Position numbers and translations under genes: made by a program. From Sulfuriflexus mobilis (GTDB lineage: Bacteria > Pseudomonadota > Gammaproteobacteria > AKS1), in the NCBI RefSeq assembly GCF_003967195.1, contig NZ_AP018725.1, positions 1,612,001 to 1,676,000 on the forward strand: 64,000 nt of DNA, given 5' to 3'. The stretch's first letter is position 1. Each line of letters begins with the position of its first letter. Shown one piece after another: positions 1 to 64,000 of the stretch. A model generated the notes under the pieces. That model was not told the origin of the DNA. It searched no databases and saw only the letters and a list, made by a program, of their open reading frames with translations.

Positions 1-629
1 GACCGGATATAAAACGTACCAGCGCCCTCCATAAACAGATAGACAGCCGAAGCCGCAACTATCCCTGCATAAGCCCACATTTGATAACCAAAAACAACGA
101 TGCCAACGATACTAACAAGTAATATAATTACTGCCGTTAGTCGAACATAGAGGCCTAATACTAATGTTACTGCAGCGAACGCCTGTATCCAACCCAACCA
201 GAGCCAGTCTCCATCAAGCAGTCTGATTTCCAGATCGGGTGCAATGAGTGTTGGTGCCTCAAATATTGCAGTGCCATGGCGTGGATTCAGACCAAACGCC
301 GCGATTATCAACATAAGAGCCAATGAACACCTGACAACCAACGAGGCATAGTCACCATATGATGCCAATCGCGCCTGAAGGCCAGGGTATAAAAGCCGAT
401 TTTCTTTTTGATCCCACCATAGCCAGACACCAAAAAAAAGTGTCGAGAATATGAGCAAAGATGTGTTTACAAAGGTGAATTTCGTAAAAATTTCAGGTCG
501 CGGTTTCATATTCCACTCAAGCATTTGCTCAGGTGTCAACAACCACGACTCGTGCGCGAGTGTGCTACCGGAGGCCATCAATAAAAAAGTCACCAGTAAC
601 ACAAATGCGCCATAACGCGCCCTTTCCAT
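1..629 (-). CDS. DoxX-like integral membrane protein, 3' part cut by the window edge
   Basis: The frame is open on the minus strand to base 1, so about 209 N-terminal residues are seen and the C-terminus is missing. The protein begins with a signal-like hydrophobic segment ending near ..STLAHESW, followed by about five more membrane segments, as in DoxX-like or other small multi-pass inner-membrane proteins. I chose the ATG at 629 because AAGGA lies 5 nt before it. In-frame ATGs at 635, 650 and 659 have poorer ribosome binding sites. It may be the distal gene of the redox cluster that starts at 6881. The family assignment rests only on hydropathy and general appearance. Confidence 0.5.
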   Translation of the reverse strand, partial: MERARYGAFVLLVTFLLMASGSTLAHESWLLTPEQMLEWNMKPRPEIFTKFTFVNTSLLIFSTLFFGVWLWWDQKENRLLYPGLQARLASYGDYASLVVRCSLALMLIIAAFGLNPRHGTAIFEAPTLIAPDLEIRLLDGDWLWLGWIQAFAAVTLVLGLYVRLTAVIILLVSIVGIVVFGYQMWAYAGIVAASAVYLFMEGAGTFYIR

Positions 630-756
630 TTTCATCCTTGAAGACTCCATATTAAGCATGATTTATTCTGTAGCAAACATCTTGCCGTATTAGTATTTTA
701 TATATTCTTGTTATAACAGACACACCTGCCACTACTATAAACATCTTTAATGACAG

Positions 757-2637
757 TTAGGCAACCGCACTACTGCTGTATTTTTCGAATGCCTGAAGAA
801 CACATTTATCAGCATCACGGAACGCACGGAGACGGCTCGATGGTGAAGGAATATAATGGTTAAAATATTTCACACCTTCCGTCAATGGGCCAAGCATGTA
901 TATACTTTCTTCCCTTTCACTGCGGTCATTAATAGGATGGAGATCTTCATCTATGTCAGCACTCCCCAAGGAAGTTTCACCAATGCAAAAGTCTCGCAAA
1001 CGTCCCTTTTTATACAGGTTTGCAATAAGTTCTGATGACGAATTATTTACGGTGGAGTGAGATATATAACCGTAGACGACCCTATCAAGTATCTCAGCAT
1101 GGTTTTCTGTTAATAAAGACGATTCAATCTTTACTTTACCAGTTTTATCATCGTCCGAAATATGTGGTGAAGGGCCAAACGGCACCTTAACTATTCCGGC
1201 ATCAATGAGCGCAAGCATTTCCTCTGATCTCTCTTTTGGCGGTCCCACTATTATGCGATTTATCATCGAGGCCGTGCGCACTTTAAACTGCACCAATGAG
1301 TCCGGGGATAAACCATCGAAATCAACTGCATAACGAATCGTTTCACGTAGAACCCTGAATAGCTCGAAGGCTGCCTTATAGGCGCTTTTCAACTCACCCT
1401 TATATGACTCGATCAAGTCGTCACGAATGAGTTTGCTAAACAGCCTTTGGTACTCATGGCTGTTCGATATATTTCTGGGTAACGGTTGTGTAAAATACTT
1501 TTCAGGGTCGAAATAACCATAGATTTCAGAGAGCTTTTCTATTTCATTATCAAATTCGCCCTTATCCCATGCATCCACAAGGCATGATGAAAGTCTATCC
1601 GCCGCACTGTCACCCTGTAGTATCTGTACACATGTTTCATAATAAACAAGCTTCATTTCGTCCCATAATAGCGGCATCAGATCAGTGACAAAATCCAACC
1701 CGGACCCTGCCTTTTTAGAGCGTAGGCTATCGATCATCTGGGTAGTGAAAAATCTCGCATTATAGCCAAAGCTCTCGACGCTTTTACTAATGGCAGGACG
1801 AGAACATGGTGGAATACCGGATCTGGAAAACATATATATATCTGGTTCATTGCCACTTGCGATATATCTTCTTTTGCCACCCGCGGTGTCACAGATATAC
1901 TTTCCACCTCGGCCTATAGTCAGCTCTGTGAGCACATCAATGGCTGCAAGGCCGAAACCCGCAATGCCAATTTTCTCACCCTGCGCAATCCCGGCCAGGT
2001 GTCCTTTAAGCGGATAATCAATAGAAATATGTCTGTTCACCTTACCAGGTTCTAATAAAGCTTTCTTTCTGCGCACGTTTTTTGTATGACCAGTAGTCAG
2101 AAAAATAAAATCGGCACTTAAACGCTCACCGTTATCCAGAACAACAATTTCTTGACCATGTTGGTTTTTTTCCAGATCTACAGCCGTTCTCTCATGTATA
2201 TTAAGACTGACATTATGTGGAATTCTCTTCAGAAGCTCACTGTAAAACCAGTTCAGGTATTCACCCAGTAAACGACGTGGCAGAAAATCATCCGGGCTTA
2301 TTTCCCGACCACCCGTAGTTGTCAAGCCATAGCCATCATTTTCAAACCGGTATCCCTGCTCCTGTACCCACTCCAGAAGAGTAGGCCCGGAAATTGGATC
2401 CTTAATGTCCGAGAACTGGTTTTCTATGAACATAGATATGTGGCTACACTTGGTATTCAACAACATATAATCCGGTAACGTCCTGAAATGCACACCAACA
2501 CCAGGGTCGCCGGGCTCAATAACATCTATGGCAATTTCCGTATGTTTATTATCACGACATGCCCTTGAAATAATTCTCTCCAGTGTTCCCAGACCCCACG
2601 GGCCAAGACCAATAATGCATATTCTTATATCTTCCAT
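757..2637 (-). CDS. FAD/NAD(P)-binding oxidoreductase, 626 aa
   Basis: The N-terminus has a Rossmann dinucleotide motif (GLGPWG, residues 10-15) followed by an acidic strand end (VIEPGDPGVG). This pattern is typical of the FAD-NAD(P)-binding family represented by Pfam PF13454. A second glycine motif (GFGLAAID, about residue 225) fits a second nucleotide site. The protein is cytoplasmic, with no signal peptide or membrane segment. These proteins resemble flavin mono-oxygenases, but substrates are mostly unknown. It lies downstream of a TauE/SafE exporter and a second FAD enzyme on the same strand, with gaps under 80 nt, so a shared transcript is likely. The substrate cannot be read from the sequence. 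Confidence 0.75.
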   Translation of the reverse strand: MEDIRICIIGLGPWGLGTLERIISRACRDNKHTEIAIDVIEPGDPGVGVHFRTLPDYMLLNTKCSHISMFIENQFSDIKDPISGPTLLEWVQEQGYRFENDGYGLTTTGGREISPDDFLPRRLLGEYLNWFYSELLKRIPHNVSLNIHERTAVDLEKNQHGQEIVVLDNGERLSADFIFLTTGHTKNVRRKKALLEPGKVNRHISIDYPLKGHLAGIAQGEKIGIAGFGLAAIDVLTELTIGRGGKYICDTAGGKRRYIASGNEPDIYMFSRSGIPPCSRPAISKSVESFGYNARFFTTQMIDSLRSKKAGSGLDFVTDLMPLLWDEMKLVYYETCVQILQGDSAADRLSSCLVDAWDKGEFDNEIEKLSEIYGYFDPEKYFTQPLPRNISNSHEYQRLFSKLIRDDLIESYKGELKSAYKAAFELFRVLRETIRYAVDFDGLSPDSLVQFKVRTASMINRIIVGPPKERSEEMLALIDAGIVKVPFGPSPHISDDDKTGKVKIESSLLTENHAEILDRVVYGYISHSTVNNSSSELIANLYKKGRLRDFCIGETSLGSADIDEDLHPINDRSEREESIYMLGPLTEGVKYFNHYIPSPSSRLRAFRDADKCVLQAFEKYSSSAVA

Positions 2638-2705
2638 AGCACCACCCTAAATTATCCGTAATATCCTATACATCCCTGTAACAATAATAATCCAGGAATA
2701 TTTTT

Positions 2706-3452
2706 CTAACTTAATAAGCCAACAATACTGGCCACGAACAAAAACACCAACGCCACAATCCTGTATAAAAACTCTCCGGATTTTTTAAACATGCAACTCC
2801 CTAACCACGCAGTAAACATGAAAGCTGGTACAAGAATCGCGGCATGAGCAATAGCAAATTTTGACACCAATCCCGACAAAGCCAGGAACATGATAAGCGC
2901 GGACAATGTGATAGCAAAGTAAGCAGTAATATTTGACCTGTTCGCAGCCGGGCTATCACTGCCTGTAAGCATATAGAGCATCACAACCGGATTTCCCAAA
3001 CTTGTTGCCGCCATCATTGTTCCTGATATCGCACCGACACCGACTGTGACCCAGTTTCTTTTATTTCCAACATACCTCCACCCCGTCAACAACACGATCA
3101 CGAAAAACATCACGATCACACCAATTGCTTTTGTAAGGATGATAGGATCCATAGAAACCAGCAACCATACCCCTACAGGCATAAAGGCAGCTGCTACAAC
3201 CCCCATCAACCCTACGAAACGCCATTCGATGTGTTCTTTAGCAGCCGGCATAAGCTGTAATGTAACCGCCATTTCGAGAAGTATAATAGTCGCTACTGCC
3301 TCAACGGGACCGAAAAGAACAGCAAAAATAGGTGCCATCAACATCCCTGATCCAAAGCCTGCGAATCCACGCATAAGGCCAGCTGCACTCGCAACCATGG
3401 CCGCAATAAAGAATTGCGGCGTCAACATTTCCAATACAAATGAAGCGTCCAT
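2706..3452 (-). CDS. TauE/SafE-family sulfite/organosulfonate exporter-like permease
   Basis: This is a 248-aa hydrophobic protein with seven to eight predicted membrane segments and the glycine-rich start of TauE/SafE proteins (SAAGLMRGFAGFGSGM, residues 22-37 of this start). Family members export sulfite, sulfoacetate or related anions across the inner membrane. The ATG at 3452 was preferred to a TTG at 3458; neither has a clear Shine-Dalgarno. It sits 30 nt after the FAD oxidoreductase gene and 68 nt before the FAD/NAD(P) gene. A second, unrelated TauE/SafE gene lies at 34995-35723. A role in exporting an oxidised product of the neighbouring flavoenzymes is inference. Confidence 0.8.
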   Translation of the reverse strand: MDASFVLEMLTPQFFIAAMVASAAGLMRGFAGFGSGMLMAPIFAVLFGPVEAVATIILLEMAVTLQLMPAAKEHIEWRFVGLMGVVAAAFMPVGVWLLVSMDPIILTKAIGVIVMFFVIVLLTGWRYVGNKRNWVTVGVGAISGTMMAATSLGNPVVMLYMLTGSDSPAANRSNITAYFAITLSALIMFLALSGLVSKFAIAHAAILVPAFMFTAWLGSCMFKKSGEFLYRIVALVFLFVASIVGLLS

Positions 3453-3482
3453 AGTCAAATATAGTCAGCAGCTACATCAGCA

Positions 3483-5387
3483 TCAGAGTACGATTTCTTC
3501 AGCGTGCGCCGAAAACGATTCTGCCAAATGACCAGGTAATATCGTTCCTGTACTACTCGCCGGCACATCAAAGTCTGTAAAGAAACTTACACGTTTAGGG
3601 TGATAAGCCCTGTGCATGGCATGTTCTTGCCCTTCCAGAGCGGAGAGTACCGCCATGGCGACACTTGGAGATTGAGCAAAACCGCCAGTATTGTGGCCAC
3701 CCGTTAAAATGAGTACCCCATTGTTTTTAGCCTTGACCATTTCAAATATTCCTAGTCCGGAAGGCGTCCAGGGTCTGACACAGTATTTCAGACTGCTTGC
3801 AATCAGGCCGCTTTTTTTTGCCTTGTTATAACAGTTAGGAAAATAGCGCTGAGCTGTTTCCTCAACTACACGGAACAAGTCTTCGATATATTGCGGATCA
3901 ATATTATTTGGATTTTCACCCACATAGCCATGGCCCGAACTTACGTGAATAATATCCTCCCCGTTAGCGTCAGTACCGACGAGGATATTGGCACCCACGG
4001 CAGCACCATCAGATGCGAAGCCCCCACGTGAAATCTTAAGCGAAACATCCAGCTTCGGACCAAGATTTGGCAATCTCAGCCAAGCGCCTACAATTGATGA
4101 AATCTGGTTTTGCGAATGCAGACCATTAAGCAGGCCACCACCGTACGCGCCAGGTGAAATTACATAGTGGTCTGCACTGATAACCTCGTCCTTCGTGGCT
4201 ATTCCTGTGACAATATTCTCAGCATTCCTTTCTATACGCTCGATCTTTTTGTTCCAGTGAAACACCACATTGTTTCTCTCCAGGTGATTCAATATTTTTG
4301 CCGAGAACTTATGGATATTAACTGTAAACCCAACTATCTCTAATGCACCCACAATAGCCCCAGTATCTACCGCTTCTCGCAATGCTGGAAATTCGATTTT
4401 TAGGGTTTGCGGGTCAATTACCCGTTTTGTCGAACCAATTCGGCCTTCAATCACAATTGCTGTGGCGAGTTGTTCATCCGTAGAGTACAGTCTAAGAACT
4501 TTTGGCACATAACCGACGTCCATAAACAACTCTGGTTCTTGTTCCTTAAGATTGTTCCAGAGGGGGTCACTTTCCTGATTAAAAGATATAATATCGTCGT
4601 CAAATATCTTTGGTAACCACGCTGGAACAGCCTCGAATTCCTCCAACCATTTATAATCATTTCCGTTGAGGGCCTTATGATCACAGGATAACCAGCCGCC
4701 TTTTGCCAATCTCCGTTGAAACGGATTGCTCATATTGTCGTGTATTAAATCCAGATGATTTTTCGACAGGTGATGCCGTGTTTCTGACAGGCTGAACATG
4801 CGCGCATCATCACCACCGTGTGTGCATCCCAGAAGCTCGCTATTTGAAGCTGTACGCGGATCTGGTCCTGCATCAAATACAGTTACCTTGTATCCGCTTT
4901 TATTAAGATAGTACGCAGTCAGCAAATTAACGGCACCAGCACCAATTATAATTATTTCCTTTTGCGCCCCCTGATTCGTTTTATTAATTGTTGAAAGTAT
5001 AGGGTAATTGGTTTGATGGTTTAGATTATGGTTATTAATTTGTTCTGCCATAATAAATGCACGAAGTGCAGAGCTTGGATCTGTGCTTGACTTTGGATTT
5101 GTGGAAATATGGTGTACTGGTATTTCGCATATACTGTCATTAGATTTTTGATCATTGCCAATGTAAACGATAAATATGTTATTACCTGTTGATTCACGCT
5201 TCCACCTTGAGACCACATCATGGTTGGGTATTGTTCGTGTAATCAGCACATCAGGACAGGTCAGAAACAGGGCTCGCTCTAAATATTTAGAGCTTTTTAT
5301 TTCTATATCTGGCCGGTAAATAACATTATCACTTATTAACTGTGGTTCGAGGCCTTTCTCAATTTGAAAATCAACAAAAATTCGCAT
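3483..5387 (-). CDS. FAD-dependent oxidoreductase (DAO family) with an extra N-terminal domain, 634 aa
   Basis: A dinucleotide-binding motif (IIIIGAGAVNLLTAYYL) begins near residue 147, followed by VTVFDAG. C-terminal GG motifs (LTGGHNTGGFAQSP) are typical of D-amino-acid-oxidase-type flavoproteins. The first 140 residues are an added region of unknown function, with a faint resemblance to the substrate half of 2-hydroxyacid dehydrogenases. The start is the ATG at 5387, because GGAGG lies 5 nt upstream; an ATG at 5399 overlaps that site. The gene lies between the MauG-type peroxidase and the TauE exporter, so it probably oxidises an amine or amino-acid-like substrate in the same pathway. The substrate is unknown. 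Confidence 0.75.
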   Translation of the reverse strand: MRIFVDFQIEKGLEPQLISDNVIYRPDIEIKSSKYLERALFLTCPDVLITRTIPNHDVVSRWKRESTGNNIFIVYIGNDQKSNDSICEIPVHHISTNPKSSTDPSSALRAFIMAEQINNHNLNHQTNYPILSTINKTNQGAQKEIIIIGAGAVNLLTAYYLNKSGYKVTVFDAGPDPRTASNSELLGCTHGGDDARMFSLSETRHHLSKNHLDLIHDNMSNPFQRRLAKGGWLSCDHKALNGNDYKWLEEFEAVPAWLPKIFDDDIISFNQESDPLWNNLKEQEPELFMDVGYVPKVLRLYSTDEQLATAIVIEGRIGSTKRVIDPQTLKIEFPALREAVDTGAIVGALEIVGFTVNIHKFSAKILNHLERNNVVFHWNKKIERIERNAENIVTGIATKDEVISADHYVISPGAYGGGLLNGLHSQNQISSIVGAWLRLPNLGPKLDVSLKISRGGFASDGAAVGANILVGTDANGEDIIHVSSGHGYVGENPNNIDPQYIEDLFRVVEETAQRYFPNCYNKAKKSGLIASSLKYCVRPWTPSGLGIFEMVKAKNNGVLILTGGHNTGGFAQSPSVAMAVLSALEGQEHAMHRAYHPKRVSFFTDFDVPASSTGTILPGHLAESFSAHAEEIVL

Positions 5388-5513
5388 AGCATCCTCCATG
5401 AATACTAATAATCATCTGTCCTGGATATGATTTCTGGCTAGTGCTGTTAAGATTCAGCCCTATCCGGCTAGGTATTTCTACCTAGCCGGCTTTACTATTG
5501 TCCTAAAGGCTAC

Positions 5514-6881
5514 TTACTCTGCCAGGGGAAGACCGCTCGGCAAGTACTTTGGTACATCAGCACGTAAATCGAGGCTGTCCGTATCTGTCAATGCATGCAG
5601 GAAGTCAATCAGATTTCTTTTTTCTTCATCGTCAAGCTCTACTGGCGCTAATTCATTAGCACTCGCGATGGCTGCTACCCTGCTTGGGTCATCTTGCACT
5701 ATGCAATCCAATGCATCCAGATCTGGCCTGGATGGCATAACTGGCTCGTTGCGACAGTCATAATTCTGGATTGAGGTAACCGGGTCCAAATGGTGGTTCA
5801 CAATTCCCTCAATTGTGTTAAAGGCTCCTCCATGTCCCCATGGCCCAGTCAAGACAACATTTCGCAGGCTGGGTGTACGGAAACGATAGCGATCTTGAGG
5901 ATCACCCGTTACCTTTTCCCGGCCAATGTCCTCATGGCCATCAAATCCATCACCTCGTCCAGGACCAATTTGTGGCATGGCAATCGCGTGATACTGATTA
6001 TCGGTCTGGAACTTTCCGCTATGACAAGTGGCACAATTTGCCTTGCCATAGAACAAGCGCATACCCTTAATCGCATCACGGCTCATTGCCTTCTTGTTAC
6101 CACGCAGGTACTTATCGAATGGACTGTTGTCAGCACGCCAGGCTACACCCTGGAAGGCCGCCATTGCATTTGATGCATGAACAAAGTTAATCTCATCTGC
6201 CTCTACACCAAAAGCCTCTTTAAACATTTCTACATATTCTGGAATATTACGCAGACGATCAGATAGCAACTCCCAAACCCCACCCGGCCCATTCAGGTTA
6301 CGAACAAGTGCGGCATCAGCGACAGCGTTTTCGCCCGCATGTCCCGACATAGTGGTATTCACTGTCACTGGGAACATTGCCTGAACCGCCAGGACATTTT
6401 CCAGGTTAGGTGGTAAATCATCACCAACCTCAGTTCTAAAGCCACTTGCCTGACTAGGGTCCACCTCTACACGTCCTGCATGAAACATGGCCGTAAAGGA
6501 CTTCGCCCCGAGATTAAAAATGGGTTGTGCATTACGTGGAATACGTCTGTCAGTGGCTTCTGCACCTGTTCCGGTGTCACGCGTAACACCCAGGCCACGC
6601 GCGCCTTCTCCCGTTCCTAATGACAGACCATCACCCGTAGCGGTTAAAGCATGATGGCAGGTTGCACAGGATATACTATTGTTACCACTAAGGATTTTGT
6701 CATAAAACAAAAACTTGCCTAGTTTTACTTTTGCCGCGCTGGGTTTACCATCTTCGTAATAATCACTGTCTACTACTGGTGATGGCAGATAAGACTTGTC
6801 GGCATAGGCTATTGTAGAAGTTAATATTAAAGCAATAGTAGATAGTGTCACTGGCCATGCATTCATTTTCTTGTTATTCAT
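5514..6881 (-). CDS. MauG/cytochrome c peroxidase-family dihaem protein, 455 aa
   Basis: Two CATCH haem-binding motifs occur at residues 72-76 and 283-287. A signal peptide (to about ..TIAYA, residue 27) predicts a periplasmic protein. The length and the spacing of the two haem domains match the bacterial dihaem peroxidase/MauG superfamily. These enzymes either reduce hydrogen peroxide or oxidise protein side chains through a bis-Fe(IV) state. AGGAGG sits 8 nt before the ATG. It is the first gene of the minus-strand redox cluster, and a structured 600-nt intergenic region lies upstream. Which of the two activities applies cannot be decided here. Confidence 0.85.
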   Translation of the reverse strand: MNNKKMNAWPVTLSTIALILTSTIAYADKSYLPSPVVDSDYYEDGKPSAAKVKLGKFLFYDKILSGNNSISCATCHHALTATGDGLSLGTGEGARGLGVTRDTGTGAEATDRRIPRNAQPIFNLGAKSFTAMFHAGRVEVDPSQASGFRTEVGDDLPPNLENVLAVQAMFPVTVNTTMSGHAGENAVADAALVRNLNGPGGVWELLSDRLRNIPEYVEMFKEAFGVEADEINFVHASNAMAAFQGVAWRADNSPFDKYLRGNKKAMSRDAIKGMRLFYGKANCATCHSGKFQTDNQYHAIAMPQIGPGRGDGFDGHEDIGREKVTGDPQDRYRFRTPSLRNVVLTGPWGHGGAFNTIEGIVNHHLDPVTSIQNYDCRNEPVMPSRPDLDALDCIVQDDPSRVAAIASANELAPVELDDEEKRNLIDFLHALTDTDSLDLRADVPKYLPSGLPLAE

Positions 6882-7483
6882 GGTACTCCTCCTAAGTATT
6901 TCACAGTAATTATTCCGTTAATCACAGATTCGATGTTGCTCCTTAAATATCTTCAATTAAGAAGTATAGAAACCCTTTTCCCTCAACTGCCGAGCACATA
7001 ATTTTAATCGATGAGCAACTCCACCTCTTAGCAAGGTGCTATTGACGCAACGAAAGGCGTAAGCAATGGTAATAAGGTGGGTCTCTAACGAGACCTGCGT
7101 ATAGCGGGGCTTTAGTATGGTTAACTCCTTTAACCGCTGGTTTAATTCCTTTTCAGGCTGCGATCTTGAACGTGATTGGAAAGCGTGTCAAGCCTATGGA
7201 GAGCATTCTAATAAATTTCTTTCTCTCGGATGTTGCTGAATTTGAACCAGTCGACATTATTAGCGCATTGCACACTTATAAAAATTAATTTTATCTATGA
7301 GAGGAATGCATTTTTCACCATTGACTGCATATTGCAACCGATTAAAAATTTATTACATATAAATGAAATGCCATAGCCTGCACATTAATTAATGCGGGTA
7401 TAACCGTGAACTTGCTTGCCAGCACTATTAACAAGATAGGCATGCTTGAGTAGCTAAAAGGTACTGCCCTGGTAAATTTCCGG
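6882..7483. other. Gene-poor 600-bp intergenic region with a hairpin cluster and one tiny ORF
   Basis: Three short inverted repeats lie in succession at about 7030-7096: CACCT/AGGTG, ACGC/GCGT, and GGTCTC-TAAC-GAGACC. They are followed on the plus strand by a 40-codon ORF at 7117-7239 (M V N S F N ... L G C C) that contains four cysteines. I recognise neither the RNA nor the peptide. The region could be the leader of the dihaem peroxidase on the minus strand, a small-RNA or peptide locus on the plus strand, or mobile-element debris. Nothing else is evident up to 7483. Confidence 0.3.
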
Positions 7484-7828
7484 TCAAGTATCCGGGGGCG
7501 GCATCGGCAGGCCGGCTAACTTACAAAGTTCATGGATGGGGTCGGTGGGAAACAAGTCATAGATATGTTTCTCATAGGCCTTCTGATCATGAAAACGGCT
7601 TCCCTTCGATTTTCCCAGCGTGCGAACCATACTATGCATAGTCGGGTTCCTCTGGTTCTCATCATGATAATCTCTGAAGTACCCAATTAATTCCCAGTGA
7701 TCGACAAACAGCTCGATACCATCACGCCGGGCGATCTCTTCGGCAAACTCTTTGCTCCAATCTGACATATTACACAGGAAGCCCTGTTCATCAGTATCTA
7801 TCATCTTTTCGTCAACTTGAATTTTCAT
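7484..7828 (-). CDS. DsrC/TusE-family protein keeping only the upstream cysteine
   Basis: A 114-aa paralogue of DsrC, recognisable by the N-terminal DEQGFL..W and by the C-terminal arm LCKLAGLP. DsrC carries sulfur as a trisulfide between two cysteines of this arm. Here the upstream one is kept (C102), but the arm ends PMPPPDT, so the penultimate cysteine is missing. It therefore cannot form the intramolecular disulfide or trisulfide chemistry of DsrC. GAGGT lies 8 nt before the ATG. The gene stands alone, far from dsr. It may act as a sulfur-binding or regulatory protein, but its role is not known. Confidence 0.8.
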   Translation of the reverse strand: MKIQVDEKMIDTDEQGFLCNMSDWSKEFAEEIARRDGIELFVDHWELIGYFRDYHDENQRNPTMHSMVRTLGKSKGSRFHDQKAYEKHIYDLFPTDPIHELCKLAGLPMPPPDT

Positions 7829-8159
7829 GCGCGATACCTCAGCGAGTAAATGAATAACTCATTCTGCACACATTGAGAACCAGTAGCGGAAAAAGATCAA
7901 GAGAACCTATCATTAGCGGGTTTTTCATCATCATTGTAAATAACAAAAAACATGCCATCTCAGAATATGGCGCGAGTTTAGTAAGTTCTTAATTCTTGCA
8001 GATATTCTAGGTTAGGTGATGTATAGAAAGCATCTGTGTGAATAGAGCTTGCTACCCAGACTCAGAAAGCCCCTGATGAAGCATGAGAGATATCAGGGAA
8101 AGTGCCAAAGCCAATTCCGAGGTAAGGCTCGAAGAGCTCTAAGTGACGTCCCCTTTTGT
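7829..8159. other. Intergenic region without convincing genes
   Basis: These 331 bp are AT-rich at the left end. A 60-codon plus-strand ORF starts at 8049 but runs into the opposite-strand membrane-protein gene and has no ribosome binding site, so I do not call it. The sequence TGACGTCCCC at about 8144-8153 is partly mirrored by GGGGACGT near 8913-8920 on the other side of the membrane-protein gene. Confidence 0.3.
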
Positions 8160-8804
8160 TCAGATAACTATGACCATATTCTTGGTTACCACCAATACGG
8201 TAAAGTTCACCAGTACATAAAGACTGGCTAATATAATCAACACGCCCAGTACTTTTGGATTACGCGTCAGCATAGAATCTGCTCCATTGTGTTCTATGTC
8301 CAGAAACTTATATACCTTGCGTGTCGATATCCAGCGATTGCATTGGGCTTCAAAGGATTTTAACAGGCCGGGGCGCAGCAGGATAATGATACCAATAGCC
8401 ATCACAAACACATTCCCCAGCAACAGAAATAGGCTTATCGCCTCCAGCAACCAATCCGCGATATGTTTGTTAAAGTAGCGACTGAAGTCATGCACCAGCC
8501 TGGCCTGGTCATAATCAAACAGGAAGTAATACAGGCTATAACCGGCACCTGCCAGCAGTAGTATCCCCCATATTTTATGATGCCTATAAAACGCACGCTC
8601 CTGAAAGCGGGGAACCTCGAGCGGCTTCATCGAACGGCGTGGTGAATACCAGATGTTCATCGACTGAATAAAACGCAAGGCACTAGTCGGTTGCATTAGC
8701 AGCCATAGGCCAATAATGAAGGTAAACACGACACCAAAGGCAATGAACAGGGTCGCTGCCTCCAGAGAGATTTCCTTTAAAAAAGCAATTGAACTGGGGT
8801 CCAT
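8160..8804 (-). CDS. Multi-pass inner-membrane protein of unknown function, 214 aa
   Basis: There are four clear hydrophobic segments, arranged as two similar halves: LFIAFGVVFTFIIGLWLL..RFIQ..W, then a pair near residues 80-100, then the same pattern again with LLGNVFVMAIGIIILL and VLGVLIILASLYVL. Each half ends with an R/K-rich loop containing W..S or RWIST, which suggests an internal duplication. The start at 8804 has AGGAG 7 nt upstream; a longer frame reaches 8861 without a ribosome binding site. Short GGGGACGT-type inverted repeats flank the gene. I do not recognise the family. Confidence 0.6.
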   Translation of the reverse strand: MDPSSIAFLKEISLEAATLFIAFGVVFTFIIGLWLLMQPTSALRFIQSMNIWYSPRRSMKPLEVPRFQERAFYRHHKIWGILLLAGAGYSLYYFLFDYDQARLVHDFSRYFNKHIADWLLEAISLFLLLGNVFVMAIGIIILLRPGLLKSFEAQCNRWISTRKVYKFLDIEHNGADSMLTRNPKVLGVLIILASLYVLVNFTVLVVTKNMVIVI

Positions 8805-9081
8805 ATCACTACTCCTGATCAGCAAGCCGAGTACAGAGAGAATAAATGCCCTTTTCCCCAAAGTCCATGCTTATCGAACAGGCCTGCGCCCTGCTTTTCG
8901 CTCAGCTAAATGGGGACGTTTGACAGGCTCGCTGGCACCTAAGATTGAGTGAAAATTCCCATAAATAACACGAAACCCCCACTGGGCTTGCAAACCAGTA
9001 GTATTGACCGTTTAATACGAGATAGTTTTCCCTTGGTGTACTTATTTATACGTGAACTATTTGAACAGGTGAGTGGCCAAC

Positions 9082-9324
9082 ATGTGCCTTGGAATACCGA
9101 TGCAAATTGTTGAGATCGATGGCTTCACAGCACACTGTGAGGCCAAGGGTGTGGCGCGTGACGTCAATCTTTTTCTGCTCCAGGATACATCGCTGTCGGC
9201 GGGTGATTTTGTGATGGTGCACATTGGCTATGCCATCCAGAAAATCACTGTCGATCATGCCCGCTCAGCGTGGGAACTCTACGATGAGATGCTGGCTACG
9301 CTAACGGGGTCACCTCATGCATGA
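9082..9324 (+). CDS. hypC: HypC hydrogenase maturation chaperone
   Basis: An 80-aa protein starting MCLGIPMQI, the hallmark of HypC/HybG. Cys2 together with HypD holds the Fe(CN)2CO unit during [NiFe]-hydrogenase assembly. The invariant Met-Cys start fixes the ATG at 9082; a GTG at 9073 would bury Cys2 and is rejected. AGGTGA lies 9 nt upstream. It is the first gene of hypCABDFE and overlaps hypA by 8 nt. The order with hypC ahead of hypA is slightly unusual compared with hypABFCDE. Confidence 0.95.
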   Translation: MCLGIPMQIVEIDGFTAHCEAKGVARDVNLFLLQDTSLSAGDFVMVHIGYAIQKITVDHARSAWELYDEMLATLTGSPHA

Positions 9325-9661
9325 GCTTTCCGTCTGCCAGAGCCTGCTCGATCAGGTGAACACTATTGCCGCAGAGCATCATGCCACCTCGATCGAAAAG
9401 ATCTTCCTACAAGTCGGACCATTATCCGGTGTTGAACCAGAACTGCTGCAATCGGCCTTCCCCATTGCACGTGCCGACAGCATTGCCGCCGGAGCAGAAC
9501 TGGTCATACAGCAGATGCCGATACAGGTGCGCTGCAAAACCTGCCATGCGGAAACAGCTGCCAAAGCTAATCGTTTGCTGTGTGGTGAGTGCGGCGATTG
9601 GCAAACTGAATTGCTTAGCGGTGATGAACTGCTGCTCGAGCGCGTCGAAATGCTAACGTAG
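9317..9661 (+). CDS. hypA: HypA nickel-insertion protein
   Basis: A 114-aa HypA with the nickel-binding start MHELS (His2) and a structural zinc site of two CxxC pairs (C73/C76 and C89/C92). With the HypB GTPase it delivers nickel to the precursor of the hydrogenase large subunit. The gene overlaps the end of hypC by 8 nt and is followed 16 nt later by hypB, so all are probably translated from one mRNA. Length and motifs are normal. Confidence 0.95.
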   Translation: MHELSVCQSLLDQVNTIAAEHHATSIEKIFLQVGPLSGVEPELLQSAFPIARADSIAAGAELVIQQMPIQVRCKTCHAETAAKANRLLCGECGDWQTELLSGDELLLERVEMLT

Positions 9662-9676
9662 AAATAGGAGCTGGCT

Positions 9677-10537
9677 ATGTGTGATACCTGTGGCTGTAAC
9701 GTAACCCCTGGCAATAAACATCTGGTGGAGGCAAACGGCAAGCTGGCCTGGGTGGGTAAAGGCAAAACCGCCGTAGATGTCCTGCAAGGCCTGTTATCCG
9801 AAAACGATCATCAGGCCATGCATAATCGACAACACTTCGACAAACACCAGGTATTGGCTATTAATCTTATGTCATCCCCGGGAGCCGGCAAAACTGCCCT
9901 GTTAGAAGCGACCATCGAGGCACTACAAGACCGGTACAGGATTGCTGTCATAGAAGGTGACCTGGAAACAGAAAATGATGCCAAACGCATTCGTGCCAAA
10001 GGTGTCACTGCGATCCAGATTACCACCGGCACTGCCTGTCATCTCGATGCCCACATGGTACATGATGCCCTGCACAACCTTGATCTATCCAAACTGGATA
10101 TCGTCTTCATTGAAAATGTCGGTAATCTGGTATGCCCCGCCAGTTTCGATCTGGGACACCACCGTAATGTGACCCTGCTGTCGGTGCCGGAGGGTGATGA
10201 CAAGCCCGCCAAATACCCGGTCATGTTTCGCGCCGCAGACCTCATGTTGCTAACCAAGACCGACCTGTTAGCAGTCCTGGACGATTTCAAACCCGAAAAG
10301 GCCGAACAGTACCTGCGCAACCTTGCCAGTGAGGCACCTGTCATGCAGGTATCATCCAGGAGCGGTGAAGGCATGCAGGACTGGCTTGACTGGCTGGACC
10401 AGGAACTGGCGACACACCGGGCACGGATTCAGAACGGTGAGATTGTCCGTCCGGCCATACAGTCTGACGGAATACGTTTGCATGCCACAGCAAACTCACC
10501 GACTCAGCATCACGGCCCTACTCACCGCCATGAGTGA
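9677..10537 (+). CDS. hypB: HypB nickel-binding GTPase
   Basis: A 286-aa protein with the N-terminal high-affinity metal motif CxxCGC (C2, C5, C7). The P-loop is SSPGAGKT (residues 66-73), and downstream G-domain motifs include ENVGNLVCP and LLTKTDLL (the NKxD equivalent is TKTD). It hydrolyses GTP while transferring nickel with HypA to the hydrogenase large subunit. Unlike many HypB proteins it has no long His-rich N-terminal stretch, so nickel storage is probably not a main role. It sits between hypA and hypD; an ATG with AGGAG upstream fits the start. Confidence 0.95.
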   Translation: MCDTCGCNVTPGNKHLVEANGKLAWVGKGKTAVDVLQGLLSENDHQAMHNRQHFDKHQVLAINLMSSPGAGKTALLEATIEALQDRYRIAVIEGDLETENDAKRIRAKGVTAIQITTGTACHLDAHMVHDALHNLDLSKLDIVFIENVGNLVCPASFDLGHHRNVTLLSVPEGDDKPAKYPVMFRAADLMLLTKTDLLAVLDDFKPEKAEQYLRNLASEAPVMQVSSRSGEGMQDWLDWLDQELATHRARIQNGEIVRPAIQSDGIRLHATANSPTQHHGPTHRHE

Positions 10538-10571
10538 CATATCTGCGTATAGGCATTCCCGATAAATTAAT

Positions 10572-11696
10572 ATGTCACTGACGGCTCAACAATGGCTGCA
10601 ACAAATCCACACCCTGGACCTGCCTGAGCGGGTACGCATCATGAACGTCTGCGGTGGGCATGAGCGCTCGATTACCATGGCCGGACTGCGCACGGCATTA
10701 CCCAGCAACATCGAACTTATTCCCGGCCCCGGCTGCCCGGTTTGTGTCTGCCCGGAAGAAGATGTCTATGACGCCATTCAGCTGGCACTCAACGAAAACA
10801 TCATCCTGGTCGCGTTTGGTGACATGTTGCGAGTACCGGTAAATGCACCCAAGGGAGATATTCGCTCCCTGGAACAAGCCAGGGCCGCCGGCGCAGATAT
10901 CCGCCCCATTGCATCGCCCGTGGAGGCGGTTAAGATCGCCACAGAACATACGGAGCGCACGGTCGTATTCTTTGCCGCGGGTTTTGAAACCACCACGGCA
11001 CCGGTCGCCGGCATGCTCGCCGCAGGGGTACCTGACAATATGCAGCTGTTGCTGTCTGCCCGGCTGACCTGGCCGGCGGTGGCCATGCTACTGGATTCTG
11101 AGCAGGCCGGTTTTGATGCGCTGGTTGCACCGGGCCATGTCGCCACCATCATGGGTCCCGAAGAATGGCAGTTTGTGGTCGACAAACACAAGCTCCCCAC
11201 CGCCGTGGCCGGCTTTAGCCCGGAAAGCCTGCTGGCGGCAATCTATTCCACCCTGCGCCAGCACATTGAAGGACGACCGTTCCTCGACAACTGTTATCCT
11301 GAGGTGGTAAAGCCGGGCGGTAACACCTCAGCCAGAAAAATTCTCGATGAGGTCATGGAAGTGACCGATGCAAACTGGCGCGGCGTCGGTGTGATCCCCG
11401 ATTCCGGTTTTCAGTTGAAGGGTGAGTACGCCGCATTCGATGCACGCAGGCATTTCATGCTGTGCCAGGATGCCCATCGTAAACGCGCCGGTGAGATGCC
11501 GCCCGGCTGTGAGTGTGCACGTGTGGTGCTGGGCAAGATCTATCCCAATGCGTGCCGTTTGTATGGCAGTGCCTGTACACCGCGCAACCCCATCGGCCCC
11601 TGCATGGTCTCTGACGAAGGGGCCTGCCGTATCTGGTGGAGTGGCGGCCTGCGCGAGCCTGCCGGGCATGAATCGGTAAACAAGGTGCATAGTTAA
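10572..11696 (+). CDS. hypD: HypD Fe-S scaffold for the Fe(CN)2CO group
   Basis: A 374-aa protein with the HypD signatures NVCGGHE (near residue 25), GPGCPVCVCP (near 53) and the C-terminal cysteine cluster GCECARV..ACRLYGSACTPRNPIGPC that binds a [4Fe-4S] cluster. Together with HypC it is the scaffold on which HypE and HypF products are turned into cyanide ligands on iron. The stop codon overlaps the hypF start by one base (TAATG), which implies translational coupling. Confidence 0.95.
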   Translation: MSLTAQQWLQQIHTLDLPERVRIMNVCGGHERSITMAGLRTALPSNIELIPGPGCPVCVCPEEDVYDAIQLALNENIILVAFGDMLRVPVNAPKGDIRSLEQARAAGADIRPIASPVEAVKIATEHTERTVVFFAAGFETTTAPVAGMLAAGVPDNMQLLLSARLTWPAVAMLLDSEQAGFDALVAPGHVATIMGPEEWQFVVDKHKLPTAVAGFSPESLLAAIYSTLRQHIEGRPFLDNCYPEVVKPGGNTSARKILDEVMEVTDANWRGVGVIPDSGFQLKGEYAAFDARRHFMLCQDAHRKRAGEMPPGCECARVVLGKIYPNACRLYGSACTPRNPIGPCMVSDEGACRIWWSGGLREPAGHESVNKVHS

Positions 11697-13960
11697 TGCT
11701 AATGGAAGGGACGTCGCTACCTTCTCAGACAATCCAGGCCCGTCATTTCACCCTCACCGGCCACGTACAAGGGGTAGGTTTCCGCCCGTTTGTATATCGA
11801 CTGGCACACGAACATAACATCAATGGCTGGGTCGAAAACCAATTGGGCCAGGTGGTCATTCATGCCGAAGGCAGAATAGAAAACCTGCAGGCCTTCAAAC
11901 GGGGCTTAATCGAGCAGGCCCCGCTTCATGCCAGCCCGCTGTTTTCGGAAACACGGGATACCGAATGCAAACATTACGATACCTTTAGCATCCGCCGCAG
12001 CAATACCAACGCAGCGCCGAAGATTCGCATCGTTGCTGATCTGCCCACCTGTGATAGCTGTCTGCAAGAACTGGCCGACGCAGGAAACCGTCGTTTCCAC
12101 TACCCGTTTATTAACTGCACTGGCTGCGGCCCGCGCTATACGCTGATTCGCCACCTCCCCTATGACCGCGCCAATACCACGATGGCAGAGTTTGCACTCT
12201 GCCCGAATTGCCGGCGTGAATATGAAAATCCGCTGGATCGCCGCTTTCATGCCGAGCCCATCGCCTGCCCTACATGTGGGCCGCAACTCAGCTACAAGGA
12301 TGAACACGCTGCGATCAATGACACCGGGCAGGCACTGGCAGCATGCGTTCGGGCCCTGCGTTTCGGCAACATCGTTGCGGTCAAAGGCATTGGTGGTTAT
12401 CACCTCATGTGTGATGCGCGCAGCGATGAGGCACTACAGAATTTGCGGCGGCGTAAATCGCGGCCGGACAAGCCGCTTGCGGTAATGATGCTCGATACAC
12501 AACTAGATGAGCACGTCGAGGTACCGGCAATACACCGGCAACTCCTGTTCGGTGCTGTGCATCCGATCACCCTGTTAACCAAAAAGCCATCCAGCACCTT
12601 GTCGCAATTCATCGCCCCCGGCCTGCATGAAATCGGCATCATGCTTCCCTATAGCCCGCTGCACCACCTGCTGGTACAGATGTTCGGTGGCCCTCTGGTC
12701 GCCACCTCGGCCAACATCAGTGGCGAACCGGTGCTGACAATCAATGAGGAAGTAGATCGACGACTCAAACATGTGACCGATGCCTGCCTGCACCATAACC
12801 GGGCCATCCAGCGCCCGGCGGACGATCCTGTCTACCGCGTGGTCCAGAACAAACCCCGCCCTCTGCGTCTCGGTCGGGGTAACGCGCCACTGGAACTGAC
12901 ATTGCCATTTCAGCTCGAGTCGCCACTGCTTGCCGTCGGCGGGCATATGAAAAATACGGTTGCCCTGGCCTGGGATGATCGAATCGTCATCTCGCCGCAC
13001 ATCGGCGACCTGGATTCACTGCGTAGTCAGCAGGTATTCGCACAGGCGATTGATGACCTTCAGGAACTTTATCGGGTGAAGGCACAACATCTCATCTGTG
13101 ATGCTCACCCCGGTTACAGCAGCAGTCGTTGGGCACAAAACAGTGGCCGACCGGTACACACCGTTTACCATCACCATGCTCACGCCGCCTGCCTGGCCGG
13201 TGAATTCCCTGACGAAGATCACTGGCTGGTATTCACCTGGGATGGTGTGGGCCTGGGCGCCGATCGAAGCCTGTGGGGCGGCGAGGCCCTGCTCGGCAAG
13301 CCTGGCCACTGGCAACACGTCGCCAGCATGCGGCCCTTCTATCTGCCCGGTGGCGAACGCGCCAGCCGCGAACCGTGGCGCAGTGCCGCCGCCCTGTGCT
13401 GGGAATCGTCATTTGACTGGCAAACGCCGGTACCGGAGACAGAACTTATCTACCAGGCATGGCAAAGCAAGTTGAACTGTCCACAGACGTCCTCGGTGGG
13501 TCGATTGTTCGACGCCGCTGCCGCCCTCAGCGGCTTAGCCTGTCACGCAAGTTTTGAAGGCCAGGGCCCCATGCTTCTCGAAGCTGCGGCAACACAAGGA
13601 CAGCCCAGCGCAATCGATCTGCCCCTGCAACAGGATACTAGGGGCATCTGGCGCACAGACTGGTCTCCGCTGCTGCCTCTGCTTGCGGATAGCGAACTGA
13701 GCATCGCCGATCGCGCCCGCTGTTTTCATGAATCCCTGGCCAATGCCCTGCTGCAACAGGCCATGCAGTTGCGCAAGACATCAGGTAAATTTGCTGTCGG
13801 TTTAAGTGGCGGGGTATTCCAGAACCGTCTGTTGACGGAACGCGTCATCAGCCTGCTCGAGACCAATAATTTTCGTTGTTATCTGCCGGAACAGCTGCCC
13901 GTCAATGATGCCGGGCTGTGCTATGGTCAGGTCATGGAATATCACTCAACAACAGAATAA
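11696..13960 (+). CDS. hypF: HypF carbamoyltransferase
   Basis: A 754-aa multidomain protein. The order is an acylphosphatase-like domain (GHVQGVGFRPFVY near residue 25), two zinc-finger-like CxxC pairs (CDSC..CTGC and CPNC..CPTC, about 110-185), a YrdC-like nucleotide domain (about 200-390) and a Kae1-like domain with VYHHHAHAAC (near 490). It activates carbamoyl phosphate and transfers the carbamoyl group to the C-terminal cysteine of HypE. The ATG at 11696 overlaps the hypD stop; an ATG at 11702 is an alternative. Length is normal. Confidence 0.95.
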   Translation: MLMEGTSLPSQTIQARHFTLTGHVQGVGFRPFVYRLAHEHNINGWVENQLGQVVIHAEGRIENLQAFKRGLIEQAPLHASPLFSETRDTECKHYDTFSIRRSNTNAAPKIRIVADLPTCDSCLQELADAGNRRFHYPFINCTGCGPRYTLIRHLPYDRANTTMAEFALCPNCRREYENPLDRRFHAEPIACPTCGPQLSYKDEHAAINDTGQALAACVRALRFGNIVAVKGIGGYHLMCDARSDEALQNLRRRKSRPDKPLAVMMLDTQLDEHVEVPAIHRQLLFGAVHPITLLTKKPSSTLSQFIAPGLHEIGIMLPYSPLHHLLVQMFGGPLVATSANISGEPVLTINEEVDRRLKHVTDACLHHNRAIQRPADDPVYRVVQNKPRPLRLGRGNAPLELTLPFQLESPLLAVGGHMKNTVALAWDDRIVISPHIGDLDSLRSQQVFAQAIDDLQELYRVKAQHLICDAHPGYSSSRWAQNSGRPVHTVYHHHAHAACLAGEFPDEDHWLVFTWDGVGLGADRSLWGGEALLGKPGHWQHVASMRPFYLPGGERASREPWRSAAALCWESSFDWQTPVPETELIYQAWQSKLNCPQTSSVGRLFDAAAALSGLACHASFEGQGPMLLEAAATQGQPSAIDLPLQQDTRGIWRTDWSPLLPLLADSELSIADRARCFHESLANALLQQAMQLRKTSGKFAVGLSGGVFQNRLLTERVISLLETNNFRCYLPEQLPVNDAGLCYGQVMEYHSTTE

Positions 13961-13972
13961 CTCTTCAAGCTT

Positions 13973-14971
13973 ATGTCTCATATCACTCTCGCGCACGGTA
14001 ACGGCGGACATTTTATGCGCCAGCTCATTGAAGAGGTATTTGCCGCACAACTCAGCAACCCGGTGCTGGACGCCAATGCCGATGCCGCTACCTTGCCGGC
14101 CATGACAGGTGAGTTGATGATGAGTGTCGACGGTTTTACCGTAAAGCCGCTCGAATTCCCCGGTGGCAATATCGGTTCGCTTGCCATTCACGGCACGGTT
14201 AATGATCTCGCCGTCAGTGGTGCGATACCTCGCTACCTGAGCCTGTCGGCCATTATAGAGGAAGGCCTGGAACTGGCCACCCTGGAACGCATCATCCACG
14301 CCATGGCCGAGGCTGCGCGCGCGGCCGGTGTACAGATCGCCTGTGGTGACACCAAGGTCGTACCGCGTGGAGAAGGCAGTGGTGTGTTCCTCACTACTAC
14401 AGGTGTCGGTGTGCGCGACAAGAATTTGCAGCTCGGACTGAACAATATCAAAAACACTGACCGAATCCTGGTCAGTGGCCCCGTCGGTGATCACGGTACG
14501 GCCATCATGCTGGCCCGCGAACAATTCGGTCTGAGTGGCGATGTACACTCCGATGCCGATAGCGTCCTGCCCTTGTGTCAGGCACTGCATAACCTGACCG
14601 GTCTGCGTTTCATGCGCGACCCGACCCGCGGCGGCCTGGCCACTGTCCTGCATGAGATCCATGACGTCACCGGCCTCGGCATCCGGGTACGACAGACACA
14701 CATCCCGATACAGGACCCGGTCAACGCTGTTTGCGAGATATTGGGATATGACCCCTTATACCTGGCCTGTGAAGGCCGGGTCGTGGCCGTTGTCGCCGAG
14801 GAACAGGCAGAGGAGGCCCTGTCCCGCTGGCATGCACTCGAAACTGGCCGGCAAGCACACATCATCGGACACATGACAGCAGATCTATCCCGCGTGGTAT
14901 TGGAAACAGAACTGGGGGGTGAACGTATCCTTGAAGAACTGGAAGACGACCCCCTGCCGCGTATTTGCTGA
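13973..14971 (+). CDS. hypE: HypE, cyanide-forming maturation enzyme
   Basis: A 332-aa PurM/HypE-type ATPase with an N-terminal LAHGNGG motif and a C-terminus ending PRIC. The terminal cysteine accepts the carbamoyl group from HypF and is dehydrated with ATP to thiocyanate, the cyanide source for the active site. It follows hypF by 12 nt and is the last gene of the operon. About 260 nt of non-coding sequence and a convergent tRNA cluster follow. No hydrogenase structural gene is found in the window. Confidence 0.95.
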   Translation: MSHITLAHGNGGHFMRQLIEEVFAAQLSNPVLDANADAATLPAMTGELMMSVDGFTVKPLEFPGGNIGSLAIHGTVNDLAVSGAIPRYLSLSAIIEEGLELATLERIIHAMAEAARAAGVQIACGDTKVVPRGEGSGVFLTTTGVGVRDKNLQLGLNNIKNTDRILVSGPVGDHGTAIMLAREQFGLSGDVHSDADSVLPLCQALHNLTGLRFMRDPTRGGLATVLHEIHDVTGLGIRVRQTHIPIQDPVNAVCEILGYDPLYLACEGRVVAVVAEEQAEEALSRWHALETGRQAHIIGHMTADLSRVVLETELGGERILEELEDDPLPRIC

Positions 14972-15232
14972 ATAAATCATAAATCAGGTATTAAGCATAA
15001 GCGGTCAATGAACTAAGCTATAAGCCATCCTCCGTGCCTGCACACCTAACAAAGGACAGCATTCTTTCCCGGCTCAATGCTCGTCTAAGCTTCCCTAAAA
15101 ATACTACCCTTATAATATGATGTACCGGAGTGGCCTCCTTTCACATCGCCCACCGTTGGAAAGCGCATTGTTAGTTGAGTCGTCATGATTTCGCGGCGGC
15201 ACAAAGTTATGCTGTTGCCGAAAGAAGAGTGT

Positions 15233-15319
15233 TGGTGCCCGGGGCCGGAATCGAACCGGCACGGTGTTGCCACCGAGGGATTTTAAGTCCCTTGCGTCTA
15301 CCAATTTCGCCACCCGGGC
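15233..15319 (-). tRNA. tRNA-Leu (anticodon TAA)
   Basis: A complete cloverleaf on the minus strand: acceptor stem GCCCGGG/CCCGGGC, anticodon loop with TAA, a long class II variable arm (CGGTGGCAACACCG) and an encoded CCA at 15233-15235. It is the last of three tRNAs downstream of pgsA, the same Gly-Cys-Leu order seen after pgsA in Escherichia coli. Confidence 0.96.
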
Positions 15320-15379
15320 AGAGACAGCGCGCATTGTAACGCGTCTGGGACAATTGCTGTAGATCTATGAAGTGAAAAT

Positions 15380-15453
15380 TGGAGGCGGAACCCGGAGTCG
15401 AACCGAGATACACGGATTTGCAATCCGCTGCATAGCCATTCTGCCATTCCGCC
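15380..15453 (-). tRNA. tRNA-Cys (anticodon GCA)
   Basis: A complete minus-strand cloverleaf with acceptor GGCGGAA/TTCCGCC, anticodon GCA, T-loop GTTCGACTC and an encoded CCA at 15380-15382. It lies between the tRNA-Gly and tRNA-Leu genes in the array downstream of pgsA. Confidence 0.96.
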
Positions 15454-15528
15454 GCATGGGATACGTTATTGCATATTCTATTACAAAAACGGGGAAGTGA
15501 TACTGGACCACTTCCCCGATCTGTAATT

Positions 15529-15604
<76 letters not shown>

Positions 15605-15661
15605 TTTGAGAGGACCCGTATTGTAAAGATGGTGGGCTAGGAGTCAAGCACCCAGAGGCGA

Positions 15662-16240
15662 TTATTCGTTATTTTCTTTGGTGTTATCACCATTGAGTAG
15701 CGGCCAGGCGGCACGCAAATAGATAATCATCGACCACAGCGTCAGTGCGGCGGCTACATACAAGAGTACCAGCCCCACCTCGTATACCGGCAGTTCACTC
15801 AGGGGCTCTCTGTATAACAGTAAAAACAGGGCCAGCATCTGCGCCGTGGTCTTGATTTTGCCGATATAGCTGACCGCGACCTGGGCACGTTCGCCGATTT
15901 GGGCCATCCATTCGCGCAGGGCCGAGATGGCGATCTCACGGCCAATGATAATTGCCGCCGGGATCGCCAGCCAGGGCCCCGGATCGGCGGCGACGAGCAG
16001 GATCAGGGCCACAGCGACCATGAGCTTGTCAGCGACCGGGTCAAGGAAGGCCCCGAAACGGGAGGTCTGGTTGAGTTTTCGGGCCAGATAACCATCCAGC
16101 CAGTCGGTAAAGCCGGCGAAGGCAAAAATGGCGGCCGTGGCCATATTCGCCCAGGAAAATGGCAGGTAAAAGACCAGCACAAAGACCGGGATCGCCGCGA
16201 TGCGGGTCAGGGTCAGGATATTCGGTATATTCAGGTTCAT
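15662..16240 (-). CDS. pgsA: PgsA, phosphatidylglycerophosphate synthase
   Basis: A 192-aa inner-membrane CDP-alcohol phosphatidyltransferase that joins CDP-diacylglycerol with glycerol-3-phosphate, the committed step to phosphatidylglycerol and cardiolipin. The catalytic signature runs from D46 to D71 (DWLDGYLAR ... [10 protein letters not shown]), flanked by several hydrophobic helices. The ATG directly abuts the uvrC stop codon (TAA-ATG), which suggests coupling. The uvrC-pgsA-tRNA order is widely conserved in gammaproteobacteria. Confidence 0.95.
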
Positions 16241-18091
16241 TTAATGACTATCGCCGTGTAATACATCGTAAATACGTTCCGCCAGGGCCAGACTGATACC
16301 CTCAACACGTGCCAGGTCTTCCTTGCCGGCCCGATTCACGCCCTGCAGGCCGCCAAATTGCTTTAACAGACGCTGACGCCGTTTGGGCCCCAGTCCCTTA
16401 ATATCCTCAAGCACGGAACGCTGCCGTGCCTTGGCGCGGCGCTGGCGATGACCGGTGATGGCAAAACGGTGTGCCTCGTCGCGGATCTGCTGGATCAGGT
16501 GCAAGGCCTTGGAATCTGCGGGCAGTATAAAGGGCGTCTTATGTCCTAACAAGAACAGGTCTTCCTCCCCCGGTTTGCGCTCCGGCCCCTTGGCGATGCC
16601 CACCACCGTGATCCCGCCTATTTGCAGTTCCTGCAACACCTCTCCGGCCTGTCTGAGCTGGCCCTTGCCACCATCAATAAAGAGGACGTCGGGCATGGCC
16701 CCCTCGCCCTCCTTGACCTTGCTATATCGGCGCAGCAGTGCCTGGCGCATGGCGGCATAGTCATCCCCGGGGGTGATACCCTCGATGTTATAACGACGGT
16801 AATTCGACTTGTTAGGCCCCTCACTGTCAAAGACGACACAGGAGGCCACGGTAGCCTCGCCCATGGTGTGGCTGATATCAAAACACTCCATACGCTGCGG
16901 CACGGCCTCCAGGCCCAGGGCATCCTGCAAGGCCTCAAAACGCGCCGTGAGACTGCTTTTCGAACTCAACTGCTGTTGCAGGGCATGGTGAGCATTGTCA
17001 GTCGCCATTTCCAGCCAGCGTGCACGTTCACCACGCACCCGGGCGTGGATGCTGACCTTATGACCGGCCTGTTCCGTCAGTACCCCCTGCAGCCAGTCAC
17101 TGTCATCAATGGCATGGTTGACAAGGATCTGACTCGGGATCGGGCGACGTGCCCCGCCCCCCTGTCCCTCGCCGAGGTAATACTGGGTAATAAAGGCCGC
17201 CAGGATCTCGGCATCTTCACTACCGGCGATGTGTTTCGGGAAATAGGCCCGATTACCCAGGTGATGCCCGCCGCGCACGGTAAAGACCTGCACACAACTG
17301 CTGCCACTGGCGCTGCTGCAGGCGATGATATCCAGGTCGCCCCCCTCACTGCTGACATACTGTTTTTCCGACAAGCTGCGCAGGCGCGCAATCTGATCAC
17401 GATAGGTGGCCGCGCGCTCATAGTCGAGATGGCCGGCCGCGGTCTCCATACGCTGGACCAGGCTGTCTATGACCGCATCATCACGCCCCTCGAGGAAGAG
17501 GATGGTGTTGCGCACGTCTTCGGCATAATCGGCCTTGTCGATAAAACCTACGCAGGGCGCCGAACAGCGCTTGATCTGGTATTGCAGACAAGGACGCGAA
17601 CGGTTGCGGTAAAAACTGTCTTCGCACTGACGAATCGGAAACAGCTTTTGTAACAGACTCAGGGTTTCGCGCACGGCCCCCGCGCTCGGGTAAGGACCAA
17701 AATATCTCCCCTTGCCTCGCCGACCACCGCGGTGAAACCCCAGTCGCGGAAAATCCTGCTCCGTGGACAAGCAGATGTAGGGATAACTTTTATCATCGCG
17801 CAAGAGGATGTTGTAGCGTGGGCGGAATTCCTTGATCAGGTTGTTTTCCAGGATCAGGGCCTCACTCTCGGTATGTGTAACGGTCACCGTGATAGTCCGC
17901 ATCTGCTGCATCAGCGCCTGGGTCTTTGGCGCCAAACCACTGTTACGGAAATAACTACTGACACGTTTTTTCAGATTACGCGCCTTGCCGACATACAAAA
18001 TTGTATCGTCCTCGGCGTGCATGCGATACACACCCGGCCGCTCGGTCAGGCTGGCAAGGAAGCTCTTTTTGTCAAAGGGCTGCTCGGTCAC
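16241..18091 (-). CDS. uvrC: UvrC, excinuclease ABC subunit C
   Basis: A 616-aa nucleotide-excision-repair endonuclease. The N-terminal GIY-YIG nuclease domain (RPGVYRM..LYVGKARNLKKR, residues 18-44) makes the 3' incision. A UVR motif (about 200-235), the RNase H-like domain (ECFDISH..ASCVVFD, about 400-420) with the 5' incision activity, and C-terminal helix-hairpin-helix motifs (IKGLGPKRR, about 565-573) follow. The start is GTG at 18091. It lies between the uracil-DNA glycosylase gene (15 nt gap) and pgsA (0 nt), which makes this a small DNA-repair-rich operon. Confidence 0.96.
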   Translation of the reverse strand: MTEQPFDKKSFLASLTERPGVYRMHAEDDTILYVGKARNLKKRVSSYFRNSGLAPKTQALMQQMRTITVTVTHTESEALILENNLIKEFRPRYNILLRDDKSYPYICLSTEQDFPRLGFHRGGRRGKGRYFGPYPSAGAVRETLSLLQKLFPIRQCEDSFYRNRSRPCLQYQIKRCSAPCVGFIDKADYAEDVRNTILFLEGRDDAVIDSLVQRMETAAGHLDYERAATYRDQIARLRSLSEKQYVSSEGGDLDIIACSSASGSSCVQVFTVRGGHHLGNRAYFPKHIAGSEDAEILAAFITQYYLGEGQGGGARRPIPSQILVNHAIDDSDWLQGVLTEQAGHKVSIHARVRGERARWLEMATDNAHHALQQQLSSKSSLTARFEALQDALGLEAVPQRMECFDISHTMGEATVASCVVFDSEGPNKSNYRRYNIEGITPGDDYAAMRQALLRRYSKVKEGEGAMPDVLFIDGGKGQLRQAGEVLQELQIGGITVVGIAKGPERKPGEEDLFLLGHKTPFILPADSKALHLIQQIRDEAHRFAITGHRQRRAKARQRSVLEDIKGLGPKRRQRLLKQFGGLQGVNRAGKEDLARVEGISLALAERIYDVLHGDSH

Positions 18092-18106
18092 GGTAAGCCG
18101 TTAGCA

Positions 18107-18751
18107 TCAGGCATCGATATGTTTACGCGCCTTTTTAAACACCTCATGAAACATTTTCTCTGTGAGACGTTTGGTCGAGGTGTTGTACTTGCTGCAATGA
18201 TAGGAACTGAGCAGCCAGCGGCCGTCAGGTAGTTGCGCACAGGCATTGTGTGCAAAGGGATAGTCCTTGATCTTTACACCACTGGCACGCAACACTGCCT
18301 TGTGCGCAATCAGGCCCAGCACGAGGATGACCCGGGTCTTTGGTAAAGCGTCGAGTTCTTCCTTTAACAAGTCATTGCAGGTATTGATCTCGTCGGTAGT
18401 CGGCTTGTTTTGTGGGGGCAGGCACTTTACGGCGTTAGTGATGCGACAATTTTTCAGCTTCAACCCATCATCACGGGATATCGATTCAGGCTTATTGCTA
18501 AAACCAAACTTGTAGAGTGTTGCATAGAGCAGGATACCGGCAAAGTCACCGGTAAACGGACGGCCACTGGCATTCGCACCATGCATACCCGGTGCCAGAC
18601 CAACAATCAGCAGGGCTGGCTTTTTAATACCGAAGGGCTCAACGGGGCGGGCATGGTAGTCAGGGTATTCCTTTCTGACATCGGCAAGAAAATTGCTGAG
18701 GCGTGGGCAACGGGCACAATTCAGGTCAAAAGCATTATTCGAGGATTTCAT
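18107..18751 (-). CDS. Family 5 (UDGb-like) uracil-DNA glycosylase
   Basis: A 214-aa protein with the UDGb-type motif GLAPGMHGANASGRPFTGD (about residues 51-69). Four cysteines are suited to a [4Fe-4S] cluster: CARC at 13-16, KC near 109, and NTC near 123. The second active-site motif reads SSYHCSKYNTSTKRLT, where family members usually have HPS. The family removes uracil, and often hypoxanthine, from DNA. The gene begins 9 nt after the thioredoxin-NHL gene stops and lies 15 nt before uvrC, so it belongs to the same repair-linked operon. The effect of the HPS-to-HCS change is unknown. Confidence 0.8.
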   Translation of the reverse strand: MKSSNNAFDLNCARCPRLSNFLADVRKEYPDYHARPVEPFGIKKPALLIVGLAPGMHGANASGRPFTGDFAGILLYATLYKFGFSNKPESISRDDGLKLKNCRITNAVKCLPPQNKPTTDEINTCNDLLKEELDALPKTRVILVLGLIAHKAVLRASGVKIKDYPFAHNACAQLPDGRWLLSSYHCSKYNTSTKRLTEKMFHEVFKKARKHIDA

Positions 18752-18760
18752 GCCGCCATT

Positions 18761-20221
18761 TTAATCGTTTTCGACGGAAAAAATCTCAACTTGTTGCATA
18801 TCACCGCTATTGATATCGATTTTCACGATATTGTGCGCATTGGTATTGGCAATCCAGAGCGTATCACCGTGCAGACTCAGGCCGCCAGGTTCCGCCAGCG
18901 GGTGCGCGAGCTTCAGGCTTGAGACCGTATTGTTACTGACCTTGATATGACGAATGTGGTGATTAAAGCTGTCGGCCACCCACAGGGCCTTACGCTTCGG
19001 GTCAAATGCCACCCCCATCGGGTGTTGCATGAGGGCCTCGCTGCCCTTGCCGTCCTTTTCGCCAAAATCAAACAGCCCCTTGCCGACCACGGTGTTCACG
19101 TAGTTATCACGCAGACGGATTGTGCGGATCGCCGAAGACTCCGCATCGGCAATAAACAACATGCTTTCCAGGTCTTCGCCAATCGCCAATCCCGACGGCT
19201 GGGCAAAGGTGGCCGTCTCGACATTGCCATTCTCGATACTTTCCGCACCGCTACCGGCATACAGCTGGAGGGTGCTTTTGGCCAGGTCAAGTAACCAGAT
19301 CTGATGTGCACCGGCCATGGCAATATACAGGGCACCATTGTGATACGTGAGATCCCAGGGACTATTCAGGGGCACCTTGAGTGGGTCAACAAACACCTCA
19401 AAGCTCTTGACTCGGCCTATCTTTCCCGAACCGGCAATGGTAGTGACCTCGTGGGTAACCAGATCGATTTTGCGAATCAGGTGATTGCCGGTATCGGCGA
19501 TGTACAAATTATTATTAATGCAGGCCAGGCCTTGTGGATTATCAAAGGCCGCATCGACTTCCATGCCATCGAGTTGACCCGGCGCACCGGAGCCGTAAAT
19601 ACGCACAATGCGGCCGTTGGGCATGCACTCGAGCACACGGTTGTGCCCACTGTCGCTAATGAACAGACGTTCACTGGTGGCCAGCACCTTGCCGGGAAAT
19701 TTCAGTTCCAGTTGTGGCTCTGGCCAGAGTTTAACGTCGGTTGCTGAACGGCGCAGTGTGCCCTTCTCTTCAGCCTCCTTGATACTCTTGGCGATCATCT
19801 GATCGAGTTGCTTGCGACGCCCCTCACCGCGCAGCGCACCAACAATATAACCTTCAGGGTCAATATAGATAACCGTAGGCCAGGCCTTGATGCCGTATTG
19901 TTGCCAGACGGAAAAACTCGCATCATGCGCCACCGGGTGGCGAATATAATGGCGGTTCACGGCCTTTTGCACGTTCTCGCCGATACGTTCATTGGGAAAC
20001 TTCGGGGTATGCACACCAATGACGGTCAGGGTATCCGGGTAACGGCGCTCCAACCAGGCCAGGTCAGGGAGGATGTGCATGCAATTCACGCAGCAGTACG
20101 TCCAGAAGTCGAGCAACACGACCTTGCCGCGTAAATCGGCGAGTTTGATCGGTTGACCGTCGGTATTAAACCACTGTAGCGTATCCGGCAACTCCGGTGC
20201 GCGAACCCTTGGTGCATTCAT
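18761..20221 (-). CDS. Thioredoxin-like plus NHL-repeat protein (NHLRC2-like)
   Basis: A 486-aa protein. An N-terminal thioredoxin/TlpA-like domain (residues 1-155) has an unusual CCVNC active site at 43-47 and the cis-proline context WPTVIYIDPEG. Five or six NHL/beta-propeller repeats follow, each with motifs such as LFISDSGHNRVLE and LYIADTGNHLIRKID. The architecture matches NHLRC2-type proteins found in bacteria and animals. There is no signal peptide, so it is probably cytoplasmic. It is transcribed with the UDG, uvrC and pgsA. Its substrate is unknown; a thiol-disulfide role is inferred from the CxxC. Confidence 0.8.
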   Translation of the reverse strand: MNAPRVRAPELPDTLQWFNTDGQPIKLADLRGKVVLLDFWTYCCVNCMHILPDLAWLERRYPDTLTVIGVHTPKFPNERIGENVQKAVNRHYIRHPVAHDASFSVWQQYGIKAWPTVIYIDPEGYIVGALRGEGRRKQLDQMIAKSIKEAEEKGTLRRSATDVKLWPEPQLELKFPGKVLATSERLFISDSGHNRVLECMPNGRIVRIYGSGAPGQLDGMEVDAAFDNPQGLACINNNLYIADTGNHLIRKIDLVTHEVTTIAGSGKIGRVKSFEVFVDPLKVPLNSPWDLTYHNGALYIAMAGAHQIWLLDLAKSTLQLYAGSGAESIENGNVETATFAQPSGLAIGEDLESMLFIADAESSAIRTIRLRDNYVNTVVGKGLFDFGEKDGKGSEALMQHPMGVAFDPKRKALWVADSFNHHIRHIKVSNNTVSSLKLAHPLAEPGGLSLHGDTLWIANTNAHNIVKIDINSGDMQQVEIFSVEND

Positions 20222-20351
20222 GCGTTTGAACGGGCGCCGCCGTTAGTCTGGCGCCCCACTCCCTGTGTTGTTTCCTTGCAGTATCCTACACCCCCACGCG
20301 GCAGGAGTCGAAATGGGTGCCTGGAAGAAAGCCTGTAAGCGCTGACCTTAA

Positions 20352-21011
20352 TCAGGCATCCACGGCGGCGCTACTGTCATCAATCATGCCATGCCGCATG
20401 GCCAGGTGTGTCAGTTCAACATCGCTTTTCACGCCGAGCTTATCGAATAAACGATAACGATAAGTACTGACCGTCTTTGGACTCAGGCACAGCTTTTCGG
20501 CGATCTCCTGGATCTTTTGTCCCTGTGTCACCATCAACATGACCTGCAGTTCACGCTGCGACAAGCTCTCAAAGGGAGATTTATCATTACCGGGCAACAT
20601 GCTCATGGCCAGTTGCTGGGCCACATCCGAACCAATAAAACGTTTACCCTTGTGAACGGTCCTGATGGCCTCGACAATCTCATCGACCGCACAGCCCTTG
20701 GTTAAATAACCTGCGGCACCGGCTTTAAGCAAGCGTGTGGGAAAGGGCTCATCGACGTGAATGGTGACGACAATAATCTTCATATCGTCATGAATTTGCA
20801 GCAACTTGCGAGTGGCCTCGAGGCCACCGATCCCCGGCATATTCACATCCATGAGGATCACATCAGGCTTTTGCTGGCGAACCAGTCCAATGGCCTGCTC
20901 ACCGTTTTCTGCCTCAGCGATAATGCTGATATCTTCGAAGTCTTCCAGTAAGCGCCGAATCCCGGTCCGGACGAGCTCATGGTCATCCACCAATAACACC
21001 TTGATTATCAC
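20352..21011 (-). CDS. gacA: GacA/UvrY-type response regulator
   Basis: A 219-aa NarL/FixJ-family regulator with an N-terminal receiver (DD at 9-10, phospho-acceptor D55, later KG in place of the usual KP..) and a C-terminal LuxR-type helix-turn-helix (LSQRELQVM..SPKTVSTYRYRLFDKLGV). The sequence and its position upstream of uvrC-pgsA match GacA/UvrY. These regulators act with a BarA/GacS kinase to drive Csr small RNAs. The start is a GTG at 21011 with GGGAG 8 nt upstream. No partner kinase is nearby. Confidence 0.88.
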   Translation of the reverse strand: MIIKVLLVDDHELVRTGIRRLLEDFEDISIIAEAENGEQAIGLVRQQKPDVILMDVNMPGIGGLEATRKLLQIHDDMKIIVVTIHVDEPFPTRLLKAGAAGYLTKGCAVDEIVEAIRTVHKGKRFIGSDVAQQLAMSMLPGNDKSPFESLSQRELQVMLMVTQGQKIQEIAEKLCLSPKTVSTYRYRLFDKLGVKSDVELTHLAMRHGMIDDSSAAVDA

Positions 21012-21178
21012 GCCTCATTCTCCCTATGTGACCTTTGTGGCCATCCTTATTTTCGACAAAGGATATATGATGTTGGCGTAAAAATGTAGGGAAAAGTACG
21101 ATTATTCGTACAACAAATAGGGCTATAAAACTACAGCCAGGGCTAGCCGTAATAGACCAGGGGTTAGAACGGTACGAA

Positions 21179-21469
21179 TCAGCCCCAATCGTCTCCATAG
21201 TCGTGCACGATCTCCTCATCCGGCGCGATGTCACGGAGGGCGACGACGGTGAGGTCGTCATAATAAATCGCATTAGGGGCCTTACTGTGATTAATGTAAC
21301 GGAGTTCGCAGCTGACCTCAAAGCCTCGCCGTGCTGATATCCAGAGGACATGCGGGCCATCCACCGTGGTCGGCCGCCCTTCCAGGGTTCCGAGAATCTC
21401 CCCTTCTTTAATGGCTCTGGCGGCAAACAAGCCATGGCCATGAACAGGACTTTCTGCGACGTAGTACAT
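21179..21469 (-). CDS. Small SET-domain protein, 96 aa
   Basis: The protein contains the SET core motifs: SPVHGHGLFAARAI (N-terminal GxG loop), RYINHSKAPNA (the RFINHS-like cofactor loop) and EEIVHDYG (the YDY-like end). SET proteins transfer methyl groups from S-adenosylmethionine to lysine. Bacterial stand-alone copies such as this one are short and mostly uncharacterised. The ATG at 21469 has GGGAG 5 nt upstream and is preferred to one at 21490. It follows the tRNA-Ser repeat region and a possible terminator. The lysine substrate is unknown. Confidence 0.8.
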   Translation of the reverse strand: MYYVAESPVHGHGLFAARAIKEGEILGTLEGRPTTVDGPHVLWISARRGFEVSCELRYINHSKAPNAIYYDDLTVVALRDIAPDEEIVHDYGDDWG

Positions 21470-21516
21470 CAATACTCCCTCTGGGTACATAGTTTCCGGG
21501 TTACTAAATAAATAAT

Positions 21517-21537
21517 GCCCCCTTGGGAGCCGTTTTT
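21517..21537. terminator. Possible terminator after the tRNA-Ser repeat region
   Basis: An imperfect hairpin (GCCCC ... GGAGC with a 4-nt loop) at 21517-21530 is followed by CGTTTTT on the plus strand. On the minus strand it is followed by an AT-rich run. It could end the tRNA-Ser/repeat transcript before the SET gene. The stem is short and the call is weak. Confidence 0.35.
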
Positions 21538-21540
21538 AGG

Positions 21541-22084
21541 TCTATTGAGTTGTGCTTAATGGGTGCTGGCGGGAAGCTTTCTGGCGATACGCGGAGCGTA
21601 TTTCTCATCACCCTCTCGAATCCAGCCTGCCCACCGGGTGGATCACAGGCAATATGACCGAAATTCCGTGCCACTGTTATAAATATGGCGGAGAGGGGTG
21701 AGACCAGCGTTTGCAAAGCATCGCTTTGCGTGCCGCCGAACGCCTGTTGAGCTATGCTCAATGGGCTGGCGGGAAGCCTTTTAGCCTACGCGAGGCGTAG
21801 TCCCTAACCACCCTCTCGAATTCAGCCTGCCCACCGGATGGATCACAGGCAAAATGACCGAAATTCCGTGCCACTGTATAAATATGGCGGAGAGGGGTGA
21901 GGCCAGCGTTTGCAAAGCATCGCTTTGCGCGCCGCCGAACGCCTGTTGAGCTGTGCTCAAACGGGCTGGCGGGAAGCCTTTTAGCCTACGCGAAGCGTAG
22001 TCTCTAACCACCCTCTCGAATTCAGCCTGCCTACCGGGTGGATCACAGGCAAAATGACCGAAATTCCGTGCCACTGTATAAATA
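21541..22084 (-). repeat. Tandem 200-bp repeats downstream of tRNA-Ser, each starting with the tRNA 3' end
   Basis: Two full units (21885-22084 and 21686-21884) and one partial unit (21541-21685) run head to tail behind tRNA-Ser. Each full unit ends, as read on the plus strand, next to ATGGCGGAGAGGG, which is the complement of the last 12 nt of tRNA-Ser including its CCA. Units contain several small perfect hairpins: GCAAAGC/GCTTTGC, CTACGC/GCGTAG and TTGAGC/GCTCAA. The arrangement resembles the E. coli tyrT repeats that yield rtT RNA. The minus-strand frames across the repeats give only repetitive translations, so I treat them as non-coding. Confidence 0.85.
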
Positions 22085-22174
<90 letters not shown>

Positions 22175-22348
22175 AGCGGGCCATATTCTACACTACTCGG
22201 GTGCGTTGAATCACCCTTGAAAGGCAGTTTTTTACACCCCATTTAACTTAACAGTGGCTTGTAATTTCTGCCCTTGCCGGTATGCTGGGGATAATTTCCC
22301 GACCATTGTGGTCGAAATTTATACACAATAAGCAATTGAGGAAACATC

Positions 22349-23020
22349 ATGCACATGAATGAACGTACTTTGACTCGCTCACCAGAGGCCATTCTGGCAA
22401 CGAACAAGGTCATTCGTAACACCTACACCCTGCTTTCCATGACCTTGCTGTTCAGCGCACTCATGGCCGGTGTGGCCATGCAGTTCAACCTGCCGCACCC
22501 GGGCATGCTGATTACCCTCGTTGGCTACTTCGGCCTGCTGTTTCTGACCAACTACACGCGCAACAGCGCCTGGGGCCTCGTCTCGGTATTCGCCCTGACC
22601 GGCTTCATGGGCCTGACCCTGGGACCGATTATCAGCGCCTACCTGCATACCTTCTCCAATGGCAACCAGCTGGTGATGATGTCACTCGGTGGCACCGGCG
22701 CCATTTTCCTCGGCCTGTCCGGTTACGCCCTGACTACCCGTAAGGACTTCAGCTTCATCGGCGGCTTTTTGATGATCGGCGTGCTGGTGGCCTTCCTTGC
22801 CGGTATCGCCAGCGTGTTCCTCAACCTGCCCGGCCTGTCACTGGCTGTATCGGCCATGTTCATCCTGCTCATGGGCGGCATGATCCTGTACCAGACCAGC
22901 GAGCTCATTCATGGTGGCGAAACCAATTACATCATGGCAACCGTGACCTTGTATGTCAGCATCTACAACCTGTTCCTCAGTCTGTTACACCTGCTGAGTG
23001 CCTTTGCCGGCGAACGTTAA
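22349..23020 (+). CDS. Bax inhibitor-1/YccA family membrane protein
   Basis: A 223-aa protein with seven hydrophobic segments and typical BI-1 features, including LGLSGYALTTRKDFS in the middle and the acidic loop YQTSELIHGGETNYIMATVTLYVSIYNLF near the C-terminus. Bacterial members include YccA (FtsH modulator) and YetJ (pH-sensitive calcium leak channel). GAGG lies 7 nt before the ATG. It is monocistronic and followed by a strong terminator. Confidence 0.92.
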   Translation: MHMNERTLTRSPEAILATNKVIRNTYTLLSMTLLFSALMAGVAMQFNLPHPGMLITLVGYFGLLFLTNYTRNSAWGLVSVFALTGFMGLTLGPIISAYLHTFSNGNQLVMMSLGGTGAIFLGLSGYALTTRKDFSFIGGFLMIGVLVAFLAGIASVFLNLPGLSLAVSAMFILLMGGMILYQTSELIHGGETNYIMATVTLYVSIYNLFLSLLHLLSAFAGER

Positions 23021-23046
23021 TCGCCCGGCTACAAGTAACGTAAGCA

Positions 23047-23078
23047 AAAAAAGCCCCGCATTGCGGGGCTTTTTTTGT
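23047..23078 (+). terminator. Rho-independent terminator after the BI-1 gene
   Basis: The stem GCCCCGCA/TGCGGGGC (23053-23071) is preceded by a run of A and followed by seven T residues. This is a textbook intrinsic terminator 30 nt beyond the stop codon. The A-run on the other side means it could also stop minus-strand transcripts. Confidence 0.93.
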
Positions 23079-23260
23079 TTAGGATCCAATGACCGATTGT
23101 AAGTAATCAATCATCAAGCCGTTCCCGTCCTGTCTCATCGAACCCCTTCGGGTTTACACCATAGAACCCTTTTCAAGGATTCTTTATGGATACCCTACCT
23201 ATCTTCAATAGGTCAGGTCACCATGGCCTTCACGGCATAAGTACATACCTGTACAAATCA

Positions 23261-23962
23261 TCATTCCGCATCGGGCTGTTTTACCGTTCGCTTACGTAAT
23301 CCCATCACGTCCGTGATCAGGCGCTGTAGTTTTTTCAGGGCATTCGGCACCTCGACATCCATGACGTGTTCCACCACCCAACGATTATCGGTGCCAGCCA
23401 TGATGTCAGAGACATGCTTGCCGAGCAGACGACGGAAATCAAAACCCGGTTCATCATTCACGAATACGCACTCGGCATATTCACCAAAACGGCTATTCAG
23501 CGTATCGATAAAGGCCTGTCCGTACTCACCCTCACCGATCAGGTCATTCATATTGCTGTTGATCATGTCGGCCAGCTGCTTTGCCATCACGGTGATAAAC
23601 TCGCGACGCTCTTCTTCACTGAGCTTGCCATACACCATGCGGTCAGCGACCTGGATCATAAAGGCAATGATCTCAGTGAGGATGTCGATCACCGCCTTGT
23701 CTGAACCGAGGAGGAACTCTTCCTTTTCCATGTTGGTGTAGATTTCCTTGGCCAGCTTCCAGATATTGAACGCAATCACACCGGCGAGATCAGTCATGGT
23801 CTTTTCGCGCTTCGAGCCCTCCATATTGCGCTGGCTGCGCTTGGAACGGTGCCACTTGGTTTTTAGACGTACGGCCACAAGCTTTTTCCTGTAAATCGGG
23901 CTCAGGGACGAAATACTACCGGGATCACGGCCATTCGGCAAAGCCTGCGGGGCTATTTCCAC
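23261..23962 (-). CDS. Conserved-looking protein of unknown function
   Basis: The frame encodes 233 aa from a GTG at 23962. The first 55 residues are very basic (KTKWHRSKRSQRN), and the true start may be an internal ATG at 23812 or 23797 (MTDLAG), giving about 180 aa. The remainder is acidic and helical (TNMEKEEFLLGSDKAVIDI; YGKLSEEERREFI), with no signal peptide or membrane segment. I do not recognise the family. It is convergent with the BI-1 gene and divergent from the gene at 24039. No start has a good Shine-Dalgarno. Confidence 0.6.
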   Translation of the reverse strand: MEIAPQALPNGRDPGSISSLSPIYRKKLVAVRLKTKWHRSKRSQRNMEGSKREKTMTDLAGVIAFNIWKLAKEIYTNMEKEEFLLGSDKAVIDILTEIIAFMIQVADRMVYGKLSEEERREFITVMAKQLADMINSNMNDLIGEGEYGQAFIDTLNSRFGEYAECVFVNDEPGFDFRRLLGKHVSDIMAGTDNRWVVEHVMDVEVPNALKKLQRLITDVMGLRKRTVKQPDAE

Positions 23963-24038
23963 CTGAATTATAGGCCTAATTTTAAGGGTGAGCTCTCCCG
24001 CCTGGGCTGCTAGACTGTAGAGAGGAGGAATTCCAGCA

Positions 24039-25121
24039 ATGTTCGATGTCGATACCCTGCGCCAGCGTATTCAGCACAATTGCCATATTTCCGATGCCCG
24101 CTATGCCGGCAATTATTCCATATGCACCTTCCTGCTGAAGATGCGTGAATACTACCGCTGGGAGCAGGCGATCCCGCTGTCCCAGCAGATCGCCAAGGAT
24201 GAGGTGGGCCCGTGGCTCACCGCCCGGGAACGGGCATGGGACGATCTTGACGAACAGGAATACGCGGCCTTGCATTGCTGTGAACGGCAGGATATTGAGC
24301 CCTTTGATGAAAACACCCTCAACCAGGGCCTGCTTGAACAGGGCTACATCTATAGCAGTGGCCAGGGGCTGTTCGGTAAACCGCATTTCTTTCTCGGCAA
24401 ACTGGCGGAGTATCGTCGTATCGATGATATTGATGTCTATATTGCCGCCAACGAGGTGGCACGTGACATGGTCGCGCCTCCCGCCATGTTGCGTGAACAG
24501 AAAATCTTTATTCGCCAGGAGTCACTAAGACGCTTTATCTGGGAAAAAATCGAGGAAAACCGTTGGCGCAAACTTGAGGCCTCACCCATTATCGCCTCGG
24601 CGCGTTGTTATGATGTCGACATTACCGAGCAGGCCATTCGCCCTGAACAGCTTGAGGCCTTGCTCGATGCCATGACCGCAAACGAAACTGAAGTAGTCTT
24701 GCAACATGAACTCGGTGAAGCGGCGGCGGAACGACTGCTCGGGCAGAAATGGAAGGACGGTCTGAATCGTATCGCTGGCGGCCGTGCCGAACACCTGTTG
24801 CGCGCGGTACGTGATCACCAGGCCGACAGCCTGACAACGCTGCCCTGGTTACTTGAGAATGAAAATACCCCTGGCCTGCATTTTTACTTCGGTAACTTCA
24901 CTGGCCTGAGAAAGCTCTTATTTCCGGAATTACTGGCGGCCTACGAGCAGTGGCAGAAAACCGGGCAACTGGCCCCTCTGCAAACCATCACACAACAGGC
25001 CGCGGCACGCTGGCAAGATGAAACACAGGAATTATTAGGCTTGCTCGCTGCGAACGACGTACAACAAGCCGCACAACAGATAGTGGAACGCTACCGCGAA
25101 CAACTCGGACCAGCGGCCTAG
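24039..25121 (+). CDS. Cytoplasmic protein of unknown function, 360 aa
   Basis: A soluble, helix-rich acidic protein whose N-terminus (MFDVDTLRQRI..NCHISDARYAGNYSIC) resembles a family annotated as Sfum_1244-like in sulfur-metabolising proteobacteria. That link is from memory and unchecked. The motif CTFLLKMREYYRWE (residues 29-42) appears strongly constrained. A strong Shine-Dalgarno (GAGGAGG) lies 10 nt before the ATG. The neighbouring genes on both sides are on the opposite strand, so it is probably a single-gene unit. Confidence 0.7.
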   Translation: MFDVDTLRQRIQHNCHISDARYAGNYSICTFLLKMREYYRWEQAIPLSQQIAKDEVGPWLTARERAWDDLDEQEYAALHCCERQDIEPFDENTLNQGLLEQGYIYSSGQGLFGKPHFFLGKLAEYRRIDDIDVYIAANEVARDMVAPPAMLREQKIFIRQESLRRFIWEKIEENRWRKLEASPIIASARCYDVDITEQAIRPEQLEALLDAMTANETEVVLQHELGEAAAERLLGQKWKDGLNRIAGGRAEHLLRAVRDHQADSLTTLPWLLENENTPGLHFYFGNFTGLRKLLFPELLAAYEQWQKTGQLAPLQTITQQAAARWQDETQELLGLLAANDVQQAAQQIVERYREQLGPAA

Positions 25122-25149
25122 CGACAGTATCGACTATAAATCGCCTGAC

Positions 25150-25713
25150 TTAATCGTCGAGAGATATCCGTCGGCCCATCAACTCACGCAGGCGTTTGTT
25201 CATCGCCTCGTCGTGTAATTGTGTTGCCTCTTCCTCGGTCTTTACCGCCGGCGCCTCTTCCCATGTGCCTGTAAACGGGTTGCGCACCGAGTAACGGTAG
25301 ACACGCCCAACTTTATAAACATTGCTGATCTCACTCTCGGCCGTGCTACGTGCCTCGGCTTCGCTCATCAGTGGTTTTGCCTGGTGCTGAGCGGCCGGGA
25401 CAAAGCTCGTTTCCAGCATGTCGCCCGTGGTGTCGATATAGACGGCGCCAATTCCCGGCATACGGTCGAGCAGATAAGCCCCGCACAACAGGGCCAGGGT
25501 ACGGTTGCCTTCGCTCATGGCATCGAGAATCCGGTCGGCGACGATCTTGGCGCGCTCCACCCGTGTCGGGCTCTCGACGAACTCACGACTCATCTGCCAG
25601 CCCTGCTCCATATCCGCATCGAGCTTGCTGAAAAAACTCTCTCCCTCATCGAGCATATCCTGTGGCACATCGAGTTCATAGGCGATATCGTTAATATAGG
25701 CAGTGAGAATCAT
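25150..25713 (-). CDS. Protein of unknown function, 187 aa
   Basis: A soluble protein starting MILTAYINDIAYELDVPQ, with an acidic helical first half and a second half containing YRYSVRNPFTGTWEEAP. GGAG lies 6 nt before the ATG, which supports the start. The gene converges with that at 24039, with only about 28 nt between the stops. I recognise no family, motif or signal peptide. Confidence 0.65.
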   Translation of the reverse strand: MILTAYINDIAYELDVPQDMLDEGESFFSKLDADMEQGWQMSREFVESPTRVERAKIVADRILDAMSEGNRTLALLCGAYLLDRMPGIGAVYIDTTGDMLETSFVPAAQHQAKPLMSEAEARSTAESEISNVYKVGRVYRYSVRNPFTGTWEEAPAVKTEEEATQLHDEAMNKRLRELMGRRISLDD

Positions 25714-25883
25714 GAAGTACTCCGGTTAAAATGCCGCCGAATTATAACAAAGCCGCAGACGAATGCATGGACTGTAAAACACGCATAACTCGCAAGGAAA
25801 TGACGAAAATCCGGCTAGCCGAGGCCACCCACCTCTGGCACAATAGCCGACCCTCTTACTATGAATTCTGCTTGGAGTAGCCG

Positions 25884-26321
25884 ATGTCTGATACCAGCAA
25901 TCTCGATATGGACCTGGCCAGTGGTATGGCGGCCTTTGAGGCCAAAGAGTTTACCCGTGCCAAACAGTTTCTCTATCGTTATGCAGAGGACGGCAACGTC
26001 GAGGCCCAACACCGTATGGCCATCATGTACCAGAATGGCCTCGGTCTGGTAAAAGACGACAAGCAAGCCCTGTTCTGGATGAAAAAAGCCGCTGACCAGG
26101 GCTATGCCATGGCCCAGCACGGTCTGGGCTTCATGTACATGCACGGCGAGTGCGTCGACAAGGACGAGGCCGAGGCCGTCAAGTGGTTCACCAAGGCTGC
26201 CGAGCAGGGCCTGGCCGGATCAGCCATGACGCTGGGTCTGATGTATGAACAGGGGCTTGGCGTCGAGAAAGACACCGGCAAGGCGCAGGAGTGGTATAAA
26301 AAGTCTGAGACAATGAGTTAA
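25884..26321 (+). CDS. Sel1-like repeat protein, 145 aa
   Basis: The protein has three Sel1-type tetratricopeptide-like repeats (about residues 38-73, 74-109 and 110-143), each of the form A..LG.MY..G..V.KD..A...W..KAA.QG. No signal peptide is present, so it is likely cytoplasmic. Such proteins are protein-protein adaptors, and the partner cannot be inferred. GGAG lies 6 nt before the ATG. It stands alone between genes on the opposite strand. Confidence 0.85.
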   Translation: MSDTSNLDMDLASGMAAFEAKEFTRAKQFLYRYAEDGNVEAQHRMAIMYQNGLGLVKDDKQALFWMKKAADQGYAMAQHGLGFMYMHGECVDKDEAEAVKWFTKAAEQGLAGSAMTLGLMYEQGLGVEKDTGKAQEWYKKSETMS

Positions 26322-26349
26322 ACCAGATTGATGATTGCGGATCGTTAAA

Positions 26350-26660
26350 TCATCCCCCACTTTCTTGGCCCGCCACATCCCCTGCTATGGCTTTGTCACC
26401 TGAATTTTGTTCGCTGTCGGCCAAACCGGTCTTTATAGCGATGTCCATAAACTTACCGATACGCTCATTTGCCTGCCGGACATTTTCGTCATGGCTTTTT
26501 AGCAATTTTTTGAAATTATCTGTTTCCACATCGACAAAGATCATGCTGCGCTCAGCCACCAATGTCTGTAGTGCTTTCATTGCCATAACAATCAGCACAA
26601 CCGCTAGAATCGCCATAGGCGATCATGATCTTGTAACGAAATGAAACGTTGTTAAGCATA
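26350..26660 (-). pseudogene. Probable frameshifted N-terminal remnant of a methyl-accepting chemotaxis-like protein
   Basis: The frame 26350-26616 encodes 88 aa beginning with a membrane segment (AILAVVLIVMAMKALQTL) and continuing into a helical region (DNFKKLLKSHDENVRQAN). In a different frame just upstream lies MNMLNNVSFRYKIMIAY, which together with the membrane segment would form the typical N-terminus of a chemoreceptor. A single-base change near 26622 separates them. No ligand or signalling domain follows. The 88-aa frame could still be expressed as a small membrane peptide. Decay is the simpler reading. Confidence 0.5.
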
Positions 26661-26708
26661 TTCATAAGTTTTTACCCCACACAAACCACAAGCGGTTGCC
26701 GACCCTCC

Positions 26709-26891
26709 TCATGGCAGGCTTACACCCTTACTGTTTTGCGCCTTGACTGCCGCAATTAATACCGGGTTATTGCCCCATCCCTGCAGTATGGCTACCAGGT
26801 CATGAACGGCCTTAGAGATATCTTCAGCAGCGCTTACAATGCCACTGAGAAACAACAGGGAACCTGTAAACAATAAGGTCAATACGGTTTT
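26709..26891 (-). pseudogene. Truncated secreted sensor-like fragment lacking a start codon
   Basis: On the minus strand the frame reads KTVLTLLFTGSLLFLSGIVSAAED, a signal peptide. It continues as a helical stretch ending AAVKAQNSKGVSLP and then a stop. That last stretch resembles the beginning of PDC/Cache-type sensor domains. There is no ATG: a TAG precedes the signal peptide in frame, and only a TTG could start it. With the chemoreceptor-like fragment downstream, this looks like debris of a sensor gene pair. Confidence 0.45.
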
Positions 26892-27188
26892 CTAACGAAT
26901 TCCTGCCCACACACCTCGAACCATCAACACTTAATTACCAGCAAATTCAGCCAGATAATATGGTTTTGGACGGATATACACTGTCTTTTGATTTATTCCG
27001 TCGTGTTTAAAGTAAGCACTGAGGCAATCTGAGCGAGTAATTTACTGATTAATACAATCTTCAATGGGTCTTGTCGTCGATAATCCCACAAGAGCCCATA
27101 ATATTGGGCTGCTGTCCCCACGTCCGAATTTTCAGCTTCATTTCAGTCTCGCCCCGTAAAGTGCACGCATAGACTACGGAGTACGGAT

Positions 27189-27758
27189 ATGAACAATTCG
27201 AATCAAATCAAGGTCTGGGACCTGCCGGTACGTCTCTTTCACTGGACACTGGCAAGTGCCTTCTTTATCGCCTACCTGACTGAGGATGAGTGGCTGGATA
27301 TTCATACCTTCGCCGGCTATACGGTAGCGGCGCTGGTCGTCTTTCGCCTGTTGTGGGGGTTTATTGGCAGCCGCCATGCGCGTTTCAGCGATTTTGTGCG
27401 GCCACCACGTGAGACCTTTGCCTATTTAAAGGATGTCGTCAGCCTCCGGCCAAAGCGCTATATCGGCCATAACCCGGCCGGTGGCGCCATGGTCGTGGCG
27501 CTTTTGCTGAGTCTGCTACTGACGGTGATAACCGGTCTGTCGGTCTATGGCAGCGAAGAAATGGCCGGGCCACTGGCCGGACTCTTCACTAATACCCCAG
27601 AGTATGTTGCTGAAGCGTTTGAGGAGCTCCATGAGTTTTTCGCCAATGTCACCCTGCTGCTGGTCGTCCTGCATGTAGTAGGAGTCATTATTGCCGGCAT
27701 ACAGCATGGTGAAAACCTGATTCGCGCCATGTTCAGCGGCAAGAAGCAGGCTGTATAG
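27189..27758 (+). CDS. Cytochrome b561-type membrane cytochrome
   Basis: A 189-aa protein with four membrane helices and histidines placed as haem b ligands (LFHWT near residue 18, HTFAGY near 39, LHVVGV and HGEN near the C-terminus). This fits the cytochrome b561/Ni-Fe hydrogenase b-subunit family (PF01292). It shuttles electrons between the quinone pool and periplasmic cytochromes. It is the first gene of a six-gene run with two c-type cytochromes, a PepSY protein and a two-component system. GGAG precedes the ATG by 7 nt. Confidence 0.88.
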   Translation: MNNSNQIKVWDLPVRLFHWTLASAFFIAYLTEDEWLDIHTFAGYTVAALVVFRLLWGFIGSRHARFSDFVRPPRETFAYLKDVVSLRPKRYIGHNPAGGAMVVALLLSLLLTVITGLSVYGSEEMAGPLAGLFTNTPEYVAEAFEELHEFFANVTLLLVVLHVVGVIIAGIQHGENLIRAMFSGKKQAV

Positions 27759-27785
27759 ACCTACATGAATTATGAAGGAGTTATG

Positions 27786-28190
27786 ATGAAAGTAATTAGC
27801 ACAATGGTTATCACCACAACCCTCCTGCTTGCACAGACGGCAAGTGCAGGCACTACCGTTGACACATTACTGGATACGTATCGTGCTGCCGGGGCCGGTC
27901 CCTTTCAGGCTGAGGCCGGCCAACGCATGTGGGGAGAGACATATCGTAGTAACAGCGCGCCGACAGAGAGGAGCTGCAAGACCTGCCACACCAACAATCT
28001 GACTGCTAGTGGACAACACAGTAAAACCTTGAAGCCTATCAAGCCACTCGCGCCTAGTGTCAACGCTGAACGCCTGACCAATAGCAAAAGGATTGAGAAG
28101 TGGTTTACGCGCAATTGTAAATGGACAATCGGCCGCGAATGCAGCCCCCAGGAGAAAGGAGACTTTCTCCTTTATATCCAAAACCAGTAA
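27786..28190 (+). CDS. Small monohaem cytochrome c, SHP/DUF1924-like
   Basis: A 134-aa periplasmic protein with a signal peptide ending near ..AQTASA and one CKTCH haem motif. It continues with KPLAPSVNAERLTNSKRIEKWFTRNC, the pattern of DUF1924 proteins related to the sphaeroides haem protein (SHP), an oxygen-binding cytochrome. The ATG at 27786 has AGGAG 5 nt upstream, so the longer frame from 27765 is not used. Pairing with a dihaem cytochrome and b561 matches known shp clusters. Confidence 0.82.
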   Translation: MKVISTMVITTTLLLAQTASAGTTVDTLLDTYRAAGAGPFQAEAGQRMWGETYRSNSAPTERSCKTCHTNNLTASGQHSKTLKPIKPLAPSVNAERLTNSKRIEKWFTRNCKWTIGRECSPQEKGDFLLYIQNQ

Positions 28191-28201
28191 CGGGAGTACA
28201 A

Positions 28202-28774
28202 ATGATGAATATATACCGAAAACTTTTAGCCCTGGCTGTCGTTACCGCCGGCACCGGTCTACTGCTGTCAGTAACGGTTTATGGTGATAATGACCGCGAA
28301 GAGAAAGATACCTGGTTGAGCCAATCACGGCTGGATGTCGCCTCGGTAAAAAACTCAGCCTACCAGGCTGAGTGTGGCAGTTGCCACTTCGCCTATCAGC
28401 CGGGCTGGCTACCGGAGCGCTCCTGGCGCAAGCTCATGGGTGGACTGGAGAATCACTTCGGTGATAACGCCGAACTCACGGCTGAGGATCAAGGCAAAAT
28501 CCTCGACTTTTTGGTTAGTAATGCCGCTGACAAAAGTGATTTTAAGCGCTCCAAACGTATCAGCGGCTCACTAAAACAAGAGGATGTACCGTTACGTATC
28601 ACTGATACAGTATACTTCAAGCGAAAACATCACGAGATACCGGCGGGTTATATTCAGGGCAATAAGATGGTGGGCAGCCTCAGCAACTGTGCAGCCTGCC
28701 ATACCCGCGCCGAAAGTGGCTCGTTTAACGAACATGAGGTCAAAATTCCCGGTGTGGGTCGCTGGGACGATTAG
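28202..28774 (+). CDS. Dihaem cytochrome c (DHC family)
   Basis: A 190-aa periplasmic protein with a signal peptide and two haem motifs, CGSCH and CAACH, about 110 residues apart. The context ECGSCHFAYQPGWLP..W..LM..L..HFG is typical of DHC (PF09626), the electron donor to SHP in Rhodobacter sphaeroides. The ATG at 28202 has GGGAG 5 nt upstream; a longer frame from 28121 overlaps the previous gene and is rejected. It is followed 11 nt later by the PepSY gene. Confidence 0.85.
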   Translation: MMNIYRKLLALAVVTAGTGLLLSVTVYGDNDREEKDTWLSQSRLDVASVKNSAYQAECGSCHFAYQPGWLPERSWRKLMGGLENHFGDNAELTAEDQGKILDFLVSNAADKSDFKRSKRISGSLKQEDVPLRITDTVYFKRKHHEIPAGYIQGNKMVGSLSNCAACHTRAESGSFNEHEVKIPGVGRWDD

Positions 28775-28785
28775 ACACTAACGCC

Positions 28786-29088
28786 ATGAAACGTCTACTG
28801 CAAACATGCTTGCTCCTTAGCCTCCTCATCGGCCTGAATGCCTGGGCCGATGAGGACCATGAACGTGCCCGTGAACTGGTTAAGAGCGGTGAGATCATCA
28901 GCCTGGAACTGCTGCTGCAACAGGTCCTCAGCAATGAACCGGGCAAGTTGCGTCTGTTGGAAGCCGAGTTGGAACACAAACGCGGGCGCCTGGTTTACGA
29001 ATTGGAATTCGTCGATGAACGAGGCCTTGTGCGGAAACTCCTGTTCGATGCAAAAGATGGCCATCCTCTCGGCGAAGAGGCGGATTGA
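28786..29088 (+). CDS. Periplasmic PepSY-domain protein, 100 aa
   Basis: A signal peptide (to about ..LNAWA) precedes one PepSY domain with SLELLLQQV and LEHKRGRLVYELEF..DERG, as in PF03413. PepSY proteins are often encoded next to two-component systems and are thought to modulate their kinases or proteases. The stop codon overlaps the response-regulator start (TGATG), which argues for coupled translation and a sensory function. Confidence 0.85.
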   Translation: MKRLLQTCLLLSLLIGLNAWADEDHERARELVKSGEIISLELLLQQVLSNEPGKLRLLEAELEHKRGRLVYELEFVDERGLVRKLLFDAKDGHPLGEEAD

Positions 29089-29756
29089 TGCGTCTGCTGC
29101 TCGTCGAAGACGACCCGATCCTCGGCCCTCGCCTGCGACAGGATTTACGCCGTGCCGGTTTTGCTGTTGATCTTGTCGATAATGGTATCGATGGGCAGTT
29201 TCAGGGTGAAGAAGAGCCCTATGATGTGGCAATCCTTGATCTGGGTCTGCCGGGCCGACCCGGGCTGGAGGTATTGCAGAACTGGCGCAAGGCCGGCATG
29301 CAGCTGCCGGTGATCATACTCACCTCTCGTGATGCATGGCATGAGCGGGTCGATGGCCTCAAGGCAGGTGCCGATGACTATGTAGGCAAACCCTTCCATC
29401 GTGAGGAGTTACTGGCCCGCCTCGATGCCCTGCTACGCCGCTTGCAGGAACGTAATGGACCGCAACTTACTGTTGCCGGCTTGACCCTCGATGAGGAACA
29501 TCAACGCGTAATCCTCGCCGATGGTGAAGCGGTCGAGCTAACCGGTACCGAGTTCCGCCTGCTGCGCTACATGATGATCAACCCAGGCAAACTTCTTGGC
29601 AAATCCCGACTGACTGAACATGTCTATGAAGGGGATGCCGACCGTGACAGCAATGTGATTGAGGCCTATATCAAGCGACTTCGGCAGAAGATCGGCAAAT
29701 CGCTAATCGTAACCCGACGCGGCCAGGGTTATATTTTTGGTAGCAGTGCACAGTGA
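29088..29756 (+). CDS. OmpR/PhoP-family response regulator
   Basis: A 222-aa regulator with a receiver domain (EDD near residues 7-9, phospho-acceptor D in LDLGLPG near 50, K near 100) and a C-terminal winged helix (LTGTEFRLLRYMM..VIEAYIKRLRQKIG). The ATG overlaps the PepSY stop. Its own end overlaps the kinase start by 4 nt (GTGA). It probably controls the upstream cytochrome genes, which is inferred from position. Confidence 0.9.
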   Translation: MRLLLVEDDPILGPRLRQDLRRAGFAVDLVDNGIDGQFQGEEEPYDVAILDLGLPGRPGLEVLQNWRKAGMQLPVIILTSRDAWHERVDGLKAGADDYVGKPFHREELLARLDALLRRLQERNGPQLTVAGLTLDEEHQRVILADGEAVELTGTEFRLLRYMMINPGKLLGKSRLTEHVYEGDADRDSNVIEAYIKRLRQKIGKSLIVTRRGQGYIFGSSAQ

Positions 29757-31075
29757 ACTCACTGACACAACGACTCCATATCGGACTGGGCCTGAGCCTT
29801 GTGCTGTTAATGGGGTTAATTGGCGGGCTGATCTACGATCAGAGTCAACGCCTGGTGGATGAACTCATTGTCTCCCGTCTGGAACATGATGGTGAAGGGA
29901 TACTGGCCAGTCTGCAGTTCGATGCAAAGGGTAAGGCCACCCTGACCGAGGGGCGGCTCTCGGCAATATACCGTCAACCCCTCTCCGGTCACTACTTCCT
30001 CATCCTTCTCGATGCGGGTGAGACCCTGCGTTCACGTTCACTCTGGGATGTTGAGCTAACCAGCGAAAGGCTCCGTCCGGGAGAACGTCGAGTGCGTCGC
30101 ATCATCGGCCCTGCCGAACAACCGCTACTACTCTGGGCTGGTGGCTATCGTAAAGATAAACAAAGTATCACTATCATGGTAGCCGAGGATATCTCACGGC
30201 TTCAACAACGATTATTGCAAAATGCCCTGCTGCTGCTGGCACTCACCGTGATTTTTTTATTCCTGGTTTTATTTATCCAGCGTCGTATTGTGCGTCGCTC
30301 CTTCAGCCCTTTGCGGCAATTGGGCAAGGAGATCAAACAGCTGGAACGGGGTGAAATCGACAAACTGACTGAAGTGGTTCCCCAGGAGATAAAACCACTG
30401 GTGATCGAGGTCAACCGTCTGTTAATGGTAATGGGTCGTCGTCTTGACCGATCACGTAACTCCCTTGGCAATCTCGCCCACGCCCTCAAGGGGCCACTGA
30501 ATCTGCTTAACCAACTGGCCGATGATAGTGATACGCCAGCCACATTGAAACAGGAACTGCATCAGCATACCGCAAGCCTGCAACATCTGATCGAGCATGA
30601 ACTGGTACGGGCAAGGCTGGCCGGTTCAGGCAGTGCCGGCCAGCGCTTTAATCCAGCGGAAGAACTGCCGGCCCTGATTGCGGTTCTGCAACGTATTTAT
30701 CACGACAAGACTATTGAGTTTGACTGCCATTACCCGCCAGAAAACCTCAACAATATTGACCGTCATGACCTGCTGGAATTGTTCGGCAACCTGCTCGATA
30801 ACGCTGCCAAGTGGTCCAAGGGACGTGTGCGCTGCGCTATTGAGCAGACTCGTGAGATACATATTGTTGTCGAAGACGATGGCAGCGGTGTTTCCGATAA
30901 AGAATTGGCAACGCTTACCCAGCGAGGGCAACGTATTGATGAATCACTCCCCGGACACGGTCTGGGGCTAGCCATCGTCAAGGAGATCGTCGAACTCTAC
31001 CACGGCACGCTGCAATTCGACCGTTCCCCCACACTGGGCGGGCTACGGGTTCAGCTTAGCCTGTTAGCCGATTAA
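29753..31075 (+). CDS. Sensor histidine kinase, PhoQ/QseC-like
   Basis: A 440-aa membrane kinase starting at GTG. There are two membrane helices (about residues 10-30 and 155-180) around a periplasmic sensor loop, then a HAMP-like linker. The H-box is NLAHALKGPLNLLNQL with the phosphorylatable His, and the ATP-binding domain has NLLDNAAKWS, DDGSGV and GHGLGLAIV. The partner regulator is encoded immediately upstream with a 4-nt overlap. The signal is unknown; the linked PepSY and haem proteins suggest a redox or envelope cue. Confidence 0.9.
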   Translation: MNSLTQRLHIGLGLSLVLLMGLIGGLIYDQSQRLVDELIVSRLEHDGEGILASLQFDAKGKATLTEGRLSAIYRQPLSGHYFLILLDAGETLRSRSLWDVELTSERLRPGERRVRRIIGPAEQPLLLWAGGYRKDKQSITIMVAEDISRLQQRLLQNALLLLALTVIFLFLVLFIQRRIVRRSFSPLRQLGKEIKQLERGEIDKLTEVVPQEIKPLVIEVNRLLMVMGRRLDRSRNSLGNLAHALKGPLNLLNQLADDSDTPATLKQELHQHTASLQHLIEHELVRARLAGSGSAGQRFNPAEELPALIAVLQRIYHDKTIEFDCHYPPENLNNIDRHDLLELFGNLLDNAAKWSKGRVRCAIEQTREIHIVVEDDGSGVSDKELATLTQRGQRIDESLPGHGLGLAIVKEIVELYHGTLQFDRSPTLGGLRVQLSLLAD

Positions 31076-31202
31076 TAAAGATGCGGTATTGGCACCGGGT
31101 GATTAGACATAAACCACCCGCTCCCCTTACCCCGCCATTTTGCCGCACGTGAGGACACACGTCTGGAGATCGGCAAATGGCTACTACAGTGGGGTATATA
31201 AC

Positions 31203-31721
31203 TTATGAAGGTTCACTTTGTGCAACCGTATCACCCCCACAGGCTGGCTCAGAGGAATACTGTTTATTGGAATTTACCAAAAAATGTTCCTTCAGGAAGG
31301 AGCGCCCAATCAGCATTCTATACTGGAAGTTTTCACGGTTAGCCAGGTTTACATGCGCTGTCTGTAGTGTATTGCCAATGCACAAGTCCATACTCACAAC
31401 CGGGCGTTTTAATGGCTCAGCACCTTTACGTTTGATGTTCGCGATGCGTATGAGCGGCATATCAAAATCGGCGGTCTCGCCCTCTTTATTCTCAATGGAA
31501 AACCTCACCATCCTGGTGTTGTCTTTTTCATACATTGTAATGTTGGTAGCATGAAGAGAGGAATTGTCAGCACCTGTATCAATTTTGGCCTTCATCAGCA
31601 TATTACTTGATTGCAGTCTGACGTGCTCTATCCAGCCAATCACCTTGACCGGCTCGGCAAATGACGCCGGCGTTATGCCAAGCCCAATAATTACCAATAA
31701 AAAACAATTAGATAGCTTCAT
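31203..31721 (-). CDS. Secreted retropepsin-like/RimK-associated protease-family protein
   Basis: A 172-aa protein with a signal peptide (to about ..ASFAEP) and the motif AKIDTGADNSSLHA, the DTG aspartic-protease-like site of the family often labelled ATP-dependent zinc protease (PF05618). It ends the domain with YRMLIGRSFLKEHFLV. AGGTG precedes the ATG at 31721. It is a single gene between the histidine kinase and a ZIP transporter. Substrate and activity are unknown. Confidence 0.8.
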   Translation of the reverse strand: MKLSNCFLLVIIGLGITPASFAEPVKVIGWIEHVRLQSSNMLMKAKIDTGADNSSLHATNITMYEKDNTRMVRFSIENKEGETADFDMPLIRIANIKRKGAEPLKRPVVSMDLCIGNTLQTAHVNLANRENFQYRMLIGRSFLKEHFLVNSNKQYSSEPACGGDTVAQSEPS

Positions 31722-31935
31722 GAGAACACCTATTTAAACCTCTAATCCTGCTAATAATTCGACAACTGTAGTCCGCTCTGGTTCACTGCACTAATGAATT
31801 TTTTCGATTGAAATCATCGACTTTACTTATTGACCAGGCAGTATATCAGCTGAGTCGATAGCGGTGTTTTTCACCCCTCCCTGTAAGACCACACCCAGGG
31901 ACCGGCGGGAACCAGGCAGGTTTCTGTCCGTGCGG

Positions 31936-32709
31936 CTACACCCAGATCGCGATCAGGGCCATTAGGCCGAATCCACCCGTGATGAGAAGAGCCTTGACCC
32001 AACGGTCATCGGCTTTCTCGAAGACATCCTTGATGATGTCGACAACCGCGACATAAAGAAACGTGCCTGCGGCCAAACCATCAAAAACGGCCTCGAATGC
32101 GGCATTCGCATTGCTTGATAATGTTGTCGAGAACGCCGTGCCGATAACCACTCCCAGAGGCGTCATGGCTGCAAAGAAGCCAATGATGACAACATGTCGG
32201 AAGGTGGGAAAATCACTTTCTTTCAGACTGACGCCAAGCGCGAAGGCAGCTGCGCCCTTGTGTGCAATGATCGCAATGAATATGGCTATGGCTGACACCA
32301 GTGTGGCTTCCAGTCCCAGTGATGTTCCTGCGATGATTGAATGAATCGAAAGGATGAAACACAACAGAAAGGGATAAACCGGCCGCCCTTTGGACATTGT
32401 CCCCACATTCTCACCATCACCCAATGCCGCTTTCTCCAGCAACAGCACAAGGAGAAAGCCCACCCCACAAATCAGAGCGGGAAAGGGGAAATCGACGTCT
32501 CCGGCAAACGTTTTGAAGTTCCCCTCCGCATCCGGCAACATGTGCAGAAGACCCGCACCAAGGAAGATACCACCGGCAAAGGCATTGCCCCAGGTTAGCT
32601 GACGCACTCCTTGCCGGGAAGCACGCATTCGTGTGGGCGCTATGCCCGCAAATAGCCCGGCGGCAAAGATAATTAGTAGAAAAAGAAATTTAAACCAGAG
32701 TATTTCCAT
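31936..32709 (-). CDS. ZIP-family metal transporter
   Basis: A 257-aa protein with about eight membrane helices. It has the metal-site motifs HSIIAGTSLG (helix IV type) and HKGAAAFALGVSL (helix V type) that define ZIP transporters for Zn(II), Fe(II) or Mn(II). A short loop after helix III replaces the usual His-rich region. It lies just beyond the end of the minus-strand dioxygenase/Cas6-like gene run, 38 nt after the preceding gene, so it could be co-transcribed and supply iron to the dioxygenases. The metal cannot be read from the sequence. Confidence 0.85.
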   Translation of the reverse strand: MEILWFKFLFLLIIFAAGLFAGIAPTRMRASRQGVRQLTWGNAFAGGIFLGAGLLHMLPDAEGNFKTFAGDVDFPFPALICGVGFLLVLLLEKAALGDGENVGTMSKGRPVYPFLLCFILSIHSIIAGTSLGLEATLVSAIAIFIAIIAHKGAAAFALGVSLKESDFPTFRHVVIIGFFAAMTPLGVVIGTAFSTTLSSNANAAFEAVFDGLAAGTFLYVAVVDIIKDVFEKADDRWVKALLITGGFGLMALIAIWV

Positions 32710-32747
32710 AATCTATGGCCTGACGATGTAAGGAGGGCCCGTCACCC

Positions 32748-33419
32748 TTATACATCACCCCACATACGAATAAGATTTACATAACTTCGATCCAAACGCT
32801 TGGTATTTTCATCATCTGGCGCATCCTTTAACAACTGCTCTTTGACGAGGTACATATCATAGAGCAGTTCACGCCGGGCCGGTTCACGCACCAGGCTTTG
32901 CAGCCAGGTAACAGCCACCAGACGTGTGCCGCTGGTGACTTCATTGACGTGGTGGACGCTGGATGAGGGATAAATGACGGCATCACCGGCTGCGAGTTTG
33001 ACCTCGTGCGCACCGTACTGGGTATTGATAACGAGTTCACCACCTACGTAATCGGATTTGTCGTTTAAGAATACCGTGATGGAGATATCGGAACGGTATG
33101 GGGTGTCGGCCTGCATGATCGGGTCATCGACGTGATCCCCATAAGACATGCCCTTACCGTAACGGGCGTAGTACGGCGAAGCTACCTTCATCGGCAAGGC
33201 GGCGGCACGGTAGGTCGGGTGCTGCACGAGGCGGGTCATCACCAGGTTATTCAGTTGCTGAACGTCCTGGGCACGGACATCGACCTCTTCGTTGTGTTTA
33301 ACGCGTTGTGCGGCCATACCGGCGGAGAGCTTGCCATCGATAAACGGCGCCTTCTCCAATGCACCTTTGACGGCGTCGAGTTCCCGGGTATTCAGGACCT
33401 TGGGTATTTCCAGCAACAT
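32748..33419 (-). CDS. PKHD-type Fe(II)/2-oxoglutarate hydroxylase (YbiX/PiuC-like)
   Basis: A 223-aa protein, the same size as YbiX/PiuC. The iron ligands are H96 and D98 (GDHVDD) and H157 (SVHHVNEV), with R166 positioned to bind 2-oxoglutarate. Family members hydroxylate an unknown substrate and are often iron-regulated. GGGGA lies 7 nt before the ATG. It is the last of ten genes in the minus-strand run that ends here. Two other proteins of the run (35748, 38553) also carry non-haem iron dioxygenase motifs. Confidence 0.9.
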   Translation of the reverse strand: MLLEIPKVLNTRELDAVKGALEKAPFIDGKLSAGMAAQRVKHNEEVDVRAQDVQQLNNLVMTRLVQHPTYRAAALPMKVASPYYARYGKGMSYGDHVDDPIMQADTPYRSDISITVFLNDKSDYVGGELVINTQYGAHEVKLAAGDAVIYPSSSVHHVNEVTSGTRLVAVTWLQSLVREPARRELLYDMYLVKEQLLKDAPDDENTKRLDRSYVNLIRMWGDV

Positions 33420-33458
33420 AACGCATTCCCCTGCTTTGTATTTTGTTAACGATGTCCC

Positions 33459-34589
33459 TTATACCGAGGCATTAAAGCGTTTTAGGGCCTCACCGGAATC
33501 GAGTACGGCACGCACGGCATCGGCGCATTCGGCAAGTGTCTCGTAACGTTTCAGGTGCCAGAGTATGTTGGCACCACCATAAACGAGTGCATCATAGGTA
33601 ATGCCCTTCTCGCCAGCCAATGCGGCAAGACCCGCCTCAACGGCGGCCTTGGCCACGGCCTCTGACAGGAATGGCGCCTCGACTTCATCGTTACTGCCTG
33701 GCTTGCGCGGCAGGTCAGCCGGGATCGGCACGGCGCGCAACTCCTGCTCAATGCCGAGATCCTTCGGTTCGACTTCAGCACTGCGTACCTCGGTTTCACC
33801 TTCATAACTGATGATCTTGCCGGTCTGGCGCAGCGATGGGATCACCCCGCCCTCAATACCGCGCACGAGTAGCGCGCTATCAAAGCCGGAGTGCGCGGCG
33901 AGCATGGCATACACGGGTGGGTAGGGTTTATGTACGTAACCGCAGACATGGTGGGTCTTGCCCCTGGCGCGGATCGGCATAGTCTCGGTTTCAACCGTGG
34001 TAATGGTCGGACGTTTAATCACGAGTGTGCGAAAGTCGGTCAGGGCATTCAGCTTCGGGCAGAACTGGCTTTGATCAACATAGGCCCAGCCGATGTCTTT
34101 ATTGGCGATCTGCGTAGCAGCCTGTTGCGGACTCAAGGAATCGTCCTTGCCGGCGGCACGCATGACCTGGCGATGGGTGACACCAAATTTTGGGCTCACC
34201 GTTTCCATACCGTGCGAGACGGCCGGGATGCCACAAGCGGCCATGACGGCAGGCAGGAACGGTGAGGCCGGCAGCGTGCGGTTATAGCCGTCATAGGGGT
34301 CGCCGATATCGACGAGTTCATCCACCTCGGCGGTAACACGTTCGGTGCAGTCGATAATGCCATCGAGGACGCCGCGATTTTCATCCGGGGTTTCACGTTT
34401 CATGCGCAGACCGATCAGGAAGATCCCCGCCTGGACCGGGTCGATGTGGCCATCGAGGATGGCACGCATACCACCACGCGCCTCATCCTGTGAAATATCC
34501 TTACTCAACTCGGGGCCGGTGGCAACGCGCTGGATAATTGAATGCATCAGGGCCTTGTCTTGTGCGACCTGGGTGCTGTTATCGCTCAT
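33459..34589 (-). CDS. TrpD2/YbiB-like phosphoribosyltransferase-fold protein
   Basis: A 376-aa protein with the anthranilate phosphoribosyltransferase fold: a helical N-terminal half (QDEARGGMRAILDG..QAGIFLIGLRMK) and an alpha/beta domain. The PRPP loop, normally GTGGD, reads GDPYDGYNRTLPASPFLPAV, closer to the YDGARR..LTPLLA pattern of YbiB. E. coli YbiB does not make anthranilate products and binds nucleic acids. AGGAG lies 6 nt before the ATG. No trp genes are near, so a role in tryptophan synthesis is unlikely. Confidence 0.8.
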   Translation of the reverse strand: MSDNSTQVAQDKALMHSIIQRVATGPELSKDISQDEARGGMRAILDGHIDPVQAGIFLIGLRMKRETPDENRGVLDGIIDCTERVTAEVDELVDIGDPYDGYNRTLPASPFLPAVMAACGIPAVSHGMETVSPKFGVTHRQVMRAAGKDDSLSPQQAATQIANKDIGWAYVDQSQFCPKLNALTDFRTLVIKRPTITTVETETMPIRARGKTHHVCGYVHKPYPPVYAMLAAHSGFDSALLVRGIEGGVIPSLRQTGKIISYEGETEVRSAEVEPKDLGIEQELRAVPIPADLPRKPGSNDEVEAPFLSEAVAKAAVEAGLAALAGEKGITYDALVYGGANILWHLKRYETLAECADAVRAVLDSGEALKRFNASV

Positions 34590-34639
34590 TATTTACTCCT
34601 GTTTCTTAAGGTTAGCGCTGGGCTGCTTGTTTAATTACG

Positions 34640-34951
34640 TTAACCGATCGCCACAAAAATGCTGTTGTCTTCGACCTTGACCGGGTACACAGCCAGGTCT
34701 TCTTCGGCAGGCTCATCAAGTGCCTTGCCGGTCTTTAAATCGAAACGACTGCCGTGTAATGAACATTTCAGACAATCGCCTTGCAATGCGCCCAGTGCCA
34801 ATGAAAAGTCTTCATGCGTACACATTTCATCACAGGCATAAATCGTACCATTGGTGTTCGCCAACAAGATACGTCTACCATCAAGTTCGACGCGAAACAT
34901 CTTGCCGGGGGCGACATCATCGAGTGTGGCTACTTGTATAAAGTCAGTCAT
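34640..34951 (-). CDS. Rieske-type [2Fe-2S] ferredoxin, 103 aa
   Basis: The cluster ligands are C44-T-H46 and C63-S-L-H66, the standard Rieske pattern in a small soluble ferredoxin like those serving dioxygenases and nitrite reductases. The ATG at 34951 has AGGA 6 nt upstream; a longer frame reaches into the next gene and is rejected. It lies between a TauE-like permease and the TrpD2-like protein, and could deliver electrons to an oxygenase or reductase of the same run. Confidence 0.9.
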   Translation of the reverse strand: MTDFIQVATLDDVAPGKMFRVELDGRRILLANTNGTIYACDEMCTHEDFSLALGALQGDCLKCSLHGSRFDLKTGKALDEPAEEDLAVYPVKVEDNSIFVAIG

Positions 34952-34994
34952 GTTGTTTCCTGTTTTTACCATTATACGTAAAAAGTGTTCACAC

Positions 34995-35723
34995 TTAGCG
35001 GCTGGCGGTGTAAAACATTGAAATACCACCAAGCAAAATCACCCATGCCACGACACGCTTGAAGACCGTGTCATTGACCTTGTGATGCAGGTGGTTGGCA
35101 TACCACAGGCTCACAATGAGGAATGGCGCACTGATCAACATTACACGGCCTATTTCACCGGTGATGGTGCCATTACTGATATAGCCCACCGCGCGCACGA
35201 GGTTCATGGACAGAAAAAACGCCAATGCGTAATTACGGATTAAAATTTTTCTGTCAAACGTACCCATCAGCCGCGTCATTGCGATCGGCCCACTGATACC
35301 AAACAGGGCCATCGAGGTACCCGCCGCGGTATCGAGGACCCGGCCACTGATAGCACCTATCTTCAGCTTGCCCGGCGCCATCACAAGGTAAGTGCCCGAT
35401 AAGGTAATCACCGTAGCGAGTAATACCTGAAACAACTCGCTGGAGATATTATAAAACACATAAAAGCCCGCTAATGAGCCGAGCGCCGCAAAACCTACCA
35501 TGCCAGCGAGAAAACGCAGTTCCACCGTGCGTTCCGAACGGGTCAGGGCAATCGTGCCGACCAGTACCTGTGGCAGCAGCGAATAGATCACGAGAGTCTT
35601 GGCATCGATAAAAAAACTCATAATGGTGATCATCATGATCGTGCCCGCCAGGCCAAAGGTGATCTCAAAGGCATAAGTCAGCATGCAGACCACGGTCAGA
35701 ACAGCGATTAAAGCCGCGCTCAT
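34995..35723 (-). CDS. TauE/SafE-family permease
   Basis: A 242-aa hydrophobic protein with about eight helices and the family pattern FEITFGLAGTIMMITIMSF near the N-terminus and ISGPIAMTRL in the middle. TauE/SafE proteins export sulfite or organic sulfur anions. It belongs to the minus-strand run beside the dsr operon, where an export role for a sulfur anion would make sense. It is only distantly similar to the copy at 2706. Confidence 0.82.
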   Translation of the reverse strand: MSAALIAVLTVVCMLTYAFEITFGLAGTIMMITIMSFFIDAKTLVIYSLLPQVLVGTIALTRSERTVELRFLAGMVGFAALGSLAGFYVFYNISSELFQVLLATVITLSGTYLVMAPGKLKIGAISGRVLDTAAGTSMALFGISGPIAMTRLMGTFDRKILIRNYALAFFLSMNLVRAVGYISNGTITGEIGRVMLISAPFLIVSLWYANHLHHKVNDTVFKRVVAWVILLGGISMFYTASR

Positions 35724-35747
35724 AACATTATCACTGCCTTCGCGTGA

Positions 35748-36347
35748 TTACGCGAAGCTCACCCAGGTAGTGGCGATATACTTCATACCCTTTTCCAGCG
35801 TCGCGTTGCGATGGATATGCGTCCAGAATGGCGGGAACAGCACCAGCTTGCCACGTTGTGGTTGCACGCTGACATCCTGCACGGCAAAGTCGGTAGTGCC
35901 GCCCGGACCCGCTACATCGTTCAAATACCAGATCGCGACGAGCTGGCGCTGGCTGAACTCACCCGGACCACCATCGATGTGCCAGTGGTAAAACTCACCT
36001 TCGTTAGTGCGCTGTAACTGGTAACCCATGTCACGCATGCGGTTCACGGCAAAGAAAGGATACTCGGCGGCCAATGCGCTAATGGCCTTGCCCAGCGACT
36101 GAAACAATGCCTGATCGACATCTTTCCAGTCATCACGACCACTGATGCGCAGGTCGGTGGAGCGTTTAATCGATTGCTCGAGGCCTTCACCCTGGCCGAT
36201 ACGACCATCGTGCTGCTGCTCGGGGTTGGCTTCAAAACGCGCCACCATCTCGTCGCACAGTGACGCGGGCAAAGCATTCTCTACCTCGTAGATAAAGCTA
36301 TGCGGTTTTAGTTCGCGCAATGTGTAAGCTGTATCACTCATGGCCAT
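35748..36347 (-). CDS. Fe(II)/2-oxoglutarate-dependent oxygenase (P4H-like)
   Basis: A 199-aa protein with H123 and D125 (YHWHIDGG) and a distal histidine in FPPFWTHIHRN (H177 or H179), plus K189 as a possible 2-oxoglutarate contact. It fits the prolyl-4-hydroxylase-like oxygenase superfamily. A second ATG lies two codons in, at 36341. A strong hairpin separates it from the DsrC-like gene upstream, so expression may be attenuated here. Substrate unknown. Confidence 0.85.
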   Translation of the reverse strand: MAMSDTAYTLRELKPHSFIYEVENALPASLCDEMVARFEANPEQQHDGRIGQGEGLEQSIKRSTDLRISGRDDWKDVDQALFQSLGKAISALAAEYPFFAVNRMRDMGYQLQRTNEGEFYHWHIDGGPGEFSQRQLVAIWYLNDVAGPGGTTDFAVQDVSVQPQRGKLVLFPPFWTHIHRNATLEKGMKYIATTWVSFA

Positions 36348-36371
36348 ACTGGGTTTATTTCCGTTAATACA

Positions 36372-36400
36372 GAAAAGGCTGTCATTAAGACAGCCTTTTC
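36372..36400. terminator. Perfect 12-bp hairpin after the Cys-less DsrC-like gene
   Basis: GAAAAGGCTGTC and GACAGCCTTTTC pair perfectly around a 5-nt loop. A-rich and T-rich stem ends make it a possible terminator in both directions. On the minus strand it lies 40 nt after the stop of the DsrC-like gene and 25 nt before the oxygenase start. Partial read-through would make the DsrC-like protein more abundant than the distal genes. Confidence 0.7.
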
Positions 36401-36440
36401 TTAAAACAACCCGATTACGTAACGTAACCTCTAGCGTTGT

Positions 36441-36779
36441 CTAGTAACCGCCCTTACGCGTACTCTTAGGCAGGCCGGCAAACTTACGACCCTGTTTGGA
36501 AGGCATACCAGGAAACATTTCATACATCGTTTTAGATGTAACCTTATCGCCCCATAGTTTACTCATAGCTTTAAGAATCGTACGTTCATTCGGCTCATTA
36601 CCACCATTATTAACGTGCTCATCACGCAAGTATTTAACGACGTCCATATGTCGCTCCGTCATTTCAAGTCCATCGGCGTCAGCAATCACCTTGATCAGAT
36701 CTTCAGTCCAATCGTTTGCATCTACCAGGTAACCGTCTGCATCGGTTTCAATGGTCTTACCACCAACTTCGTAGGCCAT
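36441..36779 (-). CDS. DsrC-like protein without any cysteine (RspA type)
   Basis: A 112-aa DsrC homologue (EVGGKTIETDADGYLVD..W at the N-terminus, KFAGLPKSTRKGGY at the C-terminus). Positions equivalent to the two functional cysteines are R98 and about K109, and the whole protein has no cysteine. It therefore cannot carry sulfur. The literature groups such forms as RspA, proposed to be regulatory. It sits downstream of the Cas6-like gene and is followed by a strong hairpin. The start has GAGG 10 nt upstream. Confidence 0.88.
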   Translation of the reverse strand: MAYEVGGKTIETDADGYLVDANDWTEDLIKVIADADGLEMTERHMDVVKYLRDEHVNNGGNEPNERTILKAMSKLWGDKVTSKTMYEMFPGMPSKQGRKFAGLPKSTRKGGY

Positions 36780-36903
36780 AGTACTAAGTCCTCTATTACA
36801 AGTTTACTTACGATGAAAAAATTTGCGTGAATTGTACCGGAAAATTCAGATTTCTCCACCCATAAGGGCAATTTATCCACGCGCTTTAAATTACTCCGGA
36901 TTT

Positions 36904-37587
36904 CTACTCCAGAATCTCGTGTACCTCGGCAATACCCTTTTGCGGGATGAACAGGCCGCAACCCATGTGCTGGTGCTTGCCAATACCGTGATGCTGAATC
37001 TTCAGCGATTCTTCCGGTTTCAGCTCGGCGATCATCAAGCTTGAAGTGTTTAATTTGCCTTCGCCAGTACGCATACTGCGCCCCTTGCCCGGCAACATCT
37101 TTCGCGGTTTCACACCTATGGCGGACAGCTCCTCGGCCACACTGCGCATAAAGGCCTCTTCGTCCATGCCGTCCTCAATGACATTATAGAGCGAAAACAA
37201 GGTTTCCAGAGCATGCAAGGGACGTTGTTCCATGCTCAATACCTCCAGTTCATGACCGGACACCTGCAGGGTCTTGCCGGCCAAGCCGGCCGCAGACTCG
37301 ACATGCCCCACCGGCGCACGCAGCATCAGCTTGGTACGCCGAGACAGATGCAGCAATTCATCCTCGCCCTCCGGGCGCATCCAGCCGTTACCGGTCTCGG
37401 GAATGTGGATGGGATGCATACCGGCACCCCTGGTGTCCTTCAACCAGGGCAAGTGCTCTAATAAGGCTACAGACAGGGCATGCGCATGATCAACCGGCAG
37501 ACAACGACAACGGATCTTGTAAACCAGATCCACAACCGCGTCACCATTAGCGGTCTTGTTCGGTTCATTGTCTTCCTGCCAATACAT
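36904..37587 (-). CDS. Cas6/Cmx6-like protein, solitary (no CRISPR)
   Basis: A 227-aa protein with the features of type I-MYXAN Cas6 (Cmx6): VDLVYKI..CLPVDHAHAL (19-38), LEHLPWLKD (43-51), LHLSRRTKLMLR (79-90), LAGKTLQVSGHELEV (102-116) and a C-terminal glycine-rich loop GIGKHQHMGCGLFIP (201-215). Cas6 proteins cut CRISPR precursor RNA. Here there is no array and no other cas gene in 64 kb. Its ATG is one base after the stop of the upstream gene (TGATATG), so it is firmly part of the run beside dsr. A host RNA target is an inference. Confidence 0.78.
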   Translation of the reverse strand: MYWQEDNEPNKTANGDAVVDLVYKIRCRCLPVDHAHALSVALLEHLPWLKDTRGAGMHPIHIPETGNGWMRPEGEDELLHLSRRTKLMLRAPVGHVESAAGLAGKTLQVSGHELEVLSMEQRPLHALETLFSLYNVIEDGMDEEAFMRSVAEELSAIGVKPRKMLPGKGRSMRTGEGKLNTSSLMIAELKPEESLKIQHHGIGKHQHMGCGLFIPQKGIAEVHEILE

Positions 37588-37588
37588 A

Positions 37589-38296
37589 TCAGTTTACCGG
37601 CAATTTGGCCCAGATCGCCTCACGATCCACCCACCAGTCGTCCTGGACAAGCACATCGATGACGTTACGCATGCGGCCGAGAAATTTTTCCGGTTCGCCC
37701 AGTTCCATGCGCTGGAACCACGCCGCAAACTGCTCCTGGCTCTCAACGTTGCTATGCCGACGTGCCACCGTGGCAAGTAGCGAGTTGGTGAAAAAAGTCA
37801 GGTCTTCGTGTTTTTTGCCCTTGGTACGGATATCGGCAATGTAGTGCGCCACCGCTGCGGCCAGGGCGGCCCCATCGGAATCAGCCGGGGTTTCATTGAC
37901 CACGTGTTGCAATAAGGCCACGGTCAACTCCGGTTCAACATCCGGGAAGGTCACACCGAGCCAGATCCCCTGGCCGAGTGCCGGTAATGACATGGGCTGA
38001 TCGGCCATGAACATGTTGTTACAGGCCTGAACGGCACCATCCCAGCTTTCGCGTTCCTTGAAGGTATCAAAGGCCTCACGCGCCAGGTCAAAACCCTCTT
38101 CGCCACGTTCGAGGTCGACCAGTACGGCCGAGGCCTGTAGCTGCAATTCGGCCTTTTCCAGGGGGTCGTAACCGGCAGGCAGCTCGATGATCTGATCCTG
38201 CAGCTCCTGCAAGCGGGCCTCTAAAAGCCCGGTTGGTTGTGCCGCATCATCGGCATCATCGGCATCTCTGATCTCTTCAGTCTTTATATATTTCAT
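37589..38296 (-). CDS. Protein of unknown function, 235 aa, coupled to the Cas6-like gene
   Basis: A soluble, acidic, helix-rich protein with an Asp-rich N-terminus (DADDADDAAQ) and repeated helical segments resembling a tetratricopeptide-type fold (LEKAELQLQASAVLVDLERGE; FDLAREAFDTFKERESWDGA). No signal peptide or catalytic motif is seen. Its stop is one base before the start of the Cas6-like gene, which implies coupled translation and perhaps a complex. I recognise no family. Confidence 0.7.
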   Translation of the reverse strand: MKYIKTEEIRDADDADDAAQPTGLLEARLQELQDQIIELPAGYDPLEKAELQLQASAVLVDLERGEEGFDLAREAFDTFKERESWDGAVQACNNMFMADQPMSLPALGQGIWLGVTFPDVEPELTVALLQHVVNETPADSDGAALAAAVAHYIADIRTKGKKHEDLTFFTNSLLATVARRHSNVESQEQFAAWFQRMELGEPEKFLGRMRNVIDVLVQDDWWVDREAIWAKLPVN

Positions 38297-38329
38297 AATA
38301 TTACAGGATATTCCTAATGTGAATACTTG

Positions 38330-38536
38330 TTAGCGAGTCACCGAGTAAATACCGGCAAAGGCCCCTTCGAGACGGTCTTCCCAATTTTCAGGGGTATCCG
38401 GGTAGGTCGGCTTTACATCCATATCAAAATGGATCTCGCCGCTGGTACGGGCCTTTTCCTCAATGACCTTAATCAGCTCTTCGAACCGCTGCAGGTCATG
38501 GTTCTGCATCAATACTTCACTCAGGTAGAGCATCAT
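38330..38536 (-). CDS. Small protein of unknown function, 68 aa
   Basis: An acidic protein starting MMLYLSEVLMQNHDLQRFEE, with one amphipathic helix pair and no cysteine. AAGGA lies 5 nt before the ATG at 38536, and the gene is packed 16 nt from the dioxygenase gene and 33 nt from the next. The tight packing and ribosome binding site support a real gene. The function is unknown; it might be a subunit or adaptor of the neighbouring proteins. Confidence 0.65.
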   Translation of the reverse strand: MMLYLSEVLMQNHDLQRFEELIKVIEEKARTSGEIHFDMDVKPTYPDTPENWEDRLEGAFAGIYSVTR

Positions 38537-38552
38537 CAATGTCCTTTTTCAA

Positions 38553-39500
38553 TCAATTAGTAGAAATCCGCGCGTAATAACGGGCCCGATACAATAGACG
38601 TTGTTCTGCCTCGGTCTCTCCCTGCCTGAAGGCAGTGCGGTTATGCAATACATTATTGCTCAACACACCCTCTCCGGCCCCGAGGCGGTAATGAAACACG
38701 TCTGGGTTCTCATCTGACAACAGTTTTTCCAATGCAGCCAGTGCCTTACGCGTCATCTCATCATCACGCCAGACAATACTGCGAGTCCGCGCCGTATAAC
38801 GCATATGGAGGCGACCTGTCGCTGGATCAAGGGAGAAGACCGGCCCGGTTTGTGCAGGGCGGGTTTCCGCGCCGGATTCCGTGTTCGCCGGAATGGTCAT
38901 GGCCTCGGGGTGCATGAGGGCCTTGATATAGTCCGGGTTCTCATCACGCAGACGTAAGTAAACCATTTCCGGGTCCAGTAAGGCATTTTCGCCGCCCTCC
39001 ACGGCCGGTCTGACACAATGCAGGATAAAGGCACGGATCTGCTGTGCGGAGGCATTATAATAGCCGTCGGTGTGCCAGAGCAGGCGTTTATCGGAATACG
39101 GGATATAGCCCCTTTTATTTTTGCCCTCGACGACGGTCAGCGAGGTGATGCCATCATCATCGGCGAGCATGTTCGGATCCAGGCCTGCCAGGCCCAGTTG
39201 CTGGCCCAGCTTACGCGGGATATCCTTGTCTTCAAGGCAGCCTAGCTTGCTTTTATATATCAGCATGTTACAGATATTAAGTCGACTGCGTATTAAGGTT
39301 ATCTCCGCCTCGCTAAGGGACCTGGGGTCATCGATCTCGAGCAGCAAGTCTTCAGCCGAACGTGGCCGGCTGGCAAGCTTTTGCGCGCGCCACTGTTGAT
39401 AGCGGCTATCATTGCCCAGCTCAAAAGGATTGTCGGCAGTGCTTGTCATGACCTTCGAAATACCCTGTGCTGCCCACGTGATCCCATCTATGTCACCCAT
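38553..39500 (-). CDS. TauD/TfdA-family dioxygenase
   Basis: A 315-aa protein with iron ligands H143 and D145 (LLWHTDGYYN) and distal H286 (SNNVLHNRTAF), the pattern of TauD/TfdA and clavaminate synthase-like enzymes. Taurine dioxygenase itself releases sulfite from organosulfonates. This protein is a distant relative with an unknown substrate. The start could instead be the ATG at 39449 (MTSTADN). It is the first gene of the minus-strand run and is divergent from dsrA across a structured 490-bp region. Confidence 0.82.
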   Translation of the reverse strand: MGDIDGITWAAQGISKVMTSTADNPFELGNDSRYQQWRAQKLASRPRSAEDLLLEIDDPRSLSEAEITLIRSRLNICNMLIYKSKLGCLEDKDIPRKLGQQLGLAGLDPNMLADDDGITSLTVVEGKNKRGYIPYSDKRLLWHTDGYYNASAQQIRAFILHCVRPAVEGGENALLDPEMVYLRLRDENPDYIKALMHPEAMTIPANTESGAETRPAQTGPVFSLDPATGRLHMRYTARTRSIVWRDDEMTRKALAALEKLLSDENPDVFHYRLGAGEGVLSNNVLHNRTAFRQGETEAEQRLLYRARYYARISTN

Positions 39501-39994
39501 CTATATAGAGTAATGTTATTAGCCCCGCGATAACATCTGCCAAGACCAAGCAATTTCATCGACTTTTTGACAGAGGCTGCGCACTGTAGTAAAAAATGCG
39601 CTCGCAGGAAAGCCCCCGGAAGGGAGATACGCAGCATCGATGCTAAATAATGACCCTATTTACCTTATTTAATAGTGGTTGCGCTGGGGATTAAAGGATT
39701 TTATTTGCTGGGACGTGACCTTGCATATAAAATCTTGCGTCTTATCTATATCCCCTTTGGGAGGGGTATAAGAGAATTTATACACCCCCAAAGAAAGGTT
39801 TTGTTGTGGTGGGACATCGGTAGAATGTCGCAACATCAAACACAGGGGTGTTGATTTGTTCTGTGAAGTAATCCACATATTGATTACTCGTGACAGAACA
39901 GAGGCAGTCGGCATCTCAACTTGTAAGTTTTGTTTTGAAAATAAACTGTGGCTATACACCGCGAGGTGGAAGCTCTACAGGAGGAAATCCAAAA
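39501..39994. promoter_or_regulatory. Divergent control region and long leader of the dsr operon
   Basis: This 494-bp region lies between the TauD-like gene and dsrA and contains no gene. Three inverted repeats are visible: CTTTGGG..CCCAAAG forming an imperfect 16-bp stem (39755-39793), GACAT/ATGTC (39813-39829), and a composite dyad with arms TTCTGT/ACAGAA and AGTAATC/GATTACT (39859-39898). The last looks like an operator or an RNA stem. The dsrA ribosome binding site AGGAGG lies at about 39979-39984. I could not place -35 and -10 boxes with confidence. Confidence 0.6.
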
Positions 39995-41305
39995 ATGGCT
40001 GATACACCTAAGAATCCTGAACGTCATCATACGTTCCTGCCTAAGGACAAAAAGTCCAGCAAAGACTTCCACAGCACTCCTAACCTCGACGAACTCGAGA
40101 AAGGTCCGTGGCCAAGCTTTGTTACAGGTCTGAAGCGTCTTGCAATGGAAGAGAAGTTTGGCAACATGGTTGTCGATCTGCTTGGCCAGCTTGAGCATTC
40201 ATACAACACTCGTCTGGGTTACTGGAAAGGCGGCACCGTTTCTGTATTCGGTTACGGCGGCGGCATCATTCCTCGCTTCACCGAGCTCATGGGGCCTGAC
40301 CACAAGCCGCTGTTCCCGGAATGTAAAGAATTCCACACCATTCGTGTACAGCCACCGGCAGGTAACCACTACACCACAGGCATGCTGCGTCAGCTGTCTG
40401 AATCATGGAGCAAGTGGGGTTCAGGCCTGGTAGCCTTCCACGGTCAGACCGGTAACATCATGTTCATCGGTACCGACACTGAAAACACCCAGCACTTCTT
40501 TGATGACATTAATGCATACGGCTGGGACCTTGGTGGTGCCGGGCCTTGTGTACGTACAGGTATGTCATGTATTGGTGCGGCACGTTGCGAACAGTCTTGT
40601 GCAAACGAAATGAAGATTCACCGCCTGTTGGTGAACAACTTTATTGACGACATGCACCGCCCTGCCCTGCCTTACAAGTTCAAGTTCAAGGTTTCAGGTT
40701 GCCCGAATGACTGCATGAACTCCATTCAGCGTGCTGACATGGCCATTATCGGTACATGGCGCGATGACATGAAGGTCAACCAGGAAGAAGTGAAGAGCTT
40801 CGTTGCTGACAAGGGTCGCAAGTATGTTATCGACAACGTTATTACACGTTGCCCGACTAACGCCTTGTCGCTGGGTGACGACGACACCCTTAGTGTTGAT
40901 AACCGCAACTGCGTACGCTGCATGCATTGTATCAACGTTATGACCAAGGCCCTGTCTGTCGGCGACGACAAGGGCGTCACTATCCTCATCGGTGGTAAAC
41001 GCACACTGAAGATTGGTGACCTCATGGGTACCGTTCTTGTTCCATTCATGAAGCTGGAAACAGAAGAAGATTACGAAAAGCTCACCGAGCTGGCCGAAGA
41101 AATCATCGACTTCTGGGCTGAAAATGGTCTTGAACACGAACGTTGTGGTGAGATGATCGACCGTATCGGCCTGGTGAACTTCCTGGAAGGCATCGGCGTT
41201 GATGTCGATCCGAACATGATCGCCAGCGCACGTCAGTCATCCTATGTTCGTATGGACACATGGGAAGAAGAAGCTGATAAGTGGAACCAGCGTAAAGCCG
41301 GTTAA
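39995..41305 (+). CDS. dsrA: DsrA, reverse dissimilatory sulfite reductase alpha subunit
   Basis: A 436-aa subunit of the cytoplasmic sirohaem enzyme that oxidises DsrC-bound sulfur to sulfite. Cluster and sirohaem ligands are visible in CIGAARCEQSC and the following CPNDC, and a ferredoxin insert has CPTNAL and CVRCMHC. AGGAGG lies 10 nt before the ATG at 39995; an in-frame ATG at 39890 lies inside the leader dyad and is rejected. Genes dsrA-dsrR follow on one strand, so this is the operon head. A GC-rich hairpin separates it from dsrB. Confidence 0.97.
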   Translation: MADTPKNPERHHTFLPKDKKSSKDFHSTPNLDELEKGPWPSFVTGLKRLAMEEKFGNMVVDLLGQLEHSYNTRLGYWKGGTVSVFGYGGGIIPRFTELMGPDHKPLFPECKEFHTIRVQPPAGNHYTTGMLRQLSESWSKWGSGLVAFHGQTGNIMFIGTDTENTQHFFDDINAYGWDLGGAGPCVRTGMSCIGAARCEQSCANEMKIHRLLVNNFIDDMHRPALPYKFKFKVSGCPNDCMNSIQRADMAIIGTWRDDMKVNQEEVKSFVADKGRKYVIDNVITRCPTNALSLGDDDTLSVDNRNCVRCMHCINVMTKALSVGDDKGVTILIGGKRTLKIGDLMGTVLVPFMKLETEEDYEKLTELAEEIIDFWAENGLEHERCGEMIDRIGLVNFLEGIGVDVDPNMIASARQSSYVRMDTWEEEADKWNQRKAG

Positions 41306-41326
41306 CACATAGCATATTCAGTGACA

Positions 41327-41349
41327 GGGCCCGCTACTAATGCGGGCCC
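41327..41349 (+). promoter_or_regulatory. Strong hairpin between dsrA and dsrB
   Basis: GGGCCCGC and GCGGGCCC pair perfectly around a 7-nt loop, 20 nt after the dsrA stop. No T-run follows, so it is more likely to affect mRNA processing or 3'-end stability than to stop transcription. Confidence 0.7.
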
Positions 41350-41405
41350 CATCATTAGATATTAACGAAATACTTAACTAATTTAGTAGGAATTTGGAGG
41401 CTTTT

Positions 41406-42479
41406 ATGTCTGATACTCCACGTTTTCCAATTGAGAGCGGTTGTCCTGACGGGTTTCAATATCTGCACCCGTCAATGAAGAAAAACTTTGGTGCATGGGC
41501 TTACCACGAGCGTCCGCGCCCGGGTGTTCTGCGTCACGTTGCCAAGAGCGGTGACGAAATCTGGTCAGTACGTCTGGGTACCCAGCGTCAACTTGGCCCA
41601 TACGAAATCAACCTGCTTTGCGATATCGCAGATAAGTTTGGTGACGGTTACATTCACTTCACCATTCGCTCAAACATGGAGATCTGCGTTTCTGATCCAG
41701 CCAAGGTTGAGCCACTGATTGCTGCTATCGAAGAAGCCGGTTACCCGGTTGGTGGTACCGGTCCTTCTGTGACCATGATCTCCCACACCCAGGGTTGGTT
41801 GCACTGTGATATTCCAGGCACCGACGCTTCTGGTGTTGTTAAGGCGCTGATGGACGAGCTCTATGAAGACTTCGTTACTGAAAAAATGCCTAACCGCGTT
41901 CACATCACCACTTCTTGCTGCCAGATTAACTGTGGTGGCCAGGGCGATATCGCGATTAACATTCAGCATACCAAGCCACCTAAGATTAACCACGATCTGG
42001 TTGCTAACGCCTGCGAACGCCCTTCCGTTGTGGCGCGTTGCCCGGTTGCTGCTATTCGTCCTGCCATGGTTAATGGCAAGCCTTCTCTCGAAGTTGATGA
42101 GAAAAAGTGCATTTGTTGTGGTGCTTGTTTCCCGCCATGTCCGCCAATGCAGATCAACGACTCCGAGTTCACCAAACTGGCTATCTGGGTGGGTGGTAAA
42201 CACTCAAACGCACGTAGCAAGCCCATGTTCCACAAGCTGGTTGCTGCTGGCGTACCGAACAATCCACCGCGCTGGCCGGAAGCTGCTGCAATCGTTAAGA
42301 CGATTCTGGAAGCCTACCGTAAGGATGCCCTGGATTGGGAACGTACCGGTGACTGGGTTGAGCGTATTGGCTGGCCACGTTTCTTCGAGCTGACTGAACT
42401 GCCGTTCACCAAGTTCCATGTCGATAACTGGAAAGGTGCGCGTCACAGTCTGAATGCTTCTGCGCATATCCGCTTCTAA
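41406..42479 (+). CDS. dsrB: DsrB, reverse dissimilatory sulfite reductase beta subunit
   Basis: A 357-aa subunit forming the alpha2beta2 enzyme with DsrA. It has CCQINCGG (sirohaem/cluster ligands, near residue 170) and a ferredoxin domain CICCGACFPPCPP (near 235). The ATG at 41406 has GGAGG 5 nt upstream, so the longer frame from 41394 is not used. The presence with dsrEFH and dsrL marks the oxidative enzyme type. Confidence 0.97.
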   Translation: MSDTPRFPIESGCPDGFQYLHPSMKKNFGAWAYHERPRPGVLRHVAKSGDEIWSVRLGTQRQLGPYEINLLCDIADKFGDGYIHFTIRSNMEICVSDPAKVEPLIAAIEEAGYPVGGTGPSVTMISHTQGWLHCDIPGTDASGVVKALMDELYEDFVTEKMPNRVHITTSCCQINCGGQGDIAINIQHTKPPKINHDLVANACERPSVVARCPVAAIRPAMVNGKPSLEVDEKKCICCGACFPPCPPMQINDSEFTKLAIWVGGKHSNARSKPMFHKLVAAGVPNNPPRWPEAAAIVKTILEAYRKDALDWERTGDWVERIGWPRFFELTELPFTKFHVDNWKGARHSLNASAHIRF

Positions 42480-42490
42480 GGTATTAATCT

Positions 42491-42883
42491 ATGAAGTTTG
42501 CGATTCAGATCAACGAAGGCCCTTACACGCATCAGGCAACTGATTCCGCTTATCATTTTGTGAAAGCTGCAATTGATAACGGCCATGAAGTCATGCGCGT
42601 ATTTTTCTACCACGATGGCGTTAACAATGGCACACGCCTGACGACTCCTCCCCAGGATGATCGTCACATTGTTAACCGCTGGGCAGAACTGGCTAAACAA
42701 CATGACCTGGATCTCGTCCTCTGTGTTGCTGCGGCTCAACGCCGCGGCATCGCCGATGAGGGTGAGGCACAGCGTAATGGTAAGGACGCCAATAATATCC
42801 AGGAAGGATTCCGCATTTCAGGTCTTGGTCAGCTCATCGAAGCCGGCATTCAGGCGGACCGCCTGCTTGTGTTCGGCGACTGA
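42491..42883 (+). CDS. dsrE: DsrE, sulfur-transfer subunit
   Basis: A 130-aa cytoplasmic protein that forms the DsrE2F2H2 hexamer and passes persulfide sulfur to DsrC. The active-site Cys78 is kept (LVLCVAAAQRRG). It follows dsrB by 11 nt and precedes dsrF by 19 nt. Since DsrH here has lost its cysteine, Cys78 is probably the only sulfur-carrying residue of the complex. Confidence 0.97.
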   Translation: MKFAIQINEGPYTHQATDSAYHFVKAAIDNGHEVMRVFFYHDGVNNGTRLTTPPQDDRHIVNRWAELAKQHDLDLVLCVAAAQRRGIADEGEAQRNGKDANNIQEGFRISGLGQLIEAGIQADRLLVFGD

Positions 42884-42902
42884 TTAATGAGGAATATGTG
42901 AA

Positions 42903-43319
42903 ATGAGCGAAGAAGGTATAGTCAAACAATTCCTCTATGTAAATCGCAGAGCCCCTCACGGCACGGTTTACGCATTGGAATCATTAGAAGTTGTGCTTAT
43001 CGGTGCAGCCTTTGAGCAAGACGTTAGAGTTGCGTTTATGGATGACGGTGTTTACCAGATCCTCAAGGGGCAAGACACATCTGGCATAGGCACAAAGAAC
43101 TTTGCGCCAACCTACAAGGCCCTCGGTGACTACGACATCAACAAGATCTACGTTGAAAAAGAGTCTCTCGATGAACGTGGTCTGACATTAGAAGACCTGA
43201 TGGATCTGACCTATGAAGATGAAGATGATGATTGGGCTGAAAAGCCATCAATCAACATTGTCAGCCGTGCTGAAATGGCCGACCTCATCGATAGTTCAGC
43301 TGTCATGTTTAATTTCTAA
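42903..43319 (+). CDS. dsrF: DsrF, sulfur-transfer subunit
   Basis: A 138-aa DsrE/F-fold protein (FLYVNRRAPHGTVYALESLEV at the N-terminus) that completes the DsrEFH hexamer. It has no cysteine, so it is a structural partner rather than a sulfur carrier. An acidic insert (YEDEDDDWAEK, about residue 105) precedes the final helix. The gene lies between dsrE and dsrH with short gaps. Confidence 0.95.
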   Translation: MSEEGIVKQFLYVNRRAPHGTVYALESLEVVLIGAAFEQDVRVAFMDDGVYQILKGQDTSGIGTKNFAPTYKALGDYDINKIYVEKESLDERGLTLEDLMDLTYEDEDDDWAEKPSINIVSRAEMADLIDSSAVMFNF

Positions 43320-43332
43320 GGGGATACTGGTT

Positions 43333-43638
43333 ATGGCAATTTTGCACACAGTAAATAAATCACCCTTTGACAAGAATTCTCTTGAGCGTGCCGTCGGCAT
43401 GGCGAAAGAAGGCAGTTCAGTTCTGTTGCTCGAAGATGGTGTTTATGGTGCCGTTAGTGGTGCCAAATCTTCAGCCATGGTTGAAGAAGCTATGAAGACT
43501 GTCAAAGTTTATGCTTTGGGCGCAGACCTTGACGCCCGTGGCATTAAGGGTCGCGTGATTGATGGTATCGAGCTTGTGGACTATGCCGGGTTTGTCAAAC
43601 TGGCGGCCGAACACAGTCAGGTTCAATCGTGGCTCTAA
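43333..43638 (+). CDS. dsrH: DsrH, third subunit of DsrEFH, lacking the usual cysteine
   Basis: A 101-aa DsrH/TusB-fold protein (MAILHTVNKSPFDKNSLERAV..). In Allochromatium vinosum DsrH has Cys20. Here residue 20 is Ala (codon GCC), and no cysteine is present anywhere. Fold motifs such as LLLEDGVYGAVSG are intact. The ATG at 43333 gives the normal length; a longer frame from 43213 overlaps dsrF and is rejected. Sulfur relay must then rely on DsrE alone. Confidence 0.93.
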   Translation: MAILHTVNKSPFDKNSLERAVGMAKEGSSVLLLEDGVYGAVSGAKSSAMVEEAMKTVKVYALGADLDARGIKGRVIDGIELVDYAGFVKLAAEHSQVQSWL

Positions 43639-43683
43639 TTGAGTTCACAAATTATTATTTATCCTATTTAGGGAGAAGAGAAA

Positions 43684-44019
43684 ATGGCTAGTATTGAAGT
43701 TGGTGGCAAGAGCATTGAGGTTGATGAAGAAGGTTACCTGGTTGACCGCAGTGAGTGGACATCAGAAATCGGCGCACACATGGCCGAACTCGACAACTGT
43801 GAGCTGACAGATGCCCACATGGAAGTCATTAACTTCCTGCGTGAGTACTACGAAGAATACCAGATCGCCCCTGCTGTTCGCGTTCTGACCAAGGCTATTG
43901 GTAAGAAGTTGGGCAAGGATAAGGGCAATAGCAAGTACCTGTACGAACTGTTCCCATACGGTCCTGCCAAGCAGGCTTGTAAGTACGCTGGTCTTCCAAA
44001 GCCAACAGGCTGCGTATAA
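43684..44019 (+). CDS. dsrC: DsrC, sulfur-carrier protein
   Basis: A canonical 111-aa DsrC with both functional cysteines in the C-terminal arm, C99 and C110 (QACKYAGLPKPTGCV). It receives sulfur from DsrE, presents it to DsrAB, and the resulting trisulfide is handled by DsrMKJOP. GGGAG lies 6-10 nt before the ATG. A GC-rich hairpin follows the gene, which fits the high DsrC level usual in these bacteria. Two further paralogues in the window (7484, 36441) lack one or both cysteines. Confidence 0.97.
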   Translation: MASIEVGGKSIEVDEEGYLVDRSEWTSEIGAHMAELDNCELTDAHMEVINFLREYYEEYQIAPAVRVLTKAIGKKLGKDKGNSKYLYELFPYGPAKQACKYAGLPKPTGCV

Positions 44020-44037
44020 GACTTCGCATACCGGTTT

Positions 44038-44057
44038 GGCCGGGACTTGTCCCGGCC
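44038..44057 (+). promoter_or_regulatory. Hairpin between dsrC and dsrM
   Basis: GGCCGGGA and TCCCGGCC pair perfectly around a 4-nt loop (CTTG), 18 nt after the dsrC stop, with no strong T-run after it. It probably protects or processes the dsrC mRNA end or attenuates read-through into dsrM. Confidence 0.7.
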
Positions 44058-44087
44058 TCACTTACTTACGCCATGAGGTATTAATCG

Positions 44088-44810
44088 ATGTCTGTGACAT
44101 TGGCCTATAGTATTTTATTCTATGTCGCCACAGTAACTCTGGTTGCTGGTTTGGCCTATCGCATCTATACGTATGCGAAGACCCCTGCCCCGCTGAAGAT
44201 CGCGACGACACCTGCACCGACCACCCGGGCCGGCGTAGCGTATCGCCTGGCACGTGAGGTCGTATTATTTGAAAGCCTGTTTAAGGCCACGAAATGGACC
44301 TGGCTGTTTGGTTGGGCCTTCCATTTCGGTATGTTGTTGGTGCTGCTGCGCCACTTACGTTATTTTACAGATACCCCCTGGTTCTGGGTCAACCTGATCC
44401 AACCATTTGGTATCTATGCCGGCTTCGTTATGCTGCTCGGCCTGTTTGGTCTATGGGCGCGTCGTTTCCTGGTTGATCGCGTACGTTACATTTCGTCACC
44501 GTCTGATCACCTGATGCTGCTGCTGCTGATTGGAATTGCGGCAAGCGGTCTATTGATGAAGTTTGTCTCGCACACAGACATCGTCGGTGTTAAGAATTTT
44601 GCTATTGGCCTGATGGAATTTAATTTCCAGCCCATGCCAGAAAGTCCTATTTTGATGGTTCACCTTGGGCTCGTTGCTGTGCTGATGATTATTTTCCCGT
44701 TCAGCAAACTGCTACATGCAGCGGGCGTGTTCTTCAGCCCAACACGTAATCAGGTCGATAATCCTCGCGAAGTTCGACACGTTGCCGATTGGGCCAAAGA
44801 CGCTGAATAA
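44088..44810 (+). CDS. dsrM: DsrM, membrane cytochrome b subunit
   Basis: A 240-aa NarI-like protein with five to six membrane helices and conserved histidines (FGWAFHFGMLLVLLRHLRYF; MVHLGLVAV) for haem b. With DsrK it passes electrons from DsrC to or from the quinone pool. GAGG lies 9 nt before the ATG. It is the first gene of the transmembrane module, followed by dsrK 32 nt later. Confidence 0.95.
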   Translation: MSVTLAYSILFYVATVTLVAGLAYRIYTYAKTPAPLKIATTPAPTTRAGVAYRLAREVVLFESLFKATKWTWLFGWAFHFGMLLVLLRHLRYFTDTPWFWVNLIQPFGIYAGFVMLLGLFGLWARRFLVDRVRYISSPSDHLMLLLLIGIAASGLLMKFVSHTDIVGVKNFAIGLMEFNFQPMPESPILMVHLGLVAVLMIIFPFSKLLHAAGVFFSPTRNQVDNPREVRHVADWAKDAE

Positions 44811-44842
44811 GCGTTAAGTAAAAGATTTAGGAGAGCAACAAC

Positions 44843-46339
44843 GTGGCAGCAGCAAAATTTGATACGCCAGAACTAAAGGACATCCCTGTCATTCCTGCTA
44901 TCCAGGAAGGCGTGATGGCTCACAGTTCGCCATTTATTGCGAAGCCGGAGCACCAGGAACCACTTGGTTTCCCCGGTGAACTGGTTGACAACTGGCAGCA
45001 GGTCGCCCTCGACAAAATGGAGGACCTGACACACAAGTATCGTTCTTTTAAGGTTTACCTTGACTCATGCGTGAAGTGTGGTGCTTGTACTGATAAGTGT
45101 CATTACTTCCTTGGCACCGCCGATCCAAAGAACATGCCCGTGGCACGTCAGGACCTGCTGCGTAAGGTTTACCGTCGTTACTTCACCCTGGCCGGCAAGT
45201 TCTTCCCGAAACTGGTCGGTGCGGTTGACCTGACCAAAGAAGTGCTTGATGACTGGTACAGCTATTTCCACCAGTGTTCACAGTGCCGTCGTTGTTCCGT
45301 ATTTTGCCCTTACGGTATCGATACCGCTGAAATCTCCATGGCTGCCCGCGAGATTCTCGATACCGTTGGCGTCGGCCAGAAATACTGTAATGAAATTATT
45401 GCCAAGCTTTATAAGATTGGTAACAACCTCGGCCTGCCTGAACCGGCCCTGGTCGATACGCTTGAAGGTCTTGAAGAAGACGTCGAAGAGGAAACCGGCG
45501 TTGCGGTTAAATACCCGGTTGATATAGAAGGCGCAGACGTACTGGTTGTCACCCCTTCTGCCGACTTCTTCGCAGAACCACATATTGATGGTCTTATCGG
45601 TTACGGTAAGGTTTTCCACCAGGCAGGTATCAACTGGACCCTGAGCTCCTATGCCTCTGAAGCCGCTAACTTTGGTATGTTTATCGGCAGTTACGACAAC
45701 ATGAAGCAAGTCGCCCTGCGAATTCGCAAGGCCGCACTGGACCTGGGTGTGAAGCGTATTGTTGTAGGAGAATGTGGCCATGCCTGGCGTGTTGCCTACT
45801 CCTTCTGGAATACGCTGGCGGGTCCATTTGACTTCCTCGATCCAAATTATCCTGTGCCGCAGCACATTATTGAGGTCACCCATGACCTCATCAAGCGCGG
45901 CGCACTAAACCTCGACCCGTCAGCCAATGACGAACACCGCGTCACCTTCCACGATTCCTGTAACGTGGCACGTGCAACACGCATGGGTAACATGCCAGGT
46001 GGTCAGTTCATTCTGCCGCGCGAGGTTATCAAGGCGTCTGTCAATCATTTCTATGACATGGCGCCTGAAACGATTCACGAAAACACGTTCTGTTGTGGCG
46101 GCGGCGGCGGTTTGCTGACCGATGACCTCATGGAACTTCGTGTTAAAGGTGCAATGCCTCGTATGCAGGCATTGGACGAACTTGTAAGAGAGCATGACGT
46201 TAACTACCTTGCTGCGATCTGTGCGATCTGTAAGAGTCAGTTCACGAAGACCTTGCCCTATTACAACTTCCCGATGGATATGATTGGTAGTGTTCATGGT
46301 CTGGTTAGCAATGCTATCCAGCTGGGCACAAAAGAATAA
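44843..46339 (+). CDS. dsrK: DsrK, HdrD-like iron-sulfur subunit
   Basis: A 498-aa cytoplasmic protein with two [4Fe-4S] ferredoxin motifs (CVKCGACTDKC near residue 74, CSQCRRCSVFC near 144) and CCG-type motifs (CCGGGGG near 416) that hold the catalytic cluster acting on DsrC. The start is a GTG at 44843 with AGGAG 11 nt upstream. It forms the membrane-bound DsrMK pair. Confidence 0.96.
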   Translation: MAAAKFDTPELKDIPVIPAIQEGVMAHSSPFIAKPEHQEPLGFPGELVDNWQQVALDKMEDLTHKYRSFKVYLDSCVKCGACTDKCHYFLGTADPKNMPVARQDLLRKVYRRYFTLAGKFFPKLVGAVDLTKEVLDDWYSYFHQCSQCRRCSVFCPYGIDTAEISMAAREILDTVGVGQKYCNEIIAKLYKIGNNLGLPEPALVDTLEGLEEDVEEETGVAVKYPVDIEGADVLVVTPSADFFAEPHIDGLIGYGKVFHQAGINWTLSSYASEAANFGMFIGSYDNMKQVALRIRKAALDLGVKRIVVGECGHAWRVAYSFWNTLAGPFDFLDPNYPVPQHIIEVTHDLIKRGALNLDPSANDEHRVTFHDSCNVARATRMGNMPGGQFILPREVIKASVNHFYDMAPETIHENTFCCGGGGGLLTDDLMELRVKGAMPRMQALDELVREHDVNYLAAICAICKSQFTKTLPYYNFPMDMIGSVHGLVSNAIQLGTKE

Positions 46340-46369
46340 TTTAACTGGATTCCTTTCAGGAGAACAGAG

Positions 46370-48376
46370 ATGGCAACATCCAAGAAAGATATAGCAAAGA
46401 ACCTCGAAGGCTTTACACATCGCCGTTACCCGGACAACCAGAGTGAAAAAGACTGGGCGTCATGGGGCGACCAGATTTTTGTCGGTGATGAAAGTCACAA
46501 GTGCCCCACTTACATAGCCAAGACCCCACCTTGCCAGGGCAGCTGCCCTTCAGGTGAGGACATCCGTGGCTGGCTGAACATCGTTCGTGGTATCGAGCAG
46601 CCTACCGGCGACATGGACTGGAAGGAATACGCATTCCGTCGTTCAACCGATGCCAACCCGTTCCCATCTACCATGGGTCGTGTTTGCCCTGCACCTTGCC
46701 AGGACGGCTGTAACCGTAACGAGGTTGATGACTATGTTGGCATCAACGCAGTGGAACAATTTATTGGTGATAATGCCCTGCAGTCCGGCTACAGCTTCAA
46801 GGCCAGCGATAAAGAATCTGGTAAGAAGGTTGCTATCATCGGTGGTGGTCCTGCCGGTCTGTCCGCGGCCTACCAGCTGCGCCGCATGGGTCACGCTGCC
46901 ACTATCTTTGATAACCACGCTGAACTCGGTGGCATGATGCGTTACGGCATCCCTGGCTATCGTATGCCACGTGACGTTCTGGATGGTGAAATCAATCGCA
47001 TTATCAACATGGGCGTAGAGGTCAAGACCAATACCAGGATTGGTACTGACGTCACCATGGAACAGCTTGAAAAAGACTTTGATGCCGTTCTGTTTGCACT
47101 CGGTGCACAGTCTGGTCGTGGTCTGCCTATCGAAGGTTTCGAAGAGTCAGAAAACTGCATTAGTGGTGTGGCCTTCCTTGAAGCCTTTAACGATGGTCGC
47201 ATGAAGGCCGTATCAGGTCGCATTGTGGTGGTTGGTGGTGGTGATACCTCTATCGACGTTGCCTCTGTGGCCCGTCGTCTTGGCCACATCAAAAACGCCA
47301 ATGAGAAGGACCGTCCTGAATACGTTGTGCTTGGTCATACTGCGCACGATGTCGTCGACATTGCGAACAAGGAAGGCGCAGAGGTTGCGCTGATTTCACG
47401 TCAACCAGTTGAAAACATGAATGCTGCCAAACATGAAATCGATGACGCGAAGCGTGAAGGTATTGATATCCAGGGTTCTCTGACACCTGTCAGCGTGGTA
47501 CGCGATGCAAACGGTCGTGCAACCGCGCTAAGAGTAGCCAAGCTGGACTACTCAAGCGGCAAGCCGGAAGTCATTGAAGGCTCCGAGTTTGATATGGAAG
47601 CCGACCTTATTGTTTCTGCCATTGGTCAGAGCGGTAGCTTCGACGGTATGGATGGCTTTGCTAACGAACGCGGTCTCATCGACGCCGATAAGCACTTCCA
47701 GATCCCGAACAAGCCTGGTTTCTTCGCCTGTGGTGATATCGTTCGTCCGCACCTGCTGACTACGGTTATCGGTCAGGGTTCTATCACTGCCGAAACCATC
47801 GACCACTTCTTCAAGAAGGAAGATTTGAAGAACCGCCCGAAGGTCGACGTTCACACCTTTGACCTGCTGGAGAAACTGGAAGAAGTCGGTAAGACACCAG
47901 CAGTGTACAAGGCAACTCCTGGCGAACGTGCAATTGATGCCGGCCTGCGTGGTACCGATGGTGAAGGCAAGTCTGTTGGTGGTTTTGCTATTCACAACTT
48001 CGAAGACCGTTCTCATAATGAGATCATTGCTCACGAAGAATTGTTCCTTGGTCACTTTGCCAAAGAAGCTCGCCAGAAGCGTGCAGAAAATGTCCCGGAT
48101 GCTAAACAAGTACTGGGGCACTTCCATGAGCGCATGGAAGGCCTTTCTGAAGAAAGCACTGTTACTGAAGCCAAGCGCTGCATGAGCTGTGGTATGTGTT
48201 TCGAGTGTGACAACTGTGTCATTTACTGCCCACAAGATGCCGTCCTGCGTACACCAAAGGACGAATCAACCATGGGTCGTTATGTCTACACAGACTACAG
48301 TCGCTGTATTGGTTGCCACATCTGTGCTGATGTTTGCCCTACCGGCTACATCAAGATGGGCCTTGGCGAACACTAA
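46370..48376 (+). CDS. dsrL: DsrL, iron-sulfur flavoprotein NAD(P)H oxidoreductase
   Basis: A 668-aa GltD-like enzyme. An N-terminal cysteine region (CQGSC..CPAPCQDGC) precedes an FAD site (GGGPAGLSAAYQLRRMG near residue 158), an NAD(P) site (VVVGGGDTSIDVA near 286) and two C-terminal ferredoxin motifs (CMSCGMCFECDNC and CIGCHICADVC). It accepts electrons from DsrAB during sulfur oxidation and reduces NAD(P)+. Its presence marks the oxidative direction. AGGAG precedes the ATG. Confidence 0.97.
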   Translation: MATSKKDIAKNLEGFTHRRYPDNQSEKDWASWGDQIFVGDESHKCPTYIAKTPPCQGSCPSGEDIRGWLNIVRGIEQPTGDMDWKEYAFRRSTDANPFPSTMGRVCPAPCQDGCNRNEVDDYVGINAVEQFIGDNALQSGYSFKASDKESGKKVAIIGGGPAGLSAAYQLRRMGHAATIFDNHAELGGMMRYGIPGYRMPRDVLDGEINRIINMGVEVKTNTRIGTDVTMEQLEKDFDAVLFALGAQSGRGLPIEGFEESENCISGVAFLEAFNDGRMKAVSGRIVVVGGGDTSIDVASVARRLGHIKNANEKDRPEYVVLGHTAHDVVDIANKEGAEVALISRQPVENMNAAKHEIDDAKREGIDIQGSLTPVSVVRDANGRATALRVAKLDYSSGKPEVIEGSEFDMEADLIVSAIGQSGSFDGMDGFANERGLIDADKHFQIPNKPGFFACGDIVRPHLLTTVIGQGSITAETIDHFFKKEDLKNRPKVDVHTFDLLEKLEEVGKTPAVYKATPGERAIDAGLRGTDGEGKSVGGFAIHNFEDRSHNEIIAHEELFLGHFAKEARQKRAENVPDAKQVLGHFHERMEGLSEESTVTEAKRCMSCGMCFECDNCVIYCPQDAVLRTPKDESTMGRYVYTDYSRCIGCHICADVCPTGYIKMGLGEH

Positions 48377-48397
48377 TTGACCTAATTAGGGGTTATC

Positions 48398-48880
48398 GTG
48401 AAGCTGATTCACAATCTACTTATTGTACTGGCGGCCTCACTCTTTATGAGTGGGCCGCTCAGTGCAGCTGACATCGGTCCTGAACTGAAGATCAACCGCA
48501 GCAAGGGCGACAAGTGTGTCGAACCTGCTGAGGTCATGCGTCAGGATCACATGAAGTTTCTCTTGCACCAGCGAGATGAAACGATGCACAACGGCATCCG
48601 TACCAAAAAGTATAGCCTCAAAGAGTGTATTAACTGTCATGCCAACAAGGATGAGCAAGGCGAGTATATTCCGGTAACAAAACCGGGAGAGTTCTGCCAG
48701 TCTTGCCATGCTTATACCAGCGTTAAACTAGATTGTTTCGAGTGCCATGCTACCAAGCCTCGTGAAACGGCTTTTCATCCGATTGTTACCGATCGCATGA
48801 ATGCCTTTCGCGAACAGCATGGGGCGCCTCGTAGCAAGACTCTGCTCGACTCGATCGCTCGTCAAGGTGATGCACAATGA
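48398..48880 (+). CDS. dsrJ: DsrJ, periplasmic trihaem cytochrome c
   Basis: A 160-aa protein with a signal peptide (to about ..PLSAA) and three haem motifs: CINCH, CQSCH and CFECH. C40 in GDKCVEP probably corresponds to the cysteine that ligates one haem in A. vinosum DsrJ. It is part of DsrMKJOP. Start is GTG at 48398 with AGGGG upstream. It overlaps dsrO by 4 nt (ATGA). Confidence 0.96.
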   Translation: MKLIHNLLIVLAASLFMSGPLSAADIGPELKINRSKGDKCVEPAEVMRQDHMKFLLHQRDETMHNGIRTKKYSLKECINCHANKDEQGEYIPVTKPGEFCQSCHAYTSVKLDCFECHATKPRETAFHPIVTDRMNAFREQHGAPRSKTLLDSIARQGDAQ

Positions 48881-49653
48881 ACAAGCAGCCTGAAGTAGAT
48901 ACATTTCGTCGTGAATTTATTGGCAAGTCTGCAGTCGCCACGGGTGGTGCCGTTGCACTGGCATCCGGTGTAACACTTCTTTCTGTTGGCCAGGCATCAG
49001 CCCGCCCGGCCGATGAAGCCGTAACCGATAAATCACGCTGGGGTCTATTGGTAGACAGCAATAAGTGTGCCGATGGTTGTAACGATTGTGTCACTGCCTG
49101 CCAGACCGAAAACGGTTGGGGCAGCGGCAGTAGTGATGAGAAAAAATCTGATGCCTCACAAAAGGCTCAATGGATTCGCACCGTTACGCTTAAGAATAAG
49201 CTCACCGGTAGCGAACACCAGCTGCCAATGATGTGTCAGCACTGTGAGAACCCGCCTTGTGTAGACGTTTGTCCAACGGGCGCCTCTTTCAAGCGCGCCG
49301 ATGGTATCGTCCTCGTCGACAAGCACATCTGCATCGGTTGTCGTTACTGCATGATGGCCTGTCCATACAAGGCGCGTTCCTTCATTCATGAAGAGCTTAC
49401 CGATCAGAATCCTGATGTACCACGCGGTAAGGGCACTGTTGAGTCCTGTACCCTGTGTGTTCACAAGATTGACCGCGGCGATGGCAATACGGCCTGCGCC
49501 GAAGCCTGTTCCAAGGCTGGTCATGATGCCATTATCTTTGGTGACTTGAATGACGCTAACAGCAAGATTTCAAAAGAACTGAAGAAGCAAGCCTCTACCC
49601 AGATCCGCGCCGACTTGAACCTGAACACCGGCGTTCGTTATCGCGGTATTTAA
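48877..49653 (+). CDS. dsrO: DsrO, periplasmic ferredoxin-like subunit with Tat signal
   Basis: A 258-aa protein with a Tat signal (RREFIG near residue 11 and a hydrophobic stretch ending ..QASARP) and four clusters of cysteines (CADGCNDCVTAC, CQHCENPPCVDVC, CIGCRYCMMAC, CTLC..). It relays electrons between DsrJ and the membrane subunit DsrP. The start overlaps the dsrJ stop. Confidence 0.96.
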   Translation: MNKQPEVDTFRREFIGKSAVATGGAVALASGVTLLSVGQASARPADEAVTDKSRWGLLVDSNKCADGCNDCVTACQTENGWGSGSSDEKKSDASQKAQWIRTVTLKNKLTGSEHQLPMMCQHCENPPCVDVCPTGASFKRADGIVLVDKHICIGCRYCMMACPYKARSFIHEELTDQNPDVPRGKGTVESCTLCVHKIDRGDGNTACAEACSKAGHDAIIFGDLNDANSKISKELKKQASTQIRADLNLNTGVRYRGI

Positions 49654-49682
49654 TATCTACTGATTCAGCGGAATTATAAAAA

Positions 49683-50936
49683 ATGAAGCCAGCTATTCAT
49701 TACAGTACAGTCGAAGGTCGCAGTCTTGCCTATTGGGGCTTGCTCGGTTTTTTGGGTTTCGTCCTGCTGCTCGGACTGGGCGCAACATGGGTGATGGAAC
49801 ATAACGGCCACCACGTGACCGGCATGAATAACCACGTCATCTGGGGCATGCCTCACGTTTTCGCCGTATTCATGATCATTGCCGCCTCTGGCATCCTCAA
49901 CGTAGCCTCTATCGGCTCCGTGTTTGGCAAAAAAATGTACAAGCCGCTGGGGCGCTTATCCGCCCTGCTCGCCTTTGCCTTTCTCGCCGGTGGTTTGATG
50001 GTGCTGATGCTCGATCTGGGTCGCCCTGACCGTTTGATTATTGCCGCGACCTACCTGAATCCTAAGTCGGTATTCGCCTGGAACATCCTGCTCTACCCAG
50101 GTTTCTTCCTCGCCGTACTGGTTTATGTATGGTTCATGATGGAACGCCGCATGAATCAATACTCACACCAGGCTGGCCTGTTTGCCTTTGTCTGGCGTCT
50201 GCTGCTGACCACGGGTACCGGTTCCATCTTTGGCTTCGTCGTTGCCCGCCAGGGCTATGATGCCGCCGTGATCGCACCGATGTTCATCATCATGTCCTTC
50301 GGTTTTGGACTGGCGATTTATATCCTGACCCTGATGGCCGCCTGTCGCTGGACAGGTCGTGAACTGGGTGACGGCGTACTACGTACTCTAAAAAATCTGC
50401 TCGGTGTCTTCATCGCCGCTATCTTTTACTTCGTATTTGTCTTCCACCTGACGAACCTCTATGGCACCGAGAACCACGGTATTGAGCGCTTCATCCTCAT
50501 GGATGGCGGCATTTACACCCAGCTGTTCTGGATCGGTTGGGTAGTCATCGGCATGCTGCTGCCCATGGCGATTGTCTATCACCCCAGCATGGGTAAGTCG
50601 CGCAACTGGATTGGTATTGCCAGTGGCATGGTAATCGTTGGTGGCCTGGCATCCATGTATGTCATCATCATCGGTGGCCAGGCCTACCCGATGCCTATCT
50701 TCCCCGGCTTCGAGACCAGTTCCAGCTTCGGCGATGGCCAGGTAGCGCAATACGCGCCGAGCATCTGGGAAATCGGTCTCGGCCTGGGTGGGGTGGCACT
50801 GGCCTTTGCCATGACCGTTTTTGCCATCAAGGTACTGCCCTTCCTGCCCAACAGTCTCGAAGATGCCCTGGTTGACCCGCACTTCAAGCCGGAACCAGTA
50901 CCTGCAGCAGTGGAAGCCGAGGCTGACGCTGGCTAG
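49683..50936 (+). CDS. dsrP: DsrP, NrfD-like membrane subunit
   Basis: A 417-aa protein with about ten membrane helices in the NrfD/PsrC family. It exchanges electrons between the quinone pool and the periplasmic DsrO/DsrJ. The start at 49683 gives the usual N-terminus with the first helix near residue 20. It is followed by a 45-bp spacer that contains the dsrN start hairpin. Confidence 0.95.
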   Translation: MKPAIHYSTVEGRSLAYWGLLGFLGFVLLLGLGATWVMEHNGHHVTGMNNHVIWGMPHVFAVFMIIAASGILNVASIGSVFGKKMYKPLGRLSALLAFAFLAGGLMVLMLDLGRPDRLIIAATYLNPKSVFAWNILLYPGFFLAVLVYVWFMMERRMNQYSHQAGLFAFVWRLLLTTGTGSIFGFVVARQGYDAAVIAPMFIIMSFGFGLAIYILTLMAACRWTGRELGDGVLRTLKNLLGVFIAAIFYFVFVFHLTNLYGTENHGIERFILMDGGIYTQLFWIGWVVIGMLLPMAIVYHPSMGKSRNWIGIASGMVIVGGLASMYVIIIGGQAYPMPIFPGFETSSSFGDGQVAQYAPSIWEIGLGLGGVALAFAMTVFAIKVLPFLPNSLEDALVDPHFKPEPVPAAVEAEADAG

Positions 50937-50961
50937 GCAAACAACATCAAACGTTACAACT

Positions 50962-50996
50962 GAGAACGTGGGGTATGCATAATGCCCCACGTTCTC
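50962..50996 (+). promoter_or_regulatory. Perfect 12-bp hairpin with the dsrN start codon in its loop
   Basis: GAGAACGTGGGG (50962-50973) pairs perfectly with CCCCACGTTCTC (50985-50996). The 11-nt loop TATGCATAATG contains the dsrN ATG (50982-50984), and codons 2-5 form the right arm. The only Shine-Dalgarno-like G run is in the left arm. Folding would hide the ribosome binding site, and a T-run after the stem (CGTTTCT) is too short for a clear terminator. Confidence 0.75.
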
Positions 50997-52361
50997 GTTT
51001 CTGCTGCCCATAAATCCTCCGGCAAGACCACCATCAGCATCGGCCTGTGTGCCGCCCTGGCAGCACGTGGCCTGCAGGTACAGCCATTCAAAAAAGGCCC
51101 TGACTACATCGACCCGATGTGGCTGGCCAGTGCCAGCGGCCGCGACTGCCATAACCTTGATTTCTACACCATGCACCGTGAAGAGATACAGGATACCTTC
51201 GCGCGCTTTGCCTACACAGCCGACTTCAGCCTCATAGAGGGCAACAAGGGCCTGTACGACGGCCTCGACCTCGATGGCAGTAACAGTAATGCCGCCCTGG
51301 CAAAGTTGCTTGGAGCGCCCGTGGTGCTGGTTCTGGACGCACGTGGCATGACTCGTGGTGTTGCGCCGTTAATCCTCGGCTACCAGGCCTTCGATAAAGA
51401 TATCCATATCGGTGGCGTTATCCTCAATCGCCTGGGTGGTTCACGACACGAGGCCAAACTACGCCGCGTCATCGAACACTATACCGATGTACCCGTGATC
51501 GGTGCGGTGCACCAGCACACAGACATGGCCATAGTCGAACGTCACCTCGGGCTCATGCCCAGCAACGAGGCGCAGGCCGCCCGCCAACACATCGACAATA
51601 TCGCCCGCCATGTTAGTGAGTCGGTTGATCTCGACAAGTTATTGGAGATTGGCAAACAGGCAAGTGTCATTACCAAGCCATCTTCTTTAACAGTAACCCA
51701 AGTTGCAAGTGATGTACGCATCGCCGTGGCGCGTGATGAGGCCTTCGGTTTTTATTACGCCAGTGACCTTCAGGCAATGCGTGATGCCGGTGCCGAGGTT
51801 GTTGAATTCAGCACCATCGATGACATGACCTTACCGGAAAACATTGACGGTCTGTTTATCGGTGGAGGCTTCCCGGAGAGTAGCATGGACAAGCTCGCTG
51901 CCAACCAGAGTATGCGTGAAAGTATTCACAAGGCAATTGAAAATGGCCTGCCCAGTTATGCCGAGTGTGGTGGCCTCATGTACCTGTCACGATCGATAAG
52001 CTGGAATGCAGATCAGCATGAAATGGTCGGCATTATTCCTGGTGATATCCAGATGCACGAAAAACCACAAGGTCGTGGTTATGTACGGATTCGTGAAGTC
52101 GAAAACTTTATCTGGCCCAATCCAGATAAAAAAACAGAACACCAGGCACATGAATTTCACTATTCCAGCCTGGATAATTTTTCCCCCAATAGTGAATATC
52201 GCTTTGCCTACGAAGTCCTGCGTGGACATGGGATTGACGCCAAGCATGACGGCATCATATATAAAAATATGCTAGCCTGTTATACACACCAACGTCATGT
52301 TGAAAGCAATCCGTGGGCAAAACGCTTCACTGATTTTGTGCGCACTAAGCGCAGTTCGTAA
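50982..52361 (+). CDS. dsrN: DsrN, CbiA/CobB-like sirohaem amidating enzyme
   Basis: A 459-aa protein with a P-loop-like SSGKTT motif (residues 12-17) and a C-terminal class I glutamine amidotransferase domain with ECGG nucleophile (YAECGGLMYLSR near 328). By relation to cobyrinic acid a,c-diamide synthase it is thought to amidate the sirohaem of DsrAB. The start codon lies inside a perfect hairpin, so initiation may be controlled. It precedes dsrR by 22 nt. Confidence 0.94.
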   Translation: MPHVLVSAAHKSSGKTTISIGLCAALAARGLQVQPFKKGPDYIDPMWLASASGRDCHNLDFYTMHREEIQDTFARFAYTADFSLIEGNKGLYDGLDLDGSNSNAALAKLLGAPVVLVLDARGMTRGVAPLILGYQAFDKDIHIGGVILNRLGGSRHEAKLRRVIEHYTDVPVIGAVHQHTDMAIVERHLGLMPSNEAQAARQHIDNIARHVSESVDLDKLLEIGKQASVITKPSSLTVTQVASDVRIAVARDEAFGFYYASDLQAMRDAGAEVVEFSTIDDMTLPENIDGLFIGGGFPESSMDKLAANQSMRESIHKAIENGLPSYAECGGLMYLSRSISWNADQHEMVGIIPGDIQMHEKPQGRGYVRIREVENFIWPNPDKKTEHQAHEFHYSSLDNFSPNSEYRFAYEVLRGHGIDAKHDGIIYKNMLACYTHQRHVESNPWAKRFTDFVRTKRSS

Positions 52362-52383
52362 CCACACGTTAAGGTATTAAAAC

Positions 52384-52698
52384 ATGATAACGATTACAGA
52401 CGCCGCACTTGAGCAAATTAAAAAATCTGCCAGCGAAGGAGATATGGCCGGCATGTCACTACGTATTGCTGCAACAAAAGACAAGGATGGCAATATTGAG
52501 TACGGTATGGGCTTTGACAATAACAAGACCGATAGCGATGCCGTGGTCAGCATTGGCCCACTAGATGTTCTGATTGGCGAATCATCGCGTGATTTACTCA
52601 CCGGAGCCACCCTCGACTTCGTGGCCATCGAGGGAGATGAAATGCATTTTATCTTTATCAACCCTAACGACCCGAACCAGACGCCACCAGCAGCCTGA
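52384..52698 (+). CDS. dsrR: DsrR, A-type-carrier-like protein without cysteine
   Basis: A 104-aa protein with the IscA/HesB fold pattern (ITITDAALEQIKKSA..GMSLRIAATKDKDG) but none of the three cysteines that bind Fe-S clusters in IscA. This is a known property of DsrR, which in A. vinosum affects dsr expression after transcription. It follows dsrN by 22 nt. Confidence 0.93.
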   Translation: MITITDAALEQIKKSASEGDMAGMSLRIAATKDKDGNIEYGMGFDNNKTDSDAVVSIGPLDVLIGESSRDLLTGATLDFVAIEGDEMHFIFINPNDPNQTPPAA

Positions 52699-52704
52699 TA
52701 GCCC

Positions 52705-53103
52705 ATGGCTGTTGCCGATGCCTGTCCTTTTGATCGTGCCATACAAAGCACGGCATTTGACTGTAGCCAGTCTCGCAAGACTTTTATTGGCGAGAAGGAA
52801 AGTGTCATCTGCTCTAATCTCAACGCACGTCAGGACTGTGTGTTACTGGTCAGGCAACTGAAAAAGAATGCCCGCTTCGCCCTGCAAATCAACACCGCTA
52901 ATGGCCTCTTGACCCACGGTCAGGAGATGAAACTCAAGAGCGGTGGCCTGCGAGGCCTGCAAGCTTTGCCATGCAGTAACCAATCCAGTGATATTCACGA
53001 TTTACTCAATCGTGTTATCACCGAATTCGGCAACATCGAACAGTTCCCCTACGCCGATCTGGTCAAGGCGATCAGTCGCTACAAGCTCCGCAGAGGCTCG
53101 TAA
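52705..53103 (+). CDS. Cys-rich protein of unknown function after dsrR, 132 aa
   Basis: A soluble protein with five cysteines (C7, C20, C36, C45, C90) in the pattern CPFD..DCSQSR..VICSNL..DC. No CxxC pair is present. It is much shorter than DsrS (about 41 kDa), so I do not assign that name. The ATG is 6 nt after dsrR, which makes it the last gene of the dsr operon. A metal or cluster site formed by the cysteines is possible but unproven. Confidence 0.7.
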   Translation: MAVADACPFDRAIQSTAFDCSQSRKTFIGEKESVICSNLNARQDCVLLVRQLKKNARFALQINTANGLLTHGQEMKLKSGGLRGLQALPCSNQSSDIHDLLNRVITEFGNIEQFPYADLVKAISRYKLRRGS

Positions 53104-53195
53104 GCCTATGTAATTATGTGATATTCAGTCCCTCATCACCAATCTCTGGCCATTATCTGTTAGAATAGTCTCACCTTGCAGCCCTCGTCCATGTC

Positions 53196-54836
53196 ATGAA
53201 CTCAGAAACAACACTCCATCAGAGTAAAATTAGCGAAAGCACCCCTTTCGTCCCTGACGACACGCTGGGTGCCCGATCGGCAAATATCGTCGTCAGTACA
53301 CTCTCCCGCAATCGCCTGCTCGTCCCTATTCTCGGCCTGCTGGTGACGCTGCTGCTGTTTGCTGCCACCACCTTCATCGGCCTGTTCATGCCAGATCAGG
53401 CCCAGGTCGTTTTTGTCAGCCAACTTCTGTTACTCATCTGTGGGCTGTTTCTGCTCGCCTACACCGTTTACCGTATCAGGCAACAAATGCTCAAACCGAT
53501 TGCTGGCCTGCGTAATTGGTCACAACGGATCCGGGCTGGTGACCTGACGACTCACATCGATCTACCGCCTCCTGGCGAGTTCGCCAGTGTGATACAGGAC
53601 ATTAATCGCCTGACCGAGGAACTGCATATTCTCACTGAAGAGATGGATCAACGCGTCAGGGAACAAACCGCTCATATCGCCAACAAATCCCGATCGCTGG
53701 AAATCCTCTACGATATCACCACCAGTCTCAGTTCCACAGGCAGCCTGGATGAGTTACTCGAGCAATTTCTCGATACCCTGATGACACTGGTTGATGCCAA
53801 TGCGGCCAGTGTCCGCCTTGTCGATGGCCTGCAAACCCGGCTGGTCGCGAGTCGTGGCATGACAAAGCAAATCCGTGAAGAGGATCAACTGGTTGATATG
53901 AACCGTTGCCTGTGCGGCCGCATAAGTCAACATGGAGGCCTGGGCATTCAAAAAGGTATTGAGGCCTGCAACCAGTTCCTCTCCTGCCCTGTGGTTAAGG
54001 GTACATGTAGTGAAATGGTCGTGGTTCCCTTGCAATATCAAGACCGTATCCTCGGTGTCTATAACCTGTTTCTTGAACGCCCTAGCAGCGAGCTGGGCAA
54101 GGATGCACGTGACCTGCTGAATTCCATTGGCAAACACCTCGGCCTTGCCATTGCCAAATCACGGCTTGACATTAATGCCCGCCGCCTTGCCATCATGGAA
54201 GAGCGTAATATGATAGGTAACGAGTTACATGATTCCCTTGCACAGGCCCTGGTTGGCATGCGCCTGCAAACCAAAATGCTCGGCGAGACCTTATTCAAAA
54301 AGGATGTACGTGCTGCACAGAGTGAGGTACGCCGCCTGAATACTGCTATTGACGAGGCCCATACCAGCCTTCGTGAATTGTTATCCAATTTTCGTTCTCG
54401 TATGGATGAACGAGGCCTTATCTACGCGGTACAGGATCTGGTTTATAATTTTAAGCAGGAAACCGGCATAAATACCTACCTGCATACAGGCGATATCAAG
54501 GACCATGCCGGCCTAACACCCGCGCAGGAATTTCAGGCCTACCGCATTACCCAGGAAGCACTGGCAAATATCAAAAAACACAGTAATGCCTGCAACGTCC
54601 GCATCCTGTTTAACCGACAAGGTGACGACGGCTGTACAATACTTATCGAGGATGATGGTCTCGGGTTTAGTGATGAACAGGGAAGTTCAGGTCCTGGTGA
54701 ACATATCGGTCTGTCTGTGATGAAGGAACGCGCAGATGCACTGGGTGGGGAACTTGAAATTGAGAGCGAAGCTGGCGAAGGGACACGGATTATCCTGCAT
54801 ATCCCACAGGCCAGCCAAATACTCTCCGGAACATAG
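53196..54836 (+). CDS. NarX-type sensor histidine kinase with a Cys-rich GAF domain
   Basis: A 546-aa kinase with two membrane helices (about residues 41-65 and 72-95) separated by a very short loop. Then come HAMP (about 96-150), GAF (about 180-320), a HisKA_3 domain with phospho-acceptor H345 (NELHDSLAQALVGMRLQ) and an ATPase domain (DDGLGF near 487). The GAF carries C238, C240, C258, C264 and C271. With hardly any periplasmic sensor, the signal is probably cytoplasmic and perhaps redox or sulfur-related. It lies 93 nt after the dsr operon. Confidence 0.88.
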   Translation: MNSETTLHQSKISESTPFVPDDTLGARSANIVVSTLSRNRLLVPILGLLVTLLLFAATTFIGLFMPDQAQVVFVSQLLLLICGLFLLAYTVYRIRQQMLKPIAGLRNWSQRIRAGDLTTHIDLPPPGEFASVIQDINRLTEELHILTEEMDQRVREQTAHIANKSRSLEILYDITTSLSSTGSLDELLEQFLDTLMTLVDANAASVRLVDGLQTRLVASRGMTKQIREEDQLVDMNRCLCGRISQHGGLGIQKGIEACNQFLSCPVVKGTCSEMVVVPLQYQDRILGVYNLFLERPSSELGKDARDLLNSIGKHLGLAIAKSRLDINARRLAIMEERNMIGNELHDSLAQALVGMRLQTKMLGETLFKKDVRAAQSEVRRLNTAIDEAHTSLRELLSNFRSRMDERGLIYAVQDLVYNFKQETGINTYLHTGDIKDHAGLTPAQEFQAYRITQEALANIKKHSNACNVRILFNRQGDDGCTILIEDDGLGFSDEQGSSGPGEHIGLSVMKERADALGGELEIESEAGEGTRIILHIPQASQILSGT

Positions 54837-54851
54837 TTGGGGTAACAAAAA

Positions 54852-55508
54852 TTGCGCGTATTACTTATTGATGATCATGCCCTCGTCCGCAGAGGACTTG
54901 AAGAACTTCTGACAAGCCGTGGCATTGAAATAGTCGGTTCTGCAGGAAATGGCGAGGATGGCATCGATTTGGCTGTTTCACTACAACCTGACATTATCCT
55001 GCTCGACATAAAAATGCCTGGCATGAACGGTCTTGATACCTTATCCCGCTTGCGTGAGCTGGAAATCAATATCCCGGTTCTGATGCTGAGCATGAGTCGC
55101 GATGAGGATGACCTCGCCCGTGCCTTACGTGAAGGTGCGCGCGGATACTTATTAAAGGATATGAACCCGGATGAGCTCATCCCCGCCCTGAATGATGCCT
55201 TGACCGGGCAAAACGTTGTCGCCAAAGAGCTCGTTGGCTCGCTAACCAATATAATCCAGGGCAAACCGGCTGAGCAGGAGAAAATCGAACCTGCCACCCC
55301 TCTCTCCGAACTCACCCCACGTGAACAGGAGATCCTTGAGCATATCGCGGAAGGTGAAAGTAACAAGGTCATTGCCCGAAATCTGGGTATCTCCGATGGC
55401 ACAGTCAAACTCCATGTTAAGGCAATTCTGCGAAAACTCGGTGTACATTCGCGTGTCGAGGCCGCCGTTATCGCAGTTGAACATGGCTACCGTCAAGCCG
55501 GTAAATAA
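54852..55508 (+). CDS. NarL-family response regulator
   Basis: A 218-aa regulator with a receiver domain (D7, D8 and phospho-acceptor D52) and a LuxR-type helix-turn-helix (LTPREQEILEHIAEGESNKVIA..GTVKLHVKAILRKLGV). The start is TTG at 54852, 15 nt after the kinase stop. It is the partner of the Cys-rich kinase. Control of dsr, possibly through the AGTAATC/GATTACT dyad upstream of dsrA, is a plausible but untested inference. Confidence 0.92.
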   Translation: MRVLLIDDHALVRRGLEELLTSRGIEIVGSAGNGEDGIDLAVSLQPDIILLDIKMPGMNGLDTLSRLRELEINIPVLMLSMSRDEDDLARALREGARGYLLKDMNPDELIPALNDALTGQNVVAKELVGSLTNIIQGKPAEQEKIEPATPLSELTPREQEILEHIAEGESNKVIARNLGISDGTVKLHVKAILRKLGVHSRVEAAVIAVEHGYRQAGK

Positions 55509-55528
55509 TATTCAGTCAAGGCAACACT

Positions 55529-55993
55529 ATGAAAACATTTAATACCCTGGTCAGCGAATATTCTCAACAAATTACTGAAATTATGCCCTGGGACCTTGAA
55601 GAAAAGCTCGCGTCAGACAAGCCGCCTCTCCTGCTGGATATACGTGAACCCTACGAATTTGATTCCATGCGCATCAAGGACTCGATCAACGTGCCACGTG
55701 GCATTCTTGAAACCGCCTGTGAATACGATTTTGAAGAAACCGTACCGGAGCTTGTCGAGGCCCGTGACAAAGAGATCGTGGTCATCTGTCGTTCCGGTAA
55801 CCGTAGTGTGTTTGCCGCGCATGTCATGCAACTCATGGGTTATACACAGGTCAGTTCCCTGAAAACCGGCTTGCGTGGCTGGAATGACTACGAACAGCCA
55901 CTTATTAATGCCGCCGGAAAGGTCGACATTGACGATGCCGAAGAGTATTTCACGCCGAAATTGCGCCCAGAGCAGCTGCAACCGACTAAATAA
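55529..55993 (+). CDS. Single-domain rhodanese (sulfurtransferase)
   Basis: A 154-aa cytoplasmic protein with a rhodanese domain (LLDIREPYEFDSMRIKDSINVPRG) and active-site loop CRSGNRS (Cys87). It could bring sulfane sulfur into the DsrE-DsrC relay. It follows the regulator gene by 20 nt and may share its transcript. The C-terminal 25 residues (DDAEEYFTPKLRPEQLQ) are an added tail. Confidence 0.92.
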   Translation: MKTFNTLVSEYSQQITEIMPWDLEEKLASDKPPLLLDIREPYEFDSMRIKDSINVPRGILETACEYDFEETVPELVEARDKEIVVICRSGNRSVFAAHVMQLMGYTQVSSLKTGLRGWNDYEQPLINAAGKVDIDDAEEYFTPKLRPEQLQPTK

Positions 55994-56123
55994 TTTCCAC
56001 ACTCCAAGTAATTTTATCACTTGTGCAGCATATAAACGTTACAAAGGTTTACTTCATTTCTGTTTGCAGATGCCGATAAAATAGCTAATATCTCTTTATA
56101 TGTTTCAAGGATAGGCTATTGTC

Positions 56124-56480
56124 ATGAGCGATCTTGAGCAGACTACTTCACCGGCCCACCCAAATAAAAATAAATTCAATATTCTCAAATGGATAACCAC
56201 CGACAATACACATCAAACCGTTGATAAAGCAAATAAAGCTTCTCCTGGAATGCGATACATACTTGCCGTATTCCTGTATGGAACGGGCAACAAAAATTCC
56301 CTTGCCGGGACACCCAGGAACAAATCCAGTAATAGCAATAAGGTTTTATTAGCCCCTTTCCCATGCCGATGTTTAAGACAGGCACAGACTTACCCCGGCC
56401 CCCAAGAGCCGTCCGTACAGCAAGTGAGTCTGGTCAGCAAAAGCCATTTTACGGCTAACAATATACTGACCGTTGTCTAA
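56124..56480 (+). CDS. Doubtful ORF, 118 aa
   Basis: A hydrophilic frame rich in Asn, Lys, Ser and Pro, with no recognisable domain. The ribosome binding site is poor (AGGATAGG, too far from the ATG). It lies 27 nt before the EAL-protein gene. Another frame in its second half also looks as coding-like, so it may be a decayed gene or non-coding leader. Confidence 0.3.
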   Translation: MSDLEQTTSPAHPNKNKFNILKWITTDNTHQTVDKANKASPGMRYILAVFLYGTGNKNSLAGTPRNKSSNSNKVLLAPFPCRCLRQAQTYPGPQEPSVQQVSLVSKSHFTANNILTVV

Positions 56481-56507
56481 CAAGCAGACTATCGCATAAA
56501 TCCTGAT

Positions 56508-58610
56508 ATGCCATCATCCATATTAAAAAAGATTCTCGTCATAGATGATGACTCAATCACACGCAAGGCACTGGTCAAGATCCTGAATAATGCCGGCTAT
56601 GAGATCTTTGAAGCCGACAACGGCAACCTCGCCATTAATATGTTTAAGATCCATACGCCTGACCTCATCCTATTGGATGTGGTAATGCCAGGCATGAATG
56701 GTTATGAAGTCTGCGCAAAACTCCGCTTACTCATTGATTATCATAACCTACCTATTTTGATGCTGACTGGGCTAACTGATGCCGAGTCAGTAAACAAGGC
56801 CTTCAATGCCGGTGCCACTGATTATATAACCAAACCCATCAATTGGACATTACTCGAGCAACGTGTGCGCTATGCGATACGTGCTACAGATATGCACCGA
56901 AGCCTACAGACAAACAAGGCAAAACTTGAACAGGCCCAGCATATTGCCAAAATAGGTTACTGGGAGATACAGCTTGATAGCAATGAGGTGGTTTGCTCCT
57001 CAGAGCTTATGCAACTCCTAAACTTGAACAAGAGCCTAAACAATAGACCCATAGAAAAATTCCTGAAGATGGTACACCCTGATGATTTCGACAGGCTGCA
57101 AAAAACATTTATTAACTCAATAAATAATGCTAAGCCATTTCAAATTGAGCATCGCATTATCCGCAATGACGGTAAAGAGATGCATGTCCAGCAACAGACA
57201 GAGATTATTTTCGATATCAATAATAATCCCATCAGCATAATTGGCACGCTACAGGATATTTCTGAGATTAAGAGCGCCAAGGACTTAATCAGTTATCAGC
57301 AATATTATGACAGCCTGACAGACCTGCCTAATCGAAAATCCTTTATGGTACATTCAAAAAATGTCATAGATGGACCTGACCACCGTAATGAGATTATTGT
57401 TACTTGTCTGATTGGTGTTGATAAGTTAAAGATAATTAATGAGACCCTTGGCCATGATGCCGCAGACGAGGTTATTCTCGCCTATACACAGCGCCTTAAA
57501 ACACTGAATTCTGGCAACAATATCTACATTTCACGCTATAAGGACGACAGCTTTGCCTTACTGGCAACGGCTATTATGGATTATTTACAAGTGAACGATC
57601 TTATTACACAAATTACTGCATTGAGCAAAAAACCCATCTGGCTAGGTGAACATGAAATACACATCAGCACCAGCATAGGTTTGAGCCTGTTCCCGCTCGA
57701 TAACGATGACTTTGATATTATTCTCAAAGGCGCTGAAAATGCGCTCAATCGTGCCCGCGACAACGGCGGCGCACAAGCAGTTTACTATAGTGAAAAAATG
57801 AACCGTAAAGCCCGCGCGCGCATGGACATCGAACGTGATATACGTAAAGGTCTGGAGCGCGATGAGTTTGTTATCTATTACCAACCGCAAATCGATATAC
57901 ATAGCGGCCTCGTCTCAGGAATGGAGGCCCTGGTGCGCTGGATGCACCCGGTAAAAGGTATCATCTTGCCACCCGCCTTCATCTCTGTTGCTGAAGAGAG
58001 CGGCCTGATTAAACAACTCGGTAATGTCGTTCTAAGAAAGTCCTGCCAACAGACAGCAGTATGGAATAGAAGGGGTCTTGGTGGTCTGCGTGTTGGAGTT
58101 AACCTCTCGCCTAAACAATTGCTCAACAAAGATTTTCAGAATGAGGTCGTCAGTGCCATTAAAGACAGTGGCCTGCCACCTTCCCTGCTTGATCTGGAGA
58201 TCACCGAGAGTATGGCTGTGAAGAATATCAAGAACGTAATCGCATCTCTGAAACAATTTCAGGATATTGGTGTTACCATCTCCATGGATGATTTCGGTAC
58301 GGGCTATTCAGCGCTCAGTTATATTCGTCAGTTACCGATCAATATTATCAAGATCGACCGCTCCTTCGTCAAAGATATCGGTGCCGGAGATGATGGCTCC
58401 ATCGCCAAGGCAGTTATTGCTATGGCTCACAGCCTGGGAAAAACCGTTATTGCGGAAGGGGTTGAAACCGAGGTCCAGCTGGACTTTATGTTCGAAAATG
58501 GCTGTGAAGAAATACAGGGCTTTTATTTCAGTCAGCCACTACCCGCCGATGAATTCGAAAAGTTTGTCATTCAGCACAATACTTTACAGACCCGGCAACA
58601 CTCCAACTAG
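56508..58610 (+). CDS. REC-PAS-GGDEF-EAL protein, probable c-di-GMP phosphodiesterase
   Basis: A 700-aa protein. A receiver domain (D13, D14, D57; residues 1-130) and a PAS domain (about 140-260) precede a degenerate GGDEF domain with KDDSF instead of GGDEF (about 350). A full EAL domain follows, with [16 protein letters not shown] and later motifs intact. It should therefore break down rather than make c-di-GMP, controlled by phosphorylation. Its stop codon shares a CTAG with the convergent cysG stop. Confidence 0.9.
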
Positions 58611-60019
58611 GCACTCTCGACGCCCCAATAAGCAGACTCATCATACCAGTTCAGTTTTTCATGCAGCTTGATGACATTGCCGACAATGATCAGCGTAGGC
58701 GCCTTGATATTCTCACGCTCGACCACAGCCGGCATGCTGGCGAGATCTCCGGTAAATAGCCGCTGTTCCGGCGTTGTCGCCTTCTGCACCAGCGCGATCG
58801 GCGTATCAGCCGGCATACCGTGTTCGATCAGCTTGGCACAAATGGTACCGATGCCTACCAGCCCCATATAAAACACTACGGTCTGGTTTGGTTGCGCCAA
58901 TGCCGGCCAGTTCAGGTTGATCGTGCCGTCTTTCAGATGGCCGGTGGCAAACACCACAGACTGCGAGTAGTCGCGGTGGGTCAGCGGGATACCGGTATAA
59001 GACGAGGCACCGGCGGCGGCGGTAATACCCGGCACCACCTGGAAAGGGATACCCTCTTCGGCCAGGGTATCGATTTCCTCACCGCCACGGCCGAAGATAA
59101 ACGGATCACCACCCTTCAGGCGACAAACACGCTTACCCTCTTTGGCCAGGCGCACCAACAACTGATTAATATCTTCCTGCGGCACAGCGTGATAGGCACG
59201 CTCCTTACCGACGTAGATACGCTCGGCATCACGGCGCGACAAGTCCAGCACCTCTTTCGACACCAGGCGGTCATGCACGATGACATCGGCCTGTTGCATC
59301 AGCCGCAGGGCACGGAAAGTCAGCAGGTCCGGATCACCCGGGCCACCACCTACCAGATAGACCTCGCCGACCTCCTGCTGCATGGCATCCGGGGCATCGA
59401 GTGTCTGTTGAATGATCTTCTCGGCCTCGGCATCACGACCGGCAAATACCATCTCGGCCACTGAGCCCTGCAGGATACGCTCCCAGAACAGGCGACGGTC
59501 ACTGGGCTTGTCAAAACGGGCCTTCACCTTCTCACGAAAGTCGGCTGTCATCTTGGCCAGACGGCCATAGGCACTCGGGATCATGGTCTCCAGACGCGAA
59601 CGGATCATACGTGCCAGTACCGGTGAAGAACCGCCGGTAGAGACGGCCGCGATCACGGGCGAGCGGTCAACAATCGATGGCATGATAAAGGTACACAGGT
59701 CCGGGTCATCGACGACATTGACCGGGGTCTGCTGAGCGGTGGCAGCGGCATGGACAGCGGTGTTGACAGTGGCATCATCGGTGGCGGCGATCACCAGGGT
59801 CATGCCCTTTACATCTGTGGCCTCAAACTGGCCAGTACGGTGCTGGATGCGGCTCGCGGCCAGGCTGTCCTGCAGGCTAGCGGATAAAACCGGGGCACGC
59901 ACGTGGACCGTGGCACCCGCATCGATCAACAAGGCGGCCTTGCGCGAGGCGACTTCACCGCCGCCGACGACGAGACAATCGCGTCCGTTTAACTGCATGA
60001 ATACCGGTAAAAAATCCAT
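58607..60019 (-). CDS. cysG: CysG, sirohaem synthase
   Basis: A 470-aa trifunctional enzyme. The N-terminal part (residues 1-200; [20 protein letters not shown]) is precorrin-2 dehydrogenase/sirohydrochlorin ferrochelatase. The C-terminal part (about 215-455; [36 protein letters not shown]) is uroporphyrinogen-III methyltransferase. Sirohaem is the cofactor of DsrAB, so its place close to the dsr region is sensible. It converges with the EAL gene. Confidence 0.96.
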
Positions 60020-60124
60020 GATCAGAACTACCCTGCTGGCTGCTTACAATAAATGGCCGGGCATTATATAACCCGGCCGTCTCAGGGGCAAAACACGCCC
60101 ATTTGTTTCCGTGAATTTGTGGGG

Positions 60125-61737
<1,613 letters not shown>

Positions 61738-61746
61738 TCTCTCCCC

Positions 61747-62121
61747 CTAAAGCTGTCGAATCGCCACTACGCCCACCCAGGTCGCAATGACACACAGGCT
61801 GACACTGAAAAACATATTTGCCAGGGCGCGCAGATGCTCGCCATTCTCGAATAAGGACAGGGTCTCGATCGAGAAGGTCGAAAAGGTCGTAAATGCACCC
61901 AACACACCAATTAACAAAAATCCGCGCCACTCGGCCGCGTCTACGAGACGCTCCACCAACAACACGTAGAACGCCCCCATGAGCAGGCTGCCGAGCACAT
62001 TCACCGTCAGGGTACCATAGGGAAAATCACGACCGGTCACGGCATAGACCGCGTTAGAGACCGCAAAACGCAACACCGCACCCAGGGCACCGCCGGCGGC
62101 AATAAAGAGTAACTGTGACAT
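61747..62121 (-). CDS. crcB: CrcB/FluC fluoride ion channel
   Basis: A 124-aa protein with four membrane helices and the FluC motifs GGALGAVLRF and GVLGAFTTFSTFSIET. It forms dual-topology dimers that export fluoride. No fluoride riboswitch is visible ahead of it, because it abuts rarA with a 5-nt gap. Confidence 0.94.
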   Translation of the reverse strand: MSQLLFIAAGGALGAVLRFAVSNAVYAVTGRDFPYGTLTVNVLGSLLMGAFYVLLVERLVDAAEWRGFLLIGVLGAFTTFSTFSIETLSLFENGEHLRALANMFFSVSLCVIATWVGVVAIRQL

Positions 62122-62126
62122 AGACC

Positions 62127-63464
62127 TTAGCCCCCCGGCTTGTTGTCTTTTTTGTATTGCGCATCAAGCTCGCGCAAGTGTTGCATCTTAGCGGCGATCT
62201 TTTCTTCCAGCCCGCGTGGCACCGGCGTGTAGTAGACACGTGGCCCAAGCTCATCGGGGAAATAATTTTCGCCCGCAGCATAACCATCCGGCTCATCGTG
62301 CGCGTAACGGTAGGCCTGGCCGTAGTCGAGCTCTTTCATCAACTTGGTCGGTGCGTTACGCAGTTGCAAGGGCACCTCATAGGTACCGCTTTCCCTCACA
62401 TCGGCCATAGCCATGTTGAAGGCCTTGTATACCGCATTACTCTTTGGCGCCACGGCAAGATACAACACGGCCTGTGCCAGTGCCAGGTCCCCTTCCGGAC
62501 TGCCGAGGCGCTCGACCGTATCCCAGGCATTCAGGCATATTTGTAACGCACGCGGGTCGGCATTGCCGATATCTTCCGAGGCCATACGCACGACACGGCG
62601 GGCAAGATATAAAGGCTCGCAGCCACCATCGAGCATACGCGCCAGCCAGTATAGCGCGCCATCGGCCGAGGAACCGCGTACCGATTTATGCAAGGCCGAT
62701 ATCTGATCGTAAAAGACCTCACCGCCCTTGTCGAAACGGCGCACGCCTCCGGCCACGACCTCCTTGATAATCTCATCACTGACTACCGCCTCGTCACTCA
62801 GGTCGGTGATGATCTCAAGCAGGTTCAGGGCCCGACGCGCATCGCCATCCGCGGCCTGCACCAACAACAAGAGTTGATCATCACGCATCGCGGATGGCGA
62901 ATAACCCAGACCCTGCTCAGGGTCTTCGAGCGCGTGACGCAGGATGCGTAACAACTCCCCTTCTTCATGTCGGCGCAGGACATAAACACGCGAACGTGAT
63001 AACAGAGCATTATTCAGTTCAAAGGAGGGGTTCTCGGTGGTCGCGCCGATAAATATCAAGGTACCGTCTTCAACGTAAGGCAGGAAGGCATCCTGTTGCG
63101 CCTTGTTAAAGCGATGTACCTCATCAACAAACAATACGGTCTGCTTGCCACTGGCCTGGCGTTGCTTGGCCTGGTCGACCGCGGCACGAATATCCTTGAC
63201 CCCGGATAACACCGCCGACAGGCTCAAAAACTCGGCACCGCAATAATTCGCCAGCATGCGTGCCAAGGTAGTCTTGCCAGTGCCGGGTGGTCCCCAGAAT
63301 ACCATCGAGTGCAAGGCGCCGGATTCAATCGCAATGCGTAGCGGCTTGCCCTCAGCGAGCAAGTGGCTCTGGCCAAAAAAGTAATCAAGATGGTGTGGGC
63401 GCATGCGGTCGGCCAGTGGCTGACCGATATCCGGGGTTTGCGCTGAAAAGAGATCGGGCTTCAT
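62127..63464 (-). CDS. rarA: RarA/MgsA, replication-associated AAA+ ATPase
   Basis: A 445-aa protein with Walker A GPPGTGKTT (about residues 58-66), Walker B LFVDEVHRF and a sensor ATTENPSFELN. The C-terminal MgsA-type region has DPRAL..LN and KSNAVYKAFN. It acts at stalled replication forks with SSB. It follows lolA by 27 nt, the usual gene order. Confidence 0.95.
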   Translation of the reverse strand: MKPDLFSAQTPDIGQPLADRMRPHHLDYFFGQSHLLAEGKPLRIAIESGALHSMVFWGPPGTGKTTLARMLANYCGAEFLSLSAVLSGVKDIRAAVDQAKQRQASGKQTVLFVDEVHRFNKAQQDAFLPYVEDGTLIFIGATTENPSFELNNALLSRSRVYVLRRHEEGELLRILRHALEDPEQGLGYSPSAMRDDQLLLLVQAADGDARRALNLLEIITDLSDEAVVSDEIIKEVVAGGVRRFDKGGEVFYDQISALHKSVRGSSADGALYWLARMLDGGCEPLYLARRVVRMASEDIGNADPRALQICLNAWDTVERLGSPEGDLALAQAVLYLAVAPKSNAVYKAFNMAMADVRESGTYEVPLQLRNAPTKLMKELDYGQAYRYAHDEPDGYAAGENYFPDELGPRVYYTPVPRGLEEKIAAKMQHLRELDAQYKKDNKPGG

Positions 63465-63491
63465 ATAAGCCTATGCCGGAAAACGCACAAC

Positions 63492-64000
63492 TTACTCACC
63501 AATGACATCCACACCCTGTGGCGGCACAAAATCAAATTGCGCAGGGTTGAGTTCGGGGTTACGCTCAATATTGGTGAAACTGATTCGGGTCAACTGGCCA
63601 AAGCTGTCCTGCAGCTCCATGCGTTTAAGATTATGTTCGTCAAAACCCAGTACCAGCTTTTCAAAACCGGTCTCTTTATTCTTCGGCGTCAACTCGACCC
63701 AGGCAAGTTCATGTTCCATGCCCAGTTCACGGATGCTGAAGTTGTCTTCAATCTTCGTCTTACTGCTGAGTAACAAGGCCGGTGTATTATCGAGTGCCGC
63801 GTCCATCTTTCGCACCGTGACCTGTTCAAGGTCAACATCATACAGCCAGACCTTCTCACCATTGGCAACGATCAACTGCTGGTAAGGCTTCTGGTAGTCC
63901 CAGCGGAAGCGTCCGGGGCGAGATAGCAGCATGATACCACTGGTCTGTTGCAGAGCTTTGTTCTGCGAGTCCAGCACCTGCTGGGTAAAATCGGCACGCA
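63492..64000 (-). CDS. lolA: LolA, periplasmic lipoprotein carrier (5' end outside the window)
   Basis: The last 169 or so residues of LolA are present. They include FTQQVLDSQNKALQQTSG at the start of the visible part, then RFRWDYQKPYQQLIVANGEKVWLYDVDLEQ and the C-terminal TRISFTNIERNPELNPAQFDF. LolA carries lipoproteins from the LolCDE transporter to LolB in the outer membrane. The frame stays open to the last base, so the start lies beyond the window. Confidence 0.94.
   Translation of the reverse strand, partial: RADFTQQVLDSQNKALQQTSGIMLLSRPGRFRWDYQKPYQQLIVANGEKVWLYDVDLEQVTVRKMDAALDNTPALLLSSKTKIEDNFSIRELGMEHELAWVELTPKNKETGFEKLVLGFDEHNLKRMELQDSFGQLTRISFTNIERNPELNPAQFDFVPPQGVDVIGE

Follow-up and report, generated by a model that had tools for sequence, protein, structure and literature searches.

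What brings a Cas6-family protein to a locus of oxygenase and sulfur-protein genes next to dsrA of Sulfuriflexus mobilis, and which of these genes belong with dsr? The window, the whole stretch of DNA analysed, is 64,000 nt of NZ_AP018725.1 (1,612,001-1,676,000, forward strand), and all coordinates given here are window positions. Ten ORFs occupy 32748-39500, all on the minus strand. The first-pass annotation listed them in this order and proposed a single ten-gene unit. The genes are real and their names are mostly correct, but they are not one conserved unit.

Two gene sets beside dsrA

Gene 1, divergent from dsrA, encodes a TauD-like Fe(II)/2OG dioxygenase (38553-39500; PF02668, 2e-21). It is followed by the genes for g68, a conserved acidic 68-aa protein without known family (38330-38536), g235, a 235-aa protein that is an optional member (37589-38296), a Cas6/Cmx6-family protein without CRISPR-Cas context (36904-37587), and, after a 124-bp gap, DsrCL, a cysteine-less DsrC-like protein with a KGGY tail (36441-36779). 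A terminator-like hairpin followed by T-rich sequence, AAAAGGCTGTC-TTAA-GACAGCCTTTT (about 36372-36399, minus strand), separates genes 1-5 from genes 6-10. It is also located 3' of the DsrCL gene in both congeners (L010 and L011), with a changed loop. Genes 6-10 encode a P4H-like 2OG oxygenase (35748-36347; PF13640, 5e-12), a TauE/SafE permease (34995-35723; PF01925, 9e-18), a Rieske ferredoxin (34640-34951; PF00355, 1e-18), a TrpD2/YbiB-like protein (33459-34589) and a PiuC/PKHD-type Fe(II) dioxygenase (32748-33419). A ZIP transporter gene (31936-32709, minus strand), next after the PiuC gene, is the eleventh on the same strand. The family names proposed earlier (TauD, Cas6, DsrC, 2OG oxygenase, TauE, Rieske, TrpD2/YbiB and PKHD) are borne out by Pfam and NCBIfam profile searches, in which g68 and g235 match no family. 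The match of the PiuC/PKHD protein to PRK05467 (1.7e-72) passes the cut-off. The TrpD2/YbiB-like protein contains a Glycos_trans_3N domain, and its matches to PRK07394 (8.7e-45) and PRK08136 YbiB (6e-26) score under the curated cut-offs.

When genomes with dsr are compared, the co-occurrence expected by the first-pass annotation is found for genes 1-5, which stay together, but only in part for genes 6-10. Genes 1-5 form a cassette that is divergent from dsrAB throughout the Gammaproteobacteria. Genes 6-10 form a looser second set, and share the strand of genes 1-5 only within the genus; the ten-gene operon on one strand is likewise confined to the genus. Other genera mostly have the P4H, PiuC and TauE genes on the opposite strand, or lack them. 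The P4H gene is near dsr in about 24 loci and the PiuC gene in most loci, both mostly on the opposite strand, and the TauE gene is found in about nine. The TrpD2 gene is linked in seven loci and the Rieske gene in three. Thus, the claim of ten same-strand genes in the given order holds, but that of a single unit fails on the gap, the hairpin and the scatter of genes 6-10.

The Cas6 gene is tightly associated with dsrA. Among 369 gammaproteobacterial genomes, 110 have both genes, 7 have only Cas6, 8 have only dsrA and 244 have neither (Fisher p = 1.5e-74). Where both are on one contig, 81 of 83 pairs are less than 5 kb apart, all of them divergent and with Cas6 on the 5' side of dsrA. In an independent phylum-wide draw, all four dsrA genomes within the class have Cas6, and it is present in none elsewhere. 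Cas6 is also retained in reduced genomes of about 1.0-1.1 Mb, and in the betaproteobacterial loci Cas6-DsrCL adjoins dsr. Among 42 loci checked, DsrCL with the KGGY tail adjoins Cas6 in 35, g68 is upstream of Cas6 in 37, and g235 is present in 24. Nearly all sulfur-oxidising Gammaproteobacteria with dsr, and Betaproteobacteria, have this module back to back with dsr, and genes 1-5 are almost certainly tied to oxidative dsr in function.

TauD and g68 are also found beyond the class, in four of five dsrEFH-type loci, but there without Cas6 and without a KGGY DsrC. In three outside-class loci with dsrAB, the TauD-g68 pair adjoins cysG, which encodes siroheme synthase. Cas6 and the KGGY DsrC are an addition of the Gamma- and Betaproteobacteria that is dispensable for Dsr chemistry. 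A need for Cas6 in this chemistry itself is ruled out, because beyond the class oxidative dsr functions in its absence.

Proteins of the module

The Cas6-like protein scores 129.3 bits against TIGR02807 cas6_cmx6 (curated cut-off 98.85) and 194 bits against PF09559 (cut-off 26.7; 2.4e-57). Its predicted structure (pLDDT 88.5) matches the Cas6 of a type I-B CAST (8fcj_B) with Z 23.0 and an rmsd of 2.2 over 198 residues, and Pf Cas6 (Cas6-RNA complex 3pkm) with Z 15-16. The residues G201, G203, G209 and G211 of the Gly-rich C-terminal RNA-binding loop are invariant in 53 relatives and are also found in CRISPR Cmx6. The putative catalytic residue H34 of helix 1 is 98% conserved and, like Q198, is common to bona fide CRISPR Cmx6. 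This protein therefore resembles type I-MYXAN (I-B-like) Cmx6 and type I-B CAST Cas6 in profile, fold, Gly-rich loop and helix-1 His. It differs from CRISPR Cmx6 in its fixed location next to dsr, in the class-specific motifs W3 and GNGW, and in its phylogeny, in which a single branch (support 100/98) sets the family apart. The genes around it are those of the dsr locus, with no other cas genes. The Cas6-like protein does not belong to a CRISPR system, because its own genome lacks Cas1 and reduced genomes keep its gene. Cas1 was likewise not found in 16 of 24 genomes of relatives. For genes 1-5, the idea that an RNA-processing fold is linked here to sulfur oxidation and not to defence is thus well supported: these genes stay with oxidative dsr across the class, and the Cas6 among them is independent of CRISPR and keeps the RNA-binding loop.

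DsrCL matches PF04358 with 101.8 bits (3.6e-29) and retains the DsrC body, its best solved match being Allochromatium vinosum DsrC (1yx3). It is similar to DsrC and TusE in this body, but contains no cysteine at all. In the class alignment, the tail KQG..RKGGY replaces KQAC..TGCV of DsrC, so that both C-terminal cysteines of DsrC, and the penultimate, sulfur-accepting cysteine of TusE, are missing and the protein ends in an invariant KGGY. The betaproteobacterial DsrCL has this tail as well. Among the eight DsrC paralogs of the S. mobilis genome that were compared, DsrCL alone lacks cysteine and ends in KGGY. A passage of PMC3397948 calls the penultimate cysteine strictly conserved in all DsrC.

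The iron ligands HxD...H of the TauD-like protein are conserved in 39 relatives (H143 and H286 100%, D145 97%). These residues are shared with TmpA/BBOX-type TauD dioxygenases, of which TmpA is the sole solved match, but the similarity is weak and below the cut-offs, and the TauD-like protein has an Arg-rich C-terminus. Four outside-class loci likewise have its gene next to dsrA. The g68 protein has 11 invariant residues across 46 relatives and is paired with TauD outside the class. Structure prediction gives the g235 protein a TPR-like helical-repeat fold: its AlphaFold2 model (pLDDT 91.3) has 11 helices, and its top Foldseek matches are KLC TPR domains (E 7e-3, TM about 0.5).

The dsrA promoter and the search for an RNA target

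A palindrome, TAYCCC-N4-GGGRTA, is conserved upstream of dsrA, with an element score of 34.1, the best score after shuffling being 10.4. It is present in 70 of the 80 regions that have the module and in 2 of the 14 that lack it, occurs about once per genome, and recurs as a variant site before the small gene after DsrCL. It is absent from the reduced genomes G042, G288, G256, G351 and G144, though Cas6 is retained. S. mobilis has the degenerate copy TATCCCCTTTGGGAGG (39749-39764, plus strand). A second, CACCCCATNGGNAGGGT-like element (39782-39800, plus strand) keeps a fixed spacing to the palindrome in most of the 90 upstream regions, and a probable -10 box of the dsrA promoter (TAGAAT, 39821-39826, plus strand; TANA[CA]T in relatives) follows at an offset fixed within 1-2 nt. 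This conserved dsr promoter operator is previously unreported. By its sequence pattern it acts as a DNA site, because no covariation was found in the stem: pairing equals the independence expectation at five of six stem positions and is barely above it at the sixth. Together with C-A mismatches in 15 of 74 sequences at pair 3/14, the A/T-rich centre and the near-fixed distance to the -10 box, this rules out an RNA hairpin.

A conserved RNA substrate of Cas6 was not found among the candidates, namely the operator, the dsrC-dsrM hairpin, the dsrA leader and the Cas6-DsrCL gap. The dsrC-dsrM intergenic hairpin is present in nearly all ordinary genomes, but is not conserved in sequence. Reduced genomes with Cas6 lack it, and G209 has it although Cas6 was not found there, which weakens its candidacy. 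Neither the dsrA leader nor the Cas6-DsrCL gap shows unusual structure (mean z -0.7 and -0.5), and Rfam gives no matches in window 24000-64000.

Functions proposed for the module

The explanation that we favour, with a confidence slightly short of an even chance, is that a Cas6 recruited from CRISPR tunes sulfur oxidation at the RNA level. Genes 1-5 would be a conserved accessory module of oxidative (reverse) dsr in Gamma- and Betaproteobacteria, composed of an older TauD-g68 pair and a younger Cas6-DsrCL pair. Cas6 was apparently recruited once, anciently, from the Cmx6 branch and is now independent of CRISPR. We infer that it binds, and probably cuts, cellular RNA. DsrCL, with its KGGY tail, may be its non-catalytic partner and report the state of the Dsr sulfur-relay machinery, and the pair would tune the output of sulfur-oxidation genes post-transcriptionally, while the separate DNA operator would control the dsrA promoter. 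That the module acts on RNA in some way is about evenly balanced. It is possible, though doubtful, that the once-recruited Cas6 and DsrCL form a non-defence ribonucleoprotein that cuts RNA, is dedicated to regulating a respiratory sulfur pathway and links RNA processing to the state of the sulfur relay, and somewhat unlikely that dsr transcripts are the target.

DsrC binds the dsr promoter region, and DsrCL may instead be a local regulator that binds TAYCCC-N4-GGGRTA, with Cas6 as a helper or secondary partner. Genes for single-site regulators often adjoin their target, and the operator is largely restricted to regions with the module, is nearly unique in each genome and has the variant site near DsrCL. 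However, five reduced genomes have Cas6 without the operator, DNA binding by DsrCL is putative, and the conserved RNA-binding fold is left unexplained; we consider this reading unlikely. A role in cofactor supply or assembly is a little less likely still: TauD and g68 would act in siroheme/DsrAB maturation, and DsrCL would dock on DsrAB or DsrEFH as a decoy of DsrC, with the Cas6 fold as a protein or RNA scaffold. The location beside cysG, the conserved TauD active-site residues and the retained DsrC body agree with this role, but it fits TauD-g68 better than Cas6-DsrCL, and O2, a requirement of 2OG dioxygenases, is at times unavailable to anaerobic sulfur oxidisers.

An RNA-binding fold beside dioxygenases and a TusE/DsrC relative also suggests tRNA or rRNA modification by a TusE-like relay. 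This proposal is very improbable, and the TusE-like tRNA thiolation raised by the first-pass annotation is unlikely because DsrCL has no cysteine to carry sulfur; moreover, the module is linked to dsr rather than to tRNA genes. A leftover of CRISPR-Cas, or a solo Cas6 that serves CRISPR arrays elsewhere, agrees with the family assignment as a type I-MYXAN Cas6, but is hardly credible. A CRISPR remnant is ruled out by the missing Cas1 and the fixed place beside dsr in 81 genomes, and the retention in reduced genomes and the separate branch contradict it further.

The genes dsrL, dsrN, dsrR and dsrS are accessory to the oxidative dsr cluster. Genes 1-5 share their strict linkage to oxidative dsr, but are divergent and upstream of dsrA, and a term search of the dsr papers examined found no mention of them. 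No description of a Cas6-dsr module was found in the literature, dsr papers included, and Cmx6 and DsrC were not found together in any one paper; subscription journals are poorly covered in both searches. Within the dsr literature examined, no dedicated regulator of oxidative Dsr was found described, and the conserved operator is a handle for finding one. Oxidative Dsr is a main gammaproteobacterial route of sulfur oxidation in sediments, vents, oxygen-minimum zones and animal symbioses, and the module may add a hidden layer of control to this globally important pathway. If it controls Dsr, it is an overlooked part in nearly every such gammaproteobacterium, masked by the automatic label 'CRISPR-associated protein'. 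It would then also show a CRISPR RNase put to metabolic use, and a DsrC relative that functions without the cysteines that are thought to define its family.

Gene order and transcription units

The ten minus-strand genes that the first-pass annotation placed at 32748-39500 are present as described, according to ORFs and profile matches. They are divergent from dsrA, which starts at 39989, and a ZIP transporter gene follows them as the eleventh on the same strand. The genome is 3.1 Mb and gammaproteobacterial, and g235, the TPR-like protein of 235 aa, has its closest named relatives in a Sulfuriflexus MAG and a gammaproteobacterial MAG. A hairpin with T-rich sequence is located 3' of the gene for DsrCL, the cysteine-less DsrC-like protein encoded by gene 5, and is found again in both congeners, suggesting that genes 1-5 and genes 6-10 probably belong to different transcription units.

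Neighbourhoods of Cas6-like genes were retrieved for some 45 additional genomes. Throughout Gammaproteobacteria they repeatedly show the gene order TauD - g68 (68-aa protein) - (g235) - Cas6 - DsrC-like, with dsrAB divergent. Of the loci, 42 extend far enough to be scored: 34 contain TauD, 37 contain g68 and 24 contain g235, and in 35 a KGGY-ended DsrC gene is located immediately 3' of Cas6. Among the fetched loci, PiuC and P4H genes are often nearby, as a rule on the opposite strand, and linkage is observed for TauE in about nine, TrpD2 in seven and Rieske in three. The complete same-strand run of ten is found only within the genus (L058/L059). Thus, the proposal of a ten-gene unit holds for genes 1-5, which stay together class-wide, but only in part for the loosely associated genes 6-10, and because of this difference in conservation the finding is best read as a five-gene module with a looser set of neighbours. 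Genes for a rhodanese, MsrB (SelR) and a DUF6866 protein, seen at 6752-12762 of locus L041, recur 3' of the module in several genera. Relatives of g235 in Beggiatoa/Thiomargarita/Marithrix-type genomes (L045, L047, L049, L050, L052-L056) are located away from dsr and Cas6.

Association with oxidative dsr

Of 369 genomes of the class, 117 have a detected Cas6-like gene and 118 have dsrA. The two coincide in 110 genomes, whereas 7 have only Cas6, 8 have only dsrA and 244 lack both. The co-occurrence with oxidative dsr that the first-pass annotation proposed to check is borne out for Cas6 (Fisher p 1.5e-74, a test that takes genomes as independent though relatives are not, an effect limited by sampling even over many families). 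Several exceptions are incomplete assemblies, and at least one genome counted as Cas6-only (G319) has a dsrA fragment at a contig edge. Of 83 same-contig pairs, 81 are within 5 kb, all divergent and on the 5' side of dsrA, with a median distance of 1654 bp. In a second, independent draw of 339 genomes across the phylum, Cas6 is detected in four, exactly the four in-class dsrA carriers, and in none of the 48 dsrA genomes beyond the class. In the three new Cas6 genomes of this draw, Cas6-DsrCL adjoins dsr and TauD is close; these genomes are taken, partly from the form of the locus, to be beta members.

Five out-of-class dsrA genomes with dsrEFH-type operons were also inspected. TauD and g68 are divergent from dsrA in four, and the contig of the fifth begins too near dsrA to judge. 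These four loci contain neither Cas6, nor a KGGY DsrC, nor the palindromic operator described below. TauD-g68 has therefore accompanied oxidative dsr for longer than Cas6-DsrCL, which was added in gamma/beta and is dispensable for the Dsr reaction itself. In three of these loci (L231, L233, L234) g68 is followed by cysG, the siroheme synthase gene, and this TauD-g68-cysG arrangement, divergent from dsrAB, connects the TauD pair with the supply of siroheme. Second dsrA copies in several genomes of the class are accompanied by neither a recognisable downstream dsrEFH-MK nor an operator.

The Cas6-like protein and DsrCL

The Cas6-like protein exceeds the Cas6/Cmx6 profile cut-offs, and its predicted model (pLDDT 88.5) matches type I-B CAST Cas6 with Z 23 and Pyrococcus Cas6, both RNA-bound and free, with Z of about 15-16. 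True Cmx6 proteins from annotated cas operons of cyanobacterial plasmids, used for comparison, share with it the helix-1 His (H34) and a Gly-rich loop, whereas W3 and the GNGW motif are specific to the family of the class and missing from beta members. A single branch with support of 100/98 separates the dsr-linked proteins from the CRISPR ones in a tree in which branches are long. The fold match and the common His and Gly-rich loop suggest that this protein likely binds RNA and plausibly cuts it. Cas1 is not found in the S. mobilis genome and is absent from 16 of 24 other genomes tested, several of the 16 being reduced. A Cmx6-like gene on Gloeobacter morelensis pGMOR1 (L102) has no cas genes in the 6.6 kb of sequence inspected and adjoins a PAPS-reductase-family gene and a cupin gene.

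Cysteine-less DsrC relatives exist. DsrCL ends in RKGGY in the class and KGGY in beta members, whereas DsrC ends in KQAC...TGCV. Nine DsrC-family proteins are detected in the S. mobilis genome, and among the eight read only DsrCL has the KGGY tail and no cysteine. The tails of the nine vary; one (7499-7816, minus strand) ends in PPPDT, without a terminal cysteine. The penultimate cysteine of DsrC is described as strictly conserved (PMC3397948). DsrCL, without any cysteine, cannot carry sulfur in a relay as DsrC or TusE do, which argues against the TusE-like tRNA thiolation considered initially; the conservation of its tail suggests a function in binding.

The dsrA operator and proposed RNA-level control

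The gap between TauD and dsrA contains a compound element, consisting of the palindrome TAYCCC-N4-GGGRTA, CACCCCATNGGNAGGGT and a TANA[CA]T box at almost fixed spacing, in 90 of 119 upstream regions. Top scores reach 61.7, and none of 357 shuffles scores above 10.4, a somewhat generous comparison because the threshold was derived from the same data. A reading of the palindrome as an RNA hairpin of the type bound by Cas6 was tested and rejected: paired stem positions change independently of each other, C-A mismatches are frequent and the centre is A/T rich, which identifies the palindrome as a DNA operator. Genomes contain about one exact copy each, chiefly at dsrA. The operator precedes dsrA in 70 of 80 cases with the module versus 2 of 14 without it. 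It is lost in five reduced genomes that retain Cas6, and therefore operator binding is not the sole role of the module. DsrC binds the dsr promoter region. An operator variant, CCC-N4-GGGATATGG, with a -10-like box is located 5' of a conserved small ORF after DsrCL (L062, L064, L073, L078, L084), which starts MSEKxxLIKKMLEMQKKF...; this arrangement adds the ORF to the dsr regulon as a second member.

A strong GC-rich hairpin in the dsrC-dsrM gap (44020-44087) is present in nearly all ordinary gammaproteobacterial dsr operons; its sequence is unconserved, and it is missing in reduced genomes. It possibly underlies the reported higher dsrC transcript level. As RNA targets of Cas6, the operator, the dsrA leader, the Cas6-DsrCL gap and this hairpin were tried, and none qualified.

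No paper that mentions both Cmx6 and DsrC was found in the literature searched, and the portions of the dsr literature retrieved by term do not mention such genes. The component families are known; their assembly and setting appear to be undescribed. RNA-level control is the preferred mechanism, for which direct support is limited to the fold, the conserved residues and the strict pairing. The Cas6-like protein would be an RNA-binding protein or endonuclease exerting this control, DsrCL would be its non-catalytic partner sensing the sulfur machinery, and TauD-g68 would be an older enzyme pair at the same locus.
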